From Paenibacillus sp. FSL K6-3182 (GTDB lineage: Bacteria > Bacillota > Bacilli > Paenibacillales > Paenibacillaceae), in contig NZ_CP150265.1 of assembly GCF_037976325.1 (NCBI RefSeq), forward strand, positions 4,707,501 through 4,771,500: a stretch of 64,000 bases of DNA, read 5' to 3'. Shown here in pieces: positions 1 to 64,000 of the stretch. Under the pieces are notes generated by a model. It worked only from the letters and a program-made list of their open reading frames with translations, did no database searches and was not told the DNA's origin. How positions within the stretch are numbered: position 1 is the first letter of the stretch; each line of letters begins with the position of its first letter. The position numbers and the translations under genes were made by a program.

Positions 1-480
1 CCACATAAGCGGTGTATCGATCACAAACGGATAGTCCATCGACAAGTTCAGCGTCACATTCAACGACTTTACGAATATATCCCGGCAGTCCGGATATCCA
101 CTAAAGTCCGTTTCGCATACTCCTGTTACGATATGTTTCGCACCAAGCTGCTTTGCAAGCACTGCTGCGAACGTAAGAAATAAGAGATTGCGGCCATCAA
201 CAAAAGTTGTAGGCAGCTCTCCTTCTTTTTGCTCAATAGCGATATCGTCTCTTGTGAGTGCATTAGGTGCCAATTGATTAAGAAGGGACATATCAAGAAT
301 ATGATGCTTAATCTGAAGTTCCTTGGCAATATCCGCCGCGCAATCCAGCTCAAGCTTATGCCGCTGCCCATAGTTGAACGTAACGGCCTCTACCTCCGCG
401 AATCGTTCCATTGCCCAAAATAAACAGGTCGTGCTGTCCTGACCGCCGCTAAACACAACGATCGCTTTTTCTGATTTCAT
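1..480 (-). CDS. queC: 7-cyano-7-deazaguanine synthase QueC (3' part beyond window)
   Basis: This is the N-terminal 160 residues of QueC, the ATP-dependent enzyme that converts 7-carboxy-7-deazaguanine to preQ0 in queuosine synthesis. The PP-loop SGGQDST sits at residues 11-17, followed by FNYGQRH and the family segments VDGRN and [14 protein letters not shown]. The ATG at 480 follows an AGGGAG ribosome site. The gene reads off the left edge of the window, so the zinc-binding C-terminus is not visible. A preQ1-I riboswitch and terminator lie upstream, which independently supports the assignment. Further queuosine genes are probably downstream, outside the window. Confidence 0.95.
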
Positions 481-541
481 GCTGCATCTCCCTCTCTGAT
501 GTGAGAAGACCTGAGATCGCTTGAATTCCTTCGTATGTACA

Positions 542-590
542 TAAAAAACCAAAGAAACGGCGCGAAGCGTTAAAAAAACCGCTTCGCGCC
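542..590 (-). terminator. Intrinsic terminator, expression platform of preQ1 riboswitch
   Basis: On the minus strand an 11-bp perfect GC-rich stem (GGCGCGAAGCG / CGCTTCGCGCC) with a T-rich loop is followed by a T-rich tail. It lies between the preQ1 aptamer and queC, so it is the natural off-switch. A second imperfect hairpin at about 592-640 between aptamer and terminator may be the alternative fold. Confidence 0.8.
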
Positions 591-633
591 GAACGCGAAA
601 ACGACGATGTCACCTAATGGGACAATCGTTTCG

Positions 634-670
634 CATAGTTTTTTATAGAGGGAGTTCGCGAACCTCTCCC
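634..670 (-). promoter_or_regulatory. preQ1-I riboswitch aptamer
   Basis: The minus strand reads GGGAGAGGTTCGCGAACTCC followed by CTCTATAAAAAACTATG. This is the P1 stem, C-rich loop and A-rich 3' tail of the class-I preQ1 H-type pseudoknot, as known upstream of the Bacillus queC operon. It lies about 150 nt upstream of queC and is followed by a terminator, so preQ1 binding should switch off queuosine genes. A possible -10 (TATAGT, 735-740 minus) would give a leader starting near 728. Confidence 0.92.
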
Positions 671-821
671 GAGAGCTATCATTGTCCGTAGACAACAGCT
701 TCGGAGTTTCTTCTTCAGTTGTTCATTCACAAGTACTATAGCATAGCTTCTTGCTTAAAGAAACAGACAGTATTTCACTGTAAATATTAGGAACTTAGAG
801 GGCTGGAATATAAAAAAACAT

Positions 822-1343
822 CTATCCAGCAATCTCTTTCAGCTTCATCAAAGTCTTAAGGACATGATCAATTAGCTCCGGAATATCCTCCATTTGCTCT
901 TCGCCTATTTTGCGACTAAAGCCAAGCTCGATTACATTCGAATAGGTAGGCAGCTCCGTGCCAAAAAGGTAGCTTATCGTTTGTGTCGGTTCTATATCCG
1001 GCTCCCAAATACGCTGCATGACTTGCTTAATTTGGCTGCACTGCGTAGCGACATCCGTCACTTCCATGAAGAAACGAATTCGAAGCGAGCATGCAGGGGT
1101 CTCGCCCGTCAGCTCCAATATTTCCGCCGCCAAATCCTTAAGCGAAGCAGTCAGCTGAATTTCTGCAGACACCCCAGCATATTCAGCAAGCTTAAACTCA
1201 AGCATAAATTCTCGCGACATAACCGCCAGCTCTAGACGATCTACCCGGTTGATAATATCAATTTTCCGGTCGAGCGTATCCAAATCATAGAGCTGATTCT
1301 CAAAGACTACTTTCAAATTTTCATAAACAGTTGGATCAAACAT
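822..1343 (-). CDS. Conserved hypothetical protein, 173 aa
   Basis: I do not recognise this protein's function. It is a soluble 173-residue protein without signal peptide or membrane segment, rich in acidic and leucine residues. It starts MFDPTVYENLKVVFENQLYD, and the C-terminal third looks like an amphipathic helix (ELIDHVLKTLMKLKEI). The ATG at 1343 has a GAGGG ribosome site. The gene stands alone between queC and a divergent DJ-1-like gene. A 9-bp inverted repeat lies just upstream of its ribosome site. It is probably a real gene, because reading frame, start signal and strand are consistent over the full intergenic interval. Confidence 0.7.
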   Translation of the reverse strand: MFDPTVYENLKVVFENQLYDLDTLDRKIDIINRVDRLELAVMSREFMLEFKLAEYAGVSAEIQLTASLKDLAAEILELTGETPACSLRIRFFMEVTDVATQCSQIKQVMQRIWEPDIEPTQTISYLFGTELPTYSNVIELGFSRKIGEEQMEDIPELIDHVLKTLMKLKEIAG

Positions 1344-1360
1344 CGATTTCCCTCACTTAT

Positions 1361-1388
1361 ACTACAATATCGTCTTTGCTATTGTAGT
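1361..1388. repeat. 9-bp perfect inverted repeat upstream of hypothetical gene
   Basis: ACTACAATA and TATTGTAGT are separated by 10 bp, just upstream of the ribosome site of the 173-aa gene and in the divergent intergenic space with the DJ-1-like gene. It could be an operator or an mRNA hairpin. There is no T-run, so it is not an intrinsic terminator. Confidence 0.5.
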
Positions 1389-1497
1389 CGATAAGAGAAA
1401 CAGAATCGAGCCTTCGATCCGCTTTTTTAACACTTTAATCTATACCGAAGTCCATATTTGTAATATTATTGCAATAAAGAAAAGAGGTGCTGCATCG

Positions 1498-2079
1498 ATG
1501 AAAATAGCTTTTATTTTATTTGATGGCGTTACTTTTTTGGATTTTGTCGGCTTCTATGATGTCATCACTCGATTGAAGTACTACGAATCAACAAAAGAGT
1601 TCTCTTGGGATATTTGTGGGCTGCAGGAAGAGGTTACGGATGAGCTTGGCATGACGATTAAAATCAATCAAGTCAAGCCGGATCTCACGCAATATGACCT
1701 CATTTTCATTCCCGGTGGACTTGGAACAAGAGCGTTAAGATTTGATGATTCGTTCACCGCTTGGATAAAGGAGGCCCAGCAGGCAGAGTATATCGTATCG
1801 GTTTGCACAGGATCGCTGCTGCTTGGAGCTGCTGGTTATCTGACCAATAAAAACGCGACCACTCATCCGTTCGCCTATGATTTATTAGAGCCCTACTGTA
1901 AAGAGGTTATTCGCTCACGAATTGTACGGGACGGCAATGTCATTACAGCTGGAGGAGTTGCCACCTCGATTGACTTGGGTCTTTACATCATCGGTTTTTT
2001 CTTAGAAGAGCATGAGGTGAAAAGCATTAAAAAACAAATGGATTACCCTTATGAGATGGAAGGCATAGCGATCTATTAA
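1498..2079 (+). CDS. DJ-1/PfpI family protein (class I glutamine amidotransferase-like)
   Basis: This 193-residue cytosolic protein has the ThiJ/PfpI fold. Visible landmarks are the N-terminal strand KIAFILFDGVTFLDF, the IPGGLGTRAL glycine-rich turn at about 71-80, and the nucleophile elbow SVCTGSLLLGAAG with Cys103. A histidine follows in TTHPFAYD. Members include chaperones, glyoxalase-like enzymes and isonitrile hydratases; the AraC/isonitrile-hydratase-like form is closest in style. The exact substrate cannot be told. The ATG at 1498 has a GAGGTG site. It is followed after 53 bp by a HAD phosphatase on the same strand, so the two may be co-transcribed. Confidence 0.85.
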   Translation: MKIAFILFDGVTFLDFVGFYDVITRLKYYESTKEFSWDICGLQEEVTDELGMTIKINQVKPDLTQYDLIFIPGGLGTRALRFDDSFTAWIKEAQQAEYIVSVCTGSLLLGAAGYLTNKNATTHPFAYDLLEPYCKEVIRSRIVRDGNVITAGGVATSIDLGLYIIGFFLEEHEVKSIKKQMDYPYEMEGIAIY

Positions 2080-2132
2080 ACCCCACCTAATAAATACGAT
2101 GTTGTTTCGCAAGAACAGACGGAGGTGACCCA

Positions 2133-2798
2133 TTGAGCACCATTGATACGACTATCTTTGACCTAGACCAGACCTTGCTTGATAAAAACCAATCGTTGAT
2201 CAACTTTGCAAAGTATCAGTATGAACGTTTTGCACTCCATGCCTTCATTGAAGACAGAGATGAATTTATTGCGAAGTTTACTGAATTAAATAATAGGCTC
2301 ATACCCAAAGAAGATGTTTATAACGAGTTAATCGGATATTTCAAGATTGAAGATGCTCTATTTACGCCGCTGCTCGATGATTTAAACAATCACTTTCATC
2401 AATACAGCGTCGGGTTTCCCGGCATGAATGAAATGCTTCTCTCCTTAAAGCAGCGAGGATATAAATTAGGCATGATTACGAATGGCAGGGAATTTTATCA
2501 GAGAAATAAAGTAACTGCTCTCGGTATTATGGAGCTATTTGATGATATTGTGATATCAGGTGCGGTCAATTTGCGAAAGCCTGATCATGCTATTTTTCAA
2601 TTGTCGCTCTCTAATTTAAGCTCTTCGTCTGCGCAGTCCGTTTTTATTGGCGATAATCTCAAGGCTGACATTATTCCGGCGAACGAATTAGGGATGCGAA
2701 CGATTTTGAAGAGCAATGACCTCACGATTAAATTTCCAGATGCGATATGTCATGATTTACGTGAAATTCCAGCCATCATCCATCGTTTTTCAGCATAA
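2133..2798 (+). CDS. HAD family hydrolase (subfamily IA phosphatase)
   Basis: This 221-residue soluble protein carries all four HAD motifs: DLDQT (nucleophile Asp10, acid Asp12), a threonine in MITNGRE, the lysine in RKPDHAIF and the acidic motif IGDNLKADI. The helical cap between motifs I and II is of subfamily IA, as in phosphoglycolate-phosphatase-like and nucleotidase-like enzymes. It starts with TTG at 2133 behind a near-perfect GGAGGTGA ribosome site. The substrate is unknown. It sits just downstream of the DJ-1-like gene and ends at a nested hairpin. Confidence 0.9.
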   Translation: MSTIDTTIFDLDQTLLDKNQSLINFAKYQYERFALHAFIEDRDEFIAKFTELNNRLIPKEDVYNELIGYFKIEDALFTPLLDDLNNHFHQYSVGFPGMNEMLLSLKQRGYKLGMITNGREFYQRNKVTALGIMELFDDIVISGAVNLRKPDHAIFQLSLSNLSSSSAQSVFIGDNLKADIIPANELGMRTILKSNDLTIKFPDAICHDLREIPAIIHRFSA

Positions 2799-2808
2799 AA
2801 GAAGCCAC

Positions 2809-2854
2809 AGAGGCTGCTCCTCAAGTAGATTTATCTACATGTGGAACAGCCTCT
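2809..2854. terminator. Nested hairpin between convergent genes
   Basis: An outer stem AGAGGCTG / CAGCCTCT encloses an inner GTAGAT-tt-ATCTAC hairpin, placed between the HAD gene and the convergent esterase gene. There is no clear T-run on either side, so termination is plausible rather than certain. Confidence 0.5.
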
Positions 2855-2901
2855 TCGTATGTCAATAATTCAGCTATTTAGCTTCACCGCCGCTGCCGCT
2901 T

Positions 2902-4011
2902 CTAACGCCCCTTTAAATATAAAAGCAGCGGCGATAAAGCGAGCTCACGCACGCCTTCTGCTACTAATCCAGCAATTTGAATGCCGCCCAGCTCTTGAAA
3001 ATGTGTGTCGTCCTGAGCGCCATCAGGAAAATGAATAAATTCTCCCGGATAAGCCCACATGAACAGCGCTTTAGACGGCTCGTCTCCCAAACGCTCATAC
3101 AAATCTTTGCTCTTTGCAGCCAAATCGATCAACGGAACATCCAGCTCTGCCGCAAGCTGCTTCATTCCGAGCAAATAATCACCATGAGTATCGATAATCC
3201 TGCCTTGCTCGTCGAACTTGCGGCGATGCATCGGTGTAATTAATACAGGTTTTGCACCGCGTGCCCTTGATTCCTCTACATAAACGGCCAGCATCTCCTT
3301 AAAGCTGCCAAACGGTTCAGTTGCCCGCTCTTCATCCGGCTTCTCGTCATTATGTCCGAATTGAATCCATAAATAGTCGCCCGGCTTTATTTGCTCCATG
3401 ATTGCTGCCAATCGCCCTTCGTTAATAAAGCTTCGTGAGCTTCTTCCCGACATGGCATGATTATCAATCGCTACATCCGTCTTAAAATAAAGCGGAAGCA
3501 TCTGCCCCCATCCGGCATATGGGAACGTATCTTGATCGGTTACGGTTGAGTCTCCCGCCAAATAAATCGTCGTCGCTTGCTTCGCCTCGTCAATCTGAAG
3601 TGCATTTATTCGCGGCGCTACTCCTGAGAAGACAAGCCGCAGCCGTCCATCGGTTACTTTGACGGTGAAGCTGTGCACCGCATATTGTCCTGCTGATGTA
3701 ACAGCCTTGTGCAGCACTATGCGCCCTACGCCATATTTTAACGTTGTAGAGGTTGGAGCAATGGCATCGCCTATCGTAGCTGTTATCGTGTAGCAGCCAT
3801 TTGGCAGATCAACAACAAACGCGGCTTCAAGTGGAATACAGAATGCTCCGCGAAGACGATCCGCCTCTTCTCTATTCCGTGAGCTTATACGCAGGGTTGA
3901 CTCAAAACCGTAGCCTGCGTCTTTGTTATAGATCGTATTCGGCAGTACTTGTATATAAGGTGAAGCGGGAGCGCTGCCGATACCAAAATCAAACTTAAGC
4001 GAAACAGTCAT
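2902..4011 (-). CDS. SGNH/GDSL esterase, rhamnogalacturonan acetylesterase-like
   Basis: This 369-residue enzyme probably deacetylates pectin-derived oligosaccharides. Residues 1-140 resemble a beta-sandwich carbohydrate-binding module starting FDFGIGSA. The SGNH hydrolase domain follows: block I AGDSTV with Ser155, block II glycine in MSGRSS, block III FGHND, and block V DDTHF carrying the catalytic Asp and His. This arrangement matches the CE12 / YesT-YxiM type of rhamnogalacturonan acetylesterase. No signal peptide is seen, so it likely acts on imported fragments. It fits the wider rhamnose and cell-wall sugar theme but is not in an operon with other sugar genes here. Confidence 0.85.
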   Translation of the reverse strand: MTVSLKFDFGIGSAPASPYIQVLPNTIYNKDAGYGFESTLRISSRNREEADRLRGAFCIPLEAAFVVDLPNGCYTITATIGDAIAPTSTTLKYGVGRIVLHKAVTSAGQYAVHSFTVKVTDGRLRLVFSGVAPRINALQIDEAKQATTIYLAGDSTVTDQDTFPYAGWGQMLPLYFKTDVAIDNHAMSGRSSRSFINEGRLAAIMEQIKPGDYLWIQFGHNDEKPDEERATEPFGSFKEMLAVYVEESRARGAKPVLITPMHRRKFDEQGRIIDTHGDYLLGMKQLAAELDVPLIDLAAKSKDLYERLGDEPSKALFMWAYPGEFIHFPDGAQDDTHFQELGGIQIAGLVAEGVRELALSPLLLYLKGR

Positions 4012-4223
4012 TAAGGCACCATCCTAACGGTTTATTTATGTCATTCTAGAATATCAAAATACGGCAAGATAGGAAGTGAATTAGAAGGGGTTTTTGTTCA
4101 AAATTCAGTCCACCTGCGTTTGATTGCCTTATGAAGAAGCGCAGTCCCTTATCTTTTTCACTCGATGGATCTCTACTAGTTATACATTAGAGAAAAATTC
4201 CATAGTAATAAATTCGTCAAAAT

Positions 4224-4251
4224 TTGCGTTACCCGCGGAATTCCGTATACT
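4224..4251 (+). promoter_or_regulatory. Probable sigma-A promoter of the J-domain-like gene
   Basis: TTGCGT and TATACT are separated by 16 bp, about 50 bp upstream of the start codon. The rest of the 288-bp gap from 4012 shows nothing else recognisable. Confidence 0.55.
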
Positions 4252-4299
4252 AATAGATAGGAATCATATAGGAGCTATTTACTAATTGAGGTGACACAA

Positions 4300-5202
4300 G
4301 TGGACGAGTTAAAACAAGCCTATGAAACGATGGGGCTGCCAGAACTTGCGGCCAAAGAGGAAGTGGAGAAGCGTTATACGACACTTATGCGTCAATCACG
4401 CTCCAGAGCACAGCTGCAGAAGGATAACGCGGGGGATGCGGATGAATCTTTTGCAACGATTACGAAAGCATATCGACTGATTCTCGAGTACGAGGATCGC
4501 AAGCTAACCGATGCCTTCAACGAGCAAGAGTACGGTAAATACAAGAAGATGGCTGGACAAGCTCAGAAAATGGATCATTTCTGGCGCTATTACAAGTTTC
4601 ACACGCTCGGAGCCATCGCTGCGGTAGCACTTATTATTTATGGTGTAATCAGCTTCATGAACTATCGTGAAGAACAAGAGCGACTCGCTAATTTGCCGCC
4701 CGTCGATTTGAACGTTTCATTTATGGGCAATTACATGCTGAAGGATGATGCGCCTAAGAAAGAGCCTATTGAAACCGCTCTTTTGACAGCGTTTCCCGAA
4801 TGGAAGAGATTTGTTTCTACGCTTACGTTTGTCCCGAAAGACCAGCAATCTCAATTTGCCTATATGCAGAAAGCAGTGCTCGTACTAGCTACTGAGCATC
4901 CGGATGTATATATTATGGATGAGAGCATTTTTGATTGGATCGGCGTTCAGGGAATGCTTATGAAGCTAGACGACGATGTTAACGGAGTGTTCAAGCCGTA
5001 CATGACTGACAGCCTTTCGAAGAAGCTTAAGACCGACGAGGATACACAAGAGCATGTATACGGAATTGATCTGAGCAAGAGTGCACTGGTCAACCAGCTT
5101 CCGCTGTACAAAGAAAACATGATTATCGGCATTAGAGTCGATAGCAAAAATCCAGACAAAGCCAAAGCATTCATTAATAAATACTTGGCTACAATAAAAT
5201 AG
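4300..5202 (+). CDS. J-domain-like membrane-anchored protein
   Basis: This 300-residue protein has an N-terminal DnaJ-like helical region (about 1-70: LKQAYETMGLP, VEKRYTTLMRQSRS, FATITKAYRLILEYED). It lacks the HPD tripeptide needed to stimulate DnaK. One transmembrane helix follows at about residues 102-122 (LGAIAAVALIIYGVISF), then a roughly 180-residue outside domain without a recognised fold. Paenibacilli commonly annotate such proteins as J domain-containing, but without HPD a co-chaperone role is doubtful. I choose the GTG at 4300 because TGAGGTGA lies 6 nt upstream; a GTG at 4291 overlaps that ribosome site. Confidence 0.75.
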   Translation: MDELKQAYETMGLPELAAKEEVEKRYTTLMRQSRSRAQLQKDNAGDADESFATITKAYRLILEYEDRKLTDAFNEQEYGKYKKMAGQAQKMDHFWRYYKFHTLGAIAAVALIIYGVISFMNYREEQERLANLPPVDLNVSFMGNYMLKDDAPKKEPIETALLTAFPEWKRFVSTLTFVPKDQQSQFAYMQKAVLVLATEHPDVYIMDESIFDWIGVQGMLMKLDDDVNGVFKPYMTDSLSKKLKTDEDTQEHVYGIDLSKSALVNQLPLYKENMIIGIRVDSKNPDKAKAFINKYLATIK

Positions 5203-5211
5203 CTAAATAAC

Positions 5212-5269
5212 AAAAAAAGCCCGATTCCGACAGCCATAATGATGGTATGTGCGGAAATCGGGCTTTTTT
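5212..5269. terminator. Bidirectional intrinsic terminator
   Basis: AAGCCCGATT and AATCGGGCTT form a stem with A-run before and T-run after. It separates the J-domain-like gene from the convergent nas operon and can act in both directions. Confidence 0.85.
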
Positions 5270-5536
5270 GGATAAAGAATCCCTACAGTCCACCTCCATC
5301 TGTATATTTCAACGTAGCGTTTTTTATAAATAAAACTTTAGACTGACCTACAAAAAATAAACAGTGAGCCCTGGACGGGAAAACAAAGTCCTAAACTTCG
5401 TTATGCTTTCCAAACAGTAACGCTCATGCCTATCCCCTCCGTATATAGTTGTAAACCACGCGCGACCTTCATGTCATGCAAGACGCAAGAAAGGACCGCT
5501 TTGCTCCAATGTTGGCAGCTTATAAAGATCCTTCTC
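5270..5536. other. Gap downstream of nasC with a possible 8-codon micro-ORF
   Basis: No clear gene is seen here. On the minus strand a GGAGGGG site is followed 7 nt later by ATG and an 8-codon frame (MSVTVWKA, 5401-5427). Such a short frame may be chance, so it is noted and not called a gene. Confidence 0.3.
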
Positions 5537-7672
5537 TTATTTCCGTAAACGCAGCGTTGTTATCGCAACGGTTGATGTTTTGAAGCCCGGCATTTTGCAA
5601 TGGGGATCCAGCTCGGGACTAGTTGCCTTATTCACGTTCTGCACACCGCCCCAGTGCATGGGTACAAATACGGTATCCTCCCTAATCTTATCGGTGATTC
5701 TGCTTCGAACGTTGAAACTGCCTCTGCGTGAAGTCACCTCCACCCATTCGCCATCCTCAACTCGAAGCTTTTGAGCAGTTTTCGGATGAATTTCAATATA
5801 GTTTTCGATATTTCGTGCAGCTAAAGACGGACTTTTACGTGTTTGAACACCCGTCAAGTAGTGAGACAGTACTCTTCCGTTTGTCATCGTTAGCGGATAT
5901 TTTTCGCTAGGTATCTCCTCAGGAAGACGGCTGGCCACTGGCATAAAGATCGCTTTTCCATCCGAATGTGCAAAGGCATCAGTAAACATCATGCCTTGAT
6001 TTCCATCCTCCTCGGTAGAGGTGCATGGCCAATAGATGCCGCCTTCCCGCCGCAACCGATCATAAGTAATACCATAGTAATCCGCTAACCCGCCACGGCT
6101 TGCAAGTCGCAGCTCCTCAAAGATTTGTTCGGCAGATTGGAAGGAGAAATATCTCTTCTTGCCCAATTCTTCGGCTATTTGGCACAAAATAGACCAGTCA
6201 TGCCTTGTCTCACCTGGCGAAGCGATCGTAGATTCTCTTAAAAGCACTCGGCCTTCCAGATTAGTCAAGGTACCGTCATTCTCTAAGTACGCCGTGACCG
6301 GCAATACAATATCGGCTAATTTAGCCGTCTCTGACAAAAACATGTCCGCTACCACTAAAAAATCTAAGTTTTGTAATCCTTTCTCGACTAAATTAGCATT
6401 TGGATTTGATACGATTGGATTAGAGCCCATCACGAACAGTGAACGAATAACGCGCTGATGAACAAGCTCCATCATTTCATACGCGGACACACCCTTTCGC
6501 GGCAGCTCAGTAGGATCAATTCCCCACACGCCAGCCACATATGAGCGGTCCTGCTCGTCTTCTATATTCCGGTACCCTGGCAATTGATCGCTTTTTTGTC
6601 CATGTTCTCTTCCGCCCTGCCCATTGCCCTGTCCGGTAACGGCGCCGTAGCCGCATCCAGATTTGCCGACTTTTCCGGTAGCAAGTACGAGGTTCAAAAA
6701 GTTTCTTACTCCTACATGGCCGTCAGTCTGTTGTTCAACACCTCTCGCAGTGAAAATAATGCCGGTTTCCGCGCGTCCATACGCCATCGCCGCTTTTTGA
6801 ATAGCAGCTACCTTTAAGCCCGTTAAATCGGCCACTTCTTCCAGCTGAATGCCGGATAGATGATCCTTTAATTCAGCAAATCCATTGGTTCTTCTCGAAA
6901 TGAACGTTTCATCTATCAGCTTCTCATCCAGCAGCACCTTCAGCAATCCATTAACGAGTGCAGCATCTGTACCGGGCTTAAGCTGTAAATGGATGTCGGC
7001 AATCGCTGCCGTTGCCGTAACTCTCGGATCAATAACGATGATGATGGCTCCATTTTCTTTTGCTTTTGTGAAATAAGGCATCAATGTGGGCTGACATTCG
7101 GCTATATTCGTTCCTGCCAAAATAATGCACCGAGCAAGCGGAATATCGGATAATCGACAGGTCAGTCCTCGATCGATACCGAAGGTTTTGTTGCCAGCAG
7201 ACGCTGCAGCAGACATGCAAAATCGACCGTTATAGTCGATATACTTTGTTCCGAGCGCAACTCTGGCGAACTTCCCGAGCAAGTAGGCGCTCTCGTTAGT
7301 CAGCGACCCACCTCCATATACGCCAAGGGAATCAGGGCCATACTCCTTGGCGATGGCTTGGAATCTGCTGCTAATGGTGCTTAATGCTTCCTCCCATGAT
7401 GCAGAGACAAGCTGACCATCCTTCCTTACTAATGGCTGAAGCAGACGCTCTGTACTAGTTGCATGCTGATGTGCATTCATGCCTTTCACGCATAGACGTC
7501 CTTCCGAAGCAGCATTAGCAATTCCTTCAATCACATACGAAGGCCTGCTTGAGCCTAGAACAGGCAGTTCTTTCGTTATGCGCATCTTGCATTGCACACT
7601 GCAAAACGGACATTGCGTATCCATGACGAAGCCTGAATCCTTGCTCATATGAATACCTAACGATTGCTGCAT
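5537..7672 (-). CDS. nasC: Assimilatory nitrate reductase, catalytic molybdenum subunit
   Basis: This 711-residue bis-MGD molybdoenzyme reduces nitrate to nitrite in the cytoplasm. An N-terminal [4Fe-4S] site is formed by Cys21, Cys24, Cys28 and Cys61 (CPFCSVQC and RLCVKG). The molybdopterin oxidoreductase core follows (about 70-470), then the dinucleotide-binding C-terminal domain (about 590-700, NGRVLSHYLTG). There is no Tat signal, in line with an assimilatory cytosolic enzyme. The length matches Bacillus NasC. It overlaps the end of nasB by 16 bp, indicating translational coupling. It is the last gene of the moeA-nasB-nasC transcript. Confidence 0.95.
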   Translation of the reverse strand: MQQSLGIHMSKDSGFVMDTQCPFCSVQCKMRITKELPVLGSSRPSYVIEGIANAASEGRLCVKGMNAHQHATSTERLLQPLVRKDGQLVSASWEEALSTISSRFQAIAKEYGPDSLGVYGGGSLTNESAYLLGKFARVALGTKYIDYNGRFCMSAAASAGNKTFGIDRGLTCRLSDIPLARCIILAGTNIAECQPTLMPYFTKAKENGAIIIVIDPRVTATAAIADIHLQLKPGTDAALVNGLLKVLLDEKLIDETFISRRTNGFAELKDHLSGIQLEEVADLTGLKVAAIQKAAMAYGRAETGIIFTARGVEQQTDGHVGVRNFLNLVLATGKVGKSGCGYGAVTGQGNGQGGREHGQKSDQLPGYRNIEDEQDRSYVAGVWGIDPTELPRKGVSAYEMMELVHQRVIRSLFVMGSNPIVSNPNANLVEKGLQNLDFLVVADMFLSETAKLADIVLPVTAYLENDGTLTNLEGRVLLRESTIASPGETRHDWSILCQIAEELGKKRYFSFQSAEQIFEELRLASRGGLADYYGITYDRLRREGGIYWPCTSTEEDGNQGMMFTDAFAHSDGKAIFMPVASRLPEEIPSEKYPLTMTNGRVLSHYLTGVQTRKSPSLAARNIENYIEIHPKTAQKLRVEDGEWVEVTSRRGSFNVRSRITDKIREDTVFVPMHWGGVQNVNKATSPELDPHCKMPGFKTSTVAITTLRLRK

Positions 7673-9807
7673 TTGCCCTCACCAAGTCCTTTCATCCTTT
7701 GTTGCGCTGCGGCAGCTAACTGTGCGCGGCCGTTAAGCTCTACCTGGCAGCGGCTATCGAGAATGATTTCTCTAATATCGATGATGCCTGCTCTCTCCAC
7801 CCATTTCCACATCCGCTCGCCAAATTCGGCATTCTCCCGGTAAAGCTGGAGGAGTGCTGCTGACAATGCCAATGCTTGCATATTTGACTCTGCTACAGCG
7901 ATAAGTTGCCCTTGCTTAACGGGATGCTCTGCATGCCCTCCAGCATAAATTTCCCACCCTGCTGGCGCTCCTGTAATTCCGATATCATGAACAAGTATCC
8001 CAACCGGATATTGAATGCTGGACGTAATGGCTGCCTTTACTGGTGCTGGGAAAAGTAAGCTTGCGCAGCAGCTTTGCAGCTCACTCCTAAGGGAAACCGA
8101 ATCAAACTCTGCATGGAGACCACTTATTAAATCTGGATTTGTAGGAGCTGTGTCTACATTGAAGCTGCATTCAGCTGTGATATTTCTGTCACGAATTGTA
8201 GTCTCTGGATGATAAAGCTCTAAATAATATTGTAGGGCAGATGAGCAAACGTTGCAGCCTGATAGACTTTTCCAGCCTAATGTTGTTTTTAATTCATGAA
8301 TAGTAGACGTCTGATTGGCAGCAACATATTGTTTCAGCATCTCGTGACTGGTATCGGTGCAGCTGCAAATAGGTGGAACCGCTGCTTCCAAAGCACCTTT
8401 GCCATGTTGAAGCGAATAGTGGACGATGGCTGCGACGATGGGACGGCAGCCTCCGCAGGAACTTGAAGCTTTCGTACGGTCTCGAACCTGTTCGAGCGTT
8501 TGCAGTCCATCTTCAATTACAGCGCACATGATAGCAGATTTGTTTACTGCATTACAGGCGCAGACTGTCTCACGCTCTGGCATATTAGCAGCTAGTTCAT
8601 CGTTTGCACTGCTGCCTCCCACACTCGGAGGAGCAATAAGCTCCGCAACAGCTGCCCTTCTCTTCACTAAGCCAAGCAAGGTTGTTCCTTCGGCCGTATC
8701 GCCAAACAATATAGCTCCGCGAACCGTACCTTCTTTCATTGTCACTTTTTTATATGTTCCACGAATGCCATCAAACTGCTGAATTGCTGTCTCTGCTTCT
8801 TCCGGACGAATTTCACCAACTGAAAAAACCTCGACCCCCGAAACCTTGAGCTGTGCGTAAGGTACCGAGCCCAAGTAGGGCTCTGAAATATGTCCGCAAA
8901 TGCTTTTGGCCAGCACCTTACCCTGCTCATATAACGGTGCAACTAATCCATATGCGACGCCGCGATGCTCCGCGCATTCTCCAACAGCATAAATATAGGT
9001 CTTGCTCGTTCGCATGTGATCGTCCACGATGATCGCTCTATTGGTATCGATGCCGCTCTTTTGGGCTAGCTCGACGTTTGGACGGATTCCTACGGAAATG
9101 ACGATCAAATCTGCTTCTAATGAACTGCCGTTCGTAAAGCGTATGCCTTTGGCGCGATTTAGTCCGGTAATGCTTTCCGTTTCCCTGCTCAGCCAGAATC
9201 GCATGCCCTGCTCTTCCAATTCTTTGCGAAGCATGTCGGATGACATACGATCGAGCTGACGATTCATTAAATAAGGTGCATTGTGAATGACATCTGTTTC
9301 CATGCCGAGATTTAACAAACCTCGTGCAGCTTCAAGCCCTAGTAAGCCACCGCCGATAACGGCAGCTTTTTTATATTTTTTTGCGTATTCGATCATCGTC
9401 TTGCAATCATCAATGTTACGGAACGATATGACACCAGATTTATGAACTCCTGCTATGGGCGGTATAAAGGCTGAAGAGCCGGTTGCTATAATGAGATGAT
9501 CATAATCGGCTCGAATGCCGGATAAGGTCGTTACATATTGTGAATCCGAATGAATATGAGCGACGGTCTCGCCTGTATAAAGATGAATTCCCCGTTCCTC
9601 ATACCAAGACCAATCATTAATGACGATGCTGTCAATAGAAGAGTCTCCTTGAAGCACCTTTGATAATAAAATACGGTTATAGTTCGGATGCTGCTCATTG
9701 CCAAATACCGTAATTCGGAATTTATTTGGCGCAAGCTTGATGATTTCATCGACACATTTCATACCTGCCATTCCATTTCCTATAACGACTAGCTTCTCTC
9801 TACTCAT
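7657..9807 (-). CDS. nasB: Assimilatory nitrate reductase electron transfer subunit (FAD, two [2Fe-2S])
   Basis: This 716-residue flavoprotein passes NAD(P)H electrons to NasC. An N-terminal FAD-binding GNGMAG (about 10-15) and an NAD-binding GGGLLGLEAA (about 151-160) define the pyridine nucleotide-disulfide reductase domain. Two BFD-like [2Fe-2S] domains follow, with VCACNAV...SCGGC and ICSCTD...GCNVC. The last 150 residues look like the tail of a nitrite/sulfite reductase ferredoxin-like half (GWEIYAGG, LLQLYRENA, RMWKWVERAGI) but lack the four siroheme/[4Fe-4S] cysteines of NasD. The ATG at 9807 lies 27 bp downstream of moeA. It is paralogous to the N-terminal part of NasD in this same window. 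Confidence 0.93.
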   Translation of the reverse strand: MSREKLVVIGNGMAGMKCVDEIIKLAPNKFRITVFGNEQHPNYNRILLSKVLQGDSSIDSIVINDWSWYEERGIHLYTGETVAHIHSDSQYVTTLSGIRADYDHLIIATGSSAFIPPIAGVHKSGVISFRNIDDCKTMIEYAKKYKKAAVIGGGLLGLEAARGLLNLGMETDVIHNAPYLMNRQLDRMSSDMLRKELEEQGMRFWLSRETESITGLNRAKGIRFTNGSSLEADLIVISVGIRPNVELAQKSGIDTNRAIIVDDHMRTSKTYIYAVGECAEHRGVAYGLVAPLYEQGKVLAKSICGHISEPYLGSVPYAQLKVSGVEVFSVGEIRPEEAETAIQQFDGIRGTYKKVTMKEGTVRGAILFGDTAEGTTLLGLVKRRAAVAELIAPPSVGGSSANDELAANMPERETVCACNAVNKSAIMCAVIEDGLQTLEQVRDRTKASSSCGGCRPIVAAIVHYSLQHGKGALEAAVPPICSCTDTSHEMLKQYVAANQTSTIHELKTTLGWKSLSGCNVCSSALQYYLELYHPETTIRDRNITAECSFNVDTAPTNPDLISGLHAEFDSVSLRSELQSCCASLLFPAPVKAAITSSIQYPVGILVHDIGITGAPAGWEIYAGGHAEHPVKQGQLIAVAESNMQALALSAALLQLYRENAEFGERMWKWVERAGIIDIREIILDSRCQVELNGRAQLAAAAQQRMKGLGEGKCSNR

Positions 9808-9834
9808 CTAGTTCACATCCACTCGTGCAATTTC

Positions 9835-11100
9835 CTAGATTGTTAATGAAACAAAGCGAACTTCTTGCCCAGCTGAAGCGCCGGCCCCTCCGGCTGGTAT
9901 TTGTACGATAGCATTGGCTCTAGCGAAGGCAGCAACATTACCGGACTTATCATGACGCAGCGGCTCTACCATCCATTCCTTCTCCGAGCGATAGACAAAT
10001 GCTCTCGCATATCTTGGATAAGGGGATGGTTTGTCTATGGCATCGATTAGACGCCCTTCCATCCACTCGGACCGAAAATCATTTCTTCCGACAGCCTTTA
10101 ATATTGTGGGACGAAGCAGCAGCTCGATACCTGAGAAGCATGCAGATGGATTCCCGGATAAGCATATGAGCAGCTTAGATCCAAAGCGATAGGCAGATGT
10201 AGGTGTTCCCGGCCGCATGACAACTTTAGTAAACAAAGGTATACCGCCGATGCTTTCCGCTGCCAGCTTTACGAAGTCGTAATCACCAACCGATACACCT
10301 CCTGTAGTTACGATCATTTCTGATTGCTCTAGCGCCGCCTTAAGTGCGTTTTCTATCGTTTTCCGGCAATCGGGTATAGGCCTCTGACGAATGACCGCGG
10401 CTCCAAGCTCCCTAAGCCGAGCGCTTACCATGAAGCTGTTCGCGTCAAAAATTTTTCCGGATTGCAAGCTGTCGCCTGGCACAAGCAATTCATCCCCAAC
10501 CGGAATAATCGTAACGAGAGGTTTTTTATATACCTGTACTTCTGTTTGCCCAAAAGAAGCTAAAATGGCGATTTCTTTCGATTTGATAGCCGTTCCACGG
10601 TATAGCACCTTCATCCCATTTAGGACATCCTCGCCCTTCTCGGCAATGTGTTGCCCTTTTGGGTAAGCACGATCAATTTGAATGGATGAAAAACCTCGCA
10701 GGTCCATTCGTTCGCGTGCTGCTTCCTGCACGACAATCGCATCATAGCCAGCAGGCACGGGAGCACCGGTGAAAATACGAACCGCAGTCATCATTTCTGA
10801 CTCCATATCGTACATATGCTCTGATTGACCCGACCGAATTTCCCCTTTAACCTGTAATAACACCGGCCTTTCCTTGCTTGCACCTCCCGACGAAGCTGCG
10901 TAAATGGCGTATCCATCCATTGCGGCTCGGCGGAAAGGCGGCAAGGAGAATGGGCCTTCAAAATCATGAGCAAGTACTCTGGATATACAATCTTCTAACG
11001 ATACCGTTTCACATATCGGCTCCTTCATTTCTCTTGTCAATTTCATTAAAGCAATTGATACGGATGCCGTAAGCGGTTGAATTGGATTTAGGACCGACAT
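9835..11100 (-). CDS. moeA: Molybdopterin molybdenumtransferase MoeA
   Basis: This 421-residue cytosolic enzyme inserts molybdate into adenylylated molybdopterin, the last step of molybdenum cofactor synthesis. Landmarks are the N-terminal PFRRAAMDGYA motif, the FTGAPVPAGYDAIVVQE region, and the MoeA/MogA core TTGGVSVGDYDF with RPGTP and CLSGNPSACF. I place the start at the ATG at 11100, preceded by a GGAGGG site 7 nt upstream. Longer frames to 11193 run through the leader terminator. As first gene of the nas transcript it supplies cofactor to NasC. It is controlled by the ANTAR leader upstream. Confidence 0.93.
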   Translation of the reverse strand: MSVLNPIQPLTASVSIALMKLTREMKEPICETVSLEDCISRVLAHDFEGPFSLPPFRRAAMDGYAIYAASSGGASKERPVLLQVKGEIRSGQSEHMYDMESEMMTAVRIFTGAPVPAGYDAIVVQEAARERMDLRGFSSIQIDRAYPKGQHIAEKGEDVLNGMKVLYRGTAIKSKEIAILASFGQTEVQVYKKPLVTIIPVGDELLVPGDSLQSGKIFDANSFMVSARLRELGAAVIRQRPIPDCRKTIENALKAALEQSEMIVTTGGVSVGDYDFVKLAAESIGGIPLFTKVVMRPGTPTSAYRFGSKLLICLSGNPSACFSGIELLLRPTILKAVGRNDFRSEWMEGRLIDAIDKPSPYPRYARAFVYRSEKEWMVEPLRHDKSGNVAAFARANAIVQIPAGGAGASAGQEVRFVSLTI

Positions 11101-11139
11101 GTTATCCCTCCAGCTAATGATTTGTACTAAAATGAACAG

Positions 11140-11170
11140 AAAAAGCCCTTTCCCGCGTCTGGGAAAAGGC
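11140..11170 (-). terminator. Leader terminator of the moeA-nasB-nasC operon
   Basis: On the minus strand GCCTTTTCCC and GGGAAAGGGC form a 10-bp stem followed by TTTTT, 40 nt upstream of moeA. Its first three bases are the 3' side of the second ANTAR hairpin, so the two folds exclude each other. Confidence 0.88.
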
Positions 11171-11210
11171 ATCATTGCCGCAAGAGTTAGCACGCCACTG
11201 TGCTGTACTC
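11168..11210 (-). promoter_or_regulatory. ANTAR-type antitermination RNA motif, nas leader
   Basis: On the minus strand hairpin P1 (GAGT-ac-AGCAC, loop AGTGGC, GTGCT-a-ACTC; 11184-11210) is followed by P2 (GGC, loop AATGAT, GCC; 11168-11179). Both hexaloops have A at position 1 and G at position 4, the known ANTAR recognition signature. P2 overlaps the 5' arm of the terminator, so binding by an ANTAR protein should allow read-through into moeA-nasB-nasC. Confidence 0.82.
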
Positions 11211-11224
11211 GTTCTATAATATAT

Positions 11225-11264
11225 AGATTAGTTCATGTTAATTTACATGTCAACATATATAACG
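11225..11264 (-). promoter_or_regulatory. nas operon promoter with GlnR/TnrA-like box
   Basis: On the minus strand a TTGACA -35 and a weaker TAATCT -10 are 17 bp apart. The -35 is the right half of CGTTA-N7-TGACA (11248-11264), one mismatch from the GlnR/TnrA consensus TGTNA-N7-TNACA. Transcription would start near 11217, immediately before the ANTAR hairpins. Confidence 0.72.
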
Positions 11265-11297
11265 TAACCAGAATCATTTTACCGAAAAATATTTATA

Positions 11298-11337
11298 TGT
11301 AATGTATATTGACATAAATATTACGCCGACCTATAAT
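11298..11337 (+). promoter_or_regulatory. narK promoter with exact GlnR/TnrA box
   Basis: TTGACA and TATAAT are separated by 17 bp, a consensus sigma-A promoter. The box TGTAA-N7-TGACA (11298-11314) matches TGTNA-N7-TNACA exactly and contains the -35. A start near 11344 gives a leader of about 145 nt. Confidence 0.85.
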
Positions 11338-11378
11338 TCGAGTTGGGGTTACAAAGTTTGTGATCCAATGCATACAAG

Positions 11379-11416
11379 AGGTCGCACAATGATGTGCTGC
11401 CTATGGCAATGAAGCC
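11379..11416 (+). promoter_or_regulatory. ANTAR-type antitermination RNA motif, narK leader
   Basis: P1 (11379-11402) is AGGTCGCAC, loop AATGAT, GTGCTGCCT, with one mismatch. P2 (11405-11416) is GGC, loop AATGAA, GCC. Both loops carry A1 and G4. The 3' side of P2 is part of the following terminator stem. Confidence 0.85.
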
Positions 11417-11455
11417 GCATTTCGTTCCTTAATAAGGACGGATTGCGGCTTTTTT
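11412..11455 (+). terminator. Leader terminator upstream of narK
   Basis: AAGCCGCA and TGCGGCTT, with an inner CCTT/AAGG stem, are followed by TTTTT. It lies 33 nt upstream of the narK start and overlaps ANTAR hairpin P2. Confidence 0.88.
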
Positions 11456-11487
11456 AGTTTATACCATTAGAAAAGGGAGAGATTGGG

Positions 11488-12729
11488 ATGGAGAGAAAAG
11501 GATTTTGGCAAAGCGGGCACAAACCTACCTTATTTAGTGCATTTCTTTATTTTGACATGAGTTTTATGATTTGGGTGCTTATTGGTCCTCTCAGCGTCAT
11601 TATTGCGGCCGATTATCCGATGGACCCTGTTCAAAAAGCAAACCTCGTAGCTCTTCCTATATTAGGAGGTTCTATTTTAAGATTAGTGTTAGGTTTCATG
11701 ACCGATTATATCGGCCCCAAACGAACAGCTCAGTTCGGAATGCTCTTTACTCTTATTCCATTAATAATGGGCTGGAAATTCGTGCATTCCTTGGATCAGC
11801 TCTATATCGTAGCCCTTCTGCTCGGCGTTGCTGGCGCCTCATTTGCTGCAGCCTTGCCGCTTGCCAGCCAGTGGTATTCCAAGGAGCATCAAGGACTTGC
11901 AATGGGGATAGCTGGGGCTGGAAATAGCGGCACAGTCATTTCTACCTTGTTTGCTAACCGCTTGGCGCAGCATTACGGCAGCTGGGAAATGGTTTTTGGA
12001 CTGGCTCTCATTCCGATCATAATCGTCTTTATTATCTTCACGATCTTTGCCAAAAATAGTCCGAACCGTCCTGCGCCTAAGAAGCTATCACAATATGCAC
12101 AAGTTTTAAAACAAGGTGATGCATGGGTGTTCTGTGCTTTCTACTGCGTAACCTTTGGCGGATTCGTCGGACTCTCCAACTATTTGACCATCTTCTTCAA
12201 CACACAATATGGATTATCGCCAGTCAGAGCCGCTGATTTCACAACCTTCTGCGTCATTGCAGGCAGTTTCTTTAGACCCGTCGGCGGATATCTTTCAGAC
12301 CGGATTGGCGGCGCAAGGATGCTCACTATACTTTACGGCGGCGCAGGTTTGATGCTTGCTGCAGTAGCATCATTGCCCACACTGCCTGTTGTCATTACTT
12401 TACTTTTCATCGGAATGATGTGTCTCGGCGCAGGAAACGGTTCTGTATTCCAGCTTGTACCGCAGCGCTTTGGCAGCGAACTAGGCCTCATGACAGGTAT
12501 TATCGGGGCTGCTGGCGGCTTAGGCGGGTATGCGCTCCCTCTCATTCTCGGAAATCTTTATCAATCTACCGGCTCATATACTTCCGGCTTCTTGATCCTC
12601 AGCTTTGTGACGCTGGCATCTCTTATTTTGTTAACGGTCATGCAATCGAAATGGAAACATAAATGGATGGCTAAAGGCGGTAAAGCCCGTCTAGACGTTA
12701 TCACAGATGCTTCTCAAGTTAATGTTTAA
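11488..12729 (+). CDS. nasA: Nitrate/nitrite transporter, NarK/NasA family (MFS)
   Basis: This 413-residue major facilitator with about 12 hydrophobic helices imports nitrate for assimilation. The two nitrate-signature glycine/asparagine motifs are visible: AGAGNSGTVIST (about 145-156) and CLGAGNGSVFQLVPQ (about 311-325). The length is close to Bacillus NasA (about 420). The ATG at 11488 has a GGGAGAG site. It is a single-gene transcript with a GlnR-type promoter, an ANTAR leader and its own terminator. The NarK/NasA type imports nitrate or exchanges nitrate and nitrite; the position in an assimilatory cluster favours import. Confidence 0.93.
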   Translation: MERKGFWQSGHKPTLFSAFLYFDMSFMIWVLIGPLSVIIAADYPMDPVQKANLVALPILGGSILRLVLGFMTDYIGPKRTAQFGMLFTLIPLIMGWKFVHSLDQLYIVALLLGVAGASFAAALPLASQWYSKEHQGLAMGIAGAGNSGTVISTLFANRLAQHYGSWEMVFGLALIPIIIVFIIFTIFAKNSPNRPAPKKLSQYAQVLKQGDAWVFCAFYCVTFGGFVGLSNYLTIFFNTQYGLSPVRAADFTTFCVIAGSFFRPVGGYLSDRIGGARMLTILYGGAGLMLAAVASLPTLPVVITLLFIGMMCLGAGNGSVFQLVPQRFGSELGLMTGIIGAAGGLGGYALPLILGNLYQSTGSYTSGFLILSFVTLASLILLTVMQSKWKHKWMAKGGKARLDVITDASQVNV

Positions 12730-12850
12730 TATGGAATTAATTGATTAGTTCAAGCAAAAACGCCTTCGGCGTCCTAAAACGCTGAAGTAGCTTTGACGGT
12801 GAAATATAAGATAAGTATGAGAAAATGATACACTTTCTTATATCCGAACC

Positions 12851-12896
12851 AAATACCCTTAGATTAAGCTGTTTGCTTAATCCAAGGGTATTTTTT
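12851..12896 (+). terminator. Intrinsic terminator after narK/nasA
   Basis: AAATACCCTT-a-GATTAAG pairs with CTTAATC-c-AAGGGTATTT and is followed by a T-run. A small ACGCC-ttc-GGCGT hairpin lies at about 12760. Nothing else is seen in 12730-13009. Confidence 0.88.
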
Positions 12897-13009
12897 CGTC
12901 ATTTAAAGAGTTCTTTATGTACAGCCGTTTCGGAGTTTGAAGCAGCTCGCCATCTCCTCAGTACAGTAATTATTACGCAATCGATCCGATCGCTAATTCC
13001 GTTAGACCC

Positions 13010-14050
13010 TCATAGAATGGCAATGCCGCTACCGCGCATCGCGCCTTGCCATTTGCTATAAAGCTCCCATGGAGCACCTGTATCAAGCAAATGCTTACAT
13101 GTATAAATCCCTTCTTCTATAGAGTCCACCTTCCCTGCGATCTGCAGTCGTACCGCCCCATTTAAAAGCACCTGGTTGACGAAGGCAATATGTCCTTCCC
13201 CTTGCAGGATAGCTTCCGTTATACGAATTTGCTCGGCTGGAGTCCAATCCGCGTCAGGGATAGGAGTCTCTAATCCATACGTGCCGGGATCGATAATTTG
13301 AAGACTAGATTCACCATTCTCGACGATATACGTACGAGTCGGACGCTCGATGAACAGATCCTCAGATCCTTCCACCCCTTGTACAATGAGTGCTTTTCTA
13401 TACCGTAAATTAGTGGCCAATTGAGCCATTCTTGCAAAGACTGTATTATGATAAACGCCGAATACCAAATAAGGGGAATGGGAGTAATCGATTAGCTTCT
13501 CCGCCGTGTTGAGCACCGTTCGCATGCCAAGCTCTAATCGAATCGAACGCAATTGCTTCAGTGGTGGGCACCATTGCTCAGCTGGAACATAAAGCACACC
13601 CGTATCCATCGCTGCTTTTAAAATCTGCTCACGTGGAACAAGCTCCGCATTTATTCCTAATTCTAAAAGTAAATCGTGCAGCGTTATCCCCCACTTTGGA
13701 GGTAACGACGCTGTTCCATGGAGAGTGACCGGAAGTCCAGCCGCTGTAATCAGAAAGGCCGTCGCAAACGTACTAAAGAACGACTTCTTCCGCCCGTCAT
13801 ATGGCCCAGCACAATCTAGTCCTTGCTGCAGAGAAGTTCGATAAGCATGTTTACGACAGACAGACACGAACGCTTCAAGCTCTTCAACACTCTCCATCTT
13901 CATTCGTTCAGCTATAAAAAATGCACCGATTTGTGCTGGGGTAGCTTTCAAATCTAGAATGGCATTCGCTGCTCCCAGCGCCTCTTCGTAACTGAGATCG
14001 CGGGCGCCCCTCTTACCTCTGGCAACTTCCTTTAATAGATTCGTAATCAT
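13010..14050 (-). CDS. TrpD2-like protein (anthranilate phosphoribosyltransferase family, YbiB type)
   Basis: This 346-residue protein has the glycosyltransferase family 3 architecture: an N-terminal helical domain (about 1-70, LSYEEALGAANAILDLKATPAQIGAFFIAERMK) and a large alpha/beta domain. The PRPP-binding GTGGD motif of true TrpD is replaced by AGPYDGRKKS, and the usual HGNRS is HGTAS. It is therefore of the TrpD2/YbiB class, whose members have been reported to bind nucleic acid and lack known transferase activity. The ATG at 14050 follows an AAGGAG site, 12 bp after the ANTAR regulator stop, so the two are surely co-transcribed. No other tryptophan gene is near, which argues against a role in tryptophan synthesis. 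Confidence 0.82.
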   Translation of the reverse strand: MITNLLKEVARGKRGARDLSYEEALGAANAILDLKATPAQIGAFFIAERMKMESVEELEAFVSVCRKHAYRTSLQQGLDCAGPYDGRKKSFFSTFATAFLITAAGLPVTLHGTASLPPKWGITLHDLLLELGINAELVPREQILKAAMDTGVLYVPAEQWCPPLKQLRSIRLELGMRTVLNTAEKLIDYSHSPYLVFGVYHNTVFARMAQLATNLRYRKALIVQGVEGSEDLFIERPTRTYIVENGESSLQIIDPGTYGLETPIPDADWTPAEQIRITEAILQGEGHIAFVNQVLLNGAVRLQIAGKVDSIEEGIYTCKHLLDTGAPWELYSKWQGAMRGSGIAIL

Positions 14051-14062
14051 CGTATGGCTCCT

Positions 14063-14677
14063 TTATTTTGAATCTTGAAGGATTTGATAAACCTTAACAA
14101 TTGACGTTGCGACGTCAACCATACGCTTGCGTTCATTCATCGCTTGCTTACGAAGCAAATCGTATGCTTCAGCTTCGGAAATATTTTTAATTTTGCACAA
14201 GATTCCCTTTGCCATATCAACCCACTTCCGTTCCTCAAGCCGGCTCTCCAGCTGTTTACGTTCATTCTGCCATTGCTGCCTCAAGAAATATTGTTTGGAT
14301 GCGAAATGAAGTGCCCAGTGAAGTTCTTGCTCACTCATTGAAGCTGTCAAAATCCCGTCAATCGGCACTTCATCCTCGCAAAAAGCTGCGGATAAAGAAG
14401 CCATCGAGGCACTGCACCACCAGAGCATGGGCAAAGACCTCTGCTTCAGAAGAACCTCACCCCAAGTTTTAGTGTCATTCAATGGTAAGTGTAAAATAAT
14501 TGCATCTGCGCTGCTTAAGTGTTTTCCAGCCTTTTTCGCGTCATTTATGCATACGACATGATAACCAAAGGTTGTAAGCCTATATTTTAGCGTTTGATTT
14601 TCAGGAATTAGTTCCATATAAGAAGCTGCTTCTGCTCCCGTTGTCACAGTACGATCCACCACTAACAAAGAACGCAA
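14063..14677 (-). CDS. ANTAR-domain transcription antiterminator with pseudo-receiver (NasR-like)
   Basis: This 204-residue regulator probably binds the three two-hairpin leaders in this cluster and blocks their terminators. The C-terminal ANTAR domain (about 140-195) shows LESRLEERKWVDMAKGIL, then SEAEAYDLLRKQAMNERKRM. It is preceded by a probable coiled coil. The N-terminal 120 residues follow a receiver-like strand pattern (SLLVVD, ADAIILHLP, LPMLWW, DGILTAS), but the expected phospho-acceptor Asp and the conserved Lys are absent, as in AmiR-type pseudo-receivers. It has no NIT sensor domain. I choose the TTG at 14677 because AGGAGGGAG lies 9 nt upstream; the longer frame to 14752 would translate that site. 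Confidence 0.88.
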   Translation of the reverse strand: MRSLLVVDRTVTTGAEAASYMELIPENQTLKYRLTTFGYHVVCINDAKKAGKHLSSADAIILHLPLNDTKTWGEVLLKQRSLPMLWWCSASMASLSAAFCEDEVPIDGILTASMSEQELHWALHFASKQYFLRQQWQNERKQLESRLEERKWVDMAKGILCKIKNISEAEAYDLLRKQAMNERKRMVDVATSIVKVYQILQDSK

Positions 14678-14795
14678 ATAGAAGCACTCCCTCCTATTAG
14701 ACTTTAGAAAAGTCTCAACACCAATCAATATCATTGTTACTATATATAACACAAAAACCTCTTTTTTGTCGATAATCAGATTTTTATTAATTTGA

Positions 14796-14836
14796 TGTTA
14801 TATATATTGACATTTAGTGCTGTGTCATTGTATATT
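14796..14836 (+). promoter_or_regulatory. nasD promoter with exact GlnR/TnrA box
   Basis: The box TGTTA-N7-TGACA (14796-14812) matches the GlnR/TnrA consensus and contains a TTGACA -35. TATATT follows after 18 bp. The architecture is the same as at the other two nas promoters. The divergent ANTAR gene lies on the other side of this 320-bp gap; its own promoter is not clear. Confidence 0.82.
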
Positions 14837-14861
14837 TACGCTATTAGAAACCAAACATCCT

Positions 14862-14906
14862 CGAATACAATGGTGTATTCGTTTGAAGCGGCAAAGAAGC
14901 CTGCTT
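14862..14906 (+). promoter_or_regulatory. ANTAR-type antitermination RNA motif, nasDE leader
   Basis: P1 (14862-14881) is a perfect 7-bp stem CGAATAC, loop AATGGT, GTATTCG. P2 (14886-14906) is AAGCGGC, loop AAAGAA, GCC-t-GCTT with a bulged T. Both hexaloops have A1 and G4. The 3' side of P2 is the 5' arm of the terminator. Confidence 0.88.
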
Positions 14907-14965
14907 TCGTGATCTAGGGAGACGTACATCCTTCCTTGAACATGAAGCAGGCTTTATTTATTTTC
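14897..14965 (+). terminator. Leader terminator upstream of nasD
   Basis: AAGCCTGCTT and AAGCAGGCTT form a 10-bp stem around a 38-nt loop and are followed by the T-rich TATTTATTTT. It lies about 35 nt upstream of the nasD start codon. Confidence 0.83.
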
Positions 14966-14997
14966 AAACAGACAGAGATGAAGAGGAGAGGTAGACT

Positions 14998-17436
14998 ATG
15001 GCTGTTTCAAAAAAATTAGTACTTATCGGAAATGGTATGGCGGGTGTCAGAACAATTGAGCATCTTCTCAAGATTGCCCCGGAGCGCTACGACATTACAA
15101 TTTTTGGTTCCGAGCCTCATCCCAATTACAACCGCATTATGTTATCCTCAGTCCTTGCCGGAGGAGCGGATATGAATGAAATCGTCATTAATGACTGGGA
15201 ATGGTACAAAGAAAATAACATTAAACTGCATACTGGACATAAGGTTACAAACATTGATACAAAACGTAAAAAGATTACCTCTCACTTAGGCATTGAAGTG
15301 GAATACGATGCGGTTATTATCGCAACTGGCTCCAATCCATTTATGCTGCCACTGCCCGGCGCTGACAAGGAAGGCGTCATCGGCTTTCGAGACATTAATG
15401 ATTGCGAAGCGATGATTGATGCATCCAAAAATTATAGGAAAGCAGTCGTGATCGGTGGCGGTTTGCTCGGTCTTGAAGCCGCTCGCGGGCTTCTTCATCT
15501 AGGAATGGAAGTAAACGTTGTTCATATTCATCCCTATTTAATGGAACGACAATTGGATGAAGCAGCATCTAAGATGTTGCAACGTGAACTAGAAGCACAG
15601 GGCATGCAGTTTCTTTTGAAGAAAAGCACTGCTTCAATTAAAGGTAAACGACGCGCTTCCGGGCTAACCTTTACCGATGGCACTGAGGTTGATGGTGATT
15701 TGGTGGTTATGGCAGTAGGAATCAGGCCAAACATCGAGCTGGCTAGAGCCAGTGGCATTGAAGTTAATCGTGGTATCGTTGTCAATGATTTTATGCAAAC
15801 CAATATTCCTGGTATTTACGCTGTTGGGGAATGCGCTGAGCACCGCGGCATTACCTATGGATTGGTAGCTCCGCTATACGAGCAAGGGGCTGTACTAGCC
15901 AAGCATTTGGCAAACGTCGAAACGACAGGCTATATGGGATCAGTCACATCCACCAAGCTCAAGGTATCAGGCGTTGATGTGTTCTCAGCAGGACGTTTCA
16001 GTGATGCTCCTGGTACACGCGCGCTAAAGTTTCAAGACGATTTGGCAGGTACGTATAAGAAAATTGTCATTCAAGACGGAATGCTGGTCGGAGCAGTACT
16101 CTTCGGTGACATATCAGATGGCGCGGAATTTTTTGCTTCTATTAAGAACGAAGTATCTATCACAGGACGCGAGAAGGAGCTGTTGCTCGGCATATCCTCT
16201 GATCTTATGGGGCAGTCCTCGGGCAATAACAGGCTTGAAGCCATGGCTGATGATGAAATCATCTGCGGTTGTAACGGTGTCTCAAAAGGAATGATCGCCG
16301 AAGCAATTACAACAAAAGGCTGTACTACCGTCGGCGCCATTAAATCCTGCACGAAAGCTTCCGCTTCCTGCGGCGGTTGTAAGGCTTTAGTTGAAGGCCT
16401 ACTTAACTTATATGCTGGCGATGCTATTGGCGAACCTGTAAAGGAAGGTATATGCGGCTGCACAACGCTTAGCCGTGATGAAATTGTTTCAGAAATGACT
16501 CGGATGCGTCTAATGAGTACCAAAGAGGTTATGAATGTGCTCGAATGGCATAATCCAGAAGGCTGCACGAAGTGTCGCCCTGCACTTAACTATTATCTAG
16601 GCATGTTATATCCCGAGGAATATGTCGATGAAAAGGAATCACGCTTTACGAATGAACGATACCATGCGAACATTCAGAAGGATGGCACATATTCGGTCGT
16701 ACCACGCATTTATGGTGGCGTAACGTCTCCTGCAGACCTAAAGAAAATTGCAGAGGTCGCTGAGAAATTTGAAGTTCCTTTAGTTAAATTCACTGGAGGA
16801 CAAAGGCTCGATCTACTTGGGGTCAAAAAAGAGGATCTTCCAAAAATATGGGAAGAGCTCGATATGCCATCCGGTCACGCATATGGCAAAACACTGCGTA
16901 CCGTGAAGACATGTGTCGGATCCACCTTTTGCCGATTCGGCACGCAGGATGCTATGGGTATGGGCATTCGATTGGAGAAAGCATTCGAGCGTTTGACGGC
17001 ACCTGCCAAAGTAAAACTGGCGGTATCCGGTTGTCCACGTAACTGCGCGGAAGCTACAATCAAGGATGTTGGTATCATTGCTATCGACGGAGGCTGGGAA
17101 ATTCATATCGCCGGGAACGGAGGCGTGAAAGTAAGAGCTACTGATCTACTCTGCATCGTTAAAACTGAGGATGAAGTTATGGAATGGTCATCTGCTTTTT
17201 TACAATATTACCGTGAAAACGCAACGTGGAACGAGCGTACCGCACACTGGGTGGAGCGTATAGGCCTTGCTCCCATTAAGAAAGCGCTCGAGAACCGTGA
17301 AGACCGCCTCGCTCTTGTGGAACGTATTCAGAAAACGCTCAGCTTAACGACCGACCCTTGGAAACAAATCGTCGAGAATGATAACTTACGTAAAAATTTC
17401 GAGCAATTACCTGGCGCGCAGCCGGTACAAATGTAG
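14998..17436 (+). CDS. nasD: NAD(P)H-dependent assimilatory nitrite reductase, large subunit
   Basis: This 812-residue cytosolic siroheme enzyme reduces nitrite to ammonium. Domains in order are FAD-binding (GNGMAG), NAD-binding (GGGLLGLEAA), two BFD-like [2Fe-2S] sites (IICGCNG...SCGGC and GICGCTT...GCTKC), the nitrite/sulfite reductase ferredoxin-like half (about 560-625) and the siroheme domain. The [4Fe-4S]-siroheme ligands are Cys639, Cys645, Cys679 and Cys683 (CVGSTFC, CPRNC). The ATG at 14998 has a GGAGAGG site. nasE follows after 12 bp. Expression is predicted to need release of the GlnR-type box and ANTAR antitermination. Confidence 0.96.
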   Translation: MAVSKKLVLIGNGMAGVRTIEHLLKIAPERYDITIFGSEPHPNYNRIMLSSVLAGGADMNEIVINDWEWYKENNIKLHTGHKVTNIDTKRKKITSHLGIEVEYDAVIIATGSNPFMLPLPGADKEGVIGFRDINDCEAMIDASKNYRKAVVIGGGLLGLEAARGLLHLGMEVNVVHIHPYLMERQLDEAASKMLQRELEAQGMQFLLKKSTASIKGKRRASGLTFTDGTEVDGDLVVMAVGIRPNIELARASGIEVNRGIVVNDFMQTNIPGIYAVGECAEHRGITYGLVAPLYEQGAVLAKHLANVETTGYMGSVTSTKLKVSGVDVFSAGRFSDAPGTRALKFQDDLAGTYKKIVIQDGMLVGAVLFGDISDGAEFFASIKNEVSITGREKELLLGISSDLMGQSSGNNRLEAMADDEIICGCNGVSKGMIAEAITTKGCTTVGAIKSCTKASASCGGCKALVEGLLNLYAGDAIGEPVKEGICGCTTLSRDEIVSEMTRMRLMSTKEVMNVLEWHNPEGCTKCRPALNYYLGMLYPEEYVDEKESRFTNERYHANIQKDGTYSVVPRIYGGVTSPADLKKIAEVAEKFEVPLVKFTGGQRLDLLGVKKEDLPKIWEELDMPSGHAYGKTLRTVKTCVGSTFCRFGTQDAMGMGIRLEKAFERLTAPAKVKLAVSGCPRNCAEATIKDVGIIAIDGGWEIHIAGNGGVKVRATDLLCIVKTEDEVMEWSSAFLQYYRENATWNERTAHWVERIGLAPIKKALENREDRLALVERIQKTLSLTTDPWKQIVENDNLRKNFEQLPGAQPVQM

Positions 17437-17448
17437 GAGGATTTACCT

Positions 17449-17763
17449 ATGACAACGAAGCTATTGGTAGCTAACCTTTCCGACATTGATGTGAAAGGCT
17501 CACGTAGAATTAAAGTCAAAGAATTAGAAATCGCGATGTTCCGTCTGACAGACGGAAGTGTACTTGCCGTAGAGAACAGCTGCCCTCATAAAGGCGGTTT
17601 ACTGTCAGAGGGTATGGTTTGTGGTTCAACCGTCCATTGTCCGCTACACGATTGGAAGATTGATCTTAAGAGCGGCAATGCACAAGAGCCTGATGACGGT
17701 TGTATTAAAACCTTTGAAACAGAAATCGACCACAAAAGCGGCTCCATTTATATAAAGATATAA
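17449..17763 (+). CDS. nasE: Nitrite reductase small subunit, Rieske type
   Basis: This 104-residue protein is the NirD/NasE partner of NasD. The Rieske [2Fe-2S] ligands are Cys45-Pro-His47 and Cys64-Pro-Leu-His67, in CPHKGG and HCPLHDW. NirD homologues often keep only a Rieske-like fold; here all four ligands are present. The ATG at 17449 has a GTAGGAGG site and lies 12 bp after nasD. Confidence 0.95.
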   Translation: MTTKLLVANLSDIDVKGSRRIKVKELEIAMFRLTDGSVLAVENSCPHKGGLLSEGMVCGSTVHCPLHDWKIDLKSGNAQEPDDGCIKTFETEIDHKSGSIYIKI

Positions 17764-17776
17764 GGTGGAATGATGT

Positions 17777-17959
17777 ATGTCGTATGTAAAGCCTACCGAA
17801 GTACTGAATGCCATGGTCGAAGCCGGAATAGCAAAAGCTACTTTAAGAGCCTTTCAAATGGTGGTTTGCGGTTATCTCGCGGAAGCGATCTGTAACAAAG
17901 ACGCATACGTTCCTTCAGAAAAATCGGTTTTGAATACCGCGGAAATCAGTAGCGTATGA
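17777..17959 (+). pseudogene. Truncated formate/nitrite transporter (FNT/NirC-like) remnant, 60 aa
   Basis: The 60-codon frame starts MSYVKPTEVLNAMVEAG and continues KATLRAFQMVVCGYLAEA. This resembles the cytosolic N-terminus and start of the first helix of FNT channels, which are normally about 260 residues. After about 38 residues the similarity stops, and about 22 unrelated or C-terminal residues lead to the stop. The frame has its own GGTGG site and its TGA overlaps the cobA ATG (ATGA). It looks like an internally deleted nirC that now serves mainly as a coupling cistron for cobA. A genuine small membrane-associated protein is the alternative. Confidence 0.6.
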
Positions 17960-18732
17960 AGATAAACACGAATGGTATCGTCTATATCGTCGGAGCAGGC
18001 CCTGGAGATCCTGAACTTATTACTGTCAAAGCAATGCGCCGTATTCAGATCGCTGATCTTATTTTGTACGATCGGCTTGTCAATAAGGAATTGCTTGACT
18101 ATGCCGGACCCGATGCCGAACTAATCTACTGCGGCAAGTCACCAGGCATTCATGCGATGCCGCAGAATATTATAAATGAGGCACTAATTAAACATGCTTT
18201 GGAAGGAAAAAAGGTCGTCCGCCTAAAGGGCGGAGACCCGTTCGTCTTCGGACGCGGCGCCGAAGAAGCACTCGAGCTTGCCGCAAAGGGAATTCCTTAC
18301 GAGATCGTGCCAGGCATTACATCTGCGATCGGCGCAGCCGCCGCTGCAGGTATACCTGTAACACATCGTGACTACGCAGCCTCCTTCGCTTGCGTGACCG
18401 GCAGCCGATGTCATAATGACAAATCGCCAATCCGATGGGATTTACTTGCGCATGGCGTCGATACGCTTGCCATTTATATGGGAGTTAACCAGTTGCCATT
18501 CATTAGAGAAGAGCTGCTGAAACACGGAAAAGCAACTACGACTTCTGTGGCTATCATCGAACGAGGAACGACAAAGGATCAGCGAACGATTATCGGAACC
18601 ATTGCAAATATTCATACACTCGCCGTCTCTATGAATTTGATTAGCCCAGCTCTAATTATTATCGGCGAGGTCGTCCGTGTTAGGGAACATCTTCTGCATG
18701 CCGAGCAACAAGCAAATATATTAATTAGGTAA
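17956..18732 (+). CDS. cobA: Uroporphyrinogen-III C-methyltransferase (siroheme synthesis)
   Basis: This 258-residue SAM-dependent enzyme makes precorrin-2 for siroheme, the NasD cofactor. Family motifs are GAGPGDPELITVKA near the N-terminus, ILYDRLVN, VVRLKGGDPFVFGRGAEEA and VPGITSAIGAAAAAGIPVTHR. Only the methyltransferase domain is present, equivalent to the N-terminal half of Bacillus NasF; no dehydrogenase/chelatase domain is fused. The ATG at 17956 overlaps the preceding 60-aa frame by 4 bp. It is the last gene of the nasDE transcript. Confidence 0.95.
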   Translation: MKINTNGIVYIVGAGPGDPELITVKAMRRIQIADLILYDRLVNKELLDYAGPDAELIYCGKSPGIHAMPQNIINEALIKHALEGKKVVRLKGGDPFVFGRGAEEALELAAKGIPYEIVPGITSAIGAAAAAGIPVTHRDYAASFACVTGSRCHNDKSPIRWDLLAHGVDTLAIYMGVNQLPFIREELLKHGKATTTSVAIIERGTTKDQRTIIGTIANIHTLAVSMNLISPALIIIGEVVRVREHLLHAEQQANILIR

Positions 18733-18769
18733 GACATTATTAGTGACCCCTCAAGCAAATTCACGATGA

Positions 18770-18800
18770 AAATGCTGCCCCCAGGGCAGCATTTCATTCT
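18770..18800 (+). terminator. Intrinsic terminator after cobA
   Basis: AAATGCTGCCC-cca-GGGCAGCATTT is an 11-bp perfect stem followed by TTTCATTCT. It lies between cobA and the convergent FadR-type regulator gene. Confidence 0.85.
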
Positions 18801-18852
18801 ATCCTGTTGAAAGCACAATAAACCTAAGGCTTTCCATATCAACTCCTCTTAG

Positions 18853-19578
18853 CTACCTCTCTCCCAAATGCTTCAGCACGATGCTCTCAACATGCTTCAA
18901 ATGCTGCTTCATTCGCTCAGCTGCAAGCTCAGGGTCCTTTTTCGCAATCGCTTCAACTATTGTAGAATGCTCCCTATAAAGTCGTTCCGCTACAGCCGCG
19001 CTCGAATAAAGCTCCACCCGCCTAATGTCATGGATAGCTGTTTCGATATGATTCATAATCGATTCGAACAAACGTACCATGATCGTGTTATGGGTCGCAT
19101 TGGCAAGCGTGAGATGAAATCGTAGATCCAGTCTCTCACCTTCGGACTCATCACCAGCGGCACGCTCCATCTCATCGATAATTTGGCTCAGCTGTTTAAG
19201 ATCCTCATCCGTATGCTTTACAGCTGCGATTGCAGCATTGGAAACCTCAAGCGATTCGCGAGCTTCCAGTAATTCCAGCACTGTCTTTCGGTTCATACGA
19301 AGAGACGCTAGCTCCGGCAGCTCCATATCAATCGGTACGCTGCGAATGACGCGACAGCCGCCTCCTTGCCGAATTTCAATCAAGCCCATCGCTTTAAGTG
19401 CGCTCAGCGCTTCGCGGGTAGTCGAGCGCCCTACCCCAAATTGCTCGGACATTTGTTTCGTAGAGGGAAGCTTATCTCCCACTTTTAATTTGCCATCTAT
19501 AATAAGACGCTTCACTTGCTCGGTAATTTCCTCGTAATGATTGCGTTTTGACAGCTTCTCTACTTCTAATGACGGAAT
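18853..19578 (-). CDS. FadR/GntR-family regulator, LutR-like
   Basis: This 241-residue repressor probably controls the adjacent lutABC genes in response to lactate. The N-terminal winged helix (YEEITEQVKRLI, LPSTKQMSEQFGVGRSTTREALSALKAMGLIE) is followed by an all-helical FCD ligand domain from about 100 (RESLEVSNAAIAAVKH, RLDLRFHLTLANATHN, EHSTIVEAIAKKD). No ATG, GTG or TTG stands at a plausible place. The GTG at 19515 would cut off the first helix and has no ribosome site. An in-frame TGA ends the frame just upstream, and an ATT at 19578 lies 6 nt after GGAGGTGA, so I choose ATT. A CTG at 19554 is the alternative. Confidence 0.85.
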   Translation of the reverse strand: MPSLEVEKLSKRNHYEEITEQVKRLIIDGKLKVGDKLPSTKQMSEQFGVGRSTTREALSALKAMGLIEIRQGGGCRVIRSVPIDMELPELASLRMNRKTVLELLEARESLEVSNAAIAAVKHTDEDLKQLSQIIDEMERAAGDESEGERLDLRFHLTLANATHNTIMVRLFESIMNHIETAIHDIRRVELYSSAAVAERLYREHSTIVEAIAKKDPELAAERMKQHLKHVESIVLKHLGER

Positions 19579-19659
19579 AACCTCTCACCTCCAACCTTAA
19601 ACGGCATGCACTGCCTTCTAACAACGTCAAGCCGCTTCTCCTACCTTTTTACTTTACAG

Positions 19660-20385
19660 CTACCCTACTAACAGCGCATACACGATGCCTGGTCCGTGAA
19701 CACCGATAGTCAAATCATTCTCAATATCGGATGAGCGGCTTGGGCCAGTAATAAAATGAATACCTGCTGGCAGCTGCTCGCGTCCCGCTTCATCAAACGT
19801 CACGAGCACTTCGCCAAGCCTCGTTTTTAAACGTTCGATCGGGATAATAATAATAAGTACGGTTGGCAGCAAACTGACGGACCGCCCTTTATTCGGAGCT
19901 GATAATACGGTAACTGAACCCGTATAGGCAACGGCATGATCCGCGATCACGATGCCAAAATCTGCTTCAGCTGCACGTGCGCGCCAATGCTGCTCAGCAT
20001 CCGTATTCCACACTGATACCTGCGAACCCTTCAAAGCGCCTTCAAGATCGAGTTCATCCAGCTCTGGCTGATTTTGACGAATAATATATTTAGCACTCAT
20101 TTCCTCCGCTTTGGAAACGATAAAGGATTTCACATCATCCATCGATGGAAGACGGGCTACATGACCGCCTACTGAAAGAAAATTGTCTGTAAACTGTTTG
20201 ATTCGCTCTTCTTCCGGCCATTCGAATGAATTCCAAAAATCGGGAGCACCGCGAAAAGGATGCTGCGGCTTATGTGTCATTCTCGGATGCCTCAGCTTTG
20301 CCGCAATATCATTCATAAAAAACTCCTGTTTCGCCCGTGAATCTGCTTCAAGCTTTTCCAGCCATTGTTTATGTGTCTCAGCCAT
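19660..20385 (-). CDS. lutC: Lactate utilization protein LutC
   Basis: This 241-residue LUD-domain protein is the third component of the LutABC L-lactate oxidase complex, which converts lactate to pyruvate in the cytoplasm. Family features are the N-terminal WLEKLEADSRAKQEFFMNDIAAKL and the C-terminal core ADFGIVIADHAVAYTGSV, LPTVLIIIIP, FITGPSRSSDIENDLTIGVHGPG. I choose the ATG at 20385, 7 nt after AAGGAGGA. This start overlaps the end of lutB by 8 bp, indicating coupling. An ATG at 20391 is too close to the ribosome site. Confidence 0.93.
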   Translation of the reverse strand: MAETHKQWLEKLEADSRAKQEFFMNDIAAKLRHPRMTHKPQHPFRGAPDFWNSFEWPEEERIKQFTDNFLSVGGHVARLPSMDDVKSFIVSKAEEMSAKYIIRQNQPELDELDLEGALKGSQVSVWNTDAEQHWRARAAEADFGIVIADHAVAYTGSVTVLSAPNKGRSVSLLPTVLIIIIPIERLKTRLGEVLVTFDEAGREQLPAGIHFITGPSRSSDIENDLTIGVHGPGIVYALLVG

Positions 20386-21907
20386 GACCATGTCCTCCTT
20401 TACTTTGCTTCTCCTCATGCTCACGAGTACGTACAAGCTCCTCCATCCGATTTTGCATGGACGGCTCCATCTGTTTTAAACCCTGCTTCAGCTCCTGATC
20501 AAGCGTATCCCAGCGATCACGGAACGATTCCTTCGGCAGGCTAGGTGTCACACGATAAGTGTTCCAGCCCTTTAGCGGCCCAAGCTTCGTCTTAATGACG
20601 CCGCTTCGTACGACGAGCTTCTGACCGAGCTTACCGAGTCGCAGTACCCCGCCAAGTCGCGAGGAATTGCCCATAATGGTGGCGAAGCCTTGCATACCGA
20701 TGGACTCCATTTTGCTGCCATTTCCACTCTCCACCTTGCGTCTGCGTAAATAAACAAGCATATCATGAAGGGGGATTTTGACCGGACATGCCTCATAGCA
20801 AGCGCCGCATAAGCTGGAAGCATTGGCGACATCATCCCATTCGGCGATGTTTTTGTTCAAGGACGGCGTAAGCACGGCTCCAATTGGTCCGCTATACGTG
20901 CTGCCATAAGCATGACCGCCAATGTGGCGATATACCGGACAAGCATTCAGACATGCACCGCAGCGAATACAATTGAGCAGCTCTTGGAACTCAGGATCGC
21001 CAAGCTGCAAAGAACGGCCATTATCAATTATAATGATGTGCATTTCGTCCGGGCCGTCTGCATCCTCGGAGCGGCGCGGGCCTGTAATGCCATTCATATA
21101 CATCGTCAGCTTTTGTCCAGTTGCCGAGCGCGGCAGCAATGTAGCCATCACCTCAAGATCAGACCACGATGGAATGATTCGCTCCATACCCATCAACGTA
21201 ATTTGCGTTTTAGGGACGGTACTCACCATCCGAGCATTGCCTTCATTTTCAAAAAGCACCATCGATCCCGTCTCCGCAATCGCAAAGTTGCAGCCGGTCA
21301 TCCCGATCTCAGCCTCCAAAAACTTCTCGCGCAGCTTTTTGCGAACGAAACCTGCAAGCGCCGTCGTATCCGGCGGCAGCGTATAACCAGCCTCCTTGGA
21401 CAGCAATTCGGCGATTTGATAACGGTTTTTGTGAATGGCTGGGATGACGATGTGGGATGGCATTTCACCTGCAAGCTGAATAATATATTCGCCTAAGTCG
21501 GTTTCTACCGCTTCAACGCCAATGGATTCAAGCGCATGATTAAGATGCAGCTCCTCTGAAACCATTGACTTGGATTTGACGACCGACTTCGCATTCGCAT
21601 GCTCTGCTATGTCTAGCGTCAGCTTGACTGCTTCCTCAGCCGTACTCGCAAAATGGACATGAACGCCGTTTGCGCGGGCATTGTTCACAAACAAGTTCAA
21701 ATAATAATCCAAATGCGCGATCGTATGGAGACGAATTTGTCTGCCCCGCTCCCGCCATTCTTCCCAATTCCCGTGCTCGTCAGTCGCTTTTTTCTTCCCA
21801 TTGCGCAGCCGTTCTGTAGTGAATCGCACCGCTTTGCGCAGAAATTCGTCGTTGAGGGCAAGATCCGCTCTTGCTTTTACTGTAGCTTCCTTTTTCACGA
21901 CAGCCAT
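20378..21907 (-). CDS. lutB: Lactate utilization iron-sulfur protein LutB
   Basis: This 509-residue protein has an N-terminal LUD-type domain (about 60-300, with GCNFAIAETGSMVLFENEGNARM) and a C-terminal pair of [4Fe-4S] clusters with CIRCGACLNACPVY and CGACYEACPVKIP. The C-terminus ends GGHGHG. It transfers electrons during L-lactate oxidation with LutA and LutC. The start ATG at 21907 follows the lutA stop by one base, with a GGGGTG site inside lutA, so translation is coupled. Confidence 0.95.
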   Translation of the reverse strand: MAVVKKEATVKARADLALNDEFLRKAVRFTTERLRNGKKKATDEHGNWEEWRERGRQIRLHTIAHLDYYLNLFVNNARANGVHVHFASTAEEAVKLTLDIAEHANAKSVVKSKSMVSEELHLNHALESIGVEAVETDLGEYIIQLAGEMPSHIVIPAIHKNRYQIAELLSKEAGYTLPPDTTALAGFVRKKLREKFLEAEIGMTGCNFAIAETGSMVLFENEGNARMVSTVPKTQITLMGMERIIPSWSDLEVMATLLPRSATGQKLTMYMNGITGPRRSEDADGPDEMHIIIIDNGRSLQLGDPEFQELLNCIRCGACLNACPVYRHIGGHAYGSTYSGPIGAVLTPSLNKNIAEWDDVANASSLCGACYEACPVKIPLHDMLVYLRRRKVESGNGSKMESIGMQGFATIMGNSSRLGGVLRLGKLGQKLVVRSGVIKTKLGPLKGWNTYRVTPSLPKESFRDRWDTLDQELKQGLKQMEPSMQNRMEELVRTREHEEKQSKGGHGHG

Positions 21908-21908
21908 C

Positions 21909-22631
21909 TTATTTCACCCCTTCATATAGCAGCTCAGCCAAGTGCATAACACGGACGGGTTCGTTGCGATAACGCAGGTTTCCAGCAATGTTGAGTAAAC
22001 AAGCCATATCTAGCCCGACCAACACTTCCGCTTCCGTCTCCAGCACATGATCGACCTTCTCCGTCACCATTGCTCCAGAAATATCAGCCATCTTGACAGC
22101 GAATGTTCCGCCAAAGCCGCAGCAATCCTCAGCAAATGGGAGCGGTACAAGCTCAAGTCCCTTCACATTCTGAATAAGCGCAAGCGGCTCATCCTTTACG
22201 CCAAGTATCCGACTGCCGTGGCAGGAAGGATGATATGTCACTTTATGAGGAAATGCAGCGCCAACATCCGTAACGCCAAGCACCTGCACCAGAAACTGTG
22301 TGAATTCATAAGATTTGCTCTGAAGCTTGTTGGCCCGTTTCAGCATGACCGGATCATCCTCGAACAGCTTCGGATAATGGTGAATCATTCCCGTGCAGGA
22401 GCCTGATGGTGAAATAACGAAGTCGCTGTCTTCAAACGCATCCAATATCGTTTTGGCAGACTCCCTCGCTTCCTTCCAATAGCCGCTGTTGTAGGCCGGC
22501 TGTCCGCAGCAGGTTTGCACCGTCGGAAACTCCAATGAAACACCGTACTTTGCCAGCAAGCGCACCATCGCTTCGCCGACCCTTGGATATAACGCATCGC
22601 TTAAGCAAGTAATAAATAATGAGACCTTCAT
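21909..22631 (-). CDS. lutA: Lactate utilization protein LutA (CCG domains)
   Basis: This 240-residue protein consists of two cysteine-rich CCG domains: TCCGQPAYNSGYW in the first half and DCCGFGGTFAVK in the second, with HPSCHG between. These CX(n)CCGX(n)CXXC-type domains bind [4Fe-4S] or link to flavin/heterodisulfide-type redox chemistry. It is the first gene of lutABC and lies directly downstream of the operator-like palindrome. The ATG at 22631 follows AAAGGGGTG. Confidence 0.95.
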   Translation of the reverse strand: MKVSLFITCLSDALYPRVGEAMVRLLAKYGVSLEFPTVQTCCGQPAYNSGYWKEARESAKTILDAFEDSDFVISPSGSCTGMIHHYPKLFEDDPVMLKRANKLQSKSYEFTQFLVQVLGVTDVGAAFPHKVTYHPSCHGSRILGVKDEPLALIQNVKGLELVPLPFAEDCCGFGGTFAVKMADISGAMVTEKVDHVLETEAEVLVGLDMACLLNIAGNLRYRNEPVRVMHLAELLYEGVK

Positions 22632-22672
22632 ACCCGCACCCCTTTCGTAACTTATACCTCTATAATATCAGG

Positions 22673-22683
22673 TTGTCAGACAA
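22673..22683. promoter_or_regulatory. FadR-type operator upstream of lutABC
   Basis: TTGTC-A-GACAA is an 11-bp palindrome matching the FadR-subfamily consensus TNGTNNNACNA. It lies 42 bp upstream of lutA, just upstream of a possible TATTAT -10 (22663-22668, minus). It is the likely site for the LutR-like protein encoded at the end of this cluster. Confidence 0.65.
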
Positions 22684-22719
22684 GTTTGGTAAAATTTTTT
22701 ATGTGAAAAATGTTTTAGA

Positions 22720-24325
22720 TGTAAGAACACACATGCGCTTTCCAGCTCTCTATCGCTGATAACCAAACTGCCGCTGTATTCTGTAAGCACATATAGGTGC
22801 TTACAGACTCTCAACAATGTAACTTTTACGGCTGTAAGAACACATATGCGCTTACAACTCTCTTTCGTAGGTAACCAGCCTGTTAAGTTGCTCAATAAGC
22901 ACCTATTTGTGCTTACAAGCACTCAGAAACGCCACTTTTACCGCTGTAAGAACACATATGTGCTTAAAGCTCTCTTTCGTAGGTAACCAGCCTGTTAAGT
23001 TGCTCAATAAGCACCTATTTGTGCTTACAGACACTCATGAACGTGACTTTCAACGCTGTAAGAACACATATGCGCTTACAGCATTCTCTCGTAGGTAACT
23101 AGCCTGTTAAGCTGCTCAATAAGCACCTATATGTGCTTACAAGCACTCAGAAACGCCACTTTTACCGCTGTAAGAACACATATGTGCTTAAAGCTCTCTT
23201 TCGTAGGTAACCAGCCTGTTAAGTTGCTCAATAAGCACCTATTGGTGCTTACAGACACTCATGAACGTGACTTTCAACGCTGTAAGAACACATATGCGCT
23301 TACAGCATTCTCTCGTAGGTAACCAGCCTGTTAAGCTGCTCAATAAGCACCTATTTGTGCTTACAAGCACTCTGAAACGCTACTTTTACCGCCGCAAGAA
23401 CACATATGCGCTTACAGCATTCTTTCGTAGGAACCTGCCTCTTAAGTTGCTCAATAAGAACTTATATGTGCTTACAGGCACTCAGAAACGACACTTTTAC
23501 CGCTGTAAGAACACATATGCGCTTACAGCATTCTTTCGTAGGTAACCAGCCTGTTAAGTTGCTCAATAAGCACCTATTGGTGCTTACAGACACTCATGAA
23601 CGTGACTTTCAACGCTGTAAGAACACATATGCGCTTACAGCATTCTCTCGTAGGTAACTAGCCTGTTAAGCTGCTCAATAAGCACCTATATGTGCTTACA
23701 AGCACTCAGAAACGCCACTTTTACCGCTGTAAGAACACATATGTGCTTAAAGCTCTCTTTCGTAGGTAACCAGCCTGTTAAGTTGCTCAATAAGCACCTA
23801 TTGGTGCTTACAGACACTCATGAACGTGACTTTCAACGCTGTAAGAACACATATGCGCTTACAGCATTCTTTCTAGGTAACCTGCCTCTTAAGTTGCTCA
23901 ATAAGAACTTATATGTGCTTACAGGCACTCAGAAACGACACTTTTACCGCTGTAAGAACACATATGCGCTTACAGCATTCTTTCGTAGGTAACCAGCCTG
24001 TTAAGTTGCTCAATAAGCACCTATTGGTGCTTACAGACACTCATGAACGTGACTTTCAACGCTGTAAGAACACATATGCGCTTACAACTCTCTTTCGTAG
24101 GCAACATGCCTGTTAAGTTGCTCAATAAGCACCTATTTGTGCTTACAAGCACTCAGAAACGCCACTTTTAACGCTGTAAGAACACATATGCGCTTACAGC
24201 ATTCTTTCGTAGGTAACCAGACTGTTAAGTTGCTCAATAAGCACCTATTTGTGCTTACAAGCACTCTGAAACGCCTCTTTTACCGCTGTAAGAACATATA
24301 AACTCTTACAGCTCACTTTCGCCAG
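22720..24325. repeat. 112-bp tandem repeat array with two palindromes per unit
   Basis: About 14 units with a strict 112-bp period (occasionally 111) fill the gap between the rhamnose operon terminator and the lut promoter. The motif GTAAGAACACATA recurs at 22834, 22946, 23058, 23170, 23282, 23505, 23617, 23729, 23841, 23952, 24064 and 24176, with degenerate copies at 22721, 23394 and 24288. Each unit has palindrome A (GTAAG...CTTAC around ACATATGCG) and palindrome B (TAAGCAC...GTGCTTA), 61 and 51 bp apart. Open frames of 60-100 codons in this area are artefacts: the period is not a multiple of three, so they change frame between copies. No cas genes or unique spacers are present. Confidence 0.93.
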
Positions 24326-24339
24326 TAACCCTATACTAT

Positions 24340-24381
24340 ATAACAATAATGGCGCTGCGCTTCTACTGAAGCCAGCGCCAT
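24340..24381 (-). terminator. Terminator of the rhamnose operon
   Basis: On the minus strand ATGGCGCTGGCTTC-agta-GAAGCGCAGCGCCAT folds into a long nearly perfect stem followed by TATTGTTATA. It lies 8 bp after the rhaR stop and before the repeat array. Confidence 0.8.
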
Positions 24382-24388
24382 CTATGCT

Positions 24389-25147
24389 CTACACCGTTGT
24401 AACGGAAATTTGTTTTTCCTTAAGCTGCGATAAGATCGCTGCTGGCAGCCGCTCATCCGTAATGATTGCATCTACATCATCTAATTCTGCCACGTGGGTA
24501 AACGCTTGAACGCCGAACTTGCTGGAGTCGGCGACCAGAATAACTTGATCCGCCATACCTACCATTTTGTGCTTGATGCGTGCTTGCAGCTCGTTCGACT
24601 CGCTTACGCCGCGCTCCAAATGGACACCTTTGCAGGAGAGAAATGCTTTATCCACATGATATGCGTCAAGAGAACGCTCGGCTAACGGACCGACATAGGA
24701 CAATGAACGCGAAGCCAAGATGCCGCCCGTCGAGATGACTTCAATCTTCTCTTTGCTGCTCAGCTCCATCGCAACTTTGATGGAGTTGGTTAGCACCGTT
24801 AGAGGAATATCCGGCATGCTTGCCGCCATATACCAAGCCGTCGAGCTCGCATCAAGCAAAATACGCTCATTCGGCTGAATCAACTTAATCGCTTCCACAG
24901 CAATTCGTTTTTTCTCCTCCGCATGCGTAATCTCCCGCTCGAAATACGGAATTTCCGGCTGCTGATCCTTTACGCTAACCGCACCGCCATGGGAGCGGCG
25001 CAAACGTCCGGCTTGCTCCAAGCGGTCAAGGTCACGCCGAATCGTTTCCTCGGTCACCTGACATAGCTCGCTCAGCTCCGTAACCCGGATGCTGCCTCTC
25101 TCATTTACCAGCTGTACAATTTTATCGTATCGTTCATGGACCAGCAT
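24389..25147 (-). CDS. rhaR: DeoR-family repressor of rhamnose genes
   Basis: This 252-residue protein has an N-terminal DeoR winged helix (LVHERYDKIVQLVNERGSIRVTELSELCQVTEETIRRDLDRLE, split here by usual family spacing) and a C-terminal sugar-phosphate sensor domain (about 75-235, LDASSTAWYMA, TNSIKVAMEL, VADSSKFG). It is the last gene of the rhaEW-rhaB operon, as in Bacillus subtilis, where the DeoR-type RhaR represses and is released by L-rhamnulose-1-phosphate. It probably binds the large inverted repeat upstream of rhaEW. Confidence 0.88.
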   Translation of the reverse strand: MLVHERYDKIVQLVNERGSIRVTELSELCQVTEETIRRDLDRLEQAGRLRRSHGGAVSVKDQQPEIPYFEREITHAEEKKRIAVEAIKLIQPNERILLDASSTAWYMAASMPDIPLTVLTNSIKVAMELSSKEKIEVISTGGILASRSLSYVGPLAERSLDAYHVDKAFLSCKGVHLERGVSESNELQARIKHKMVGMADQVILVADSSKFGVQAFTHVAELDDVDAIITDERLPAAILSQLKEKQISVTTV

Positions 25148-25184
25148 AACGTACCTCTTTCTTACTTATATTTGTATTCGCTGC

Positions 25185-26654
25185 TTAAGCGATTCCTGTT
25201 GTTTCTTTAAAAGCACGATATGCGCTCTTCCAAGCCTCATGCTGCTCTGGCTCATACACATCAACTGGGAATGATTCGCGTATCACTTTGCGCGCTTCCC
25301 AAATGTCAGCAAGCTGACCATTGGCAATCCACTGCACAATCATGTTGCCTATTGCGCTTCCTTCCACGGGTCCTGCCCACACCGGCTTGCCAATCGCATT
25401 TGCAGTCCATTGGCAGAGCAGCGTATTTTGAATGCCGCCGCCAACCATATGCAAACCGCTGAACGCTTGACCAGACAATTGCTCTGTTAACTCTAGCACA
25501 TTTCGGTACTTCAAGGCTAAGCTCTCCAAAATACACCGAACAATCGCCCCTGTATCAGCAGGTGCCGTCTGCCTTGTGCGCAAACAATACTCCGTTATTC
25601 TAGCAGGCATATCACCCGGGTGCAAAAACAACGGATCATCCGGATCAATAAACGCAGCGAATGGTTTAGCTTCTTCGGCAAGCTTTACTAATTCGGGGAA
25701 CGTATAAGAAATTCCTGCCCGCTCCCATGAACGTCTGCATTCCTGCAAAATCCACAGCCCCATAATGTTCTTCAGCAAACGATACGTGCCATAAACGCCG
25801 CCTTCGTTCGTAAAGTTCAGCTGCTGCGACAATTCATTAATGACTGGCTCGTCGACTTCTGTACCCATAAGCGACCAAGTGCCGCAGCTTAAGTAAGCAA
25901 ATGACTTTTCAAGTGCAGGCACTGCAGCAACCGCTGAGCCCGTATCATGCTCCGCTGCTGCATAAACAGGAACGGACTCTATGCCAAGCTCCTCGCAAAG
26001 GGAAGCTCGCAAGCTGCCAACCTTCGCCCCTGGCTGAACAACCTCACCAAACAGTTCCGGCGAAATGCCAATCGAGCGAATCAGTTCCTCGTCCCAGCTG
26101 CCGGTAACAGGGTTATACAGCTGCGTTGTCGTTGCGTTGGAAAACTCATTATATTTCTCACCCGTCAAAAAATATCGGAGCAAATCCGGAATCATTAGAA
26201 AATGTTTGGCATCCCGCAGCTGCGGTGAATCTGCCTTCTTCAAAGCAGCCAGCTGGTAAATCGTATTAAACGGCAGAAACTGAATACCCGTCTTCGCAAA
26301 TATCCCCGTTGCCGTCAATTCCTCTACTACCTGCTCCATTACGCCATCCGTATGATGATCGCGATAATGATAAGGATTGCCAAGCAGCTCCCCATTGCTT
26401 CCAATCAAGCCAAAATCAACGGCCCAAGAATCAATCGCAAGACTGTCCAGCGTAATGTCGCGATGCTTAACTAGCAGCAGCGCTTGCTTTAACTCATGTA
26501 GCAGTCGCAAAATATCCCAGTGCAGTCGATCGCCGACCTGCACCGGATCATTGGAGAACCGGTGCAGCTCCTCTACCTCGATCTTGCCATTATTCAGCCT
26601 GCCAAGCAGCGCTCTTCCGCTGCTTGCTCCGAGATCGTAAGCAAGGATGGTCAC
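25185..26654 (-). CDS. rhaB: L-rhamnulokinase
   Basis: This 489-residue FGGY-family kinase phosphorylates L-rhamnulose. It begins with the ATP-phosphate loop YDLGASSGRALLG, has the RhaB segments LAIDSWAVDFGLI and NPYHYRD, the active-site AAEHDTGSAVAAVP, and the C-terminal adenine site HMVGGGIQNTLLCQ. It starts with GTG at 26654, whose GTGA overlaps the TGA of rhaA, so it is translationally coupled. A paralogue lies in the fucose operon at 61192-62694. Confidence 0.93.
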   Translation of the reverse strand: MTILAYDLGASSGRALLGRLNNGKIEVEELHRFSNDPVQVGDRLHWDILRLLHELKQALLLVKHRDITLDSLAIDSWAVDFGLIGSNGELLGNPYHYRDHHTDGVMEQVVEELTATGIFAKTGIQFLPFNTIYQLAALKKADSPQLRDAKHFLMIPDLLRYFLTGEKYNEFSNATTTQLYNPVTGSWDEELIRSIGISPELFGEVVQPGAKVGSLRASLCEELGIESVPVYAAAEHDTGSAVAAVPALEKSFAYLSCGTWSLMGTEVDEPVINELSQQLNFTNEGGVYGTYRLLKNIMGLWILQECRRSWERAGISYTFPELVKLAEEAKPFAAFIDPDDPLFLHPGDMPARITEYCLRTRQTAPADTGAIVRCILESLALKYRNVLELTEQLSGQAFSGLHMVGGGIQNTLLCQWTANAIGKPVWAGPVEGSAIGNMIVQWIANGQLADIWEARKVIRESFPVDVYEPEQHEAWKSAYRAFKETTGIA

Positions 26655-27871
26655 CAGCTGGCACCGCCCTTGCCTCTCGCCAATATGTCTTTGCCATAGC
26701 TGCTGCTTAGGTATGCTTTCATTGGATCATGCGGCAAGCCCTGCTCTTCGCGAATCGCGTGCAAAAGCGGTGTAACATCGAATTCAAATGCGCGGCGCAC
26801 AGCATCCTCAGCGCCAAGAACATCATTGCGTTCAGCAGCATCATTCACTTCATCATGGTTAATGAGCAGCGCCTTTGCCAGCTGGGTTTGCACATTCAGG
26901 ACGGAGCGGAGCATGGCAGGGATTTTTTGCTCGATATTATGCGACTGGTCAATCATATAAGTAATGCTCTCTGCATTGCCGCGAACAGCAGCATCCGCAT
27001 CGCCTGCTGCGCTCAAGATTTGATAGAAAATCAAGAACAGCTCATAAGGATTCACAGAACCTACAATTAGATCATCATCCGCATATTTGCGGCTGTTGAA
27101 GTGGAAACCTCCCAGACGTTTCTCGTCCAGCAAATAAGCAACGATATGCTCGATGTTCGCGCCTGGCAGATGGTGGCCTGTATCAACAAGCACTTCCGCT
27201 TGCGGCCCTAGCTTTTGCGCCAAGTTGTAAGCCATGCCCCAGTCCGCAAGATCCGTATGATAGAACGCCGGCTCGAAACATTTGTATTCAATCAGCATAC
27301 GCATGTCAGGCGTCATCGCACTGTACATTTCGGCCAAAGCTTCCTGCATCCAAGCTTTACGCTTGCGGATATGTCCTTGTCCTGGATAGTTTGTACCGTC
27401 GGCGAACCATAAGCTAAATTCACGCGAGCCCGTTTCCTTGGCAATATCTACGCATTCAAGCAAGTGATCAGTCGCTTTCCGGCGCACTGCAGCATCGGAA
27501 TTCGTAACACTTCCAAGCATATAGTCTTCATCTTGGAATAGATTCGGATTTACCGCTCCAATCGATAGTCCAAGATCTTCCGCATGACTTCTAAGCTTGC
27601 CGTAATCCTCTACCTTATCCCAAGGAATATGGATAGCGATAGACGGAGCGATTCCTGTCAAACGATGCACCTGTGCAGCATCCTCAAATTTCTCAAACGG
27701 ATTGCGAGGCACGCCTTCCTTCTGAAACACCTTAAAACGAGTACCGGAATCACCATATCCCCATGAAGGTGTTTCGATTTTGAGCGCTTTCAATTTTGCT
27801 TTTACCTCTTCAATGCTAATGCCTCTTTCTTTCTGCTGCTCCTCAAAAAACGTATAAGCGCGATCAGTCAT
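26651..27871 (-). CDS. rhaA: L-rhamnose isomerase, Gram-positive RhaI type
   Basis: This 406-residue TIM-barrel isomerase converts L-rhamnose to L-rhamnulose. It is of the RhaI-type family, not the E. coli RhaA type. Metal ligands are expected in the segments MLIEYKCFEPAFYH, VLVDTGHHLPGAN and GGFHFNSRKYADDDLIVGS. I place the start at the ATG at 27871, 7 nt after AGGGTG; an upstream ATG at 27889 has no ribosome site. It precedes rhaB with a 4-bp overlap. Confidence 0.92.
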   Translation of the reverse strand: MTDRAYTFFEEQQKERGISIEEVKAKLKALKIETPSWGYGDSGTRFKVFQKEGVPRNPFEKFEDAAQVHRLTGIAPSIAIHIPWDKVEDYGKLRSHAEDLGLSIGAVNPNLFQDEDYMLGSVTNSDAAVRRKATDHLLECVDIAKETGSREFSLWFADGTNYPGQGHIRKRKAWMQEALAEMYSAMTPDMRMLIEYKCFEPAFYHTDLADWGMAYNLAQKLGPQAEVLVDTGHHLPGANIEHIVAYLLDEKRLGGFHFNSRKYADDDLIVGSVNPYELFLIFYQILSAAGDADAAVRGNAESITYMIDQSHNIEQKIPAMLRSVLNVQTQLAKALLINHDEVNDAAERNDVLGAEDAVRRAFEFDVTPLLHAIREEQGLPHDPMKAYLSSSYGKDILARGKGGASW

Positions 27872-27902
27872 TATGGAACACCCTCTCATTTATATTTTGA
27901 AC

Positions 27903-28274
27903 CTATTTGATTGGAAAAGCCATCGTAGACATCAACGTATTCTCTGCCTGCGTCGAATCTAATCTGCTGTATTGTACAATGATTGGAATATTGCTCAGCA
28001 CCTCAATGGCGTAAGGAACGCCGATTGGAATCGACGCCCCTTCCTTCATTAATGAGCTGGTGCGTATATGGTTTGTTCGTCTGCCAGGAACAACAACTTG
28101 AATATCTTCCATCGGCTCGCGATCCTCAAAATAAATCGTAATATGAATAATGGCTTCTTCGGTGGAGCAATTCAGCACGCATATCGATTCATGGCTGGTA
28201 AGCGTTCCCGTGCTGTCTGGCGGTATATAACCATCCGGTATATACCAAGATTTCTCGCCTCTCCCTTGGATCAT
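27903..28274 (-). CDS. ASRT-family (Anabaena sensory rhodopsin transducer-like) small-molecule binding protein
   Basis: This 123-residue beta-sandwich protein matches the ASRT family in many places: KSWYIPDGYIPP, SHESICVLN, IYFEDREPMEDI, VVPGRRTNHIRT, GVPYAIEV and PIIVQYSRLDSTQ. The family is named for a cyanobacterial photosensor partner, but most bacterial members sit in sugar operons and are thought to bind carbohydrates. Here it lies between rhaEW and rhaA, with a GGAGG site in the gap and short spacing on both sides. No RhaM-type mutarotase is seen in this operon, so a role in sugar handling is plausible. The ATG at 28274 fits the ribosome site; the longer frame overlaps rhaEW. Confidence 0.85.
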   Translation of the reverse strand: MIQGRGEKSWYIPDGYIPPDSTGTLTSHESICVLNCSTEEAIIHITIYFEDREPMEDIQVVVPGRRTNHIRTSSLMKEGASIPIGVPYAIEVLSNIPIIVQYSRLDSTQAENTLMSTMAFPIK

Positions 28275-28287
28275 ATCGCCTAACCTC

Positions 28288-30357
28288 CTAACGGGTGAAT
28301 GCAGCAGGTACGCCGCCGTCAATAGTTAACATACAGCCTGTTGTTTTATCTGCTTTGGAGGAGGCAAAAAATGCAATGCCCTCTGCGATGTCGCGCGGAT
28401 AAATGTTGACGAGCAGCGTCGTGCGCTTGCGGTAGTATTCTTCCAGCTGATCCGGCTCAATGCCATAAGCCGCTGCACGTTCATTGCGCCAGCTGCCGTT
28501 CCAAATTGCCGACCCCTGCAAAATCGCATCCGGCAAAATCGTATTTACACGAATGCCGAATTCGCCGCCCTCAGCTGCGATACAGCGTGCCAAATGAGCT
28601 TCAAGCGCTTTTGCCGAGCTATAAGCAGATGCATTTTTACCCGCGTACACAGAGTTTTTCGATCCGATGAACACCATGTTGCCGCCAATGCTTTGCTGCT
28701 TCATTAATTTAAACGCTTCGCGAGCGACTAGGAAATAACCTGTTCCAAGCACATTCATATTCAAATTCCATTCCTTAAGTGATGTCTCGTCGAATGGGCT
28801 TGAAGTCGCAAGACCAGCGTTGTTCACGATAATGTCCACGCCGCCGTAAGCAAGTGCTGTCTCCGCATAAGCAGCTTTGACCTGCTCTTCGCTCGTTACA
28901 TCCATTTTCACGGCTGTTGCTCGGCATTCGCCAAACTTCTCATTAATCTCTGAGGCAACCTTTTGCGCGCCTTCAAGATTAAGATCTGCAAGCACAACAT
29001 GCGCACCCTCTGATACTAAACGGCGTGCTGTTTCACTTCCGATACCGCCAGCGCCGCCTGTGATGAAAGCAACCTTGCGCGAAAATTCCGTCTCAGCCGG
29101 AGCAAGCGACAATTTGTAAAGCTCTAATGGCCAGTATTCCACGTTGTACGACTCGTTCTCGCTAAGCGATACGAAATCACCTAATGCTGTTGCGCCGCGC
29201 ATCACGGCAATCGCACGGTGGTATAGCGCTCCGCTCACTTGTGCCATCGCCCAGCTCTTGCCGGTGTTGATCATACCGATACCCGGAATTAGAATGACGC
29301 GAGGCGCTGCTTCAAACATGACGTCGCCTTCATTTTTGTTGCGTTCAAAATAAGCTTTATATTGCTCTTTATATGCAGCGATTCCTTCTGATAGTTTCGC
29401 CTTCAAACCATCGATATCCTCTGCATTTGGCGTCCAGTCAATAAACAATGGAACAACCTTCGTATGCACCAAATGATCCGGACATGCAGCGCCGACCTGC
29501 GATAATGTTGGAGAATTATTCCCGCTTACGAATGCAAGCACATCCGCTTCATCGTCAAATGTCAAAATCATCTTCTTCGCATCGCTCACTGCGCCGCGAA
29601 TTGTAGGCATAACCTGTGCAGCTACGCTTTTGCGAACATCAGCTTCGAGCACCTCGTATTTCACGCCGCCAAACAATGAAGCCTCGTCAAAACGAGATTC
29701 AATGAATGCCTCTGCCTCGGAAATGATTTTGATCGTTTGCGCGTAACATTCCTCGCTTGTCTCGCCCCAAGTAACAAGGCCGTGCTTTTCCATCAGCACT
29801 AGCTCGGCATTTGGATTGGCAAGAACACCCTCGGCAATCATTTTGGAGAGATTGAAGCCTGGTCGTACATAAGGAACCCAGACGAAACGGTCGCCGAAAA
29901 TTTCCTTCGCAAGCGCTTTGCCGTTATCCGCACAGCACAAGCTAATAATAGAATCGGGATGTGTATGATCCACATGTTTAAATGGAAGAAAAGCATGCAA
30001 TAGCGTTTCAATCGACGCACGCGGGTGCTTCGAATCGATCATGCAGTTGACTAGGTAAGCAACCATCTCTTCGTCCGGCATTTCAGCACGTTCAAATAAT
30101 GGACGGATATCATCCATCCGCAGTCCAGTAAAATTGCCTGCTTTCATAGAAGCAAGATCCGAACCGCTGCCCTTCACATACATCACTTCAACGTCGCGAC
30201 CGCGGAAATCTTTTACGATTGTTTTGCTAGATGTATTGCCGCCGCCGTAATTGCAAACTCTGCGATCTGCACCAATGATGTTGGAGCGATATACGAGCTC
30301 AGCCAATCCGCCTTCCAACTGCGATGCTTTTTCGTTTTCCCACAAACTTTGTACCAT
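28288..30357 (-). CDS. rhaEW: Bifunctional rhamnulose-1-phosphate aldolase / lactaldehyde dehydrogenase
   Basis: This 689-residue fusion cleaves L-rhamnulose-1-phosphate to dihydroxyacetone phosphate and L-lactaldehyde, then oxidises the aldehyde to L-lactate. The N-terminal class II aldolase domain (about 1-410) holds the zinc ligands in HVDHTHPDS and LMEKHGLVTWG. The C-terminal short-chain dehydrogenase (about 430-689) has the NAD motif TGGAGGIG, NNAG, the catalytic region FIGSKNSVYAGKNASAYSSAKA and the end DGGVPAAFTR. The ATG at 30357 follows GGAGG. It is the first gene of the rhamnose operon. Confidence 0.94.
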   Translation of the reverse strand: MVQSLWENEKASQLEGGLAELVYRSNIIGADRRVCNYGGGNTSSKTIVKDFRGRDVEVMYVKGSGSDLASMKAGNFTGLRMDDIRPLFERAEMPDEEMVAYLVNCMIDSKHPRASIETLLHAFLPFKHVDHTHPDSIISLCCADNGKALAKEIFGDRFVWVPYVRPGFNLSKMIAEGVLANPNAELVLMEKHGLVTWGETSEECYAQTIKIISEAEAFIESRFDEASLFGGVKYEVLEADVRKSVAAQVMPTIRGAVSDAKKMILTFDDEADVLAFVSGNNSPTLSQVGAACPDHLVHTKVVPLFIDWTPNAEDIDGLKAKLSEGIAAYKEQYKAYFERNKNEGDVMFEAAPRVILIPGIGMINTGKSWAMAQVSGALYHRAIAVMRGATALGDFVSLSENESYNVEYWPLELYKLSLAPAETEFSRKVAFITGGAGGIGSETARRLVSEGAHVVLADLNLEGAQKVASEINEKFGECRATAVKMDVTSEEQVKAAYAETALAYGGVDIIVNNAGLATSSPFDETSLKEWNLNMNVLGTGYFLVAREAFKLMKQQSIGGNMVFIGSKNSVYAGKNASAYSSAKALEAHLARCIAAEGGEFGIRVNTILPDAILQGSAIWNGSWRNERAAAYGIEPDQLEEYYRKRTTLLVNIYPRDIAEGIAFFASSKADKTTGCMLTIDGGVPAAFTR

Positions 30358-30408
30358 GGATATACCTCCGAATGATGTTTTGTATTTGTTTGAATTGATC
30401 ATACCACA

Positions 30409-30449
30409 TTTGTTTGTGTTTGAATACGATTATTTCAAACACAAACAAA
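30409..30449. promoter_or_regulatory. Large inverted repeat, probable RhaR operator
   Basis: TTTGTTTGTGTTTGAA (30409-30424) and its exact complement TTCAAACACAAACAAA (30434-30449) are separated by 9 bp, 52 bp upstream of rhaEW. A possible -10 TATGAT lies at 30398-30403 (minus). A further half-site TTTGTTTGAA is at about 30385-30394. The arrangement fits a DeoR-family operator. Confidence 0.72.
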
Positions 30450-30534
30450 AATGTATATTTGTCGTTTTCTTTTTATTTTTTCGACTTACAAGCTATTCCC
30501 ACAATTACGGGCAGCAAGCATATACTTAGTAGAC

Positions 30535-30584
30535 AAACAAAAAAAGATGCCCCTCAAGGTTGTCAAAAACCTAAAGGGGCATCT
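30535..30584 (-). terminator. Terminator of the ArsR-like gene
   Basis: AGATGCCCCT and AGGGGCATCT enclose an inner AGGTT/AACCT stem and are followed on the minus strand by a long T-run. It isolates the ArsR-like gene from the rhamnose operon. Confidence 0.88.
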
Positions 30585-30612
30585 CTTCATTATATACACT
30601 ACGCAGCATTCC

Positions 30613-31518
30613 TTACTGGCAGCGCAGCGTCACTTCAATATCTTGGTTATAATTTCCGAATCCTTTGCCAAACAGCGTAACGCCGCCGCAATTTCTCGTC
30701 GTTGTGCTGGATGAGATGCGGAATAAAATTTCTTTGTCATACGCGAGCATTAGCTCGCCAATCGTAACATCAGATACTTTTATCCCGTCAATGTAAGATC
30801 CTTGCTGATTGACGCGGATCGTTTTCATAAATCCATACTGAATATTTTTATGCCACCACTCGGGAGTATACAACCCTCGCGAGCTTCCAAAATCGCCTGG
30901 ATACGTCCACGTTCCAACACCGACACCGTTAATCGTAAAAGCAATATCCGATGGCAGGTGGTTGACGCTGCAAGGCGTGTCCGAACAGATCTCCATCGCG
31001 ATTTCGAGCGACTCTGGCATTTCGTTGTTCACCATATAATTAGGTATACGGTATTCCACAAATCCTGAACCGAACCATAAGACTTTAGCATGGACATGCT
31101 CTGGATCGGCAAAATAACGCGGATCATCGCACATCCCGATCATTTGAGTATCGGATGCCAGTCCGCAGGTTGGTTTAATTTGGTACGAAGAATAATGTCC
31201 CACGGGAAGTGAAACCGAGTAACGCTTCGTTTCGTCCGTGACTGGTTCACTCTTAAAAACCAGCATCGCCTGCGACAGCTGGAGATGGCATATCTTTTGC
31301 ATGCCGCGCTTGCCCGCCACGCTTTCGCTGCGAACAATGCCGGCTTCCTCCAGCATATGAATATGTCTTGTAACGATAGGAGACTTTATATCTAGCGCCT
31401 CGGATAAGCTTTTTATATTCATAGGCTGCACGCCTAGCAATTCAATCATTTTGACCCGTGTGTGTGATGAGAAGCATTCAAGAAACTTCATATTGCGGCT
31501 GCTCACTTCAATTTCCAT
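30613..31518 (-). CDS. ArsR-type winged-helix regulator with a large C-terminal domain
   Basis: This 301-residue protein has an N-terminal ArsR-like HTH (about 10-75: FLECFSSHTRVKMIELL, MNIKSLSEALDIKSPIVTRHIHMLEEAGIV). The roughly 200-residue C-terminal domain, rich in aromatic and glycine residues (VLWFGSGFVEYRIPNYMV, GVGTWTYPGDFGSSRG, EWWHKNIQYGFMKTIRV), looks beta-sandwich-like and may bind a carbohydrate. Classical metal-sensing cysteine pairs are not evident. It is divergent from an alcohol dehydrogenase and an aldo/keto reductase and probably controls them through palindromes in the shared 183-bp region. Typical ArsR repressors have about 100 residues, so the fused domain is notable. 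Confidence 0.78.
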   Translation of the reverse strand: MEIEVSSRNMKFLECFSSHTRVKMIELLGVQPMNIKSLSEALDIKSPIVTRHIHMLEEAGIVRSESVAGKRGMQKICHLQLSQAMLVFKSEPVTDETKRYSVSLPVGHYSSYQIKPTCGLASDTQMIGMCDDPRYFADPEHVHAKVLWFGSGFVEYRIPNYMVNNEMPESLEIAMEICSDTPCSVNHLPSDIAFTINGVGVGTWTYPGDFGSSRGLYTPEWWHKNIQYGFMKTIRVNQQGSYIDGIKVSDVTIGELMLAYDKEILFRISSSTTTRNCGGVTLFGKGFGNYNQDIEVTLRCQ

Positions 31519-31557
31519 TGCTGCTTCCCCTGTCTCTAGCTAATTTCAAATCATTAT

Positions 31558-31682
31558 ATAACTAAAAAGTTATCCTTTCAACACTTCCCTGCTCCACCTT
31601 GACTTATGGAGTAGAATTAACTAAAATAAACGGCGTATACATAACTCAAAAGATATTTAGTTACCTTTTTAGTTATCTAAAT
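31558..31682 (+). promoter_or_regulatory. Divergent control region: promoter and repeated AACTAAAA/TTTTAGTT motifs
   Basis: A TTGACT-17-TAAAAT promoter (31599-31627) reads toward the alcohol dehydrogenase. ATAACT-aaaa-AGTTAT (31558-31573) is a perfect palindrome, and related ATTTAGTTAC...TTTTAGTTATCTAAAT elements lie at 31655-31682. They bracket the promoter and are good candidates for sites of the divergent ArsR-like protein. Confidence 0.6.
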
Positions 31683-31701
31683 AGTTTTAGGAGGAATTAA
31701 G

Positions 31702-32868
31702 ATGAACTCATTTCAATTCGTTAATCCAACTCATATTGTGTTTGGTGAAGGTACAGCCAAGCAAGTAGGCCAATTAACCTCCAAATACGGCAAAACAGTC
31801 CTGCTCGTTTACGGATCAGGCAGCGTCAAAAAAACAGGCTTGTACGATCAAACCGTAAGCCTTCTTCAAGAAGCTGGCATCAAGGTGCACGAGCTTCCTA
31901 ATATTGAACCAAACCCGCGTTTAACTACCGTCAAAAAAGGGATCGACATTTGCCGCGCTGAAGGCGTTGATTTCATTCTAGCCGTTGGTGGAGGCAGCGT
32001 TATTGATGCAGCCAAAGCTATCGCTGCAGGTGTTCCTTATGAAGGCGATGTATGGGATTTCTTCACAGGCAAAGCTGTTATTCAAAAAGCGCTTCCGCTT
32101 GGTACGATTTTGACACTGGCTGCAACAGGTTCGGAAATGAACGGCTCTTCGGTCGTTACGAACTGGGAAGAAAACTTAAAGCGTGCTTTTGGCAGCTCGC
32201 ATACGTATCCTGCATTCTCGATTCTCGATCCTACGCTTACGTACACGGTTCCTCGCAACCATACCGTTAACGGCGCTGTGGACATCATGTCCCATGTGTT
32301 CGAGCAATATTTCAGCTTAACGCCAAATACTCCGCTGCAGGAGCGCTTCTGCGAATCCATTTTGCAAACGGTAATTGAGAATGTTGAGTTAGCTCTTGAA
32401 AACCCTGAGGATGCGGCTGCTCGCGCGAACCTTATGTGGTGTGGTACGATGGCTTTGAATGGCGGTCTTATCAGCGTTGGCATGAGCAATGACTGGGCTT
32501 CGCACGGCATTGAGCATGAAGTGAGCGCCATTTACGATATTCCGCACGGCGCAGGCTTGGCTGTTATTTTCCCGAACTGGATGAAGTACGTTTATGAAGA
32601 GCGGGTGGATCGTTTCGTTCAATATGCAACTCGTGTATGGAATGTGAATCCAGAAGGCAAATCAGACAACGAAATCGCTCTTGAAGGCATTCAAGCGACT
32701 CGTGATTTCTTCACGAAAATTGGCGCTGAGTCACGTCTTGCCGACTTTGAGATCGGAAGCGACAAACTGGATCGCATGGCTGAGGAAGCTGTACGTTATG
32801 GCACGATTGGTTCATTCAAGCGTTTGGAAAAACAAGATGTTAAAGCTATTTTGGAATTATCACTTTAA
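31702..32868 (+). CDS. Iron-containing alcohol dehydrogenase (butanol dehydrogenase-like)
   Basis: This 388-residue cytosolic dehydrogenase is of the group III iron-dependent family, close in style to BdhA/YugJ. It shows the NAD(P) motif GGGSVIDAAKAIA (about 97-109) and iron ligands in GAVDIMSHVFEQY and ASHGIEHEVSAIYDIPHGAG. It reduces aldehydes such as butyraldehyde or possibly lactaldehyde with NAD(P)H. The ATG at 31702 follows AGGAGG. An aldo/keto reductase follows after 16 bp. Confidence 0.92.
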   Translation: MNSFQFVNPTHIVFGEGTAKQVGQLTSKYGKTVLLVYGSGSVKKTGLYDQTVSLLQEAGIKVHELPNIEPNPRLTTVKKGIDICRAEGVDFILAVGGGSVIDAAKAIAAGVPYEGDVWDFFTGKAVIQKALPLGTILTLAATGSEMNGSSVVTNWEENLKRAFGSSHTYPAFSILDPTLTYTVPRNHTVNGAVDIMSHVFEQYFSLTPNTPLQERFCESILQTVIENVELALENPEDAAARANLMWCGTMALNGGLISVGMSNDWASHGIEHEVSAIYDIPHGAGLAVIFPNWMKYVYEERVDRFVQYATRVWNVNPEGKSDNEIALEGIQATRDFFTKIGAESRLADFEIGSDKLDRMAEEAVRYGTIGSFKRLEKQDVKAILELSL

Positions 32869-32884
32869 CTGGAGGTTACGATAA

Positions 32885-33712
32885 ATGACTCATGCACTAA
32901 CAGCACATACCACATTAAGTAACGGAGTAAAAATGCCTTGGCTTGGCCTTGGCGTTTGGAAAGTGAAAGATGATGGGGAAGCGGAAAGAACGGTCGCCTC
33001 TGCGATTGAAGCTGGTTATAGAAGCATCGATACAGCAGCAGCTTACAATAATGAAGAGGGGGTTGGCGCTGGTATTCGCAACAGCGGGATCGCGCGCGAC
33101 GAAATTTTTGTAACGACAAAAATTTGGAATGCTCATCAAGGCTACGATTCCACGCTGACTGCCTTTGAAGACAGCAGACGGAAACTTGGCATTGAAGTTG
33201 TTGATCTATTGCTCATCCACTGGCCTGTAAAGGATAAGTACTTGGAAACTTGGCGCGCGCTTGAAAAGCTGTACCGTGACGGTTATGTACGTGCAATTGG
33301 CGTGAGCAACTTCCAAATCCATCATCTACAGGATGTCATTACAGCAGGTGAATTTGTTCCTATGGTCAATCAAGTGGAATACCACCCGCTTCTTACACAA
33401 ACGGAGCTTCACACTTTTGCCAAGAGCCGCAGCATTCAGCTAATGGCTTGGAGCCCGCTTATGCAAGGAAACCTGGATCAAAGCGTGCTCGCTGATATTG
33501 CTGCCAAATATGGCAAATCGCCTGCTCAAGTGGTGCTTCGTTGGGATCTGCAAAACGAGGTCGTTACGATACCAAAATCGATTACTCCGGCTCGCATTAA
33601 AGAAAATGGAGATATTTTCGATTTCACGCTAACGTCTGAGGAAATGGCTCAAATCAGTGCGCTTAACCAAGATCACCGTTTTGGCCCAGATCCAGATAAT
33701 TTCAACTTCTAA
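32885..33712 (+). CDS. Aldo/keto reductase
   Basis: This 275-residue NADPH-dependent TIM-barrel reductase carries the catalytic tetrad in YRSIDTAAAYNNEEGVG (Asp, Tyr), FVTTKIWN (Lys) and LLLIHWPV (His), and the cofactor motif IPKSITPARIKEN near the C-terminus. It is of the small-aldehyde/methylglyoxal reductase type. The ATG at 32885 follows GGAGG. It is the second gene of the alcohol dehydrogenase operon; the pair suggests aldehyde detoxification linked to sugar use. Confidence 0.92.
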   Translation: MTHALTAHTTLSNGVKMPWLGLGVWKVKDDGEAERTVASAIEAGYRSIDTAAAYNNEEGVGAGIRNSGIARDEIFVTTKIWNAHQGYDSTLTAFEDSRRKLGIEVVDLLLIHWPVKDKYLETWRALEKLYRDGYVRAIGVSNFQIHHLQDVITAGEFVPMVNQVEYHPLLTQTELHTFAKSRSIQLMAWSPLMQGNLDQSVLADIAAKYGKSPAQVVLRWDLQNEVVTIPKSITPARIKENGDIFDFTLTSEEMAQISALNQDHRFGPDPDNFNF

Positions 33713-33732
33713 ATTAAATCACTCCAAAATAA

Positions 33733-33773
33733 TAACGGCTCCATCCTTGTTTCAAAGGATGGAGCCGTTTTTT
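33733..33773. terminator. Bidirectional terminator between aldo/keto reductase and egsA
   Basis: AACGGCTCCATCCTT and AAGGATGGAGCCGTT form a 15-bp perfect stem followed by TTTTT on the plus strand. Confidence 0.9.
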
Positions 33774-33775
33774 GC

Positions 33776-34936
33776 TTAAATAGAATTATACGCGCTTAGT
33801 AACGTATATCTGTTTGGCCTAACGAGATGGGCTTTCTGCAAACTTGCCGTGAGCAGCTCCGTATCGACCCCGAGCTCCTCCGTCGTTGTCGGACCGCCAA
33901 CCTGCTTTAGCCACGCTCTAATTTGGGCTTCATCCGGAAGTGCGGCAATGGCCTCCCGTACCTTCTCAGGATTAGCTGTAAAAGCTAGACCTTCTTCTTC
34001 AGCAGCAAGCTGGTGATATAGCTTGGAAATTTCCGCGCAGGCTACGCCAACCTTTGCACCGTGCAGCAGCTGTCTTTTGCCAAGGCGAATATATTCCATT
34101 TCCCAGAAATGCGATAAATGATGTTCTGATCCGGACGCTGAATGCGATTGACCGAATAAGAGCATGGCAAGGCCGGATTCAATAAGCGCTTCAATAAGTA
34201 TGCGAATGCCTTGCTGGTCACGGGTAGCAATTAACGAAGCATTCTCTACACATTTGTTAAGTGCAATACGCGTAATTTCAGCAACCTCTTCTGAATAGGG
34301 CTCACCGCCTTCAGCTGCGCCAAAGCTCCAATCAAATAACGAAGTATATTTTCCCAGCATATCGCCAAAACCAGCAGCTACCATGACTGCTGGCGCAGCT
34401 GCGAGGATTTCCAAATCAGCAAATATCGCATCGGGGCCAATGGCCGCGATCGTCTTCTTCTCGCCGCGAATAATAATCGGCGCTCCTTTGGAATTGAAGC
34501 CGTCAACAGATGACGCAGTCGGAACAGATACAAAGGGAATGCCCGCTGTATAAGCGGCATAACGAGAAATATCATGTATCGTTCCTGTGCCTGCTGCAAT
34601 GACTACCTGTGCTTTGCGCAGTTGAATGTCCAATAAGAGCTGCACGATCGATGCTTCATCCGCAATGACATCGCCTTGGCGGTCCGCCTTTATAATCGTC
34701 ACATGAACAGAAATATCTTGCGCTGCAATGGCTTCCTCAAGTTGTTTCCCAGCAATGCTGTATGTAATCGCATCCGCAGCAATAACAACCTGACTATACT
34801 GCTTTTCCTTTATATATGGAGCTACCGCTTGAAGGGCACCCGCTTCGACAAGCAAAGGGTTTATTTCAATCGCTCGCAACGTTTCTTCATCAAAACCTGC
34901 TGCTAGCTTTTTCACTCTATCAATAAGGTTTGACAT
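33776..34936 (-). CDS. egsA: sn-glycerol-1-phosphate dehydrogenase (AraM/EgsA)
   Basis: This 386-residue protein reduces dihydroxyacetone phosphate to sn-glycerol-1-phosphate with NAD(P)H. Landmarks are GAGTIHDISRYAAYTAGIPF-type NAD binding (AGTGTIHD), PTASSVDGFNSKGAPI, and metal ligands in GFGDMLGKYTS and SHSASGSEHHLSHFWEM. In Bacillus subtilis AraM lies in the arabinose operon; here no ara genes surround it. The ATG at 34936 has a GAGG site. It precedes the terminator shared with the aldo/keto reductase operon. Confidence 0.9.
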   Translation of the reverse strand: MSNLIDRVKKLAAGFDEETLRAIEINPLLVEAGALQAVAPYIKEKQYSQVVIAADAITYSIAGKQLEEAIAAQDISVHVTIIKADRQGDVIADEASIVQLLLDIQLRKAQVVIAAGTGTIHDISRYAAYTAGIPFVSVPTASSVDGFNSKGAPIIIRGEKKTIAAIGPDAIFADLEILAAAPAVMVAAGFGDMLGKYTSLFDWSFGAAEGGEPYSEEVAEITRIALNKCVENASLIATRDQQGIRILIEALIESGLAMLLFGQSHSASGSEHHLSHFWEMEYIRLGKRQLLHGAKVGVACAEISKLYHQLAAEEEGLAFTANPEKVREAIAALPDEAQIRAWLKQVGGPTTTEELGVDTELLTASLQKAHLVRPNRYTLLSAYNSI

Positions 34937-35020
34937 GGGCTATGCCTCATTTCGTAGTGTAATATTTTTATTCTGCTCTTGATGGCATACCTTGTCAACT
35001 TTAACAGCACTCTCCTTCTA

Positions 35021-36901
35021 TTAATATTCACGGCTTGCTAGCGCCATTTTGGCAGATTCCTGCGTAAAAACACCTTCAGCAGTAATAATCTTCATCGGAA
35101 GCTCCTTGCCCTCTGACAAATCCTTAACCGCCTTCATGAGCTGAGGACCAAGCAGCGCATTGCATTCAACTGCAAAGTTAAGCTTTCCGATACTTAATGC
35201 TTTAAGAGCTGACTTAGTAGCATCAACAGAGATAATCGTAATGTCCTTACCCGGCCGCAAGCCAAAATCCTCAATGGCCTCAATAGCGCCTAAAGCCATA
35301 TCATCATTATGGGAATAAACGACGTTTATCGCAGAGCCATGCCGTTTAAGCGCCGCCGCCATCAGCTCTTTGCCCTTCTTCTTCGTAAAGTCGCCTTGCA
35401 ATGATTCAAGCAAAGTGAAGTTTTGATTGGTTTGGATAACCTCCTTGAACCCCTGCATTCGCCCAACAGCTGGCGCAGAGTGTGCGGTTCCTTGCAGCTC
35501 GACGAATTGATAGCTTTGTCCTTCCTCTGCCTCTTGAATCAACCATCTTGCCGCCCTTCTGCCTTCCTCGCGAAAATCTGAACCGATGTAAGCTGTCCAC
35601 AGCGTATCATCGCTTACGTTCACTTCACGATCAGACAGTATGACTGGAATTCCTGCCTCCTTCGCCTCCTTCAATACTTCTTCCCAGCCGGTCTCCGTCT
35701 TCGGTGAGAAGGCGATCACATCCACCTTTTTCTTTATAAACTGCCGAATCAGTTCAATTTGTTTATCCTGCGACTGCTCCGCATTCTCATAAAGCAGCTC
35801 CACGCCTGCTTCCTTTGCCGCATTAATCACCGACTTTGTATTTGCGATTCGCCAGCCGCTTTCCGTACCCACCTGTGCAAACCCTAATACAATCGGAGAT
35901 TGTGCCTCTTGGAGCGTAGGCGCTGGTGAATGCGTAACGCGCGGCTCGCCCTTCCCCTCCAGTTGATTCGTTATTTTCTGGCTGCGCAAAATAACTTTTT
36001 TGGGAATTCCCTTTTCTTTATTCAATATATCGACCGCATAACGAATCGCTTCCTTGCCGCCAGGGGGACTTGTAAAAGTGCCTGTCAGCTTGTTCTCCGA
36101 GACGAGCAGCAGGCTGCCGTTTTCAGAATTGACGCCATCGATGCCAATAATATTAATATCATTCCTATCAAGCTTCTGTACTGCACGATATGCGCCTAAC
36201 GCCATCGCTTCATTATGGGCAAAGATTAAGTCAACCTCGGGTTGATCTTTTAACCAATCCGTTAGCAGATCCTCCGCTCGATCGCGCTGCCAATCCGCAT
36301 TCATCGTCTGCACGATGCTAAGTTTGGAATTATGAATCGCTTCCCTAAATCCATTGCTGCGTTCTTCAACGGTCGGAGAACCGGCCAACCCTTGCATTTC
36401 AATAATTTTACCGCCCGACTCACCCAGCGTTTCCATTGCAAATTCGCCTGCTTTTCTGCCAATCATTTCATCGTCCGTACCGACATATAGCGTATAATCA
36501 TATCCTGTCACGCCTCTTCCGAGCACGATAACAGGAATATTCTCGTAAACGGAGCTTACTGTTTGTGTGAGAGCTACTGGATCATCAAGCGATATGATGA
36601 GCAGATCGACGCCATATCCAACCAGCTTCTTCACATCCTTCGCCTGCTGCTCGCTGCTTTGCGCGGCATCGGTGAAGATGACCCGCATATCCGAGTGCCT
36701 GCTGACCTCCTGCTGAATTTCCTCATTCATGGCCACGCGCCAAGGCTCGCTCAAATTGGGCTGGGACACCCCGATCAAATAATTGTATCCGCTGTCATTT
36801 TTCACAACCTTTTCGTTCATTACGCACGCCCTCGTCCATACAACCAAAGCCACAAAAATCAAGCAAAGGATAAGAAAACCTGCTGCCTTTCTTCCAATCA
36901 T
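35021..36901 (-). CDS. Membrane-anchored tandem double sugar-binding protein (two periplasmic-binding domains)
   Basis: This 626-residue protein begins with one hydrophobic segment (about 7-24, AGFLILCLIFVALVVW). There is no good lipobox, so it is probably anchored by the helix. Domain 1 (about 42-310) is a type-1 sugar-binding fold (IGVSQPNLSEPWRVAMNEE, DLLIISLDDP, DLIFAHNEAMALGAYRAV). Domain 2 (about 345-620) is a second one, closely resembling the YtfQ protein encoded at 40024-41073 (GFAQVGTESGWR, VVYSHNDDMALGAIEAIEDFGL, ECNALLGPQLM). It overlaps the response regulator by 4 bp (ATGA), so it likely works with the YesM-type kinase as an outside sensor. The order sensor last and the fused second domain are unusual. 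Confidence 0.85.
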   Translation of the reverse strand: MIGRKAAGFLILCLIFVALVVWTRACVMNEKVVKNDSGYNYLIGVSQPNLSEPWRVAMNEEIQQEVSRHSDMRVIFTDAAQSSEQQAKDVKKLVGYGVDLLIISLDDPVALTQTVSSVYENIPVIVLGRGVTGYDYTLYVGTDDEMIGRKAGEFAMETLGESGGKIIEMQGLAGSPTVEERSNGFREAIHNSKLSIVQTMNADWQRDRAEDLLTDWLKDQPEVDLIFAHNEAMALGAYRAVQKLDRNDINIIGIDGVNSENGSLLLVSENKLTGTFTSPPGGKEAIRYAVDILNKEKGIPKKVILRSQKITNQLEGKGEPRVTHSPAPTLQEAQSPIVLGFAQVGTESGWRIANTKSVINAAKEAGVELLYENAEQSQDKQIELIRQFIKKKVDVIAFSPKTETGWEEVLKEAKEAGIPVILSDREVNVSDDTLWTAYIGSDFREEGRRAARWLIQEAEEGQSYQFVELQGTAHSAPAVGRMQGFKEVIQTNQNFTLLESLQGDFTKKKGKELMAAALKRHGSAINVVYSHNDDMALGAIEAIEDFGLRPGKDITIISVDATKSALKALSIGKLNFAVECNALLGPQLMKAVKDLSEGKELPMKIITAEGVFTQESAKMALASREY

Positions 36902-38109
36902 GAACGTATCCCTTTCTTATAGACCATCGGCGAGGTTCCAGTCACCTTCTTAAAGGCGCTGCTGAAATAATGCTGGCTGCTGTACCCTACCTTCTCTGCA
37001 ATTTCATACACTTTGAACAAGGGATCGCTCATCAATTGAATCGCTTTCCGAATTCGAACCTCTGTCAAATAATCGATAAAAGAAAGCCCAAGCTCCCGCT
37101 TCAGCTGCTTGCTTAAATAAGTAGGACTAACCTGCACACCTTCAGCGACATCACCAAGCGTCAGCGAAGGCATGTAGAAATTACGATCAATAAATTTTTT
37201 CGTCAAAATAACGATCGGAGACAAACTGCCTTTGCTGCCAAGCTCTCTTGACAACGTACGGTACAGCTTCGGAAACTCTTCGATACTCTCCACTGCCTGC
37301 TGCTCAAAAATAATCGTTTTTTCAAGAAGCGCTTCCATTTTATCTTGAATTTTCTGTCCTAACTTGAGCCATTCGTTATAGCTGTCTATACAGCCCATGA
37401 CGATGATTTGACCTTTCTTATCGTTAAGCACAACATGATTGCCTGCTCCATTGCCAGCAAGCAGGTCCTCCGTAATGTTTTTCAAAGCAAACTCCAGAAG
37501 GTCGCGGTCCCACACGCGCATCGCCTTGCCGGATTCCACGTTTTGAATCACCTTAAAGGCGATCATGCCGACAGCATCTACCCAGCCAAGCCTTAGGAAG
37601 GCGGTCTGATTATGAATTTCCTCAGGCGCAATAATGCCTTCCAGCCATTTCAACAAAAACGTATCCCGAATCGCGACGGAATTGGTTTTGAGCTGCTTAT
37701 CCATCCATTCCAGCTTTTGCTCCTTGTCTCGTTTCTGCTCAAGCTCGCTGATTGCTTTGCGTACAACAGTCTCCAGCTTGCTTTTCATTACAGGCTTGAG
37801 CATATATTCAAATACATGCAGCTTTACGGCCTGCTGTGCGTAACGAAACTCATCATGTCCTGAAATAACAATCACAATGCTGCGTTCCAGCGTTTGCCGC
37901 AGCCGCTCAATGAACTCCAGCCCGTCTACAAATGGCATGCAAATATCAACAAACAAAATATCAGGCTTACGCTCTTCCGCAAGCTCAAGCGCTTGCAAGC
38001 CGTTCTCGGCTTCGCCTACCAGTTCTATGCCAAGCTCCTCCCAAGGAAGCACCTTGGCTAATCCTCTGCGAATCTTCGGCTCATCATCCGCTATAAGCAG
38101 CTTCCACAT
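36898..38109 (-). CDS. Response regulator, YesN type (receiver + AraC HTH)
   Basis: This 403-residue regulator has a receiver domain (LLIADDEPKIRRGL, phospho-acceptor Asp in DILFVDICMP, Lys in YMLKPVMK), a middle region of unknown fold, and two C-terminal AraC helix-turn-helix motifs (LGDVAEGVQVSPTYLSKQLKRELGL, IAEKVGYSSQHYFSSAFKKVTG). It follows the sensor kinase by 24 bp and overlaps the double binding protein gene. It likely activates the galactofuranose-type transporter upstream. The ATG at 38109 is 7 nt after GGGGG. Confidence 0.93.
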   Translation of the reverse strand: MWKLLIADDEPKIRRGLAKVLPWEELGIELVGEAENGLQALELAEERKPDILFVDICMPFVDGLEFIERLRQTLERSIVIVISGHDEFRYAQQAVKLHVFEYMLKPVMKSKLETVVRKAISELEQKRDKEQKLEWMDKQLKTNSVAIRDTFLLKWLEGIIAPEEIHNQTAFLRLGWVDAVGMIAFKVIQNVESGKAMRVWDRDLLEFALKNITEDLLAGNGAGNHVVLNDKKGQIIVMGCIDSYNEWLKLGQKIQDKMEALLEKTIIFEQQAVESIEEFPKLYRTLSRELGSKGSLSPIVILTKKFIDRNFYMPSLTLGDVAEGVQVSPTYLSKQLKRELGLSFIDYLTEVRIRKAIQLMSDPLFKVYEIAEKVGYSSQHYFSSAFKKVTGTSPMVYKKGIRS

Positions 38110-38133
38110 CTCCATACCCCCAGCCATTTCAAG

Positions 38134-39906
38134 TTATCCAACCATTAACGGTAGTTTTACCACGATTTTGGAGCCTTGTCCCCGCTCGCTCTCAATGGTA
38201 AGACCATAACCAGAGCCATATGACAGCTTGATTCGTTCATTCACATTGTACAATCCATAACCTCGATCCTCGCCGCTTTGCCGGATAGCATGAAACGATT
38301 CATTCATCTGAATCAGCCGCTCCGCTTCAAACCCGACGCCGTCATCTTCAACGACGAGAACCAGCTTATTGTCTTCTGCAGAGCCATGTATACGAATCGT
38401 GCCTTTAGCCAGCTTTTCTTTGATGCCATGATAGATCGCGTTCTCGACGAGCGGCTGCAAAATGATTTTGAGCACGCTTAGCGTCTGCAGCTCCTGCGGA
38501 ATGTCGATCTCGAAGGATAACTTATCCTCATATCTGGCCATTTGAATAATCAAATAGCTCTCCACATGCTGAATCTCGTCGCTAAGCGGAATAACCTCTC
38601 GTCCTTTGCTAAGGCTGATTCGGAAGAGATGAGTTAAGGCAACTACGATATCGACGATATCATCGGCATCCCGGTCCTGTGCCATCCACTGAATCGTATC
38701 CAGCGTGTTATAGAGGAAATGGGGTTTAATTTGTGCTTGCAATATTTTCAGCTCGGCCTCGCGTTTCTCCCTTTGCTCCAAATATACGAGATGAATCAAA
38801 TTGTCAATTTCCTGCACCATATGGTTAAAGCTATTGCCCAGCTGTCCGATCTCATCTTTCGTTTTACTAGGAAAGCGCAGATGAAGCTCTCCTTCTTCTA
38901 CCTTCTTCATTAAACTGCGCAGCTTCCCAACGGGACGAACGATCGCATTCGTGAAATACCAGGATGCCATAAAGGCAAGCAGCAGCGTGACCAGCGCAAT
39001 AATAACGGTATAAAATTGAATGTCCGCAACGACTTGAAGCGACTCCTTAAGCGGAAACACGCCGACGATTCGCCAATCAAACTCTGGAAAGGTATTATAG
39101 ATCATCTGGTATTCAAGCTCATTAACTTGGCGAATGACTTTGCCAGAGCGCCCCTCCATCCAATCGCCCGAAATGCGGTATACAATCGGATTGACTGGCG
39201 AATACACGACACCGCCATTCTCATCCATAATAAAAATAAAGCCGCTTTTCCCTAGCGATACCGATTCTACGATCGCCTGAATAATGTCTAATTTCATATC
39301 GATCAAAATAACGCCAAGCACTTGGCCGGTCAACGGGTCCTTTACAGCCCGCACGAACGACAGCACCTGATCGGCGCTTAAATTTTGCTCTGCTCTAATA
39401 TTTCTCCCAATCGGATGGCTGAACAAATGAATATGCTCCGGCTGAAGAGCTGCCTTCTTATACCACTGCTCTTCCGTCATAAAATCTCTCGTAATCGGCT
39501 CTAAACCGCTGCTTGCGAATTGGTTGTTGCGGCTCACAATCATTGCTCCAGCAATTTCTACATGCTTCTCTATATAGACCCTCTGAAGTTTCCTCACCTT
39601 AGAATCCAGCAGCTTCAGCTGCCCTGATTCATTATTCGACCTTCTCATAAATTCGATGACCGACGCGTCCTGTGACAAATAATAAATAATGTTATCCATT
39701 TCTTTTATATATACTTCAATGTGGTTTTTTACCTGATCCATCATTTGCACCGTATGTGCGTTCGTTTCCTCTTCAATAGCATTTTTGTATAAGGTGCTGC
39801 CCAGAATGCTGAGTGCAGCGATTGAAAATAAAGTAATGATGACGAAATAAAATAAAAGCTTGAAACGGATACTACGATTCGCAAATAAACCGCTTAGCAT
39901 AAACAT
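38134..39906 (-). CDS. Sensor histidine kinase, YesM type
   Basis: This 590-residue membrane kinase has an N-terminal helix (about 14-36), a roughly 250-residue outside Cache-like domain, a second helix (about 288-312), a HAMP segment, the His_kinase domain with IKPHFLYNTLDTIQWMA, and a HATPase with VENAIYHGIKEK and GVGFEAERL. It is the usual partner of YesN-type regulators in carbohydrate control. A terminator lies between it and the upstream ytfQ, so its expression may be lower than that of the transporter genes. Confidence 0.93.
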   Translation of the reverse strand: MFMLSGLFANRSIRFKLLFYFVIITLFSIAALSILGSTLYKNAIEEETNAHTVQMMDQVKNHIEVYIKEMDNIIYYLSQDASVIEFMRRSNNESGQLKLLDSKVRKLQRVYIEKHVEIAGAMIVSRNNQFASSGLEPITRDFMTEEQWYKKAALQPEHIHLFSHPIGRNIRAEQNLSADQVLSFVRAVKDPLTGQVLGVILIDMKLDIIQAIVESVSLGKSGFIFIMDENGGVVYSPVNPIVYRISGDWMEGRSGKVIRQVNELEYQMIYNTFPEFDWRIVGVFPLKESLQVVADIQFYTVIIALVTLLLAFMASWYFTNAIVRPVGKLRSLMKKVEEGELHLRFPSKTKDEIGQLGNSFNHMVQEIDNLIHLVYLEQREKREAELKILQAQIKPHFLYNTLDTIQWMAQDRDADDIVDIVVALTHLFRISLSKGREVIPLSDEIQHVESYLIIQMARYEDKLSFEIDIPQELQTLSVLKIILQPLVENAIYHGIKEKLAKGTIRIHGSAEDNKLVLVVEDDGVGFEAERLIQMNESFHAIRQSGEDRGYGLYNVNERIKLSYGSGYGLTIESERGQGSKIVVKLPLMVG

Positions 39907-39948
39907 TCAATCCGTCCTCATCAAAAAATGATCATTTCCTTTGAAATG

Positions 39949-39994
39949 CGAAAAACGAAACTGCATAAGAGATTTTTCTCTTCTGCAGTCTCGT
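39949..39994 (-). terminator. Terminator between ytfQ and the sensor kinase gene
   Basis: On the minus strand ACGAGACTGCAGAAGAG and CTCTTATGCAGTTTCGT form a long stem with small mismatches, followed by TTTTT. It probably attenuates read-through into the kinase operon. Confidence 0.78.
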
Positions 39995-40023
39995 AATTTA
40001 CCTATCTTCAATTGCCATAACGA

Positions 40024-41073
40024 TTAATATTTGCGATTTGGCAGCGCATCGATTGCTTTTTGGCCGAAATAAACGTCCTCATCCGATTTAATCCATTTTT
40101 CGAGCGTAGTGCCAGCTTTGTAATCGAGAATCGCTTGCTTCAGCTGTGGTCCCAGCAATGGATTACATTCTACAGTAACATTCATTTTACCTTCTGCAAT
40201 CGCTTCAAAAGCTGCTTTAATGCCGTCAACGCCTATAATTTTAATATCTGTTCCTGGCTTCAAGCCCGCTTCTTCAATCGCTTGAATCGCGCCTAGCGCC
40301 ATATCGTCATTATGTGCGTAGACAACTTGGATGTTTTTATCCTTTTTTAAATAAGCTTCCATGACCTCTTTGCCTTTGGCGCGAGTGAAATCGCCTGTTT
40401 GGGAATAAACGATTTTGTAGCCGGCTTCGCCAGCAATCGCATCCTCGAATCCTTTTTTACGGTCATTCGCTGCGCTTGCACCTACTGTGCCTTCCAATTG
40501 AACGATGTTGACCTGAGCGCCAGCGCCAAACTCATCGATCATCCATTTCGCTGCGTTTTGACCCTCGAGAATAAAGTCGGAACCGATAAACGATACATAC
40601 AAGTCCTCATTGCCTTTTGTAATGCCGCGGTCTAGCAAAAACACTGGAATATTCGCATCTTTAGCTTCCTTCAATACCGTTTCCCAGCCTGACTCTACGA
40701 CTGGCGCAAGTCCAATGGCATCTACTTTTTGGGCGATAAACGTACGGATCGCTTTAATTTGGTTTTCTTGCTTTTGCTGTGCGTCAGAGAATTTCAGCTC
40801 GAAGTTCGGGTCTTCGCTAAATGTCGCTTTAACCGAATCGGTCTCAGCATCACGCCAGCCGCTTTCCGCACCGATTTGCGCGAATCCTACAACCAGCTTC
40901 TTGTTCGCTTCCGGTGGTGCTTCCGTTGCCGCATTCTCTGTTGGCTTGTTTGTTGCATTTCCGCTTACTGGTTTGTTGCCCCCATTATTGCTGTTGTTGC
41001 CACAACCGGCGATCAAGCCTACCAGCATAATCGCAGCTAGCATCGTGACGATAAACGGTTTCTTTCTGTTCAT
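40024..41073 (-). CDS. ytfQ: Galactofuranose-type ABC transporter substrate-binding lipoprotein
   Basis: This 349-residue exported protein has a lipoprotein signal (LVGLIAGCGN, Cys24) and an Asn/Gly/Thr-rich linker. A type-1 sugar-binding domain follows, with GFAQIGAESGWR, VDAIGLAPVVESGW, VYAHNDDMALGAIQAI and ECNPLLGPQLK. These segments match YtfQ of the E. coli galactofuranose system. It is the last transporter gene here, after ytfR, ytfT and yjfF, whereas the binding protein usually comes first. The ATG at 41073 follows GGGAGG. Its relative is fused into the double sensor protein downstream. Confidence 0.9.
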   Translation of the reverse strand: MNRKKPFIVTMLAAIMLVGLIAGCGNNSNNGGNKPVSGNATNKPTENAATEAPPEANKKLVVGFAQIGAESGWRDAETDSVKATFSEDPNFELKFSDAQQKQENQIKAIRTFIAQKVDAIGLAPVVESGWETVLKEAKDANIPVFLLDRGITKGNEDLYVSFIGSDFILEGQNAAKWMIDEFGAGAQVNIVQLEGTVGASAANDRKKGFEDAIAGEAGYKIVYSQTGDFTRAKGKEVMEAYLKKDKNIQVVYAHNDDMALGAIQAIEEAGLKPGTDIKIIGVDGIKAAFEAIAEGKMNVTVECNPLLGPQLKQAILDYKAGTTLEKWIKSDEDVYFGQKAIDALPNRKY

Positions 41074-41143
41074 TCTTATTTCCTCCCTATCGAACTTGTA
41101 TTGGCTACACTCTCAATATACAAATGTTGCAAATGTTCTGTAT

Positions 41144-42172
41144 TTACAAATTAACGACTTTATTTTCAAATTTCGGTTTATTTTTGGAAGCTGGCAAGGC
41201 GTTTTTTTCTTTTCTCATCACAATAATTCGTTGAAAAGCCATGAAAAGAAACAATAAAAATCCAATAGTAATCTTGGTCCACCAAGAGCTGAGCGTCCCT
41301 TGAAACATAATGATCGTTTGTATAATGCCTGTACAAAGCACGCCGAGCGTTGGCCCGATCAAATAACCAAATCCGCCAGTGAGCAAAATACCGCCAATAA
41401 CGCACGACGCAATCGCATCCATTTCCATACCCATCAAATGCAGCGAATAGCCCGACAGCATATAAAGTGTAAACACGATGCCCCCAATTGCAGAAAACAA
41501 ACCGCTTAAGGTGTATACAAGAATCGTCGTTCGAGCAACAGGCAGCCCCATCAAAACAGCGGACTTTTCACTGCCGCCAATCGCATACACCGCCCTGCCA
41601 AAGGAGGAATACCGCCCGATCAGGAGAGCAGCGATAACAACGGCAATCGCAATGACGACACTAATCGTTATAAAATGATCGCCCCACAAATAAATTTTGT
41701 ATTGGGAGAGCTTCACATAAACTGAATTGCTAATAACGATACTCTCCGTGCTGATGAGAAAGCTAATCCCTCTAGCGAGGAACATTCCCGCCAGCGTGAC
41801 AATCCAAGGATGAAGTTGAAAGCGCTGAATCAAATACCCTTGCCCTGCCCCAAACAGCGTACCAATGACGAGAGCAACGATCGTTACAACAAGCGCGTTT
41901 GCCCCATGCTGGAAGAGTGACGCCGACACCATGCTGATCAGCGCAACGACCGAAGCCACGGATAAATCGATGCCGCCTTTAATAATGACGAATGCCATGC
42001 CTGTGGCCACAATAATGAGATAGGCATTGTCTATAAAAAGATTCAAAAATACTTGCATGGAGAAAAAGCCCTTGTAAAGCGCAGCACCTGACCCGTACAA
42101 AATAAACAAAAGAAGCAGCGTAGCCAAAACAATAATATTGTTATGGCTAATTTTCAGAGAAATCAGCTTCAT
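41144..42172 (-). CDS. yjfF: Galactofuranose-type ABC transporter permease, YjfF-like
   Basis: This 342-residue membrane protein with about 8-10 hydrophobic helices is a branched-sugar permease of the RbsC family. Conserved segments are ATGMAFVIIKGGIDLSVASV, RFQLHPWIVTLAGMFLARG and MEMDAIASCVIGG. The order after YtfT and the sequence style match YjfF. Its ATG overlaps the ytfT stop (TAATG). The short C-terminal basic tail is normal. Confidence 0.9.
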   Translation of the reverse strand: MKLISLKISHNNIIVLATLLLLFILYGSGAALYKGFFSMQVFLNLFIDNAYLIIVATGMAFVIIKGGIDLSVASVVALISMVSASLFQHGANALVVTIVALVIGTLFGAGQGYLIQRFQLHPWIVTLAGMFLARGISFLISTESIVISNSVYVKLSQYKIYLWGDHFITISVVIAIAVVIAALLIGRYSSFGRAVYAIGGSEKSAVLMGLPVARTTILVYTLSGLFSAIGGIVFTLYMLSGYSLHLMGMEMDAIASCVIGGILLTGGFGYLIGPTLGVLCTGIIQTIIMFQGTLSSWWTKITIGFLLFLFMAFQRIIVMRKEKNALPASKNKPKFENKVVNL

Positions 42173-43179
42173 TATGCCGCCACCTTCTTTTTCACCAATT
42201 TGAATGACTGCCGGAATAAGTCGGATTGAATCAAGCAGACGATAATAACAACAACCGCTTTAACGAGCAAAATGCTGGAAGGCTCAACACCCAAAGAATA
42301 AATCGTCGTCGTCAAGCTTTGGATGAACAAGGCTCCGAAGATCGTTCCGCCAAGGTAGAAGCGTCCGCCACGCATCGAGGTTCCGCCAATTACGACAGCT
42401 AAAATAGCATCCAGCTCTATCCACAGTCCAGCATTGTTCGCATCGGCACTTGCTACGTTTGCGCTAATAATAATGCCGGCAATACCGGCGCAAATGCCCG
42501 TAATCGTATATGCGGTCATGAAGATTACTTTAGGACGTATACCCGCATAGCTGCTCGCTGTCTTATTGCCGCCAGCAGCCTCTAGAAAAAGTCCGAACGC
42601 GGTACGTGTTTTGAATAGATATACGAGTAAAAATACAGCCATTGCAATGAACAGCGGAAACGGCAGCCCTAGCAAATGCCCTTTTCCAATAAACTGATAC
42701 GCCCTATCGTTAGTCGTAAGCACTTGCCCGCTCGTAATTAGTTGAGCGATTCCTCGGCCAATCGTCAGCAAAATTAAGGTAGCCACCATCGGCTGAATGC
42801 CAATCATCGCAACCAGCATCCCATTCCATAAGCCGCATAATAATCCTGCAAATACACCCGCTAGAATGACAAGCCAAAGTGGATAACCATCGAGCATAAA
42901 TACCGCGATAGCCCCCGAAATAGCGAGAACTGATCCTACGGATATATCAATTCCCTCTTTAGCAATGACTAGAGTCATGCCAATAGCAATGATGATGAGC
43001 GGCGATCCATTTTTCAAAATATCAATCAAATTGCCGAATAAATGACCGTCCTTCCATTCCATTCGAAAAAAATCAGGGATGACGATCAAATTGAAAAGAA
43101 ACAATACAGCGAGTGCCAGAATCGGCCAAATGATTTTCTGCTTGCTTAAACTACGCGCCAATCCCGTCAGACCCGCCAT
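42172..43179 (-). CDS. ytfT: Galactofuranose-type ABC transporter permease, YtfT-like
   Basis: This 335-residue multi-helix permease matches YtfT in DGHLFGNLIDIL, AIGMTLVIAKEGIDISVGSV, IQPMVATLILLTIGRGIAQLI, and SADANNAGLWIELDAILAVVIGG. It forms the membrane channel with YjfF. I place the start at the ATG at 43179, 9 nt after AGGGAG; it overlaps the end of ytfR by 29 bp, so translation is coupled. Confidence 0.9.
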   Translation of the reverse strand: MAGLTGLARSLSKQKIIWPILALAVLFLFNLIVIPDFFRMEWKDGHLFGNLIDILKNGSPLIIIAIGMTLVIAKEGIDISVGSVLAISGAIAVFMLDGYPLWLVILAGVFAGLLCGLWNGMLVAMIGIQPMVATLILLTIGRGIAQLITSGQVLTTNDRAYQFIGKGHLLGLPFPLFIAMAVFLLVYLFKTRTAFGLFLEAAGGNKTASSYAGIRPKVIFMTAYTITGICAGIAGIIISANVASADANNAGLWIELDAILAVVIGGTSMRGGRFYLGGTIFGALFIQSLTTTIYSLGVEPSSILLVKAVVVIIVCLIQSDLFRQSFKLVKKKVAA

Positions 43180-44686
43180 ACATTTCCGCTCCCTTCGCAA
43201 TCATTTCCATAATAATGTTCTCGCGCATGTTTGCGCCGGCGACCTCGCCGATCTTAATCCGATCGCGTAAAACGATAATCCGATTGCAGCATTGAACGAT
43301 TTCCTCAAGCTCCGCCGATATGATGAGGATCGATATGCCTGTTGCCGCCAAATCAAGAATGAGCTTGCGTATTTCCATCTTGGAACCAACATCGATTCCG
43401 CGTGTCGGCTCATCCAGAATAAGTAGCTTCGGCTGCGTAGCAAGCCACCTCGCCAAAATAACCTTTTGCTGATTTCCGCCGCTTAGATTTTCAATCTTCT
43501 GCTCGGCGCTTGGCGTTTTGATCTTTAGCAGCTCAATGTAATGATTGGCGATTTCCTTTTGCTTGCGCAGCGGTATGAATGAGAAGAGGCCTTTACGGGC
43601 TTGCAGCGCCAAAACGATATTTTCACGAATGGTAAGCTCTCCTATGATGCCTGCTACTTTGCGATCCTCTGGCGTGAATCCAAGCCCTTTCTGAATAGCT
43701 TTCTGCGGGTACATAGAAGAAATAAGCTCGCCGTCAATGGTCAAGCTGCCTTCATCCGCTTTGTCGATGCCAAAGATGAGTTTAGCGATTTCTGTTCGGC
43801 CAGAGCCAAGAAGTCCTGCAAGACCAAGCACCTCCCCTTTCCCGATCTGAAGATCGATAGGATTAATGCTGCCTCGTTTGCCAAGCGAGCTGGCCTCCAA
43901 AAAGTTTCCGCCAGCCGTTCGCTCTACTGCCTTTTTCCCTGTTGCTTCTTCTACGCTCCATTCCCTGCCGATCATATGGGACACAAGCTCTGTTTTGGTC
44001 AGATCCTTCGTTAAGTATTCGCCGACGAGCATCCCATTGCGCAGCACCGTAATCCGGTCGGTTACTTCATATACCTGGTCTAGGAAATGAGTAACAAATA
44101 AGATGCCCATGCCCTCTTGCTTCAGAATGCGCATAACTTTGAACAGCTGTTTAACCTCATTCGCATCAAGGCTTGACGTAGGCTCATCCAATATAAGAAT
44201 ACCGTTCGAAATATCAACAGCTCTCGCAATGGCTACCATTTGCTGAATAGCAACCGAATAATGCGATAATGTTTGCTTAACATCAATCGCAAGGTCTAGA
44301 CGCTCCAGCAGCCGCTCGCTGTCGTTGTACATTTTGTCCCAGTCTATTAATCCGCGTTTTCTGGGATGACGACCAATATAAATGTTCTCAGCCACGCTGA
44401 GATTTGGGCATAAATTGACCTCTTGATATACCGTACTTATGCCAAGCCGCTGTGCTTCCAGCGGAGATTTTGGAGCTATCGTCCTGCCAGCTAGCAACAC
44501 CTCTCCAGCATCCCATTTGTGCACGCCGGTCGCTACTTTAATCAACGTCGATTTTCCTGCGCCGTTCTCTCCCATGAGCGCATGGATCTCGCCTTTCCTG
44601 AGACCAAAATCAACATTTGAAAGCGCCTTGACGCCAGGAAACGATTTGCTAATTCCTTTCATATGCAGCACATAATCGGTGCCCAT
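43151..44686 (-). CDS. ytfR: Galactofuranose-type ABC transporter ATPase, YtfR-like
   Basis: This 511-residue protein has two ATP-binding cassettes, as in RbsA/MglA. The first has Walker A GENGAGKST, the region SHYSVAIQQMVAIARA and Walker B ILILDEPTSSLD. The second has a degenerate P-loop (GLLGSGRTE), the signature LSGGNQQKV and LLILDEPTRGID. Energises import through YtfT/YjfF. It is the first gene of the transporter operon; two ribosome-like sites (GGAGGTGA and AGAGGTGA) lie upstream of the ATG at 44686. Confidence 0.92.
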   Translation of the reverse strand: MGTDYVLHMKGISKSFPGVKALSNVDFGLRKGEIHALMGENGAGKSTLIKVATGVHKWDAGEVLLAGRTIAPKSPLEAQRLGISTVYQEVNLCPNLSVAENIYIGRHPRKRGLIDWDKMYNDSERLLERLDLAIDVKQTLSHYSVAIQQMVAIARAVDISNGILILDEPTSSLDANEVKQLFKVMRILKQEGMGILFVTHFLDQVYEVTDRITVLRNGMLVGEYLTKDLTKTELVSHMIGREWSVEEATGKKAVERTAGGNFLEASSLGKRGSINPIDLQIGKGEVLGLAGLLGSGRTEIAKLIFGIDKADEGSLTIDGELISSMYPQKAIQKGLGFTPEDRKVAGIIGELTIRENIVLALQARKGLFSFIPLRKQKEIANHYIELLKIKTPSAEQKIENLSGGNQQKVILARWLATQPKLLILDEPTRGIDVGSKMEIRKLILDLAATGISILIISAELEEIVQCCNRIIVLRDRIKIGEVAGANMRENIIMEMIAKGAEMYGGSDGIGA

Positions 44687-44790
44687 GGTCCTTCACCTCT
44701 TTCCGTTTTCACCTCCAATTGTAGAAAAAACGACCATCGTTCGTATTTAGAAATATAGGTCTTTTTTTAATGAATTCGGACATTTATGCA

Positions 44791-44842
44791 AAACAAAAGA
44801 GCGACCCCGCAGCTGCATCAGCTAGGAGTCACTCTTTTGTTT
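44791..44842 (-). terminator. Terminator of the oxidoreductase/isomerase operon
   Basis: AAACAAAAGAG-c-GAC pairs with GTC-a-CTCTTTTGTTT, 10 bp downstream of the oxidoreductase stop. The tail on the minus strand is T-rich. Confidence 0.75.
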
Positions 44843-44851
44843 ACCTTTGAT

Positions 44852-45904
44852 TTATTTGCCTGCGGCTGCTTCCATAAAGCCAGCAATTTGTACCTTTTGA
44901 CCGGTTTTTGCACTCTCAAGTGATGCCAGAACCATCGCCATACTATAAATATTGTCGCTGCAATCCGTTTCCGGCTTGCTGCCTGCCTCAAGCGAAGCGA
45001 ACATATTGTCCAAACAGCCTTTATGATGCGTATTTTCCATTTCAGGAAGCTGGGATTCTACTCGTTTATAGTCACGTATGAATTTCCCACTCTGGTCACC
45101 GCTAACCACGATCTCCGCGTACGGGTTGTTATCTCCTTCCCAAATCGCTGTACCATGCTCGCCAGTTACTCTCCAAGAAGCCTCCCATGTTGTGGACGCC
45201 CCCTCCGCGCACCAAGACCCGCGATAATTAAATACGGAACCGTCGGACATCTCAAAAATACATATCGCATTGGCATTTCCTGCATACCAAGAGCCTGGAG
45301 GATTAAACTCATGACAATAGACAGAAACAGGATCAGCACCAATAATAAATCTCGCCTGATCGAAGGTATGAATCGCCATATCCAGCAGTAATGGGCTGTC
45401 CATCGCATCGCGGAACCCGCCAAAATGCGCGCCTAGAAAAAAGTCTGCGCCTACAAAACCTGGTTTGCCGATCGTGCCCTCCTCAAGCAATTGCCGAAAT
45501 GCACGAATACGCGGGTCAAACCTCCGATTTTGCATTACGGCATGTGTTCTGTCCGACTCGGCAGCAATACGTACGATTGCATTGCAATCAGCCATCGATT
45601 CTGCAAGCGGCTTTTCTCCGAATACATGGCAGCCCATCTCTAGAGCCGTCGTGCTGATTGTATAATGGCTTGCAGGAATGGTCACATCAAATACGATCGT
45701 TGCATCTGTCTCCGCGATCGCTTTTTTAATGTCGGTAAAGGTTGGACAATGAAGTCCCTTGCGTTCAGCCATCGCTTGCGCAAACTCTTCCTTAATATCA
45801 ACAAGCCCGACAATTTCAGTGTCTTCCCGTTCTTTGGCGTAGTCTACCCAAGTATTCGCCATGCCTCCGCAGCCGGCTACGACTACACGATGCTTAATCG
45901 ACAT
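44852..45904 (-). CDS. Gfo/Idh/MocA-family oxidoreductase
   Basis: This 350-residue NAD(P)-dependent sugar or inositol dehydrogenase-like protein has the N-terminal Rossmann motif VVAGCGGMANTW (about 7-18), the family EKPLAESMADC with catalytic-type Lys (about 96-106), and a C-terminal alpha/beta substrate domain with the possible catalytic region HTFDQARFI. The substrate is unknown. It is co-directional with a sugar isomerase/epimerase 33 bp upstream, and both probably serve a cyclitol or sugar oxidation pathway. The divergent AraC gene is the likely regulator. Confidence 0.88.
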   Translation of the reverse strand: MSIKHRVVVAGCGGMANTWVDYAKEREDTEIVGLVDIKEEFAQAMAERKGLHCPTFTDIKKAIAETDATIVFDVTIPASHYTISTTALEMGCHVFGEKPLAESMADCNAIVRIAAESDRTHAVMQNRRFDPRIRAFRQLLEEGTIGKPGFVGADFFLGAHFGGFRDAMDSPLLLDMAIHTFDQARFIIGADPVSVYCHEFNPPGSWYAGNANAICIFEMSDGSVFNYRGSWCAEGASTTWEASWRVTGEHGTAIWEGDNNPYAEIVVSGDQSGKFIRDYKRVESQLPEMENTHHKGCLDNMFASLEAGSKPETDCSDNIYSMAMVLASLESAKTGQKVQIAGFMEAAAGK

Positions 45905-45937
45905 TGTATTCTCTCCTTTTTTGAATTCTATTATTTT

Positions 45938-46825
45938 CTATACCGGGTTAGGAACAAAATCGCCGCCGCGGCAGTTTTTCAAATAATTAAGCGCATGTAC
46001 TTGTCCTGTCATTTCCAGCTCGTCCTTATAAACAGGATCATGCCAGCCCTCAATATCAATTGTGCCTTTATAATCGTTCTGTCTCAAAATCGTAATAATA
46101 TCTTTCCAGTTGGTATCGCCAAAACCAGGTGTACGGTGCCATACAAACTGCTGCTTGCTGTGTACCCCGTGCTCCTTCACGATATCCCATGCAATTGTTG
46201 CATCTTTGCCATGCACATGGAACACCTTATTCGCCCATTTGCGCAGCTGCGGAATCGGATCGATTAAACTGACCATTTGGTGGCAAGGCTCCCATTCCAA
46301 TCCGATGTTGTCCAGCGGCACCGCATTAAACATAAGTTCCCAGGCTGCCGGGTTATGGGCAATATTCCAATCGCCTGTCGCCCAGGTTCCGCCCATATCG
46401 CAGTTTTCAAAAGCAATCCGTACACCTTTATCCGCTGCTCTGCGTGTGAGCTCCCCGAAAACTTCCTTGAATTTCGGAATGGACTCGTCAATCGGTTGAT
46501 TCGTCAAGCGGCCTGTGAACCCAGATACAATATCAGCACCAAACAGATGCGCATGATCAATCAGACGCTCCCAGCTCGCAAGCGTATCTGCGTTGTTTCC
46601 TTCTCCCGTTAGCGGGTTTCCGAAAACGCTTACAGCTGGAACCACAAAGTCATGTTCATCTGCGAGCGCTCTTACCCGTTTAGCCATCTCCACAAGATCT
46701 GTTTCACCAGTCGTTTGCCAGAAAGTTAAGTTAAACGATTCAAATCCGTGCTTTACGATTTGTGGAATGATCTGATCCGCATTCCCTCCGCCGACAAGCG
46801 TTCCAATTCTCAATTTGTTATTCAT
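45938..46825 (-). CDS. Sugar phosphate isomerase/epimerase (TIM barrel)
   Basis: This 295-residue xylose isomerase-like TIM barrel protein (AP endonuclease family 2 fold) has metal-ligand type segments IAFENCDMGGTW (Glu), GLEWEPCHQM (Glu, His), VFHVHGKDA (His) and GTIDIEGWHDP (Glu). No signal peptide. Such proteins act as keto-sugar epimerases or inosose isomerases together with Gfo/Idh/MocA oxidoreductases, as in this two-gene unit. The exact substrate is unknown. The ATG at 46825 has a weak ribosome site. Confidence 0.87.
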   Translation of the reverse strand: MNNKLRIGTLVGGGNADQIIPQIVKHGFESFNLTFWQTTGETDLVEMAKRVRALADEHDFVVPAVSVFGNPLTGEGNNADTLASWERLIDHAHLFGADIVSGFTGRLTNQPIDESIPKFKEVFGELTRRAADKGVRIAFENCDMGGTWATGDWNIAHNPAAWELMFNAVPLDNIGLEWEPCHQMVSLIDPIPQLRKWANKVFHVHGKDATIAWDIVKEHGVHSKQQFVWHRTPGFGDTNWKDIITILRQNDYKGTIDIEGWHDPVYKDELEMTGQVHALNYLKNCRGGDFVPNPV

Positions 46826-46951
46826 CCTTGTATATCACTCCAATATTGGCTTATAGTATTCTCAACAACTTCATTATAACTAGGAGTTTTGCATATTTCT
46901 CTATACAATCTTGCGCAATACTAGTCAAATCTTGTGTTGGAGGTGCTGTAG

Positions 46952-47842
46952 ATGAGCTATCCGAAAGAGCTATGGGAAAATACGCGTCTAGAGCAAAAAG
47001 CGTATCCATTTCAGCTCTTCCAAAACCGTGCCTATAATGTAACGCCAAATGAATGTTTCCTTTATTTGCACTGGCATGAGCATTTCGAGATTATCATCAT
47101 GAGAGAAGGCAATGCTCTCTTCCATATCGACAGCCGTCCATTTGTCGTCAAGCCCGGAGAAGTGCTGCTCATCCCAGGCGGCGGTCTTCATGTCGGCTAT
47201 GCACTGGGTTACGACAATATTTATTATGATTGTATCGTCTTCAACGCATCCCTCTTCAATGATTGGGTGCATGATCCGCTGCATGCGCAGTTTGTTGCGC
47301 CTTATTTGGAGGGAAGGCTTCGTTATCCCGTAAAGCCGGCCGAGCAGGATGAGTCCTGCCTTCAGCATTACTCGCTGCTGGAAGAAGCAATTACCGAGCT
47401 GATTGCCAAGCCGCCAGCCTATCAGCTTATCGTCAAATCAAAGCTGTATGCTCTATTTACGCTTCTTTCCCGCACTTTCATCGAGCGTCAGCTGGTAGGC
47501 ATGCCGGCTGAACCATACTTTGTCAATCGCGACCGCTTCAAGCTGCTCATTCAGCGTATTGAATCTGATTTTCGCGAAAAAATGTCGATTGATCAGGCCG
47601 CCAAGCAAGTCAGCCTCAATCCCTACCATTTTTGCAAGCTGTTCAAAAAGCTGACAGGACGCACCTTCGTCGAATATGTCAATGTCAATCGCATGAACGA
47701 AGCCGAGCGGCTGCTGCGCGAAAGCAATGATACAATTACTGAAATTGCAGCAAAGGTAGGCTGTGAGAATCCGAACTATTTTACGAAGCTATACAAGCAG
47801 TACAAAGGGATTACCCCCTCGCAGGCACGTAAGCTGCAATAG
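46952..47842 (+). CDS. AraC-family regulator with cupin domain
   Basis: This 296-residue regulator has an N-terminal cupin-type sensor (LHWHEHFEIIIMREGNALFHID, VKPGEVLLIPGGGLHVGY) and two C-terminal helix-turn-helix motifs (IDQAAKQVSLNPYHFCKLFKKLTG, ITEIAAKVGCENPNYFTKLYKQYKG). The ATG at 46952 follows GGAGGTG. It is divergent from the isomerase/oxidoreductase pair and probably activates it in response to an unknown sugar. Confidence 0.92.
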   Translation: MSYPKELWENTRLEQKAYPFQLFQNRAYNVTPNECFLYLHWHEHFEIIIMREGNALFHIDSRPFVVKPGEVLLIPGGGLHVGYALGYDNIYYDCIVFNASLFNDWVHDPLHAQFVAPYLEGRLRYPVKPAEQDESCLQHYSLLEEAITELIAKPPAYQLIVKSKLYALFTLLSRTFIERQLVGMPAEPYFVNRDRFKLLIQRIESDFREKMSIDQAAKQVSLNPYHFCKLFKKLTGRTFVEYVNVNRMNEAERLLRESNDTITEIAAKVGCENPNYFTKLYKQYKGITPSQARKLQ

Positions 47843-47918
47843 CGGCAGATGAGCGTACAGCAACCTTTTGGCCTTTCCCTGCGTCTTACTTACAACGATG
47901 ATTAAAGGAGATAATTGG

Positions 47919-48836
47919 ATGTTTATGCTTAAAACGAAATACTTCTCCGTCATATCCATGGTTATACTCATAACGGTCATTACAGCTGCCTGCAGCAGCG
48001 CCGGCAAACCATTGAATAATGACGAGAGCAGTTCTTCAATATCAGGTGGAAATACCGCAACGGACAAGCCTACCGAGGCACCACTCCCTACTGCGACTGA
48101 GGATATAACTACTGAAGCGCCGACAGCCACCACAGCTCCAACGGATGCTGTTGAGACGGCCACACCTGCACCAACTAAACAACCAGCAAAAACTGATGAA
48201 CCTGCTGCGACTGCGAAACCAACGAAGAAACCAGCAGCCTCGGCTAAACCTTTGCCAACCATAAAGCCGACCAAGAACCCAGCCTCTCCAGTACCAACTG
48301 AGAAGCCAAACAATGAGACACTAACCGAGAAGCCGATCATTAAACCAACGGTTACACCGAAGCCATCCACCCTGCCGATTGCTACGCCGTCTCCTACCCC
48401 GAAGCCGACGACGAAACCAGATCCAGGCAATCCATCTGGTGCGGTCACCGTTGCTGATATCGCAGCCAAAATAAAAGCCGATGCAGGGCTTGGGTCGCTT
48501 TCGGAAGTTGAAGGCGAACGAATAAAAGACAGCTATGGCATAGACCCGGAAACGATGCTGATTGACGGCATTTTCTATCAACCGATGATAATGATTCAAG
48601 CTGGAGAGTTTTCCGTCGTTCAGCTCAAGTCAGAGAAAGACTTTTCCGACATTGAAGCGCTGTTCAAGAAACGTGCCGAGGCTGTGCAAAAAGTATTCGA
48701 AACCTATGTGCAAGATCAATACGAACAAGCTTTAAACTATCAAATCCTGCGCAACGGAGATTTTGTTCTCTTCTCGATCTCGCCTGACCAGAAAAAAACA
48801 GCTGAACTTTTCAATGCGTTTTTCAAGAAAAAATGA
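47919..48836 (+). CDS. Lipoprotein with Pro/Thr-rich linker and DUF4358-like C-terminus
   Basis: This 305-residue surface protein has a lipoprotein signal (ILITVITAACSS) and a low-complexity linker of about 140 residues with KPT, PTEKP and APTPK repeats. A compact C-terminal domain of about 125 residues (ADIAAKIKADAGLGSLSEVEGERIKDSYGID, then MLIDGIFYQPMIMIQAGEFSVVQLK) resembles DUF4358 proteins of Gram-positives. The function is unknown; the linker probably spans the cell wall. The ATG at 47919 is 8 nt after AAAGGAG. It ends at a strong terminator. Confidence 0.8.
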   Translation: MFMLKTKYFSVISMVILITVITAACSSAGKPLNNDESSSSISGGNTATDKPTEAPLPTATEDITTEAPTATTAPTDAVETATPAPTKQPAKTDEPAATAKPTKKPAASAKPLPTIKPTKNPASPVPTEKPNNETLTEKPIIKPTVTPKPSTLPIATPSPTPKPTTKPDPGNPSGAVTVADIAAKIKADAGLGSLSEVEGERIKDSYGIDPETMLIDGIFYQPMIMIQAGEFSVVQLKSEKDFSDIEALFKKRAEAVQKVFETYVQDQYEQALNYQILRNGDFVLFSISPDQKKTAELFNAFFKKK

Positions 48837-48873
48837 TGATGCAGAAATAAGTATAAAATATAGCCTTAATAGA

Positions 48874-48913
48874 AAAATGGCGGTGCAGGAACTCCTGCAC
48901 CGCCATTTTGTTG
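48874..48913. terminator. Bidirectional terminator after the lipoprotein gene
   Basis: AAAATGGCGGTGCAGGA and TCCTGCACCGCCATTTT form a 17-bp perfect stem with a 2-base loop, flanked by A/T-rich runs, between convergent genes. Confidence 0.88.
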
Positions 48914-48936
48914 TAAAGCGTGCGATGTCACTTTGC

Positions 48937-50823
48937 TTATCTCCAAATAACCGGCTTTCGCTCTCCAAGCAGTGGGAATTCACCGATTCGCAGCTTCGCG
49001 CTGCCATATGGCACCAGCTCCAGCTCAGTCACCGGCTGACCCTCTGTATCCGGATTAAGAGGCGGAGTACCCGCATTGTTGCCTTCCATCCGCCATTCTG
49101 CAACAAGCTTGCCGCTTGCTTTCAAGCGGATCGGCGCAGCAGCCGCATCAAACGGCTGATAGGGAATCGCATCTTCGCTCACTATTACCTCAAAGCTCGT
49201 GTCCGCAAGCAGGCCATATTTCCATGGAGAACCCGGATATATTTCCCAGTCATGAAACCGTTCACGCGGCCTAAGCAGCTGCCAGTTTTCCACCAGCGGC
49301 AGAGCGTAGACTAAGGGTCCACGTTCTACGCTTACTGCGTACAAATTACGCGAAACGGTACGAACCTCCATAGGCAGCTTCAGCAGCAGCTTATCACCGT
49401 CTTGCCATTCCCGTTCAATTCGCGCGTAACCTTTTACTGGGTTTAAAACAATAGTTTCACCGTTCACAAGCAGGCTCGAATTGACGGACCATTCCGGCAC
49501 ACGCAGTGAAATAGCAAAAGTAGCGGAACGTTCAAGCACTAGCTCGATCGTCACTTCATCACGGAAAGGATATTGTCCGCTTACTCGCACCTCAGCTGCA
49601 ACGCCGTCTGCAACTGACGTTTGGACATGGCATGGAGCATACGATACAGCTGCCAAACCTCCGGCTGCATCCGTCATCCACAGATGAGAAGCAAACTTCG
49701 GCCATCCCTGATGCATATTTGAAGTACAGCAGCCAAAATTAGGCTCTAAGCCAAATAGATTGGCATCTGGCCCATTGCTCCAATTTCTAGGCGCTACATT
49801 ACAAACAATTTGATTCACCTGCTGATCATATTGATGCGCGCTCCAATCCTTTGAAATCGTAGCTGGCAGCGCGTTGAACGCCACCTTCTCTAATATATCA
49901 CCGAATCGCCCTTCGCCAAAAATCCGAGTAAGCTGCTCCATCGAATACATATACTCAACGACTGCGCAAAGCTCAACACCCTGACTTGGATGTGTACCCG
50001 ACAGCCATTCGTCGCCGGAGAACATGCCATGCGCTTGCCCATGATGAGTCATCAAGCTGTCTATGCCGCGATGAACCGCATCACGCTGAACACTCTCACC
50101 ATACAGCTCATATAAGATGCCTGGCATCTTGATACCCATCGCCACATTGACAACATGTGTTCGAAAATCCCATTGCTCCACTTTTCTCCAGAACGGGAAG
50201 TCATGGAAAATATCCGTCCAATCCAGTGTTTGACGGGCAACAATATCAGCCAGCTTGAGCAGCTCCGCATCTTCCGTCTTCTTATATAGCCATAAAATAC
50301 ATAACAGCATTTCGGAACCGCGAGACTTCGCCCAGCCGCGCAAAGGCTGCTCCTCAATAATCGAGCTTACATAACCGAAAAATTTGCTAAGGAATGGAAC
50401 GATTCGTTCATCGTTCGTTGCCTCCTCATATTGCATCATCACCTTAAGCATAATCATGAAATGCCACCAGTCCTGCTTCTTATCCAGGTCATTATTAACC
50501 GTCGTAATATGTGCAGGCCCAAAAAAGCCATTCTCCTGCTGGCTGGCGAGCGACCATTCTATCCAACGGTTTGCTTTCGCGATCAGCTTCTCGTCGCCCA
50601 GTATATACGCAAGCGGCAGCAGCCCGTCCAAATAATAGGGGCCGCGCTCCCAGCTCTCGCCTTCCCCTCCTATCCAACCATTGTTCGGGCCAACATCCGC
50701 CCAATGCTCCTCCAGATGACCCGTAAGTCCGTCCGCTTGTATTCGAAGCTGATTATACAGCCAGCCTTCTGCCTTAATGCTGCCAAGCGGCAGCGCCCCA
50801 AATGCTTCATGTAATTGTCCCAT
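48937..50823 (-). CDS. GH127-type beta-L-arabinofuranosidase-like glycoside hydrolase
   Basis: This 628-residue protein has an (alpha/alpha)6 barrel followed by beta-sandwich domains, as in the GH127/GH146 group. The zinc-thiolate-type catalytic residues are seen in GVELCAVVEYM (Glu and Cys) and FGCCTSNMHQGWPKF (Cys-Cys pair). It lacks a signal peptide, so it likely acts on imported arabinofuranosides. The exact substrate specificity cannot be told. I choose the ATG at 50823, after an AAGGAG site 12 nt upstream; longer frames to 50922 have no ribosome site. It is divergent from an AraC gene, its likely regulator. Confidence 0.85.
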   Translation of the reverse strand: MGQLHEAFGALPLGSIKAEGWLYNQLRIQADGLTGHLEEHWADVGPNNGWIGGEGESWERGPYYLDGLLPLAYILGDEKLIAKANRWIEWSLASQQENGFFGPAHITTVNNDLDKKQDWWHFMIMLKVMMQYEEATNDERIVPFLSKFFGYVSSIIEEQPLRGWAKSRGSEMLLCILWLYKKTEDAELLKLADIVARQTLDWTDIFHDFPFWRKVEQWDFRTHVVNVAMGIKMPGILYELYGESVQRDAVHRGIDSLMTHHGQAHGMFSGDEWLSGTHPSQGVELCAVVEYMYSMEQLTRIFGEGRFGDILEKVAFNALPATISKDWSAHQYDQQVNQIVCNVAPRNWSNGPDANLFGLEPNFGCCTSNMHQGWPKFASHLWMTDAAGGLAAVSYAPCHVQTSVADGVAAEVRVSGQYPFRDEVTIELVLERSATFAISLRVPEWSVNSSLLVNGETIVLNPVKGYARIEREWQDGDKLLLKLPMEVRTVSRNLYAVSVERGPLVYALPLVENWQLLRPRERFHDWEIYPGSPWKYGLLADTSFEVIVSEDAIPYQPFDAAAAPIRLKASGKLVAEWRMEGNNAGTPPLNPDTEGQPVTELELVPYGSAKLRIGEFPLLGERKPVIWR

Positions 50824-51013
50824 GCTTCTGTACCACTCCTTCATGCCATGATGAATGCATACCGAATATACCATGCGGGACTTGCCCGATTGGATAGCTG
50901 ATCTCAACCACTTTTTATCCAATCACAATATCTTGGTTTTATAGTATCTTTACTCAAACTGCAATCATCGCATATGATTATCCCGTAATGACTAAGCAAG
51001 GAGTGAAGCCTGA

Positions 51014-51871
51014 ATGTTACAATTCATTTGTCCCCCCATGCCTCATTTCATTCATGGCGGCGAGGACACTTATCCTATACTTGGCAGACATGCTGATCGT
51101 TCAAACATTGGCGTATTCGATCTTATATACGTAACACGCGGTAGTTTATACATGGAGGAAGAAGGACAGGAGTTCAATATTTCGGCAGGCCATTATGCTA
51201 TTTTTCGACCTGACCGTTCTCATCGAACGACTATGCCCTGCACCGAGGAAACCCATTTTTATTGGCTGCACTTTCAAACGGTCGGTGATTGGAGTGAATC
51301 ACATGAACGGCTGCCTTTCTCCATTTCACAGGAGGGGCAGCCCTTTGCTCCGATCGAGTATTTCCCTTTCCAGCTTCCAAAGCAGAAGCGTCTGCTTGTC
51401 CCTCATGCCATTGAAGAGAAAATACGCGAGCTGCTGAAACTGCAGGAGCAGCCCTCTGCCCAATCGCGGTGGACCCAGCAGCAAATTTTCCACATCCTCC
51501 TCCAACTGCTTCAGGATCAAAATCAATCGGCGGTGGATAGTCCTTATTTGCAAATTGCCGAAGCAACCGCTCTGTTCCTCCGGCGCAGCTATCAAGACCC
51601 GCTTAGTTATAAGAAAATGGCAGAGGAGCTGCATTTTCACCCCAATTATATTGCGATTTGTATGAAAAAAACATTTGGGTGTACTCCCCTTGAGTACGTC
51701 ACGCGCCACCGTATTGAGCAAGCGAAGCGGCTGCTTATCCACACGAATGAACCTATCGGCAAAATAGCTGAAGAAACAGGCTTCGGCTCCTTTCCTTATT
51801 TTGTTCGCTGCTTCACGAAACACACGAGCACGAAACCAAAAGCCTTTCGAATGCTTTATCGCTCTAAATAA
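51014..51871 (+). CDS. AraC-family regulator
   Basis: This 285-residue protein has an N-terminal cupin-like sugar-sensing domain (FDLIYVTRGSLYMEEE, ISAGHYAIFRPDRSHRT, HFYWLHF) and two C-terminal helix-turn-helix motifs (YKKMAEELHFHPNYIAICMKKTFG, IGKIAEETGFGSFPYFVRCFTKH). The ATG at 51014 follows AAGGAGTG. It is divergent from the GH127-type gene, which it probably controls. Confidence 0.92.
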   Translation: MLQFICPPMPHFIHGGEDTYPILGRHADRSNIGVFDLIYVTRGSLYMEEEGQEFNISAGHYAIFRPDRSHRTTMPCTEETHFYWLHFQTVGDWSESHERLPFSISQEGQPFAPIEYFPFQLPKQKRLLVPHAIEEKIRELLKLQEQPSAQSRWTQQQIFHILLQLLQDQNQSAVDSPYLQIAEATALFLRRSYQDPLSYKKMAEELHFHPNYIAICMKKTFGCTPLEYVTRHRIEQAKRLLIHTNEPIGKIAEETGFGSFPYFVRCFTKHTSTKPKAFRMLYRSK

Positions 51872-51945
51872 TCAATAAAAAACCGTTGCAACTTCCATTT
51901 TTTTCTTTATACTTAATTAAAATTTACAATTTGGAGGTGCATGCT

Positions 51946-52482
51946 ATGACTGTATTTCATACCGACAGATTAATACTCAGACCATTTGAAGCTGGAGATG
52001 CCGAGGAACTACAGCAGCTAATAAACGATTTTGATGTTGCAAGCACCACTCTAAATATTCCTTATCCTTATCCAGAAGACGGAGCTGCTGCCTTTATTGC
52101 ACGACGCGCTGAGATTGATCAAGAAGGAACAGGCTACACATTTGCTCTGATCGATAAAAGAAACCATACGTTTATGGGAAGCATCGGCATGACAATAAAT
52201 AATAATCATAAAAGAGCTGAGCTTGGTTATTGGTTAGGCAAACGGTACTGGAATCAGGGGTATGTTACAGAAGGCGTCAAACGAGTTTTACAGTTTGGGT
52301 TCGAGGAGCTTGCACTTAATAAAATTGTTGCAGCTGCCATGACAAAAAATCCTGCCTCATCAAGCGTTATGAAAAAAAACGGCATGCAATACGAAGGCAC
52401 TTTCCGCCAGCATTTCCTAAAGTGGGATGTATATGAGGACATCGCTTATTACAGTCTTTTGCGCGAGGAATATTTCAAATGA
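51946..52482 (+). CDS. GNAT acetyltransferase, RimJ/RimL type
   Basis: This 178-residue N-acetyltransferase shows the family features TDRLILRPFEAGDAEEL, GYWLGKRYWNQGYVTEGVKRVL with the acetyl-CoA loop, and ASSSVMKKNGMQYEGTFRQ. The acceptor substrate, an amino group on a protein or small molecule, is not known. The ATG at 51946 is 6 nt after GGAGGTG. It looks like an independent single gene. Confidence 0.92.
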   Translation: MTVFHTDRLILRPFEAGDAEELQQLINDFDVASTTLNIPYPYPEDGAAAFIARRAEIDQEGTGYTFALIDKRNHTFMGSIGMTINNNHKRAELGYWLGKRYWNQGYVTEGVKRVLQFGFEELALNKIVAAAMTKNPASSSVMKKNGMQYEGTFRQHFLKWDVYEDIAYYSLLREEYFK

Positions 52483-52495
52483 TAGATTAGCAGGA

Positions 52496-52534
52496 CATCA
52501 GGGAGAAACGGTTTCCCAGCAAAACTCCCTGATG
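52496..52534. terminator. Hairpin between the GNAT gene and xylH
   Basis: CATCAGGGAG and CTCCCTGATG form a 10-bp stem around a 19-nt loop in the convergent intergenic region. No clear T-run follows on either strand. Confidence 0.5.
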
Positions 52535-52565
52535 CTCAAGCTTAGCTCATTGCCTGAATTCATAC

Positions 52566-53744
52566 TTAAACCTTCTTGCGCTGCCGTGTGTAAATATCGA
52601 CGTACACCGCAAGAATCAGTATGCCGCCCTTTACGATATACTGCCAGAAGGATTCAAGATTCATTAAGCTCATCCCGTTATCTAAGCTGGCCATTACGAG
52701 AGCTCCAATAATCGCGCCAACGATGGTGCCCGTACCGCCCATCAAGCTCGTTCCGCCGATTACGCAAGCCGCAATGGCATCCAGCTCATAGTTCTGACCT
52801 GCACTCATTGTTGCTGCATTTAAGCGAGCAGTCAGCACTAGTGCAGCTATGGCTGCTAGCGTATTGCAGAGAACGAACACGAGCAATATGCGGCGCTTAA
52901 TATTAATGCCTGATAATCGCGCAGCTTCCGGATTGCCGCCAATCGCATATACTTGACGGCCAAAGGTCGTATTTTTTGATATAAACGTAAAAATAAGTGC
53001 CAGCACAATAACCATAACAAATGGAACAGGAATACCTTTGTAGCTGTTCATTAAATAAACGAATCCAATAACAATGGCGCCAATGACGCCTAATCGCAGC
53101 ACGCTGACGGCAAACGGCTCAACATCAAAGCCAAATTTAGCTCTTGCTGCTCGCTTCCGCATGACAAGATATCCCGCAATGGCTAAAGCAGTAATGCCAA
53201 ATATCCATCCGATAATATCCCCCACATAAGATTGACCAATGGCTTTCACCGATGGCGTCAGCGGAGCAATCGTAACGCTACCGGTTGTACCAAACAAAAT
53301 ACCCCGAAATATGAGCATCCCGCCAAGTGTCACAATAAACGCCGGCACCGCCCGATAAGCGATAATCCAGCCTTGAATAAAACCGATCGCCGCACCCACA
53401 CCTAAGGTAGCTAAAATAACCGGTATCGTATTCCACTCGTACCACACGTTTAGAATTGCTGCGATACCACCCGTCAAGCCGACAAGGGAGCCAACCGACA
53501 AGTCAATTTGCCCTGCGACGATGACGAGCACCATTCCGATAGCCAGTATAGAGGTAACCGACATTTGTAGAAACAAGTTTGATATATTCGTCGGTGATAG
53601 AAACCGGTCATGCAGCAGCGAGAATAAAACCCAAATCGATATTAATGCCCCGATCATCGTATACGCGCGTGCGTCAAATTTCAGCCATTGCGGCCGCTGC
53701 TTCGTTTTTGTCTGGCTTATCACCGTTTCTTGATTCATGCTCAT
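52566..53744 (-). CDS. xylH: Xylose-type ABC transporter permease
   Basis: This 392-residue permease has about 10 membrane helices and is of the XylH/GguB type, longer than RbsC-type permeases. Segments are AIGMVLVIVAGQIDLSVGSLVGLTGG, GWIIAYRAVPAFIVTLGGMLIFRG, and YELDAIAACVIGGTSLMGG. The ATG at 53744 overlaps the xylG stop (ATGA), so translation is coupled. It is the last gene of xylFGH. Confidence 0.93.
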   Translation of the reverse strand: MSMNQETVISQTKTKQRPQWLKFDARAYTMIGALISIWVLFSLLHDRFLSPTNISNLFLQMSVTSILAIGMVLVIVAGQIDLSVGSLVGLTGGIAAILNVWYEWNTIPVILATLGVGAAIGFIQGWIIAYRAVPAFIVTLGGMLIFRGILFGTTGSVTIAPLTPSVKAIGQSYVGDIIGWIFGITALAIAGYLVMRKRAARAKFGFDVEPFAVSVLRLGVIGAIVIGFVYLMNSYKGIPVPFVMVIVLALIFTFISKNTTFGRQVYAIGGNPEAARLSGINIKRRILLVFVLCNTLAAIAALVLTARLNAATMSAGQNYELDAIAACVIGGTSLMGGTGTIVGAIIGALVMASLDNGMSLMNLESFWQYIVKGGILILAVYVDIYTRQRKKV

Positions 53745-55264
53745 CGTCCTTTTCCTCCCGTAGCAGCCGTCATAATCATCTCTTGTGTTGCTTCCTCTGC
53801 CCTAAACTCACCCGTTTGTTTTCCTTCTGCGATGACGATAATTCTGTGGCTCATGCCTAGCAGCTCTGGGAGTTCGGACGATATCATAATGATGGACACG
53901 CCCTGCATAAGCAATTCGTTCATAATATTATAAATTTCAAATTTGGCGCCAACATCGATGCCCCGCGTCGGTTCGTCCAAAATTAAAATTTTCGGATTCG
54001 TCATCAGCCATTTGCCGAGTACGACCTTCTGCTGATTGCCGCCGCTTAAAGTTCCTACAATCGTCTCCACTGAATTCGCTTTCACTCGTAAAGAGTTCAA
54101 ATATTGATTGCCTGCCGCAATCTCCTCATTAGGGCGAAGCACCCCGCCTGAGGATATAGCTGCAAGGCTTGCTAGACTGACATTGCTTTTAATATCCATG
54201 CCAAGAACAAGCCCATACTTTTTTCGATCCTCCGAAACGAGCGCCAGTCCAGCTTTTATAGCATGCCGCGTATGCTTAATCTTTACAGGTTTCCCGTCGA
54301 TCTCAACCTTTCCATTGCTTTGACCTGGATAAGAACCGAATAAGCTCATGACCAGCTCCGTTCGCCCCGCTCCCATCAAACCGGCAATGCCTAATATTTC
54401 ACCTTTGCGCACCTCAAAGCTTAAATGATCGATCACTTTTTTACCTTGCCGCTCTGGATTCATAACCGTATAATCCGTCACCTTGAGCATGACTTCGCCG
54501 GGCTTTGCTTCCACGCGCGGGAATCGCTCCTTGAGCTCGCGTCCAACCATCAGTGAAATGACTTTATCCTCATTCACATCAGCCACGTCGTATGTGCCAA
54601 CCGCCAGACCATCCCGCAGTACCGTAACGGTATCTGCAATCGCAAACACCTCGTTAAGCTTATGAGAAATGTAAATGCAAGTAACACCGCGTTTTTTAAA
54701 CTCACGCAAAATATTAAGCAATATATCAACTTCCTGCTCCGTTAAAGCAGCTGTAGGTTCATCGAGAATAAGAATATTCGCATTCTTAGACAATGCCTTT
54801 GCAATTTCGATTTGCTGCTGCTTGCCGATGCCAAGGCCGCCGATCAATTGCTCTGGATTCACATCCAGAAGGCCGACTTCCTTCAGCCACCGCTCGCTCT
54901 CCTTGAATACGCGCTCCCAGTTAATAATTCCGAATACCGCTGGTTCTTTGCCGAGAAATAAATTTTCGCCAATCGATAAATCCTTTACTAGAGCAAGCTC
55001 CTGATAAATAATTGCAATACCCGCTTCTTCCGCGTCCTTTATTTTATCGAAGCGCTTCTCTTCACCGTTAATGAGTATTTGCCCATCGTAGGTGCCGTGC
55101 GGGTATAGACCGCTCAATACCTTCATGAGCGTCGACTTTCCTGCTCCGTTCTCACCGCACAGTGCATGCACCTCTCCTTTTTTCACCGAAAAGGTCACGT
55201 CGTTCAACGCTTTAACGCCAGGAAATTGCTTCGTAATATTACGCATTTCTAATGCCGCCGTCAT
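53741..55264 (-). CDS. xylG: Xylose-type ABC transporter ATPase
   Basis: This 507-residue double ATP-binding cassette protein has Walker A GENGAGKST, ILILDEPTAALTEQE, a second cassette with GLMGAGRTELVM, LSGGNQQKVVLG and ILILDEPTRGIDVGA. The sequence style matches XylG/GguA. It powers sugar import with XylH and XylF. xylF lies 80 bp upstream. Confidence 0.93.
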   Translation of the reverse strand: MTAALEMRNITKQFPGVKALNDVTFSVKKGEVHALCGENGAGKSTLMKVLSGLYPHGTYDGQILINGEEKRFDKIKDAEEAGIAIIYQELALVKDLSIGENLFLGKEPAVFGIINWERVFKESERWLKEVGLLDVNPEQLIGGLGIGKQQQIEIAKALSKNANILILDEPTAALTEQEVDILLNILREFKKRGVTCIYISHKLNEVFAIADTVTVLRDGLAVGTYDVADVNEDKVISLMVGRELKERFPRVEAKPGEVMLKVTDYTVMNPERQGKKVIDHLSFEVRKGEILGIAGLMGAGRTELVMSLFGSYPGQSNGKVEIDGKPVKIKHTRHAIKAGLALVSEDRKKYGLVLGMDIKSNVSLASLAAISSGGVLRPNEEIAAGNQYLNSLRVKANSVETIVGTLSGGNQQKVVLGKWLMTNPKILILDEPTRGIDVGAKFEIYNIMNELLMQGVSIIMISSELPELLGMSHRIIVIAEGKQTGEFRAEEATQEMIMTAATGGKGR

Positions 55265-55344
55265 TCCTTCCTCACCTCCGTAAATGGCAAAGAGGGGAAG
55301 AGCGTCATGGCACCCCGCTTCTTCCCCCTTACCTAGTCAAGCAG

Positions 55345-56445
55345 CTACTTCACGTTTTTGTAAACATCGTCCTTGGAATGGAAGCCGTCTGCAATGACGG
55401 TAGCATCCATGTTCGTTTTGTCTACAGCTACTGGATTAAGCAGCACGGACGGCACATCGATTTTACCATTGTTAACTGTTTTATCAGCGCCTACATCCTC
55501 GCCTTTGGCCATCTTCACTGCAAGGTCGGCCGCTTTCTCAGCCAAATCCTTAATTGGTTTGTATACCGTCATCGTTTGTGTTCCTTCAACGATACGCTGT
55601 GCTGCCGCAAGCTCGGCATCTTGGCCAGAAACAGGAATTTTTCCATCCAGCCCTTGCGCTGCAAGCGCTTGAATAACACCGCCTGCTGTACCATCATTCG
55701 CTGCGACTACAGCATCGATTTTATTATCATTAGCAGTTAACGCATTCTCCATATTAGCCAGCGCGTTAGCTGGGTTCCAATCCTTCGTCCATTGATCGAA
55801 TACGATTTGGATGTCACCGCTGTCGATGAGCGGCTGCAAAATATTAAATGCGCCTTTTTTAAATAAATGGGCGTTATTATCCGTCTCGGCACCGCCGATG
55901 TATACGAATTTCCCTTTTGGAGCCAATTTAATAATCGCCTCAGCCTGCATTTCGCCTACCTTTTCATTATCGAAGGAGATGTATAGATCCAAATCAGAGT
56001 TTTTGATTAAACGATCATAAGCAAGCACTTTAATACCGGCCGCATGAGCCTTTTCAACAATCGCTGCCGTTGCTTCTGCATTATGAGGGACGACGACTAG
56101 CACATCTACACCTTGGCTTATTAAGTTTTCTGCCTGAGAAATTTGCTTCGCGTCATCGCTGTTTGCTGCTTGCACCTCTACCTTAGCGCCAAGCGCCTCG
56201 GCTGCTGCGATGAACAAATCACGGTCGCGCTGCCAGCGTTCCTCTTGCAGCGTATCGAGTGAAAGGCCGATTACAATTTTGTCGTCGCCTGATTTTACGT
56301 TGTTCGTTTTTGTTGTTGCTTCTTTATCGGTTGACTTGGACCCCGCGTTCCCATTGTTTCCATTGCCGCTAGAGCATGCCGAAATTACGATGACTAGAGC
56401 TAGTACAAGCGATACAACCCCGCCTCTTGTAAACCGTTTCCCCAT
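55345..56445 (-). CDS. xylF: Xylose-type ABC transporter substrate-binding lipoprotein
   Basis: This 366-residue lipoprotein (signal VIVISACSSG) has the XylF segments IVIGLSLDTLQEERWQRDRD, LYISFDNEKVGEMQAEAI, GKFVYIGGAETDNNAHLFKKGA, VVAANDGTAGGVIQAL and VSGQDAELAAAQRI. D-xylose is the usual ligand, though the adjacent fucose operon leaves room for another sugar. The ATG at 56445 follows AAGGGAG. A cre-like palindrome lies about 30 bp upstream. Confidence 0.93.
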   Translation of the reverse strand: MGKRFTRGGVVSLVLALVIVISACSSGNGNNGNAGSKSTDKEATTKTNNVKSGDDKIVIGLSLDTLQEERWQRDRDLFIAAAEALGAKVEVQAANSDDAKQISQAENLISQGVDVLVVVPHNAEATAAIVEKAHAAGIKVLAYDRLIKNSDLDLYISFDNEKVGEMQAEAIIKLAPKGKFVYIGGAETDNNAHLFKKGAFNILQPLIDSGDIQIVFDQWTKDWNPANALANMENALTANDNKIDAVVAANDGTAGGVIQALAAQGLDGKIPVSGQDAELAAAQRIVEGTQTMTVYKPIKDLAEKAADLAVKMAKGEDVGADKTVNNGKIDVPSVLLNPVAVDKTNMDATVIADGFHSKDDVYKNVK

Positions 56446-56471
56446 TTTCTTCGCTCCCTTTTATAAAAAAA

Positions 56472-56485
56472 TGTAAATGCTTACA
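56472..56485. promoter_or_regulatory. cre-like palindrome upstream of xylF
   Basis: TGTAAATGCTTACA is a near-perfect palindrome, one base from the CcpA cre consensus (TG at the central CG). It lies between the xylF ribosome site and a possible TATATT -10 further upstream. It could be a CcpA site or a binding site of the nearby YesN-type regulator. Confidence 0.5.
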
Positions 56486-56578
56486 TTTCTAATATAACAT
56501 CGCGCTGGAAGCAGAGAGCCGCCATCTTCCAGTACTCTTTTGCTATCGTCTGCATTTTTTTAAGGCGAACAGCCCTGC

Positions 56579-58126
56579 TTAGGCTCTTTTGCCAAGGATG
56601 GCTCTGCGGTAATCGGTCGGCGATACTCCACATACCTTTTTGAACACCTTGCTGAAATAATTAGGATCGTTATAGCCAATCTCATAAGTAATTTCCTTTA
56701 AGCTTCGATCGGGATCAGCCATCAGCTTCTTGCCCTTCTCAATTCTGCATTCGGTTAAAAAATCGATATAATTCATGCCTTCCTGATCCTTGAACATTTT
56801 GCTCATATAAAAAGGGCTTAAGCCAAATCGCTGCGACATCAGCTCCAGCGATATATCCTTCTCTGAATGCTCAATGATATACTGCTTCATTTGCAAAGCC
56901 GCATCCGGCTGTACTCTGCTCTGATGAGTGACGATACCTTCGATCAGCTTAGTAAGCAAGCTTTCCGTTTCTGTACGCAACTGCTGATACTGCGTCACTT
57001 GGAACGAAAATAACGGCTTCTCCACTTCGATCCCCATCTCCTCTGCGACACGGGCTATAATCCACAATCGCTCCAGCACCCATTGGGCAGATTGCTCCAA
57101 GGAAGCATGATGCTGATCATGGACAACGATTAGCTCCATCACCATCTTGCGTACAATATCCCATTTCCCTAATCGAATGTGATCGACAAATTGTTTTTCC
57201 GTTTGTTTATCTTGATACCCGCCCGCAAAGGGACTACGAGATTCGATTTCACCATAAAATTGATGTTTCGCAGGCAGCGAGGCATTAGCCGTTGCAAGCA
57301 AAGCTTCTTGATATGACAACTTCACGTTTTCTAATCCCTTATAGGAATCTCCGATTCCAACAAATAAATCTCCGCCAGCTTCGCGCTGCCGCAGCAGTAA
57401 AAACTGCTGGACAAGCGAGGCTGCTTGAGCACGATAGGTTTTACTGGCATCTCGAAAAATGACGATTGGAATTTGCCGCGCAGACATCGCACCTACCCAG
57501 CCGCTTCCAGCTTGTCTCACCTTCGCTTTAATCTCACCATACAGAACTTCTGACGTTGAATGGATTGGCAGCATGACGAGCATAACAAATGCCTCGCTTG
57601 TCCGCTCTCTGCCAAGCAGCCCCAGCATATCGTCGATATGGACATCATGCACATGGTCGAAGAGCAGCTGTGTCACGACATCTGATTCGACAATAGGCAT
57701 CACTTTCCTCAGCGCTTCCTCCTCGTATTGCCTGAGCGCGAGCTCGCTTTTTTCACGCATAATCTCCTCTATGACCTTGCCAATGGTTGTTGTGATTTCA
57801 CTTGCCTTGCTTGGCTTTAGCAAATAATCCTTAACCCCAAGCTTGATAGCCTGCCTTGCATAGTCAAACGTGTCGTATGCGGTGACCATAATAAATTTGG
57901 CCGAAGGCAGAAACACCGAGATTTTCTCGATTGCTTCGATGCCGTTAACGCCGGGCATTTTGATATCCATCAATATAAGATCAGGCTGCCACTCGCTTGC
58001 CGTCTCGATGGCTCTAGCCCCATTTTTTGCTTGCATAAATTGACAAGAAGGAAAACCTTTTTGCAAAATAGCCTGCAAGCCTTCCCGTTCTACTTGCTCA
58101 TCGTCAACGATTAACAATTTCAACAT
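56579..58126 (-). CDS. Response regulator, YesN type, of the xylose-type sensor
   Basis: This 515-residue protein has a receiver domain (KLLIVDDEQVEREG, Asp in DLILMDIKMP, Lys in YLLKPSKA), a roughly 270-residue middle region, and a C-terminal AraC-type DNA-binding domain (LELMSQRFGLSPFYMSKMFKDQEG, ITYEIGYNDPNYFSKVFKKVCG). The ATG at 58126 overlaps the kinase end by 23 bp. It is predicted to activate xylFGH, whose promoter starts just downstream. Confidence 0.93.
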   Translation of the reverse strand: MLKLLIVDDEQVEREGLQAILQKGFPSCQFMQAKNGARAIETASEWQPDLILMDIKMPGVNGIEAIEKISVFLPSAKFIMVTAYDTFDYARQAIKLGVKDYLLKPSKASEITTTIGKVIEEIMREKSELALRQYEEEALRKVMPIVESDVVTQLLFDHVHDVHIDDMLGLLGRERTSEAFVMLVMLPIHSTSEVLYGEIKAKVRQAGSGWVGAMSARQIPIVIFRDASKTYRAQAASLVQQFLLLRQREAGGDLFVGIGDSYKGLENVKLSYQEALLATANASLPAKHQFYGEIESRSPFAGGYQDKQTEKQFVDHIRLGKWDIVRKMVMELIVVHDQHHASLEQSAQWVLERLWIIARVAEEMGIEVEKPLFSFQVTQYQQLRTETESLLTKLIEGIVTHQSRVQPDAALQMKQYIIEHSEKDISLELMSQRFGLSPFYMSKMFKDQEGMNYIDFLTECRIEKGKKLMADPDRSLKEITYEIGYNDPNYFSKVFKKVCGVSPTDYRRAILGKRA

Positions 58127-59570
58127 GCTCAGCTGCACTCCCTACGATTGGCATTTTTATCGTTACTTTCGTGCCCTCTTGCGGCGCACTTCTAATTTCT
58201 ATAACGTCGTCGTCACCGACAAATAACCGCAGCCGTTTCACTACGTTGCTGAAGCCGATCCCCGTTGAATGGCCTACGCCATCCGCATTTCCGCCTTCTG
58301 TCAAAATATGATTGGCCTTCTCCGCCGTCATGCCTGTGCCGTCATCCTCAATTTCAATAAGAACAAGATTCTCCTTCTCATAGATGCGAAGTGAAATCGT
58401 GCCTCCATCCTCAAGCGGCTCAACCGCATGGATGACTGCATTTTCGATAATGGGCTGAAGCGTCAAGCAGGGCAGCAGCAGCTGCAGGCAGCTCTCATCC
58501 ACCTCCAGTACAAATCTAAGCCGATCTGTAAAACGCGCGCTTTGAATTTCGATGTATTTCAATATGACAGACAGCTCTTCTTCAAGCGTGACTGCCCGGT
58601 CTAGCCGGCGCAAATTATAACGAAGCAAGCCTGCTACGTTGGCAATCAGATCGCTCGTTTCCTCCGAGCCGTCTAGGTATGCTTTTTTGGATAAAATATC
58701 TAAGGTGTTGAATAAGAAGTGAGGGTTAATCTGGCTTTGAAGGCTAATAAGCTGGCTTTCCTTCAGGAGCAGCTTATTCTGCTGAAGCTCGCTTTCGAGC
58801 TGTGCCTTCTGCTGAATCTCGGAGATGAGATTGTTAATATTGATCCGCATGCGATCAAAGGTTTTGGCGAGGAATGAAATTTCATCATTGGAGTGTACTG
58901 CTATAGGCTTATCGAATCTGCCGCGCGATAATTCCTTTGCAGCGATAGTCAACTTCTGGATAGGCCTTGTAATGCTAAGCGAAAACCAATAAGTAAACAG
59001 CAGCAGCATAATCGTGATTAGTGAAAGCAGCCATATGCCAAGCCGCTTCAGCTCCGCGCTTTGTTCAATAATGCCGCGGTAAAAAGCATCGTACGTCCGT
59101 ACTTCCTTGTCGATGAGCGTTACTGTGGTCTCTGCTATGTATTTGTCGATGCGGGTCGCTTCCTCAAATTTTTCAGCTGATTGCTCCCCATTGCCTTGCT
59201 CCAAAAACATGACTGACAAATCCGCCGACGCCACCAAGCTATCAATCATATTGATAAAGCTCGTCAGCGTAAAAGCATTATCCTTATTTCGAAGGCTTAT
59301 CGTTTGCTGCTTCGCCATCATTATGTTTTCCTTGCTTTGATTCAGCGTCTGCTGCTTGAGTGCTGTTGGCTTCTGCAAATAATCATTTAATGCTGTAATC
59401 GTCTGATGACTGCGATCAGTCACCTCATTCATGCGCAAATAACGCTGCAAAATATCATTGTATTGCTCCTGCGTCTTCTGATTATAGTAGGTGAGCACCA
59501 TCCAAATCGTAACCATTATAAACAGCACGATTAACGACATCGTCAATATTTTACGCTGAATGCTGTTCAT
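58104..59570 (-). CDS. Sensor histidine kinase, LytS/YesM type
   Basis: This 488-residue kinase has a first membrane helix (about 9-27), a roughly 150-residue helical outside domain, a second helix (about 177-199), HAMP, the His_kinase domain with SQINPHFLFNTLDILSKKA and a HATPase (IENAVIHAVEPL, DDGTGMTAEKA). The outside part lacks a typical sugar-binding fold, so sensing is probably by contact with the XylFII-like protein encoded just upstream. It overlaps that gene by 4 bp. Confidence 0.93.
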   Translation of the reverse strand: MNSIQRKILTMSLIVLFIMVTIWMVLTYYNQKTQEQYNDILQRYLRMNEVTDRSHQTITALNDYLQKPTALKQQTLNQSKENIMMAKQQTISLRNKDNAFTLTSFINMIDSLVASADLSVMFLEQGNGEQSAEKFEEATRIDKYIAETTVTLIDKEVRTYDAFYRGIIEQSAELKRLGIWLLSLITIMLLLFTYWFSLSITRPIQKLTIAAKELSRGRFDKPIAVHSNDEISFLAKTFDRMRININNLISEIQQKAQLESELQQNKLLLKESQLISLQSQINPHFLFNTLDILSKKAYLDGSEETSDLIANVAGLLRYNLRRLDRAVTLEEELSVILKYIEIQSARFTDRLRFVLEVDESCLQLLLPCLTLQPIIENAVIHAVEPLEDGGTISLRIYEKENLVLIEIEDDGTGMTAEKANHILTEGGNADGVGHSTGIGFSNVVKRLRLFVGDDDVIEIRSAPQEGTKVTIKMPIVGSAAEHVEIVNR

Positions 59571-60544
59571 TTGGCATCCTCCGCCCGCATGACCCGAATA
59601 TCTGTGAAGTAACCGTCAGGGTTTAGTGGAACCTGCTCGCCTGTCAGCCATTTGATCATGAGTGCGATGCTTTCCTCGCCCATCGCCTCTGGGGATTGCG
59701 CAATTAAGGCATCTATCTTTCCTTGCTGCATCAACGTAAGCGTCTCCGGTGAATCATCGAAGGAATAGATAAAAAAGTTGTCCACTCGCATTCGCTTGCT
59801 TATTTCCTGAATAATCGAACCCGCATGATTCGCCGAAACTGCGATGAACGCATCCGCATCCGGCTCCTCATTAAGCAGTTCATTTGTTGCCGCCGCCACA
59901 TCCTCACGGGAATCTCCTGCAGCTACAATCTTGGTTATAATCTTCGGGTAGGCGTTCAGTACATTCAATATGCCCGTTAAGCGCGTTCTTTGGAAGTATT
60001 CCTGACGATCTGACACCATCAATACCACTTTGCCCACAAAGCCCATATCCGACACCATCTGCCGCGCAATCATGCTCCCCGCTTCCAAATGATCCGAGCC
60101 TACATACGTTCTGCGCAAACTCTCGTTCATCGGCACATCGTTCGCTACCGTTATGACGGGTATACCTCTACTTGCCGCCTTCACCTTTGTTAAACTTTTA
60201 AATTCGTCCGTATCAAGCCCCTGTACGATGATTCCATCTACTTTAGAAGCAATCGCAACCTCAATATTTTTCAGAAAATCATCCCGATTTGTGCCATATG
60301 TCCCCCACACCTCAAGACTTGCACCATTTTGCTCTGCTGCAGCTTTAGCGCCCCGTTCCACCTTCGCCCAAAAAGGGGTATCCAGCTCCCTCGTTATGAG
60401 GACAAGGCGGTAGCTATTGTGCTGCTCTGCCGTTAATGCAGGTTCAATCAATTCGGAGGAGAACACTTTAACCATGGAGGTCAGCGTAAAAAACAAGATG
60501 ACCAAGCACACTGCAAACAAGCTAACAATTATCGATTTGCGCAA
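59567..60544 (-). CDS. Membrane-anchored sugar sensor, XylFII-like binding protein
   Basis: This 325-residue protein has an N-terminal hydrophobic anchor (about 5-27) without lipobox and a single type-1 periplasmic-binding domain (LVLITRELDTPFWAKVERGA, VDGIIVQGLDTDEF, IPVITVANDVPM, RTYVGSDHLEAGSMIARQM). It is the outside partner of the LytS-type kinase, as described for XylFII-LytS/YesN of Clostridium. It starts with TTG at 60544, 8 nt after AGGAGG. Its stop overlaps the kinase ATG. A cre box lies just upstream. Confidence 0.88.
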   Translation of the reverse strand: MRKSIIVSLFAVCLVILFFTLTSMVKVFSSELIEPALTAEQHNSYRLVLITRELDTPFWAKVERGAKAAAEQNGASLEVWGTYGTNRDDFLKNIEVAIASKVDGIIVQGLDTDEFKSLTKVKAASRGIPVITVANDVPMNESLRRTYVGSDHLEAGSMIARQMVSDMGFVGKVVLMVSDRQEYFQRTRLTGILNVLNAYPKIITKIVAAGDSREDVAAATNELLNEEPDADAFIAVSANHAGSIIQEISKRMRVDNFFIYSFDDSPETLTLMQQGKIDALIAQSPEAMGEESIALMIKWLTGEQVPLNPDGYFTDIRVMRAEDAK

Positions 60545-60581
60545 CCTATTTTCCTCCTGCCGACAAAATAGGATATTTTTA

Positions 60582-60595
60582 TGAGAGCGGTTTCA
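60582..60595. promoter_or_regulatory. cre box (CcpA site) upstream of the xylose-type sensor operon
   Basis: TGAGAGCGGTTTCA matches the cre consensus TGWNANCGNTNWCA at every fixed position. It lies 38 bp upstream of the XylFII-like gene, consistent with glucose repression of the sensor operon. Confidence 0.75.
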
Positions 60596-60639
60596 TATAC
60601 AAATCATAGTAGATGGCTGGCTTGCTGTCTAGTTGTAGA

Positions 60640-60684
60640 GATAGAAAGAGGCTGCCCTCGGTATTTAACCGTGAAGGCAGCCTC
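60640..60684 (-). terminator. Terminator of the fucose operon
   Basis: GAGGCTGCC and GGCAGCCTC enclose an inner GGT/ACC stem and are followed on the minus strand by TTTCTAT. It lies about 43 bp after the fucU stop. Confidence 0.8.
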
Positions 60685-60726
60685 CAAATATGAAGCCATA
60701 ATATGAAACATAATTAGTCGGTATTT

Positions 60727-61152
60727 TTAAATAACGCCCTTTTTCAAAATAAGATTGGCATAAAGCGCACTCTCACCTGTAGCAATTACCGCATAAGCCT
60801 GCTTGGCCCGCTCGTAAAATCCAAAACGTTCGACCTGCTCAAATGGCTCCGATAGACCCGTACGCTGCTCGATAATCGAGCGGTATTGCTCCCAAATTGG
60901 GGTTTCAACCGTATCACCCGGAACCACCTGCATAAGTGCTGCTGGCTTCTCAACATATTGATCTAAAGGGAACAGCTGCAAAATAGCGTCAAGCAGCGCT
61001 GGTACATCATGCCCATCCGCACGAATGAGCCGCTTGGCATGACTTGCCGCGGGAAAGTTGCCGTCGGCAATCACGATTTCGTCGCTATGTCCCATTTCGC
61101 TGAGCACCTTCAGCAGCTCTGGAGAAATCAGTTTCGATATCCCAATCAGCAT
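60727..61152 (-). CDS. fucU: L-fucose mutarotase, RbsD/FucU family
   Basis: This 141-residue protein equilibrates the anomers of L-fucose. Family segments are LIGISKLISPELLKVLSEMGHSDEIVIADGNFPA and GFYERAKQAYAVIATGESALYANLILKKG, including the catalytic-type His22 and the C-terminal Tyr/Asn pair. It is the last gene of the fucose operon. FucU rather than RbsD is supported by the neighbouring fucI, fucA and kinase genes. Confidence 0.92.
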   Translation of the reverse strand: MLIGISKLISPELLKVLSEMGHSDEIVIADGNFPAASHAKRLIRADGHDVPALLDAILQLFPLDQYVEKPAALMQVVPGDTVETPIWEQYRSIIEQRTGLSEPFEQVERFGFYERAKQAYAVIATGESALYANLILKKGVI

Positions 61153-61191
61153 GCTAACCTCCTCCTCCCGGTATCGATATAATCATATGAG

Positions 61192-62694
61192 TTATTTGAC
61201 TCTAGCAACACGCTCATAAGCTTCGAACGCATAATTCCACTCATTCTGCTGCTCAGGAGCAAATTCCTCTACCTTAAACGATGCAGCTACAAGCTTCCTT
61301 GCTTCTTGAAGATTGCCGCATTCACCTAGCGCGACGAGCTGCATGAGCATATTGCCAATCGCACTTGCTTCTACTGGTCCCGTCCAAACCGGACGGGCAA
61401 TCGCATTAGCCGTTAGGCGGCAAAGCAGCCTATTCTGAATGCCACCGCCAACCATATGCAAGCCATCAAAACGCTGCTTCGTCAATTCTTCCATTTGAGC
61501 CAGCGCCTGCCGATACCTTAATGCCAAGCTCTCCAAAATGCAGCGTGTAATTTCACCTATAGACTGCGGAACCTTCTGAGACGTTTGTTCGCAATAAGCT
61601 TGTATGCGCCCGATCATGCCGGAAGGTGCAAAAAACATCGGATCGTCGGGATGGATAAAGCTGCGGAAAGGCTCAGCCGCTTCCGCTTGCGTCACGATTT
61701 CTGCAAACGTCCAATCGTTCCCCTGCTCCTCCCATTCCCGTTTGCACTCTTGCAATATCCAAAGTCCCATAATGTTTTTGAGCAGCTGATAGGTTCCCTG
61801 AGCGCCTCCTTCATTAGAGAAATCAAGATCTTGCGCTTCTCTTGAGACGTTTGGACCTGCAAGCTCGGTCCCAAGCAGCGACCATGTTCCGCAAACTAGA
61901 TATGCAAAGCCCGATTCACCATCCGCAGGAACAGCTGCAACCGCTGATTCGGTATCATGCGTTCCAACAGCAACCGCTGTAATCGGAGGGACATCCAGCT
62001 CGGCGCAAACCTCTGCCGTTAACTGTCCAATCTTCGTACCCGGATGAATCGGATCAAGAAACAACCGATTTGGAATGCCCAGCTCATCCATTAACTCTAT
62101 ATTCCATTGCTGTTCCTTAGGCTTGTATAGCTGCGTAGTCGTCGCCATGGTAAACTCGCACACCTTCACGCCTGTTAAGAAATAAGCAAGCAAATCAGGC
62201 GTAAGCAGCAGCGTTCTAGCTGCCGCAAGCTTCGGCGATGCCGCCTTCTTCATCGCATACAGCTGGTTTATCGTATTAAAGGGCATAAACTGCAAGCCGC
62301 CCTGCTCATATAATCGGTCTTTGCCAAACCGTTCGAGCAGCTCTTCTACTATTCCATCTGTTTGCGAATCACGGTAATGATATGGATTGCCAAGCAGCTC
62401 GCCATTATTATCGAGCAGCCCAAAGTCTACGCCCCATGTATCAATGCCTAACGTTTGCGGAGCGTAGCCTTCTTGAAAGGCTTTGCGAATGGCAAACTTC
62501 AGCTCATGCAGCAGGCGCAAAATATCCCAGTGCAAATGACCGTGTACAGAAACCGGCTGATTCGGAAAACGATGAATTTCCGTCACCTTCAGCAAGCGCT
62601 GACCGCTTGCCTTATCAAGCAGCAGCTCGCCGATTAACGCCCTGCCGCTGCTTGCGCCCAAATCAAACGCGAGCACAGTCGCAAGCTTCGTCAT
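61192..62694 (-). CDS. Fuculokinase/rhamnulokinase of the RhaB family
   Basis: This 500-residue FGGY-family kinase closely resembles the RhaB at 25185-26654 throughout (FDLGASSGRALIGE, HWDILRLLHELK, LGIDTWGVDFGLLDNNGELLGNPYHYRDSQTDG, QGTYQLLKNIMGLWILQECKREW, HMVGGGIQNRLLCRLTANAIARPVWTGPVEASAIGNM are collinear with it). By family it would be called rhamnulokinase, but its place between fucA and fucU indicates that L-fuculose is its substrate. The ATG at 62694 follows AAAGGAGG. Confidence 0.85.
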   Translation of the reverse strand: MTKLATVLAFDLGASSGRALIGELLLDKASGQRLLKVTEIHRFPNQPVSVHGHLHWDILRLLHELKFAIRKAFQEGYAPQTLGIDTWGVDFGLLDNNGELLGNPYHYRDSQTDGIVEELLERFGKDRLYEQGGLQFMPFNTINQLYAMKKAASPKLAAARTLLLTPDLLAYFLTGVKVCEFTMATTTQLYKPKEQQWNIELMDELGIPNRLFLDPIHPGTKIGQLTAEVCAELDVPPITAVAVGTHDTESAVAAVPADGESGFAYLVCGTWSLLGTELAGPNVSREAQDLDFSNEGGAQGTYQLLKNIMGLWILQECKREWEEQGNDWTFAEIVTQAEAAEPFRSFIHPDDPMFFAPSGMIGRIQAYCEQTSQKVPQSIGEITRCILESLALRYRQALAQMEELTKQRFDGLHMVGGGIQNRLLCRLTANAIARPVWTGPVEASAIGNMLMQLVALGECGNLQEARKLVAASFKVEEFAPEQQNEWNYAFEAYERVARVK

Positions 62695-62744
62695 GCTTAA
62701 AGCCTCCTTTAACTAAAGCTAGCGCTTCACGAATGGGCACCGAA

Positions 62745-63404
62745 TCACTTCATCTTTTGCAGTAATTCGATGCGGTAAGCTTCGCTCTCCAGCGATGCGA
62801 TCTCTTCAAACTCTTCTGTCGTCAGCACCTTAGGCTCACGAATCGCCTTGGCAATCAAATAAATTTTTGTGCTTTCCTCAACGACCTCCGTACGATAGTA
62901 AGCCTCGCGTAAATTGCGACCAGACGTTACTAAGCCATGGTTGCCAAGCAGTACTGAGCTTGCTTCATTTACTTTCGCTACGTATGCATCAGCGAGCTTA
63001 TCCGTCGTCGGAAGCACATATGGAACGTACACCGTCTTGCCAACGAGCGCTGCTTGATCTGGAAACATAATTGGAAGCTCCTGCTCAACTAAAGTGAATG
63101 CAATGCAATAAGGCGGATGCGTATGGACGATTGCTCCAATATCCGGATTAGCACGATAGGCATATAGATGCATCAGCACCTCAGATGATGGACGAAGACC
63201 GATATCTGTTATTTCCCCAGTCTCAATATCTACCTCGACCCATTGATGCGGCTCAACCTCATCAAGAGCAAATCCGCTTGGCGAAAGATACATTTTGCCT
63301 TCAAACTTTGCGCTAATATTGCCGCCTGGCCCTACAACCAGCTTGTTCGTTACTGTTTTGCGAGCATATTTGCATAGCTCGTTGCGAATGTCCGTGCTGC
63401 TCAT
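62745..63404 (-). CDS. fucA: L-fuculose-phosphate aldolase (class II)
   Basis: This 219-residue zinc aldolase cleaves L-fuculose-1-phosphate to dihydroxyacetone phosphate and L-lactaldehyde. The metal ligands are in IVHTHPPYC (two His) and SVLLGNHGLVTSG (His), with substrate loops VGPGGNISAK and LSPSGFALDEV. The FucA/AraD family is shared with ribulose-phosphate epimerases; the operon context selects fuculose. It lies between fucI and the kinase. The ATG at 63404 has a GGAGG site. Confidence 0.92.
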   Translation of the reverse strand: MSSTDIRNELCKYARKTVTNKLVVGPGGNISAKFEGKMYLSPSGFALDEVEPHQWVEVDIETGEITDIGLRPSSEVLMHLYAYRANPDIGAIVHTHPPYCIAFTLVEQELPIMFPDQAALVGKTVYVPYVLPTTDKLADAYVAKVNEASSVLLGNHGLVTSGRNLREAYYRTEVVEESTKIYLIAKAIREPKVLTTEEFEEIASLESEAYRIELLQKMK

Positions 63405-63419
63405 TGTAAAACCTCCGAT

Positions 63420-64000
63420 TTATTTGTAGATAGGCCCGAAATTTTGACAAGCTAGGTAATCGGCATTCTCTGGATTTGCCGTACCGAACAATCCCCATGC
63501 TCTTGGGCGGAATACACGTTCTCTTGAAACGTTATGCATATTAACCGGAATCCGCAGCATCGAAGCGAGCGTAATTAAATCAGCGCCGATGTGTCCATAG
63601 CTGATAGATCCGTGATTTGCCCCCCAATTATCCATTACCTCATAAACGGAACTGAAAGCCCCTTCACCCGTCAAGATTGGTGCAAACCATGTTGTCGGCC
63701 ACGTCGAATCGGTACGTTTGTCGAGTGTGTCATGGACATCCTGCGGCAATTCTACCGAATAACCTTCTGCGATTTGTAGTACGGGGCCAATGCCCTTCAC
63801 CAAATTAATGCGAGACATTGTCATCGGCATGCCGCCGCGCGTTAAGAAATCAGAGGAGTAACCGCCTCCGCGGAAATATTCGACCGAAGCTGGCCGCCAT
63901 GACGTAGCATCCAAACATTTTTGCGCTTCTTCCTCCGATATTTCCCAGAACGGCTTCATGACCGGTTCGCCATCCTTCGTCTGCTCTCCTGTTCCGTCAA
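63420..64000 (-). CDS. fucI: L-fucose isomerase FucI (N-terminal part beyond window)
   Basis: This is the C-terminal part (about 193 residues) of L-fucose isomerase, which converts L-fucose to L-fuculose. Matching segments are [52 protein letters not shown] and [12 protein letters not shown]. The frame stays open through the right edge, so the start is outside the window. It is the first seen gene of the fucose operon, with fucA 15 bp downstream. Confidence 0.95.

Follow-up and report, generated by a model that had tools for sequence, protein, structure and literature searches.

The window analysed here is the whole stretch of 64,000 nt from Paenibacillus sp. FSL K6-3182 (GCF_037976325.1, NZ_CP150265.1, positions 4,707,501-4,771,500, forward strand). 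It contains a cluster of nitrate assimilation genes in which moeA-nasBC, narK and nasDE-cobA are each preceded by a structured leader, and in which an ANTAR antiterminator gene is followed by a CnaT-like gene (Table 1).

Table 1. Genes, leaders and GlnR/TnrA-type boxes of the nitrate cluster, in window positions.
Feature	Position	Strand	Details
nasC, assimilatory nitrate reductase catalytic subunit	5537..7672	-	above NF047855 cut-off
nasB-like reductase subunit	7657..9807	-	NirB model match across N-terminal two thirds
moeA	9835..11100	-	ATG at 11100, GGAGGG upstream
moeA-nasBC leader (P1, P2, overlapping terminator)	11145..11204	-	P1 AGCAC-AGTGGC-GTGCT, 11204-11189; P2 GGC-AATGAT-GCC, 11179-11168; terminator 11170-11145, then TTTTTCTGT
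Box, one mismatch, ends in TTGACA upstream of moeA	11248..11264	-	
Box, exact, ends in narK -35 TTGACA	11298..11314	+	TATAAT 11332-11337, 12/12 consensus
narK leader (P1, P2, overlapping terminator)	11384..11449	+	P1 GCAC-AATGAT-GTGC, 11384-11397; P2 TGGC-AATGAA-GCCG, 11404-11417; terminator 11414-11449, then TTTTTT
narK/nasA-type nitrate/nitrite MFS transporter	11488..12729	+	297 bits vs cut-off 312
CnaT-like gene (TrpD / glycosyl transferase family 3)	13010..14050	-	12 nt after ANTAR gene
ANTAR antiterminator gene, 204 aa	14063..14677	-	TTG start, picked by relatives' alignment
Box, exact, upstream of ANTAR gene	14735..14751	-	
Box, exact, ends in nasD -35 TTGACA	14796..14812	+	TATATT 14831-14836, 11/12
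nasDE-cobA leader (P1, P2, overlapping terminator)	14862..14952	+	P1 CGAATAC-AATGGT-GTATTCG, 14862-14881; P2 GGC-AAAGAA-GCC, 14890-14901; terminator 14899-14952, then TTTATTTAT
nasD, nitrite reductase large subunit	14998..17436	+	
nasE, nitrite reductase small subunit	17449..17763	+	
cobA, uroporphyrinogen-III C-methyltransferase	17956..18732	+	

Architecture of the three leaders

Each leader carries two tandem hairpins, P1 and P2, with six-base loops that have A at position 1 and G at position 4. All six loops quoted in the first-pass annotation are confirmed, and its observation that the 3' arm of the second hairpin is the start of the 5' arm of the terminator holds in all three leaders. A scan of the window for this arrangement returns the moeA, narK and nasD leaders and no other match. 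When the same scan is run on dinucleotide shuffles of one strand it gives nine matches in 300; about 0.06 matches are expected on both strands, versus three observed. Nine alternative fixed-letter loop patterns give 0-2 matches each in the real window.

Folding of the full leaders with RNAfold produces P1 and the terminator at moeA (-29.8 kcal/mol, z = -2.7), narK (-36.7 kcal/mol, z = -5.4) and nasD (-38.9 kcal/mol, z = -4.8). Leaders truncated ahead of the 3' arm of the terminator form P1 and P2, with z values of -1.6 (moeA), -1.1 (narK) and -3.1 (nasD), of which only that of nasD is clearly better than shuffles. Several of the six hexaloops are drawn as four-base loops because RNAfold pairs A1 with U6 where possible. 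A simple terminator scan (loops of 3-8, no mismatch) lists the moeA terminator alone; the narK and nasD terminators, with their interrupted stems or long loops, escape it.

Elements across the genome and in relatives

Two-hairpin covariance models were built from relatives, and not taken from the published ANTAR model. R1, a nasD-only model, comprises 54 of the 57 minus-strand scanner matches with a GCC arm; three nasB leaders kept out of it were then recovered at 27.7-33.5 bits. By R1, an element adjoins the ANTAR gene in 80/80 related loci. The narK and moeA leaders of the window score 16.8 and 16.7 bits with R1, inseparable from noise at genome scale, and a mixed model, R2, was therefore built. 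R2 consists of 25 of the 29 narK/moeA-type rows, 12 nasD leaders and one nasB leader, and excludes the window's own row (L129), one in a shifted register (L104) and two with longer linkers (L118 and L119). One row from a relative (L100) is letter-identical to the moeA stretch of the window, so that recovery of the moeA leader by R2 is not independent; no row is identical to the narK or nasD stretch. Over the 7.56-Mb genome, with 150 of 4311 first-look candidates scored, R2 finds three elements (43.6-44.7 bits, E 2e-7 to 4e-7), and the next match (19.1 bits, E 0.39) falls within an apparent ATPase gene, read by eye. The same genome has one ANTAR gene, located within the nitrate cluster, where the first-pass annotation had noted a single such gene amid the leaders.

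In the relatives' elements, A1 and G4 are present in both loops in 80 of 80, of which 54 came from a scanner that demands them and 26 from a model that merely favours them. The overlap of P2 with the terminator is found by the scanner in 54 of the 80, and the remaining 26 have a terminator stem by eye. In P1, five of seven pairs have changed on both sides, and 98.2% of cells are paired compared with 94.9% in shuffles. P2 is invariant in the alignments, so that covariation gives it no separate support. Two of the five covariation measures taken on the mixed alignment are no higher than in shuffles (477 of 500).

Of 43 genomes that encode an ANTAR protein, 40 carry the element, whereas none of the 17 that lack an ANTAR gene does; the Fisher p for this association is 3e-12, a value that overstates independence because the genomes are related. 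One of the 40 elements, in G054, is probably a chance match, and sits within an opposite-strand frame. At E 0.01 the three ANTAR genomes without an element are G041 and G052, which carry other ANTAR types, and G037, whose nas locus has a weaker element. The reading of the leaders as ANTAR-type architecture thus gains support from the covariance searches, from the single ANTAR gene of the genome, and from the alignments with relatives' leaders, in which loops and overlapping terminators are conserved. Further weak matches in relatives were left out of the target count, and some of these, like the one in G054, are not beside recognised nas genes.

Probable attenuation at the leaders and initiation at the promoters

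The RNA architecture, its conservation, the three genomic elements and their tracking with the ANTAR gene are supported by computation, as are the boxes described below. Taken as a whole, the leaders are very probably ANTAR-responsive transcription attenuators that switch the nitrate genes together. By default, the nascent RNA would fold the intrinsic terminator, and transcription would end ahead of moeA-nasBC, narK and nasDE-cobA. Active ANTAR protein would bind both A..G.. loops and keep P2 closed; the closed P2 would withhold its 3' arm from the terminator and allow read-through by RNA polymerase. As a result, uptake of nitrate, the two reductions (of nitrate and of nitrite) and the cofactor steps may be induced together, and we infer that the whole nitrate pathway is switched coordinately at the RNA level, as the first-pass annotation suggested. 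Predicted ANTAR antitermination of the moeA-nasBC, narK and nasDE-cobA leaders is strongly supported by the three genomic elements, the one ANTAR gene, its adjacency in every related locus and the tracking of element with gene. In this soil bacterium, the genes for nitrate use appear to be kept off by one RNA switch present in three copies, which a single RNA-binding protein probably releases.

It is very improbable that the leaders attenuate with no ANTAR protein involved, either as plain constitutive terminators or as a protein-free RNA switch. The terminators are indeed stable on their own in RNAfold; however, the loops and the P1 pairing are conserved and a plain terminator needs neither, and the distribution of elements among genomes with and without ANTAR genes also speaks against this. 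No element match at E up to 1 is found in L189, L190, L192 and L193, the four CnaT-bearing nitrate/nitrite loci retrieved that lack an ANTAR gene of the nas type. In an Rfam scan of the whole window with the same E limit, the sole entry is a preQ1 riboswitch, located elsewhere.

Nitrogen control at the promoters has to be weighed more seriously. Predicted boxes of the pattern TGTNAN7TNACA lie at the promoters, exact at narK and nasD and with one mismatch at moeA; 20 boxes are found in the window at the latter stringency. The moeA promoter has a poor -10 (TAATCT) and is not listed by the promoter scan. In 75 of 80 loci, an exact box is found in the 420 nt that precede the ANTAR gene, versus 0.8% of shuffles. 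In P. polymyxa, GlnR binds the nasA, nasD1 and nasD2EF promoters (excerpts of PMC9948412), so that binding at related nas promoters has already been measured in this group. Nitrogen status probably sets initiation here, because the same promoters carry GlnR/TnrA-type boxes. That initiation control is the main control, the ANTAR step being a constitutive or minor read-through factor and not a nitrate switch, seems unlikely to us. The boxes and the P. polymyxa binding favour it, and the nitrate response of this ANTAR protein is something that we infer. On the other hand, that the cluster has its own dedicated ANTAR gene along with three conserved attenuators points to a signal, and NasR and NasS-NasT provide nitrate-responsive precedents (excerpts of PMC3369931 and PMC3795266). 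Under ANTAR-dependent attenuation, the leader step would add a further requirement, for which nitrate or nitrite is the likeliest signal. Whether nitrogen control at the promoter and nitrate control at the leader form an AND gate becomes a testable question, as does the role of CnaT-like proteins.

For Gram-positive nitrate assimilation, this would mean a concrete switch at the RNA level that acts on three targets, a small set which is apparently complete. Ramesh et al. report ANTAR matches preceding nitrate/nitrite transporter and nitrite reductase genes (PMC3369931, section 10), and do not name Paenibacillus in the main text. The text of PMC9948412 has no occurrence of ANTAR or antitermination, and a non-exhaustive search found no literature on ANTAR control of Paenibacillus nitrate genes.

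The ANTAR protein, its CnaT-like neighbour and the input signal

The RNA part is an already known kind of switch; on the input side, the system appears to be a variant. ANTAR (PF03861, 69.6 bits, cut-off 27.3) is the sole domain match of the protein. The N-terminus is receiver-like and lacks the usual motifs: PF00072 matches none of 20 homologues at E up to 1, and an intact receiver with a phosphorylatable Asp of the EutV type is not found. The position that we take to be the phospho-acceptor is His in 12 of the 20, Asp in three, Gln in three and Asn in two, and it is His in the window's protein. The closest solved relatives are, in order, EutV, NasR, Rv1626 and AmiR by sequence profile, and EutV, Rv1626 and AmiR by fold (TM 0.38-0.54).

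EutV (structures 6wsh, 6ww6), the best match on both counts, acts in Enterococcus faecalis on eut leaders that likewise have dual A1/G4 hexaloop hairpins and a P2 overlapping an intrinsic terminator, with several leaders in one cluster (PMC3369931). EutV is activated by the kinase EutW, whereas the homologues here match no Pfam receiver and no kinase gene is seen among the cluster's genes. The Klebsiella NasR/nasF leader resembles the present system in ANTAR antitermination of nitrate assimilation genes, here predicted. In contrast to the protein in the window, which matches ANTAR alone, NasR has its own nitrate-sensing NIT domain; a genome search for this domain gave no match, with controls likewise silent. 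Paracoccus denitrificans NasT is also a free-standing ANTAR protein that serves a nas cluster, but it is held by the nitrate-binding NasS (excerpts of PMC3795266). An adjacent NasS is absent here, and the neighbour is TrpD/CnaT-like. The genome has five PF13379 proteins, and the four examined all match SsuA best (one above that model's cut-off, three below), so that a NasS might still be encoded away from the cluster.

A TrpD-like gene resembling CnaT lies directly after the ANTAR gene, in the same direction, in 80 of 80 loci. Its best NCBIfam model is PRK07394, which we take to be cyanobacterial CnaT, a protein likewise linked to nitrate assimilation. Unlike the latter, the protein here scores 168 bits against an equivalog cut-off of 287, and because of this it is not a certified member. 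TrpD is marked by a GTGG-type PRPP motif and by KHG, a combination that the 18 aligned CnaT-like proteins do not have. In place of the GTGGSG found in the genome's own TrpD, 17 of them have PYDGR and one has PYTGR, and LH replaces KH in all 18.

One candidate for a signalling partner of the ANTAR protein is the CnaT-like protein, possible but doubtful in that role. Slightly less likely is the fuller proposal in which a re-purposed TrpD-fold protein would act as the sensor, of nitrate or of a metabolite, and would gate the ANTAR protein; Paenibacillaceae and relatives would then have a third nitrate input, distinct from NIT domains, from NasS and from kinases. If this were true, the CnaT family would be a portable nitrate-signalling module, used with RNA antitermination in Firmicutes and with promoter control in cyanobacteria. 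The chance is somewhat short of even that the gene product serves nitrate metabolism as an enzyme or accessory and is no signalling partner, which is compatible with ANTAR-dependent attenuation at the leaders. Consistent with such a role, CnaT-like genes adjoin nasC or a nirA-type gene in four genomes that lack an ANTAR gene of the nas type (G039, G046, G047 and G052), and G028, G051 and G055 have a nas-linked ANTAR gene but no CnaT beside it; the invariable position of the CnaT-like gene just 3' of the ANTAR gene in the related loci argues against it. Contrary to expectation, CnaT is not restricted to ANTAR-bearing genomes.

A WWC motif, considered as a possible CnaT-specific signature, is present in the N-terminus of the window's ANTAR protein. 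With the window's own row left out, it occurs in seven of seven CnaT-linked proteins and in two of four without CnaT, being retained in L194 and L195 and absent in L188 and L197. The motif is also present in L204, an unrelated second ANTAR protein.

Two-hairpin leaders of the nitrate assimilation cluster

The leader element considered here has two hairpins, P1 and P2, with hexaloops carrying A at position 1 and G at position 4, and the 3' arm of P2 is the start of the terminator 5' arm. The first-pass annotation had proposed three such leaders, and they are confirmed: a scanner that demands a stem of at least 4 bp for P1 and at least 3 bp for P2, an A..G.. hexaloop in each hairpin and a terminator that begins with the P2 3' arm finds, on both strands of the window, exactly the moeA, narK and nasD leaders. 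The same scanner gave 9 matches in total in 300 one-strand shuffles, and nine alternative loop patterns gave 0 to 2 matches each in the real window. The cluster spans 5.5-18.7 kb of the window; the host genome is a single contig of 7.56 Mb.

Features of the window and of related loci (L, fetched loci of relatives; G, genomes of the 60-genome comparison)
Feature	Sequence	Position	Strand	Remarks
PreQ1 riboswitch	window	629-672	-	49.4 bits, over gathering score
moeA-nasBC leader	window	11145-11204	-
narK leader	window	11384-11449	+
nasDE-cobA leader	window	14862-14952	+
nasC, nasB-like gene, moeA	window		-	cluster
narK	window		+	cluster
CnaT-like gene	window	13010-14050	-	cluster
ANTAR gene	window	14063-14677	-	cluster
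nasD, nasE, cobA	window		+	cluster, beyond ANTAR gene
Minisatellite array	window	22784-24312		112-bp unit, 13.7 copies, 86% matches
CnaT-like genes	L189; L190; L192	14083-15138; 7974-9101; 7912-9015		directly adjoin nasC or nirA-type nitrite reductase gene; host genomes without nas-type ANTAR gene
Two tandem elements on each	G012, L218; L219	2307-2443; 267-403		about 104 nt apart; short contigs or contig ends
ANTAR domain at C-terminus of 1065-aa open frame	G043, L197	7734-10931		adjoins nasE-like gene; no other Pfam match
Second, divergent ANTAR protein	G011, L204	6420-7640		adjoins transglutaminase-like gene

In RNAfold predictions the complete leaders fold as P1 plus terminator, better than shuffles, and leaders cut before the terminator 3' arm fold as P1 plus P2; the short moeA and narK folds do not clearly exceed shuffles. 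A1 and U6 are paired by RNAfold where possible, and thus some loops are drawn with four bases. Of the three terminators, a simple scan lists that of moeA alone.

A homologue search with the ANTAR protein gave 433 matches at E <=1e-3, of which 120 were listed and 20 aligned; the nearest relatives among the matches listed are mostly from Paenibacillus. The alignment of 20 yielded 80 loci, the best 80 of 232. At all 80 a CnaT-like gene lies downstream of the ANTAR gene on the same strand, and nasD is recognised on its other side at 79 (the exception is L039). The strict scanner finds the element at 54/80 loci, and a covariance model built from these 54 nasD-side leaders detects it in 80/80; at the 26 loci missed by the scanner both loops carry A1 and G4, and a terminator stem and its T-run are recognisable by eye. 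Of the 7 pairs of P1, 5 vary on both sides; P1 is paired in 98.2% of cells, vs 94.9% for shuffles, and sliding brings this to 47.6% at most. P2 is invariant in this alignment. The narK and moeA leaders of related genomes carry the same element with a different P1 (GCAC/GTGC vs GAATAC/GTATTC), and both types share the closing pairs and a GGC/GCC P2. The mixed alignment has 100% of cells paired, and its two outer P1 pairs change in concert; two of five covariation measures are not above shuffles. This comparison with relatives supports the annotation's reading of ANTAR antitermination, and RNA antitermination is the well-supported candidate mechanism.

The architecture is the one described by Ramesh et al. 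2012 (PMC3369931), who also cover nitrogen genes and regulons with several leaders. The leaders are therefore new members of an already described class.

Occurrence in the genome and across 60 genomes

A genome search with the mixed model (narK/moeA, nasD and one nasB leader) gave three elements (44.7, 43.7 and 43.6 bits) among 150 of 4311 first-look candidates scored, a scope that a divergent fourth element could escape. The next match (19.1 bits, E 0.39) lies within an apparent ATPase gene, as read by eye. Because the genome has one ANTAR gene, the simplest reading would be one regulator with three leaders, all in one cluster.

Among 60 genomes, including the window's own, an ANTAR gene over the cut-off occurs in 43, the element (E <=0.01) in 40 and a CnaT-like gene (at least 184 bits) in 40; a separate group below 130 bits is taken for TrpD. 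The element occurs in 40/43 genomes with ANTAR and 0/17 without (Fisher 3e-12, kinship ignored), and CnaT in 37/43 and 3/17 (Fisher 1e-6, kinship ignored). For the element 39 is the better number, since the match in G054 sits inside an opposite-strand frame. As for ANTAR genomes lacking the element, in G041 an ANTAR response regulator adjoins a PdtaS-like kinase, in G052 such a response regulator shares a locus with eutB, and at the nas locus of G037 the element is weaker (20.3 bits). A weak match (E 0.036) in G006, which lacks ANTAR, is outside the count. Four CnaT-bearing loci without a nas-type ANTAR gene (L189, L190, L192, L193) have no element at E <=1. The tandem elements of G012 are perhaps a doubled attenuator.

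The ANTAR protein and the CnaT-like gene

The cluster raises the question of what senses nitrate. Pfam recognises only the ANTAR domain in the regulator, and no receiver domain in 20/20 homologues. In the AlphaFold2 model (mean pLDDT 84.6, pTM 0.68) the N-terminus forms an alpha/beta domain and the ANTAR part is helical. Among solved structures it best matches EutV, Rv1626 and AmiR, at modest TM-scores of 0.38-0.54. The position that we take to be the phospho-acceptor is His in 12/20 homologues and Asp in 3/20. Phosphorylation is therefore an unlikely means of control for the window's protein; regulation through a ligand or a partner, of the kind seen in AmiR and NasT, is more likely.

Among NCBIfam models the CnaT-like gene scores highest with PRK07394 (168 bits, cut-off 287), which we take to be the CnaT family, ahead of trpD (148 bits, cut-off 199); the PRK07394 cut-off was passed by one, not specified, of 14 control genomes. 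At the site of GTGGSG, 17/18 aligned CnaT-like proteins have PYDGR and 1/18 PYTGR, and 18/18 have LH in place of KH. These replacements set the proteins apart from the TrpD of this genome as a conserved family of their own. Public records (best 120 of 312) mostly name the relatives anthranilate phosphoribosyltransferase. Exceptions to the pairing occur both ways among the compared genomes, ANTAR without CnaT and CnaT without ANTAR, so the CnaT-like protein could also be an enzyme.

What we term the variant combines GlnR-type boxes, a CnaT-like gene in the same operon and an ANTAR protein for which no receiver, NIT domain, NasS or kinase was recognised.

Promoter boxes

At narK and at nasD a GlnR-type box (TGTNAN7TNACA, the consensus in PMC3412718) has its end in the -35, and these two promoters match the promoter consensus at 12/12 and 11/12 positions. 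A one-mismatch box before moeA ends in TTGACA, with a poor -10, and the ANTAR gene has an exact box upstream as well. The window holds 4 exact boxes, three of them in the nas cluster, and 20 with at most one mismatch. In the 420 nt that precede the ANTAR gene, an exact box is present at 75/80 loci vs 0.8% of shuffles, and one with at most one mismatch at 80/80 vs 19%. In P. polymyxa, according to PMC9948412, the nasA, nasD1 and nasD2EF promoters are bound by GlnR under nitrogen limitation, but nas genes are lower in the wild type than in a glnR mutant. Nitrogen control at the promoters with boxes is therefore likely, and it could act in either direction.
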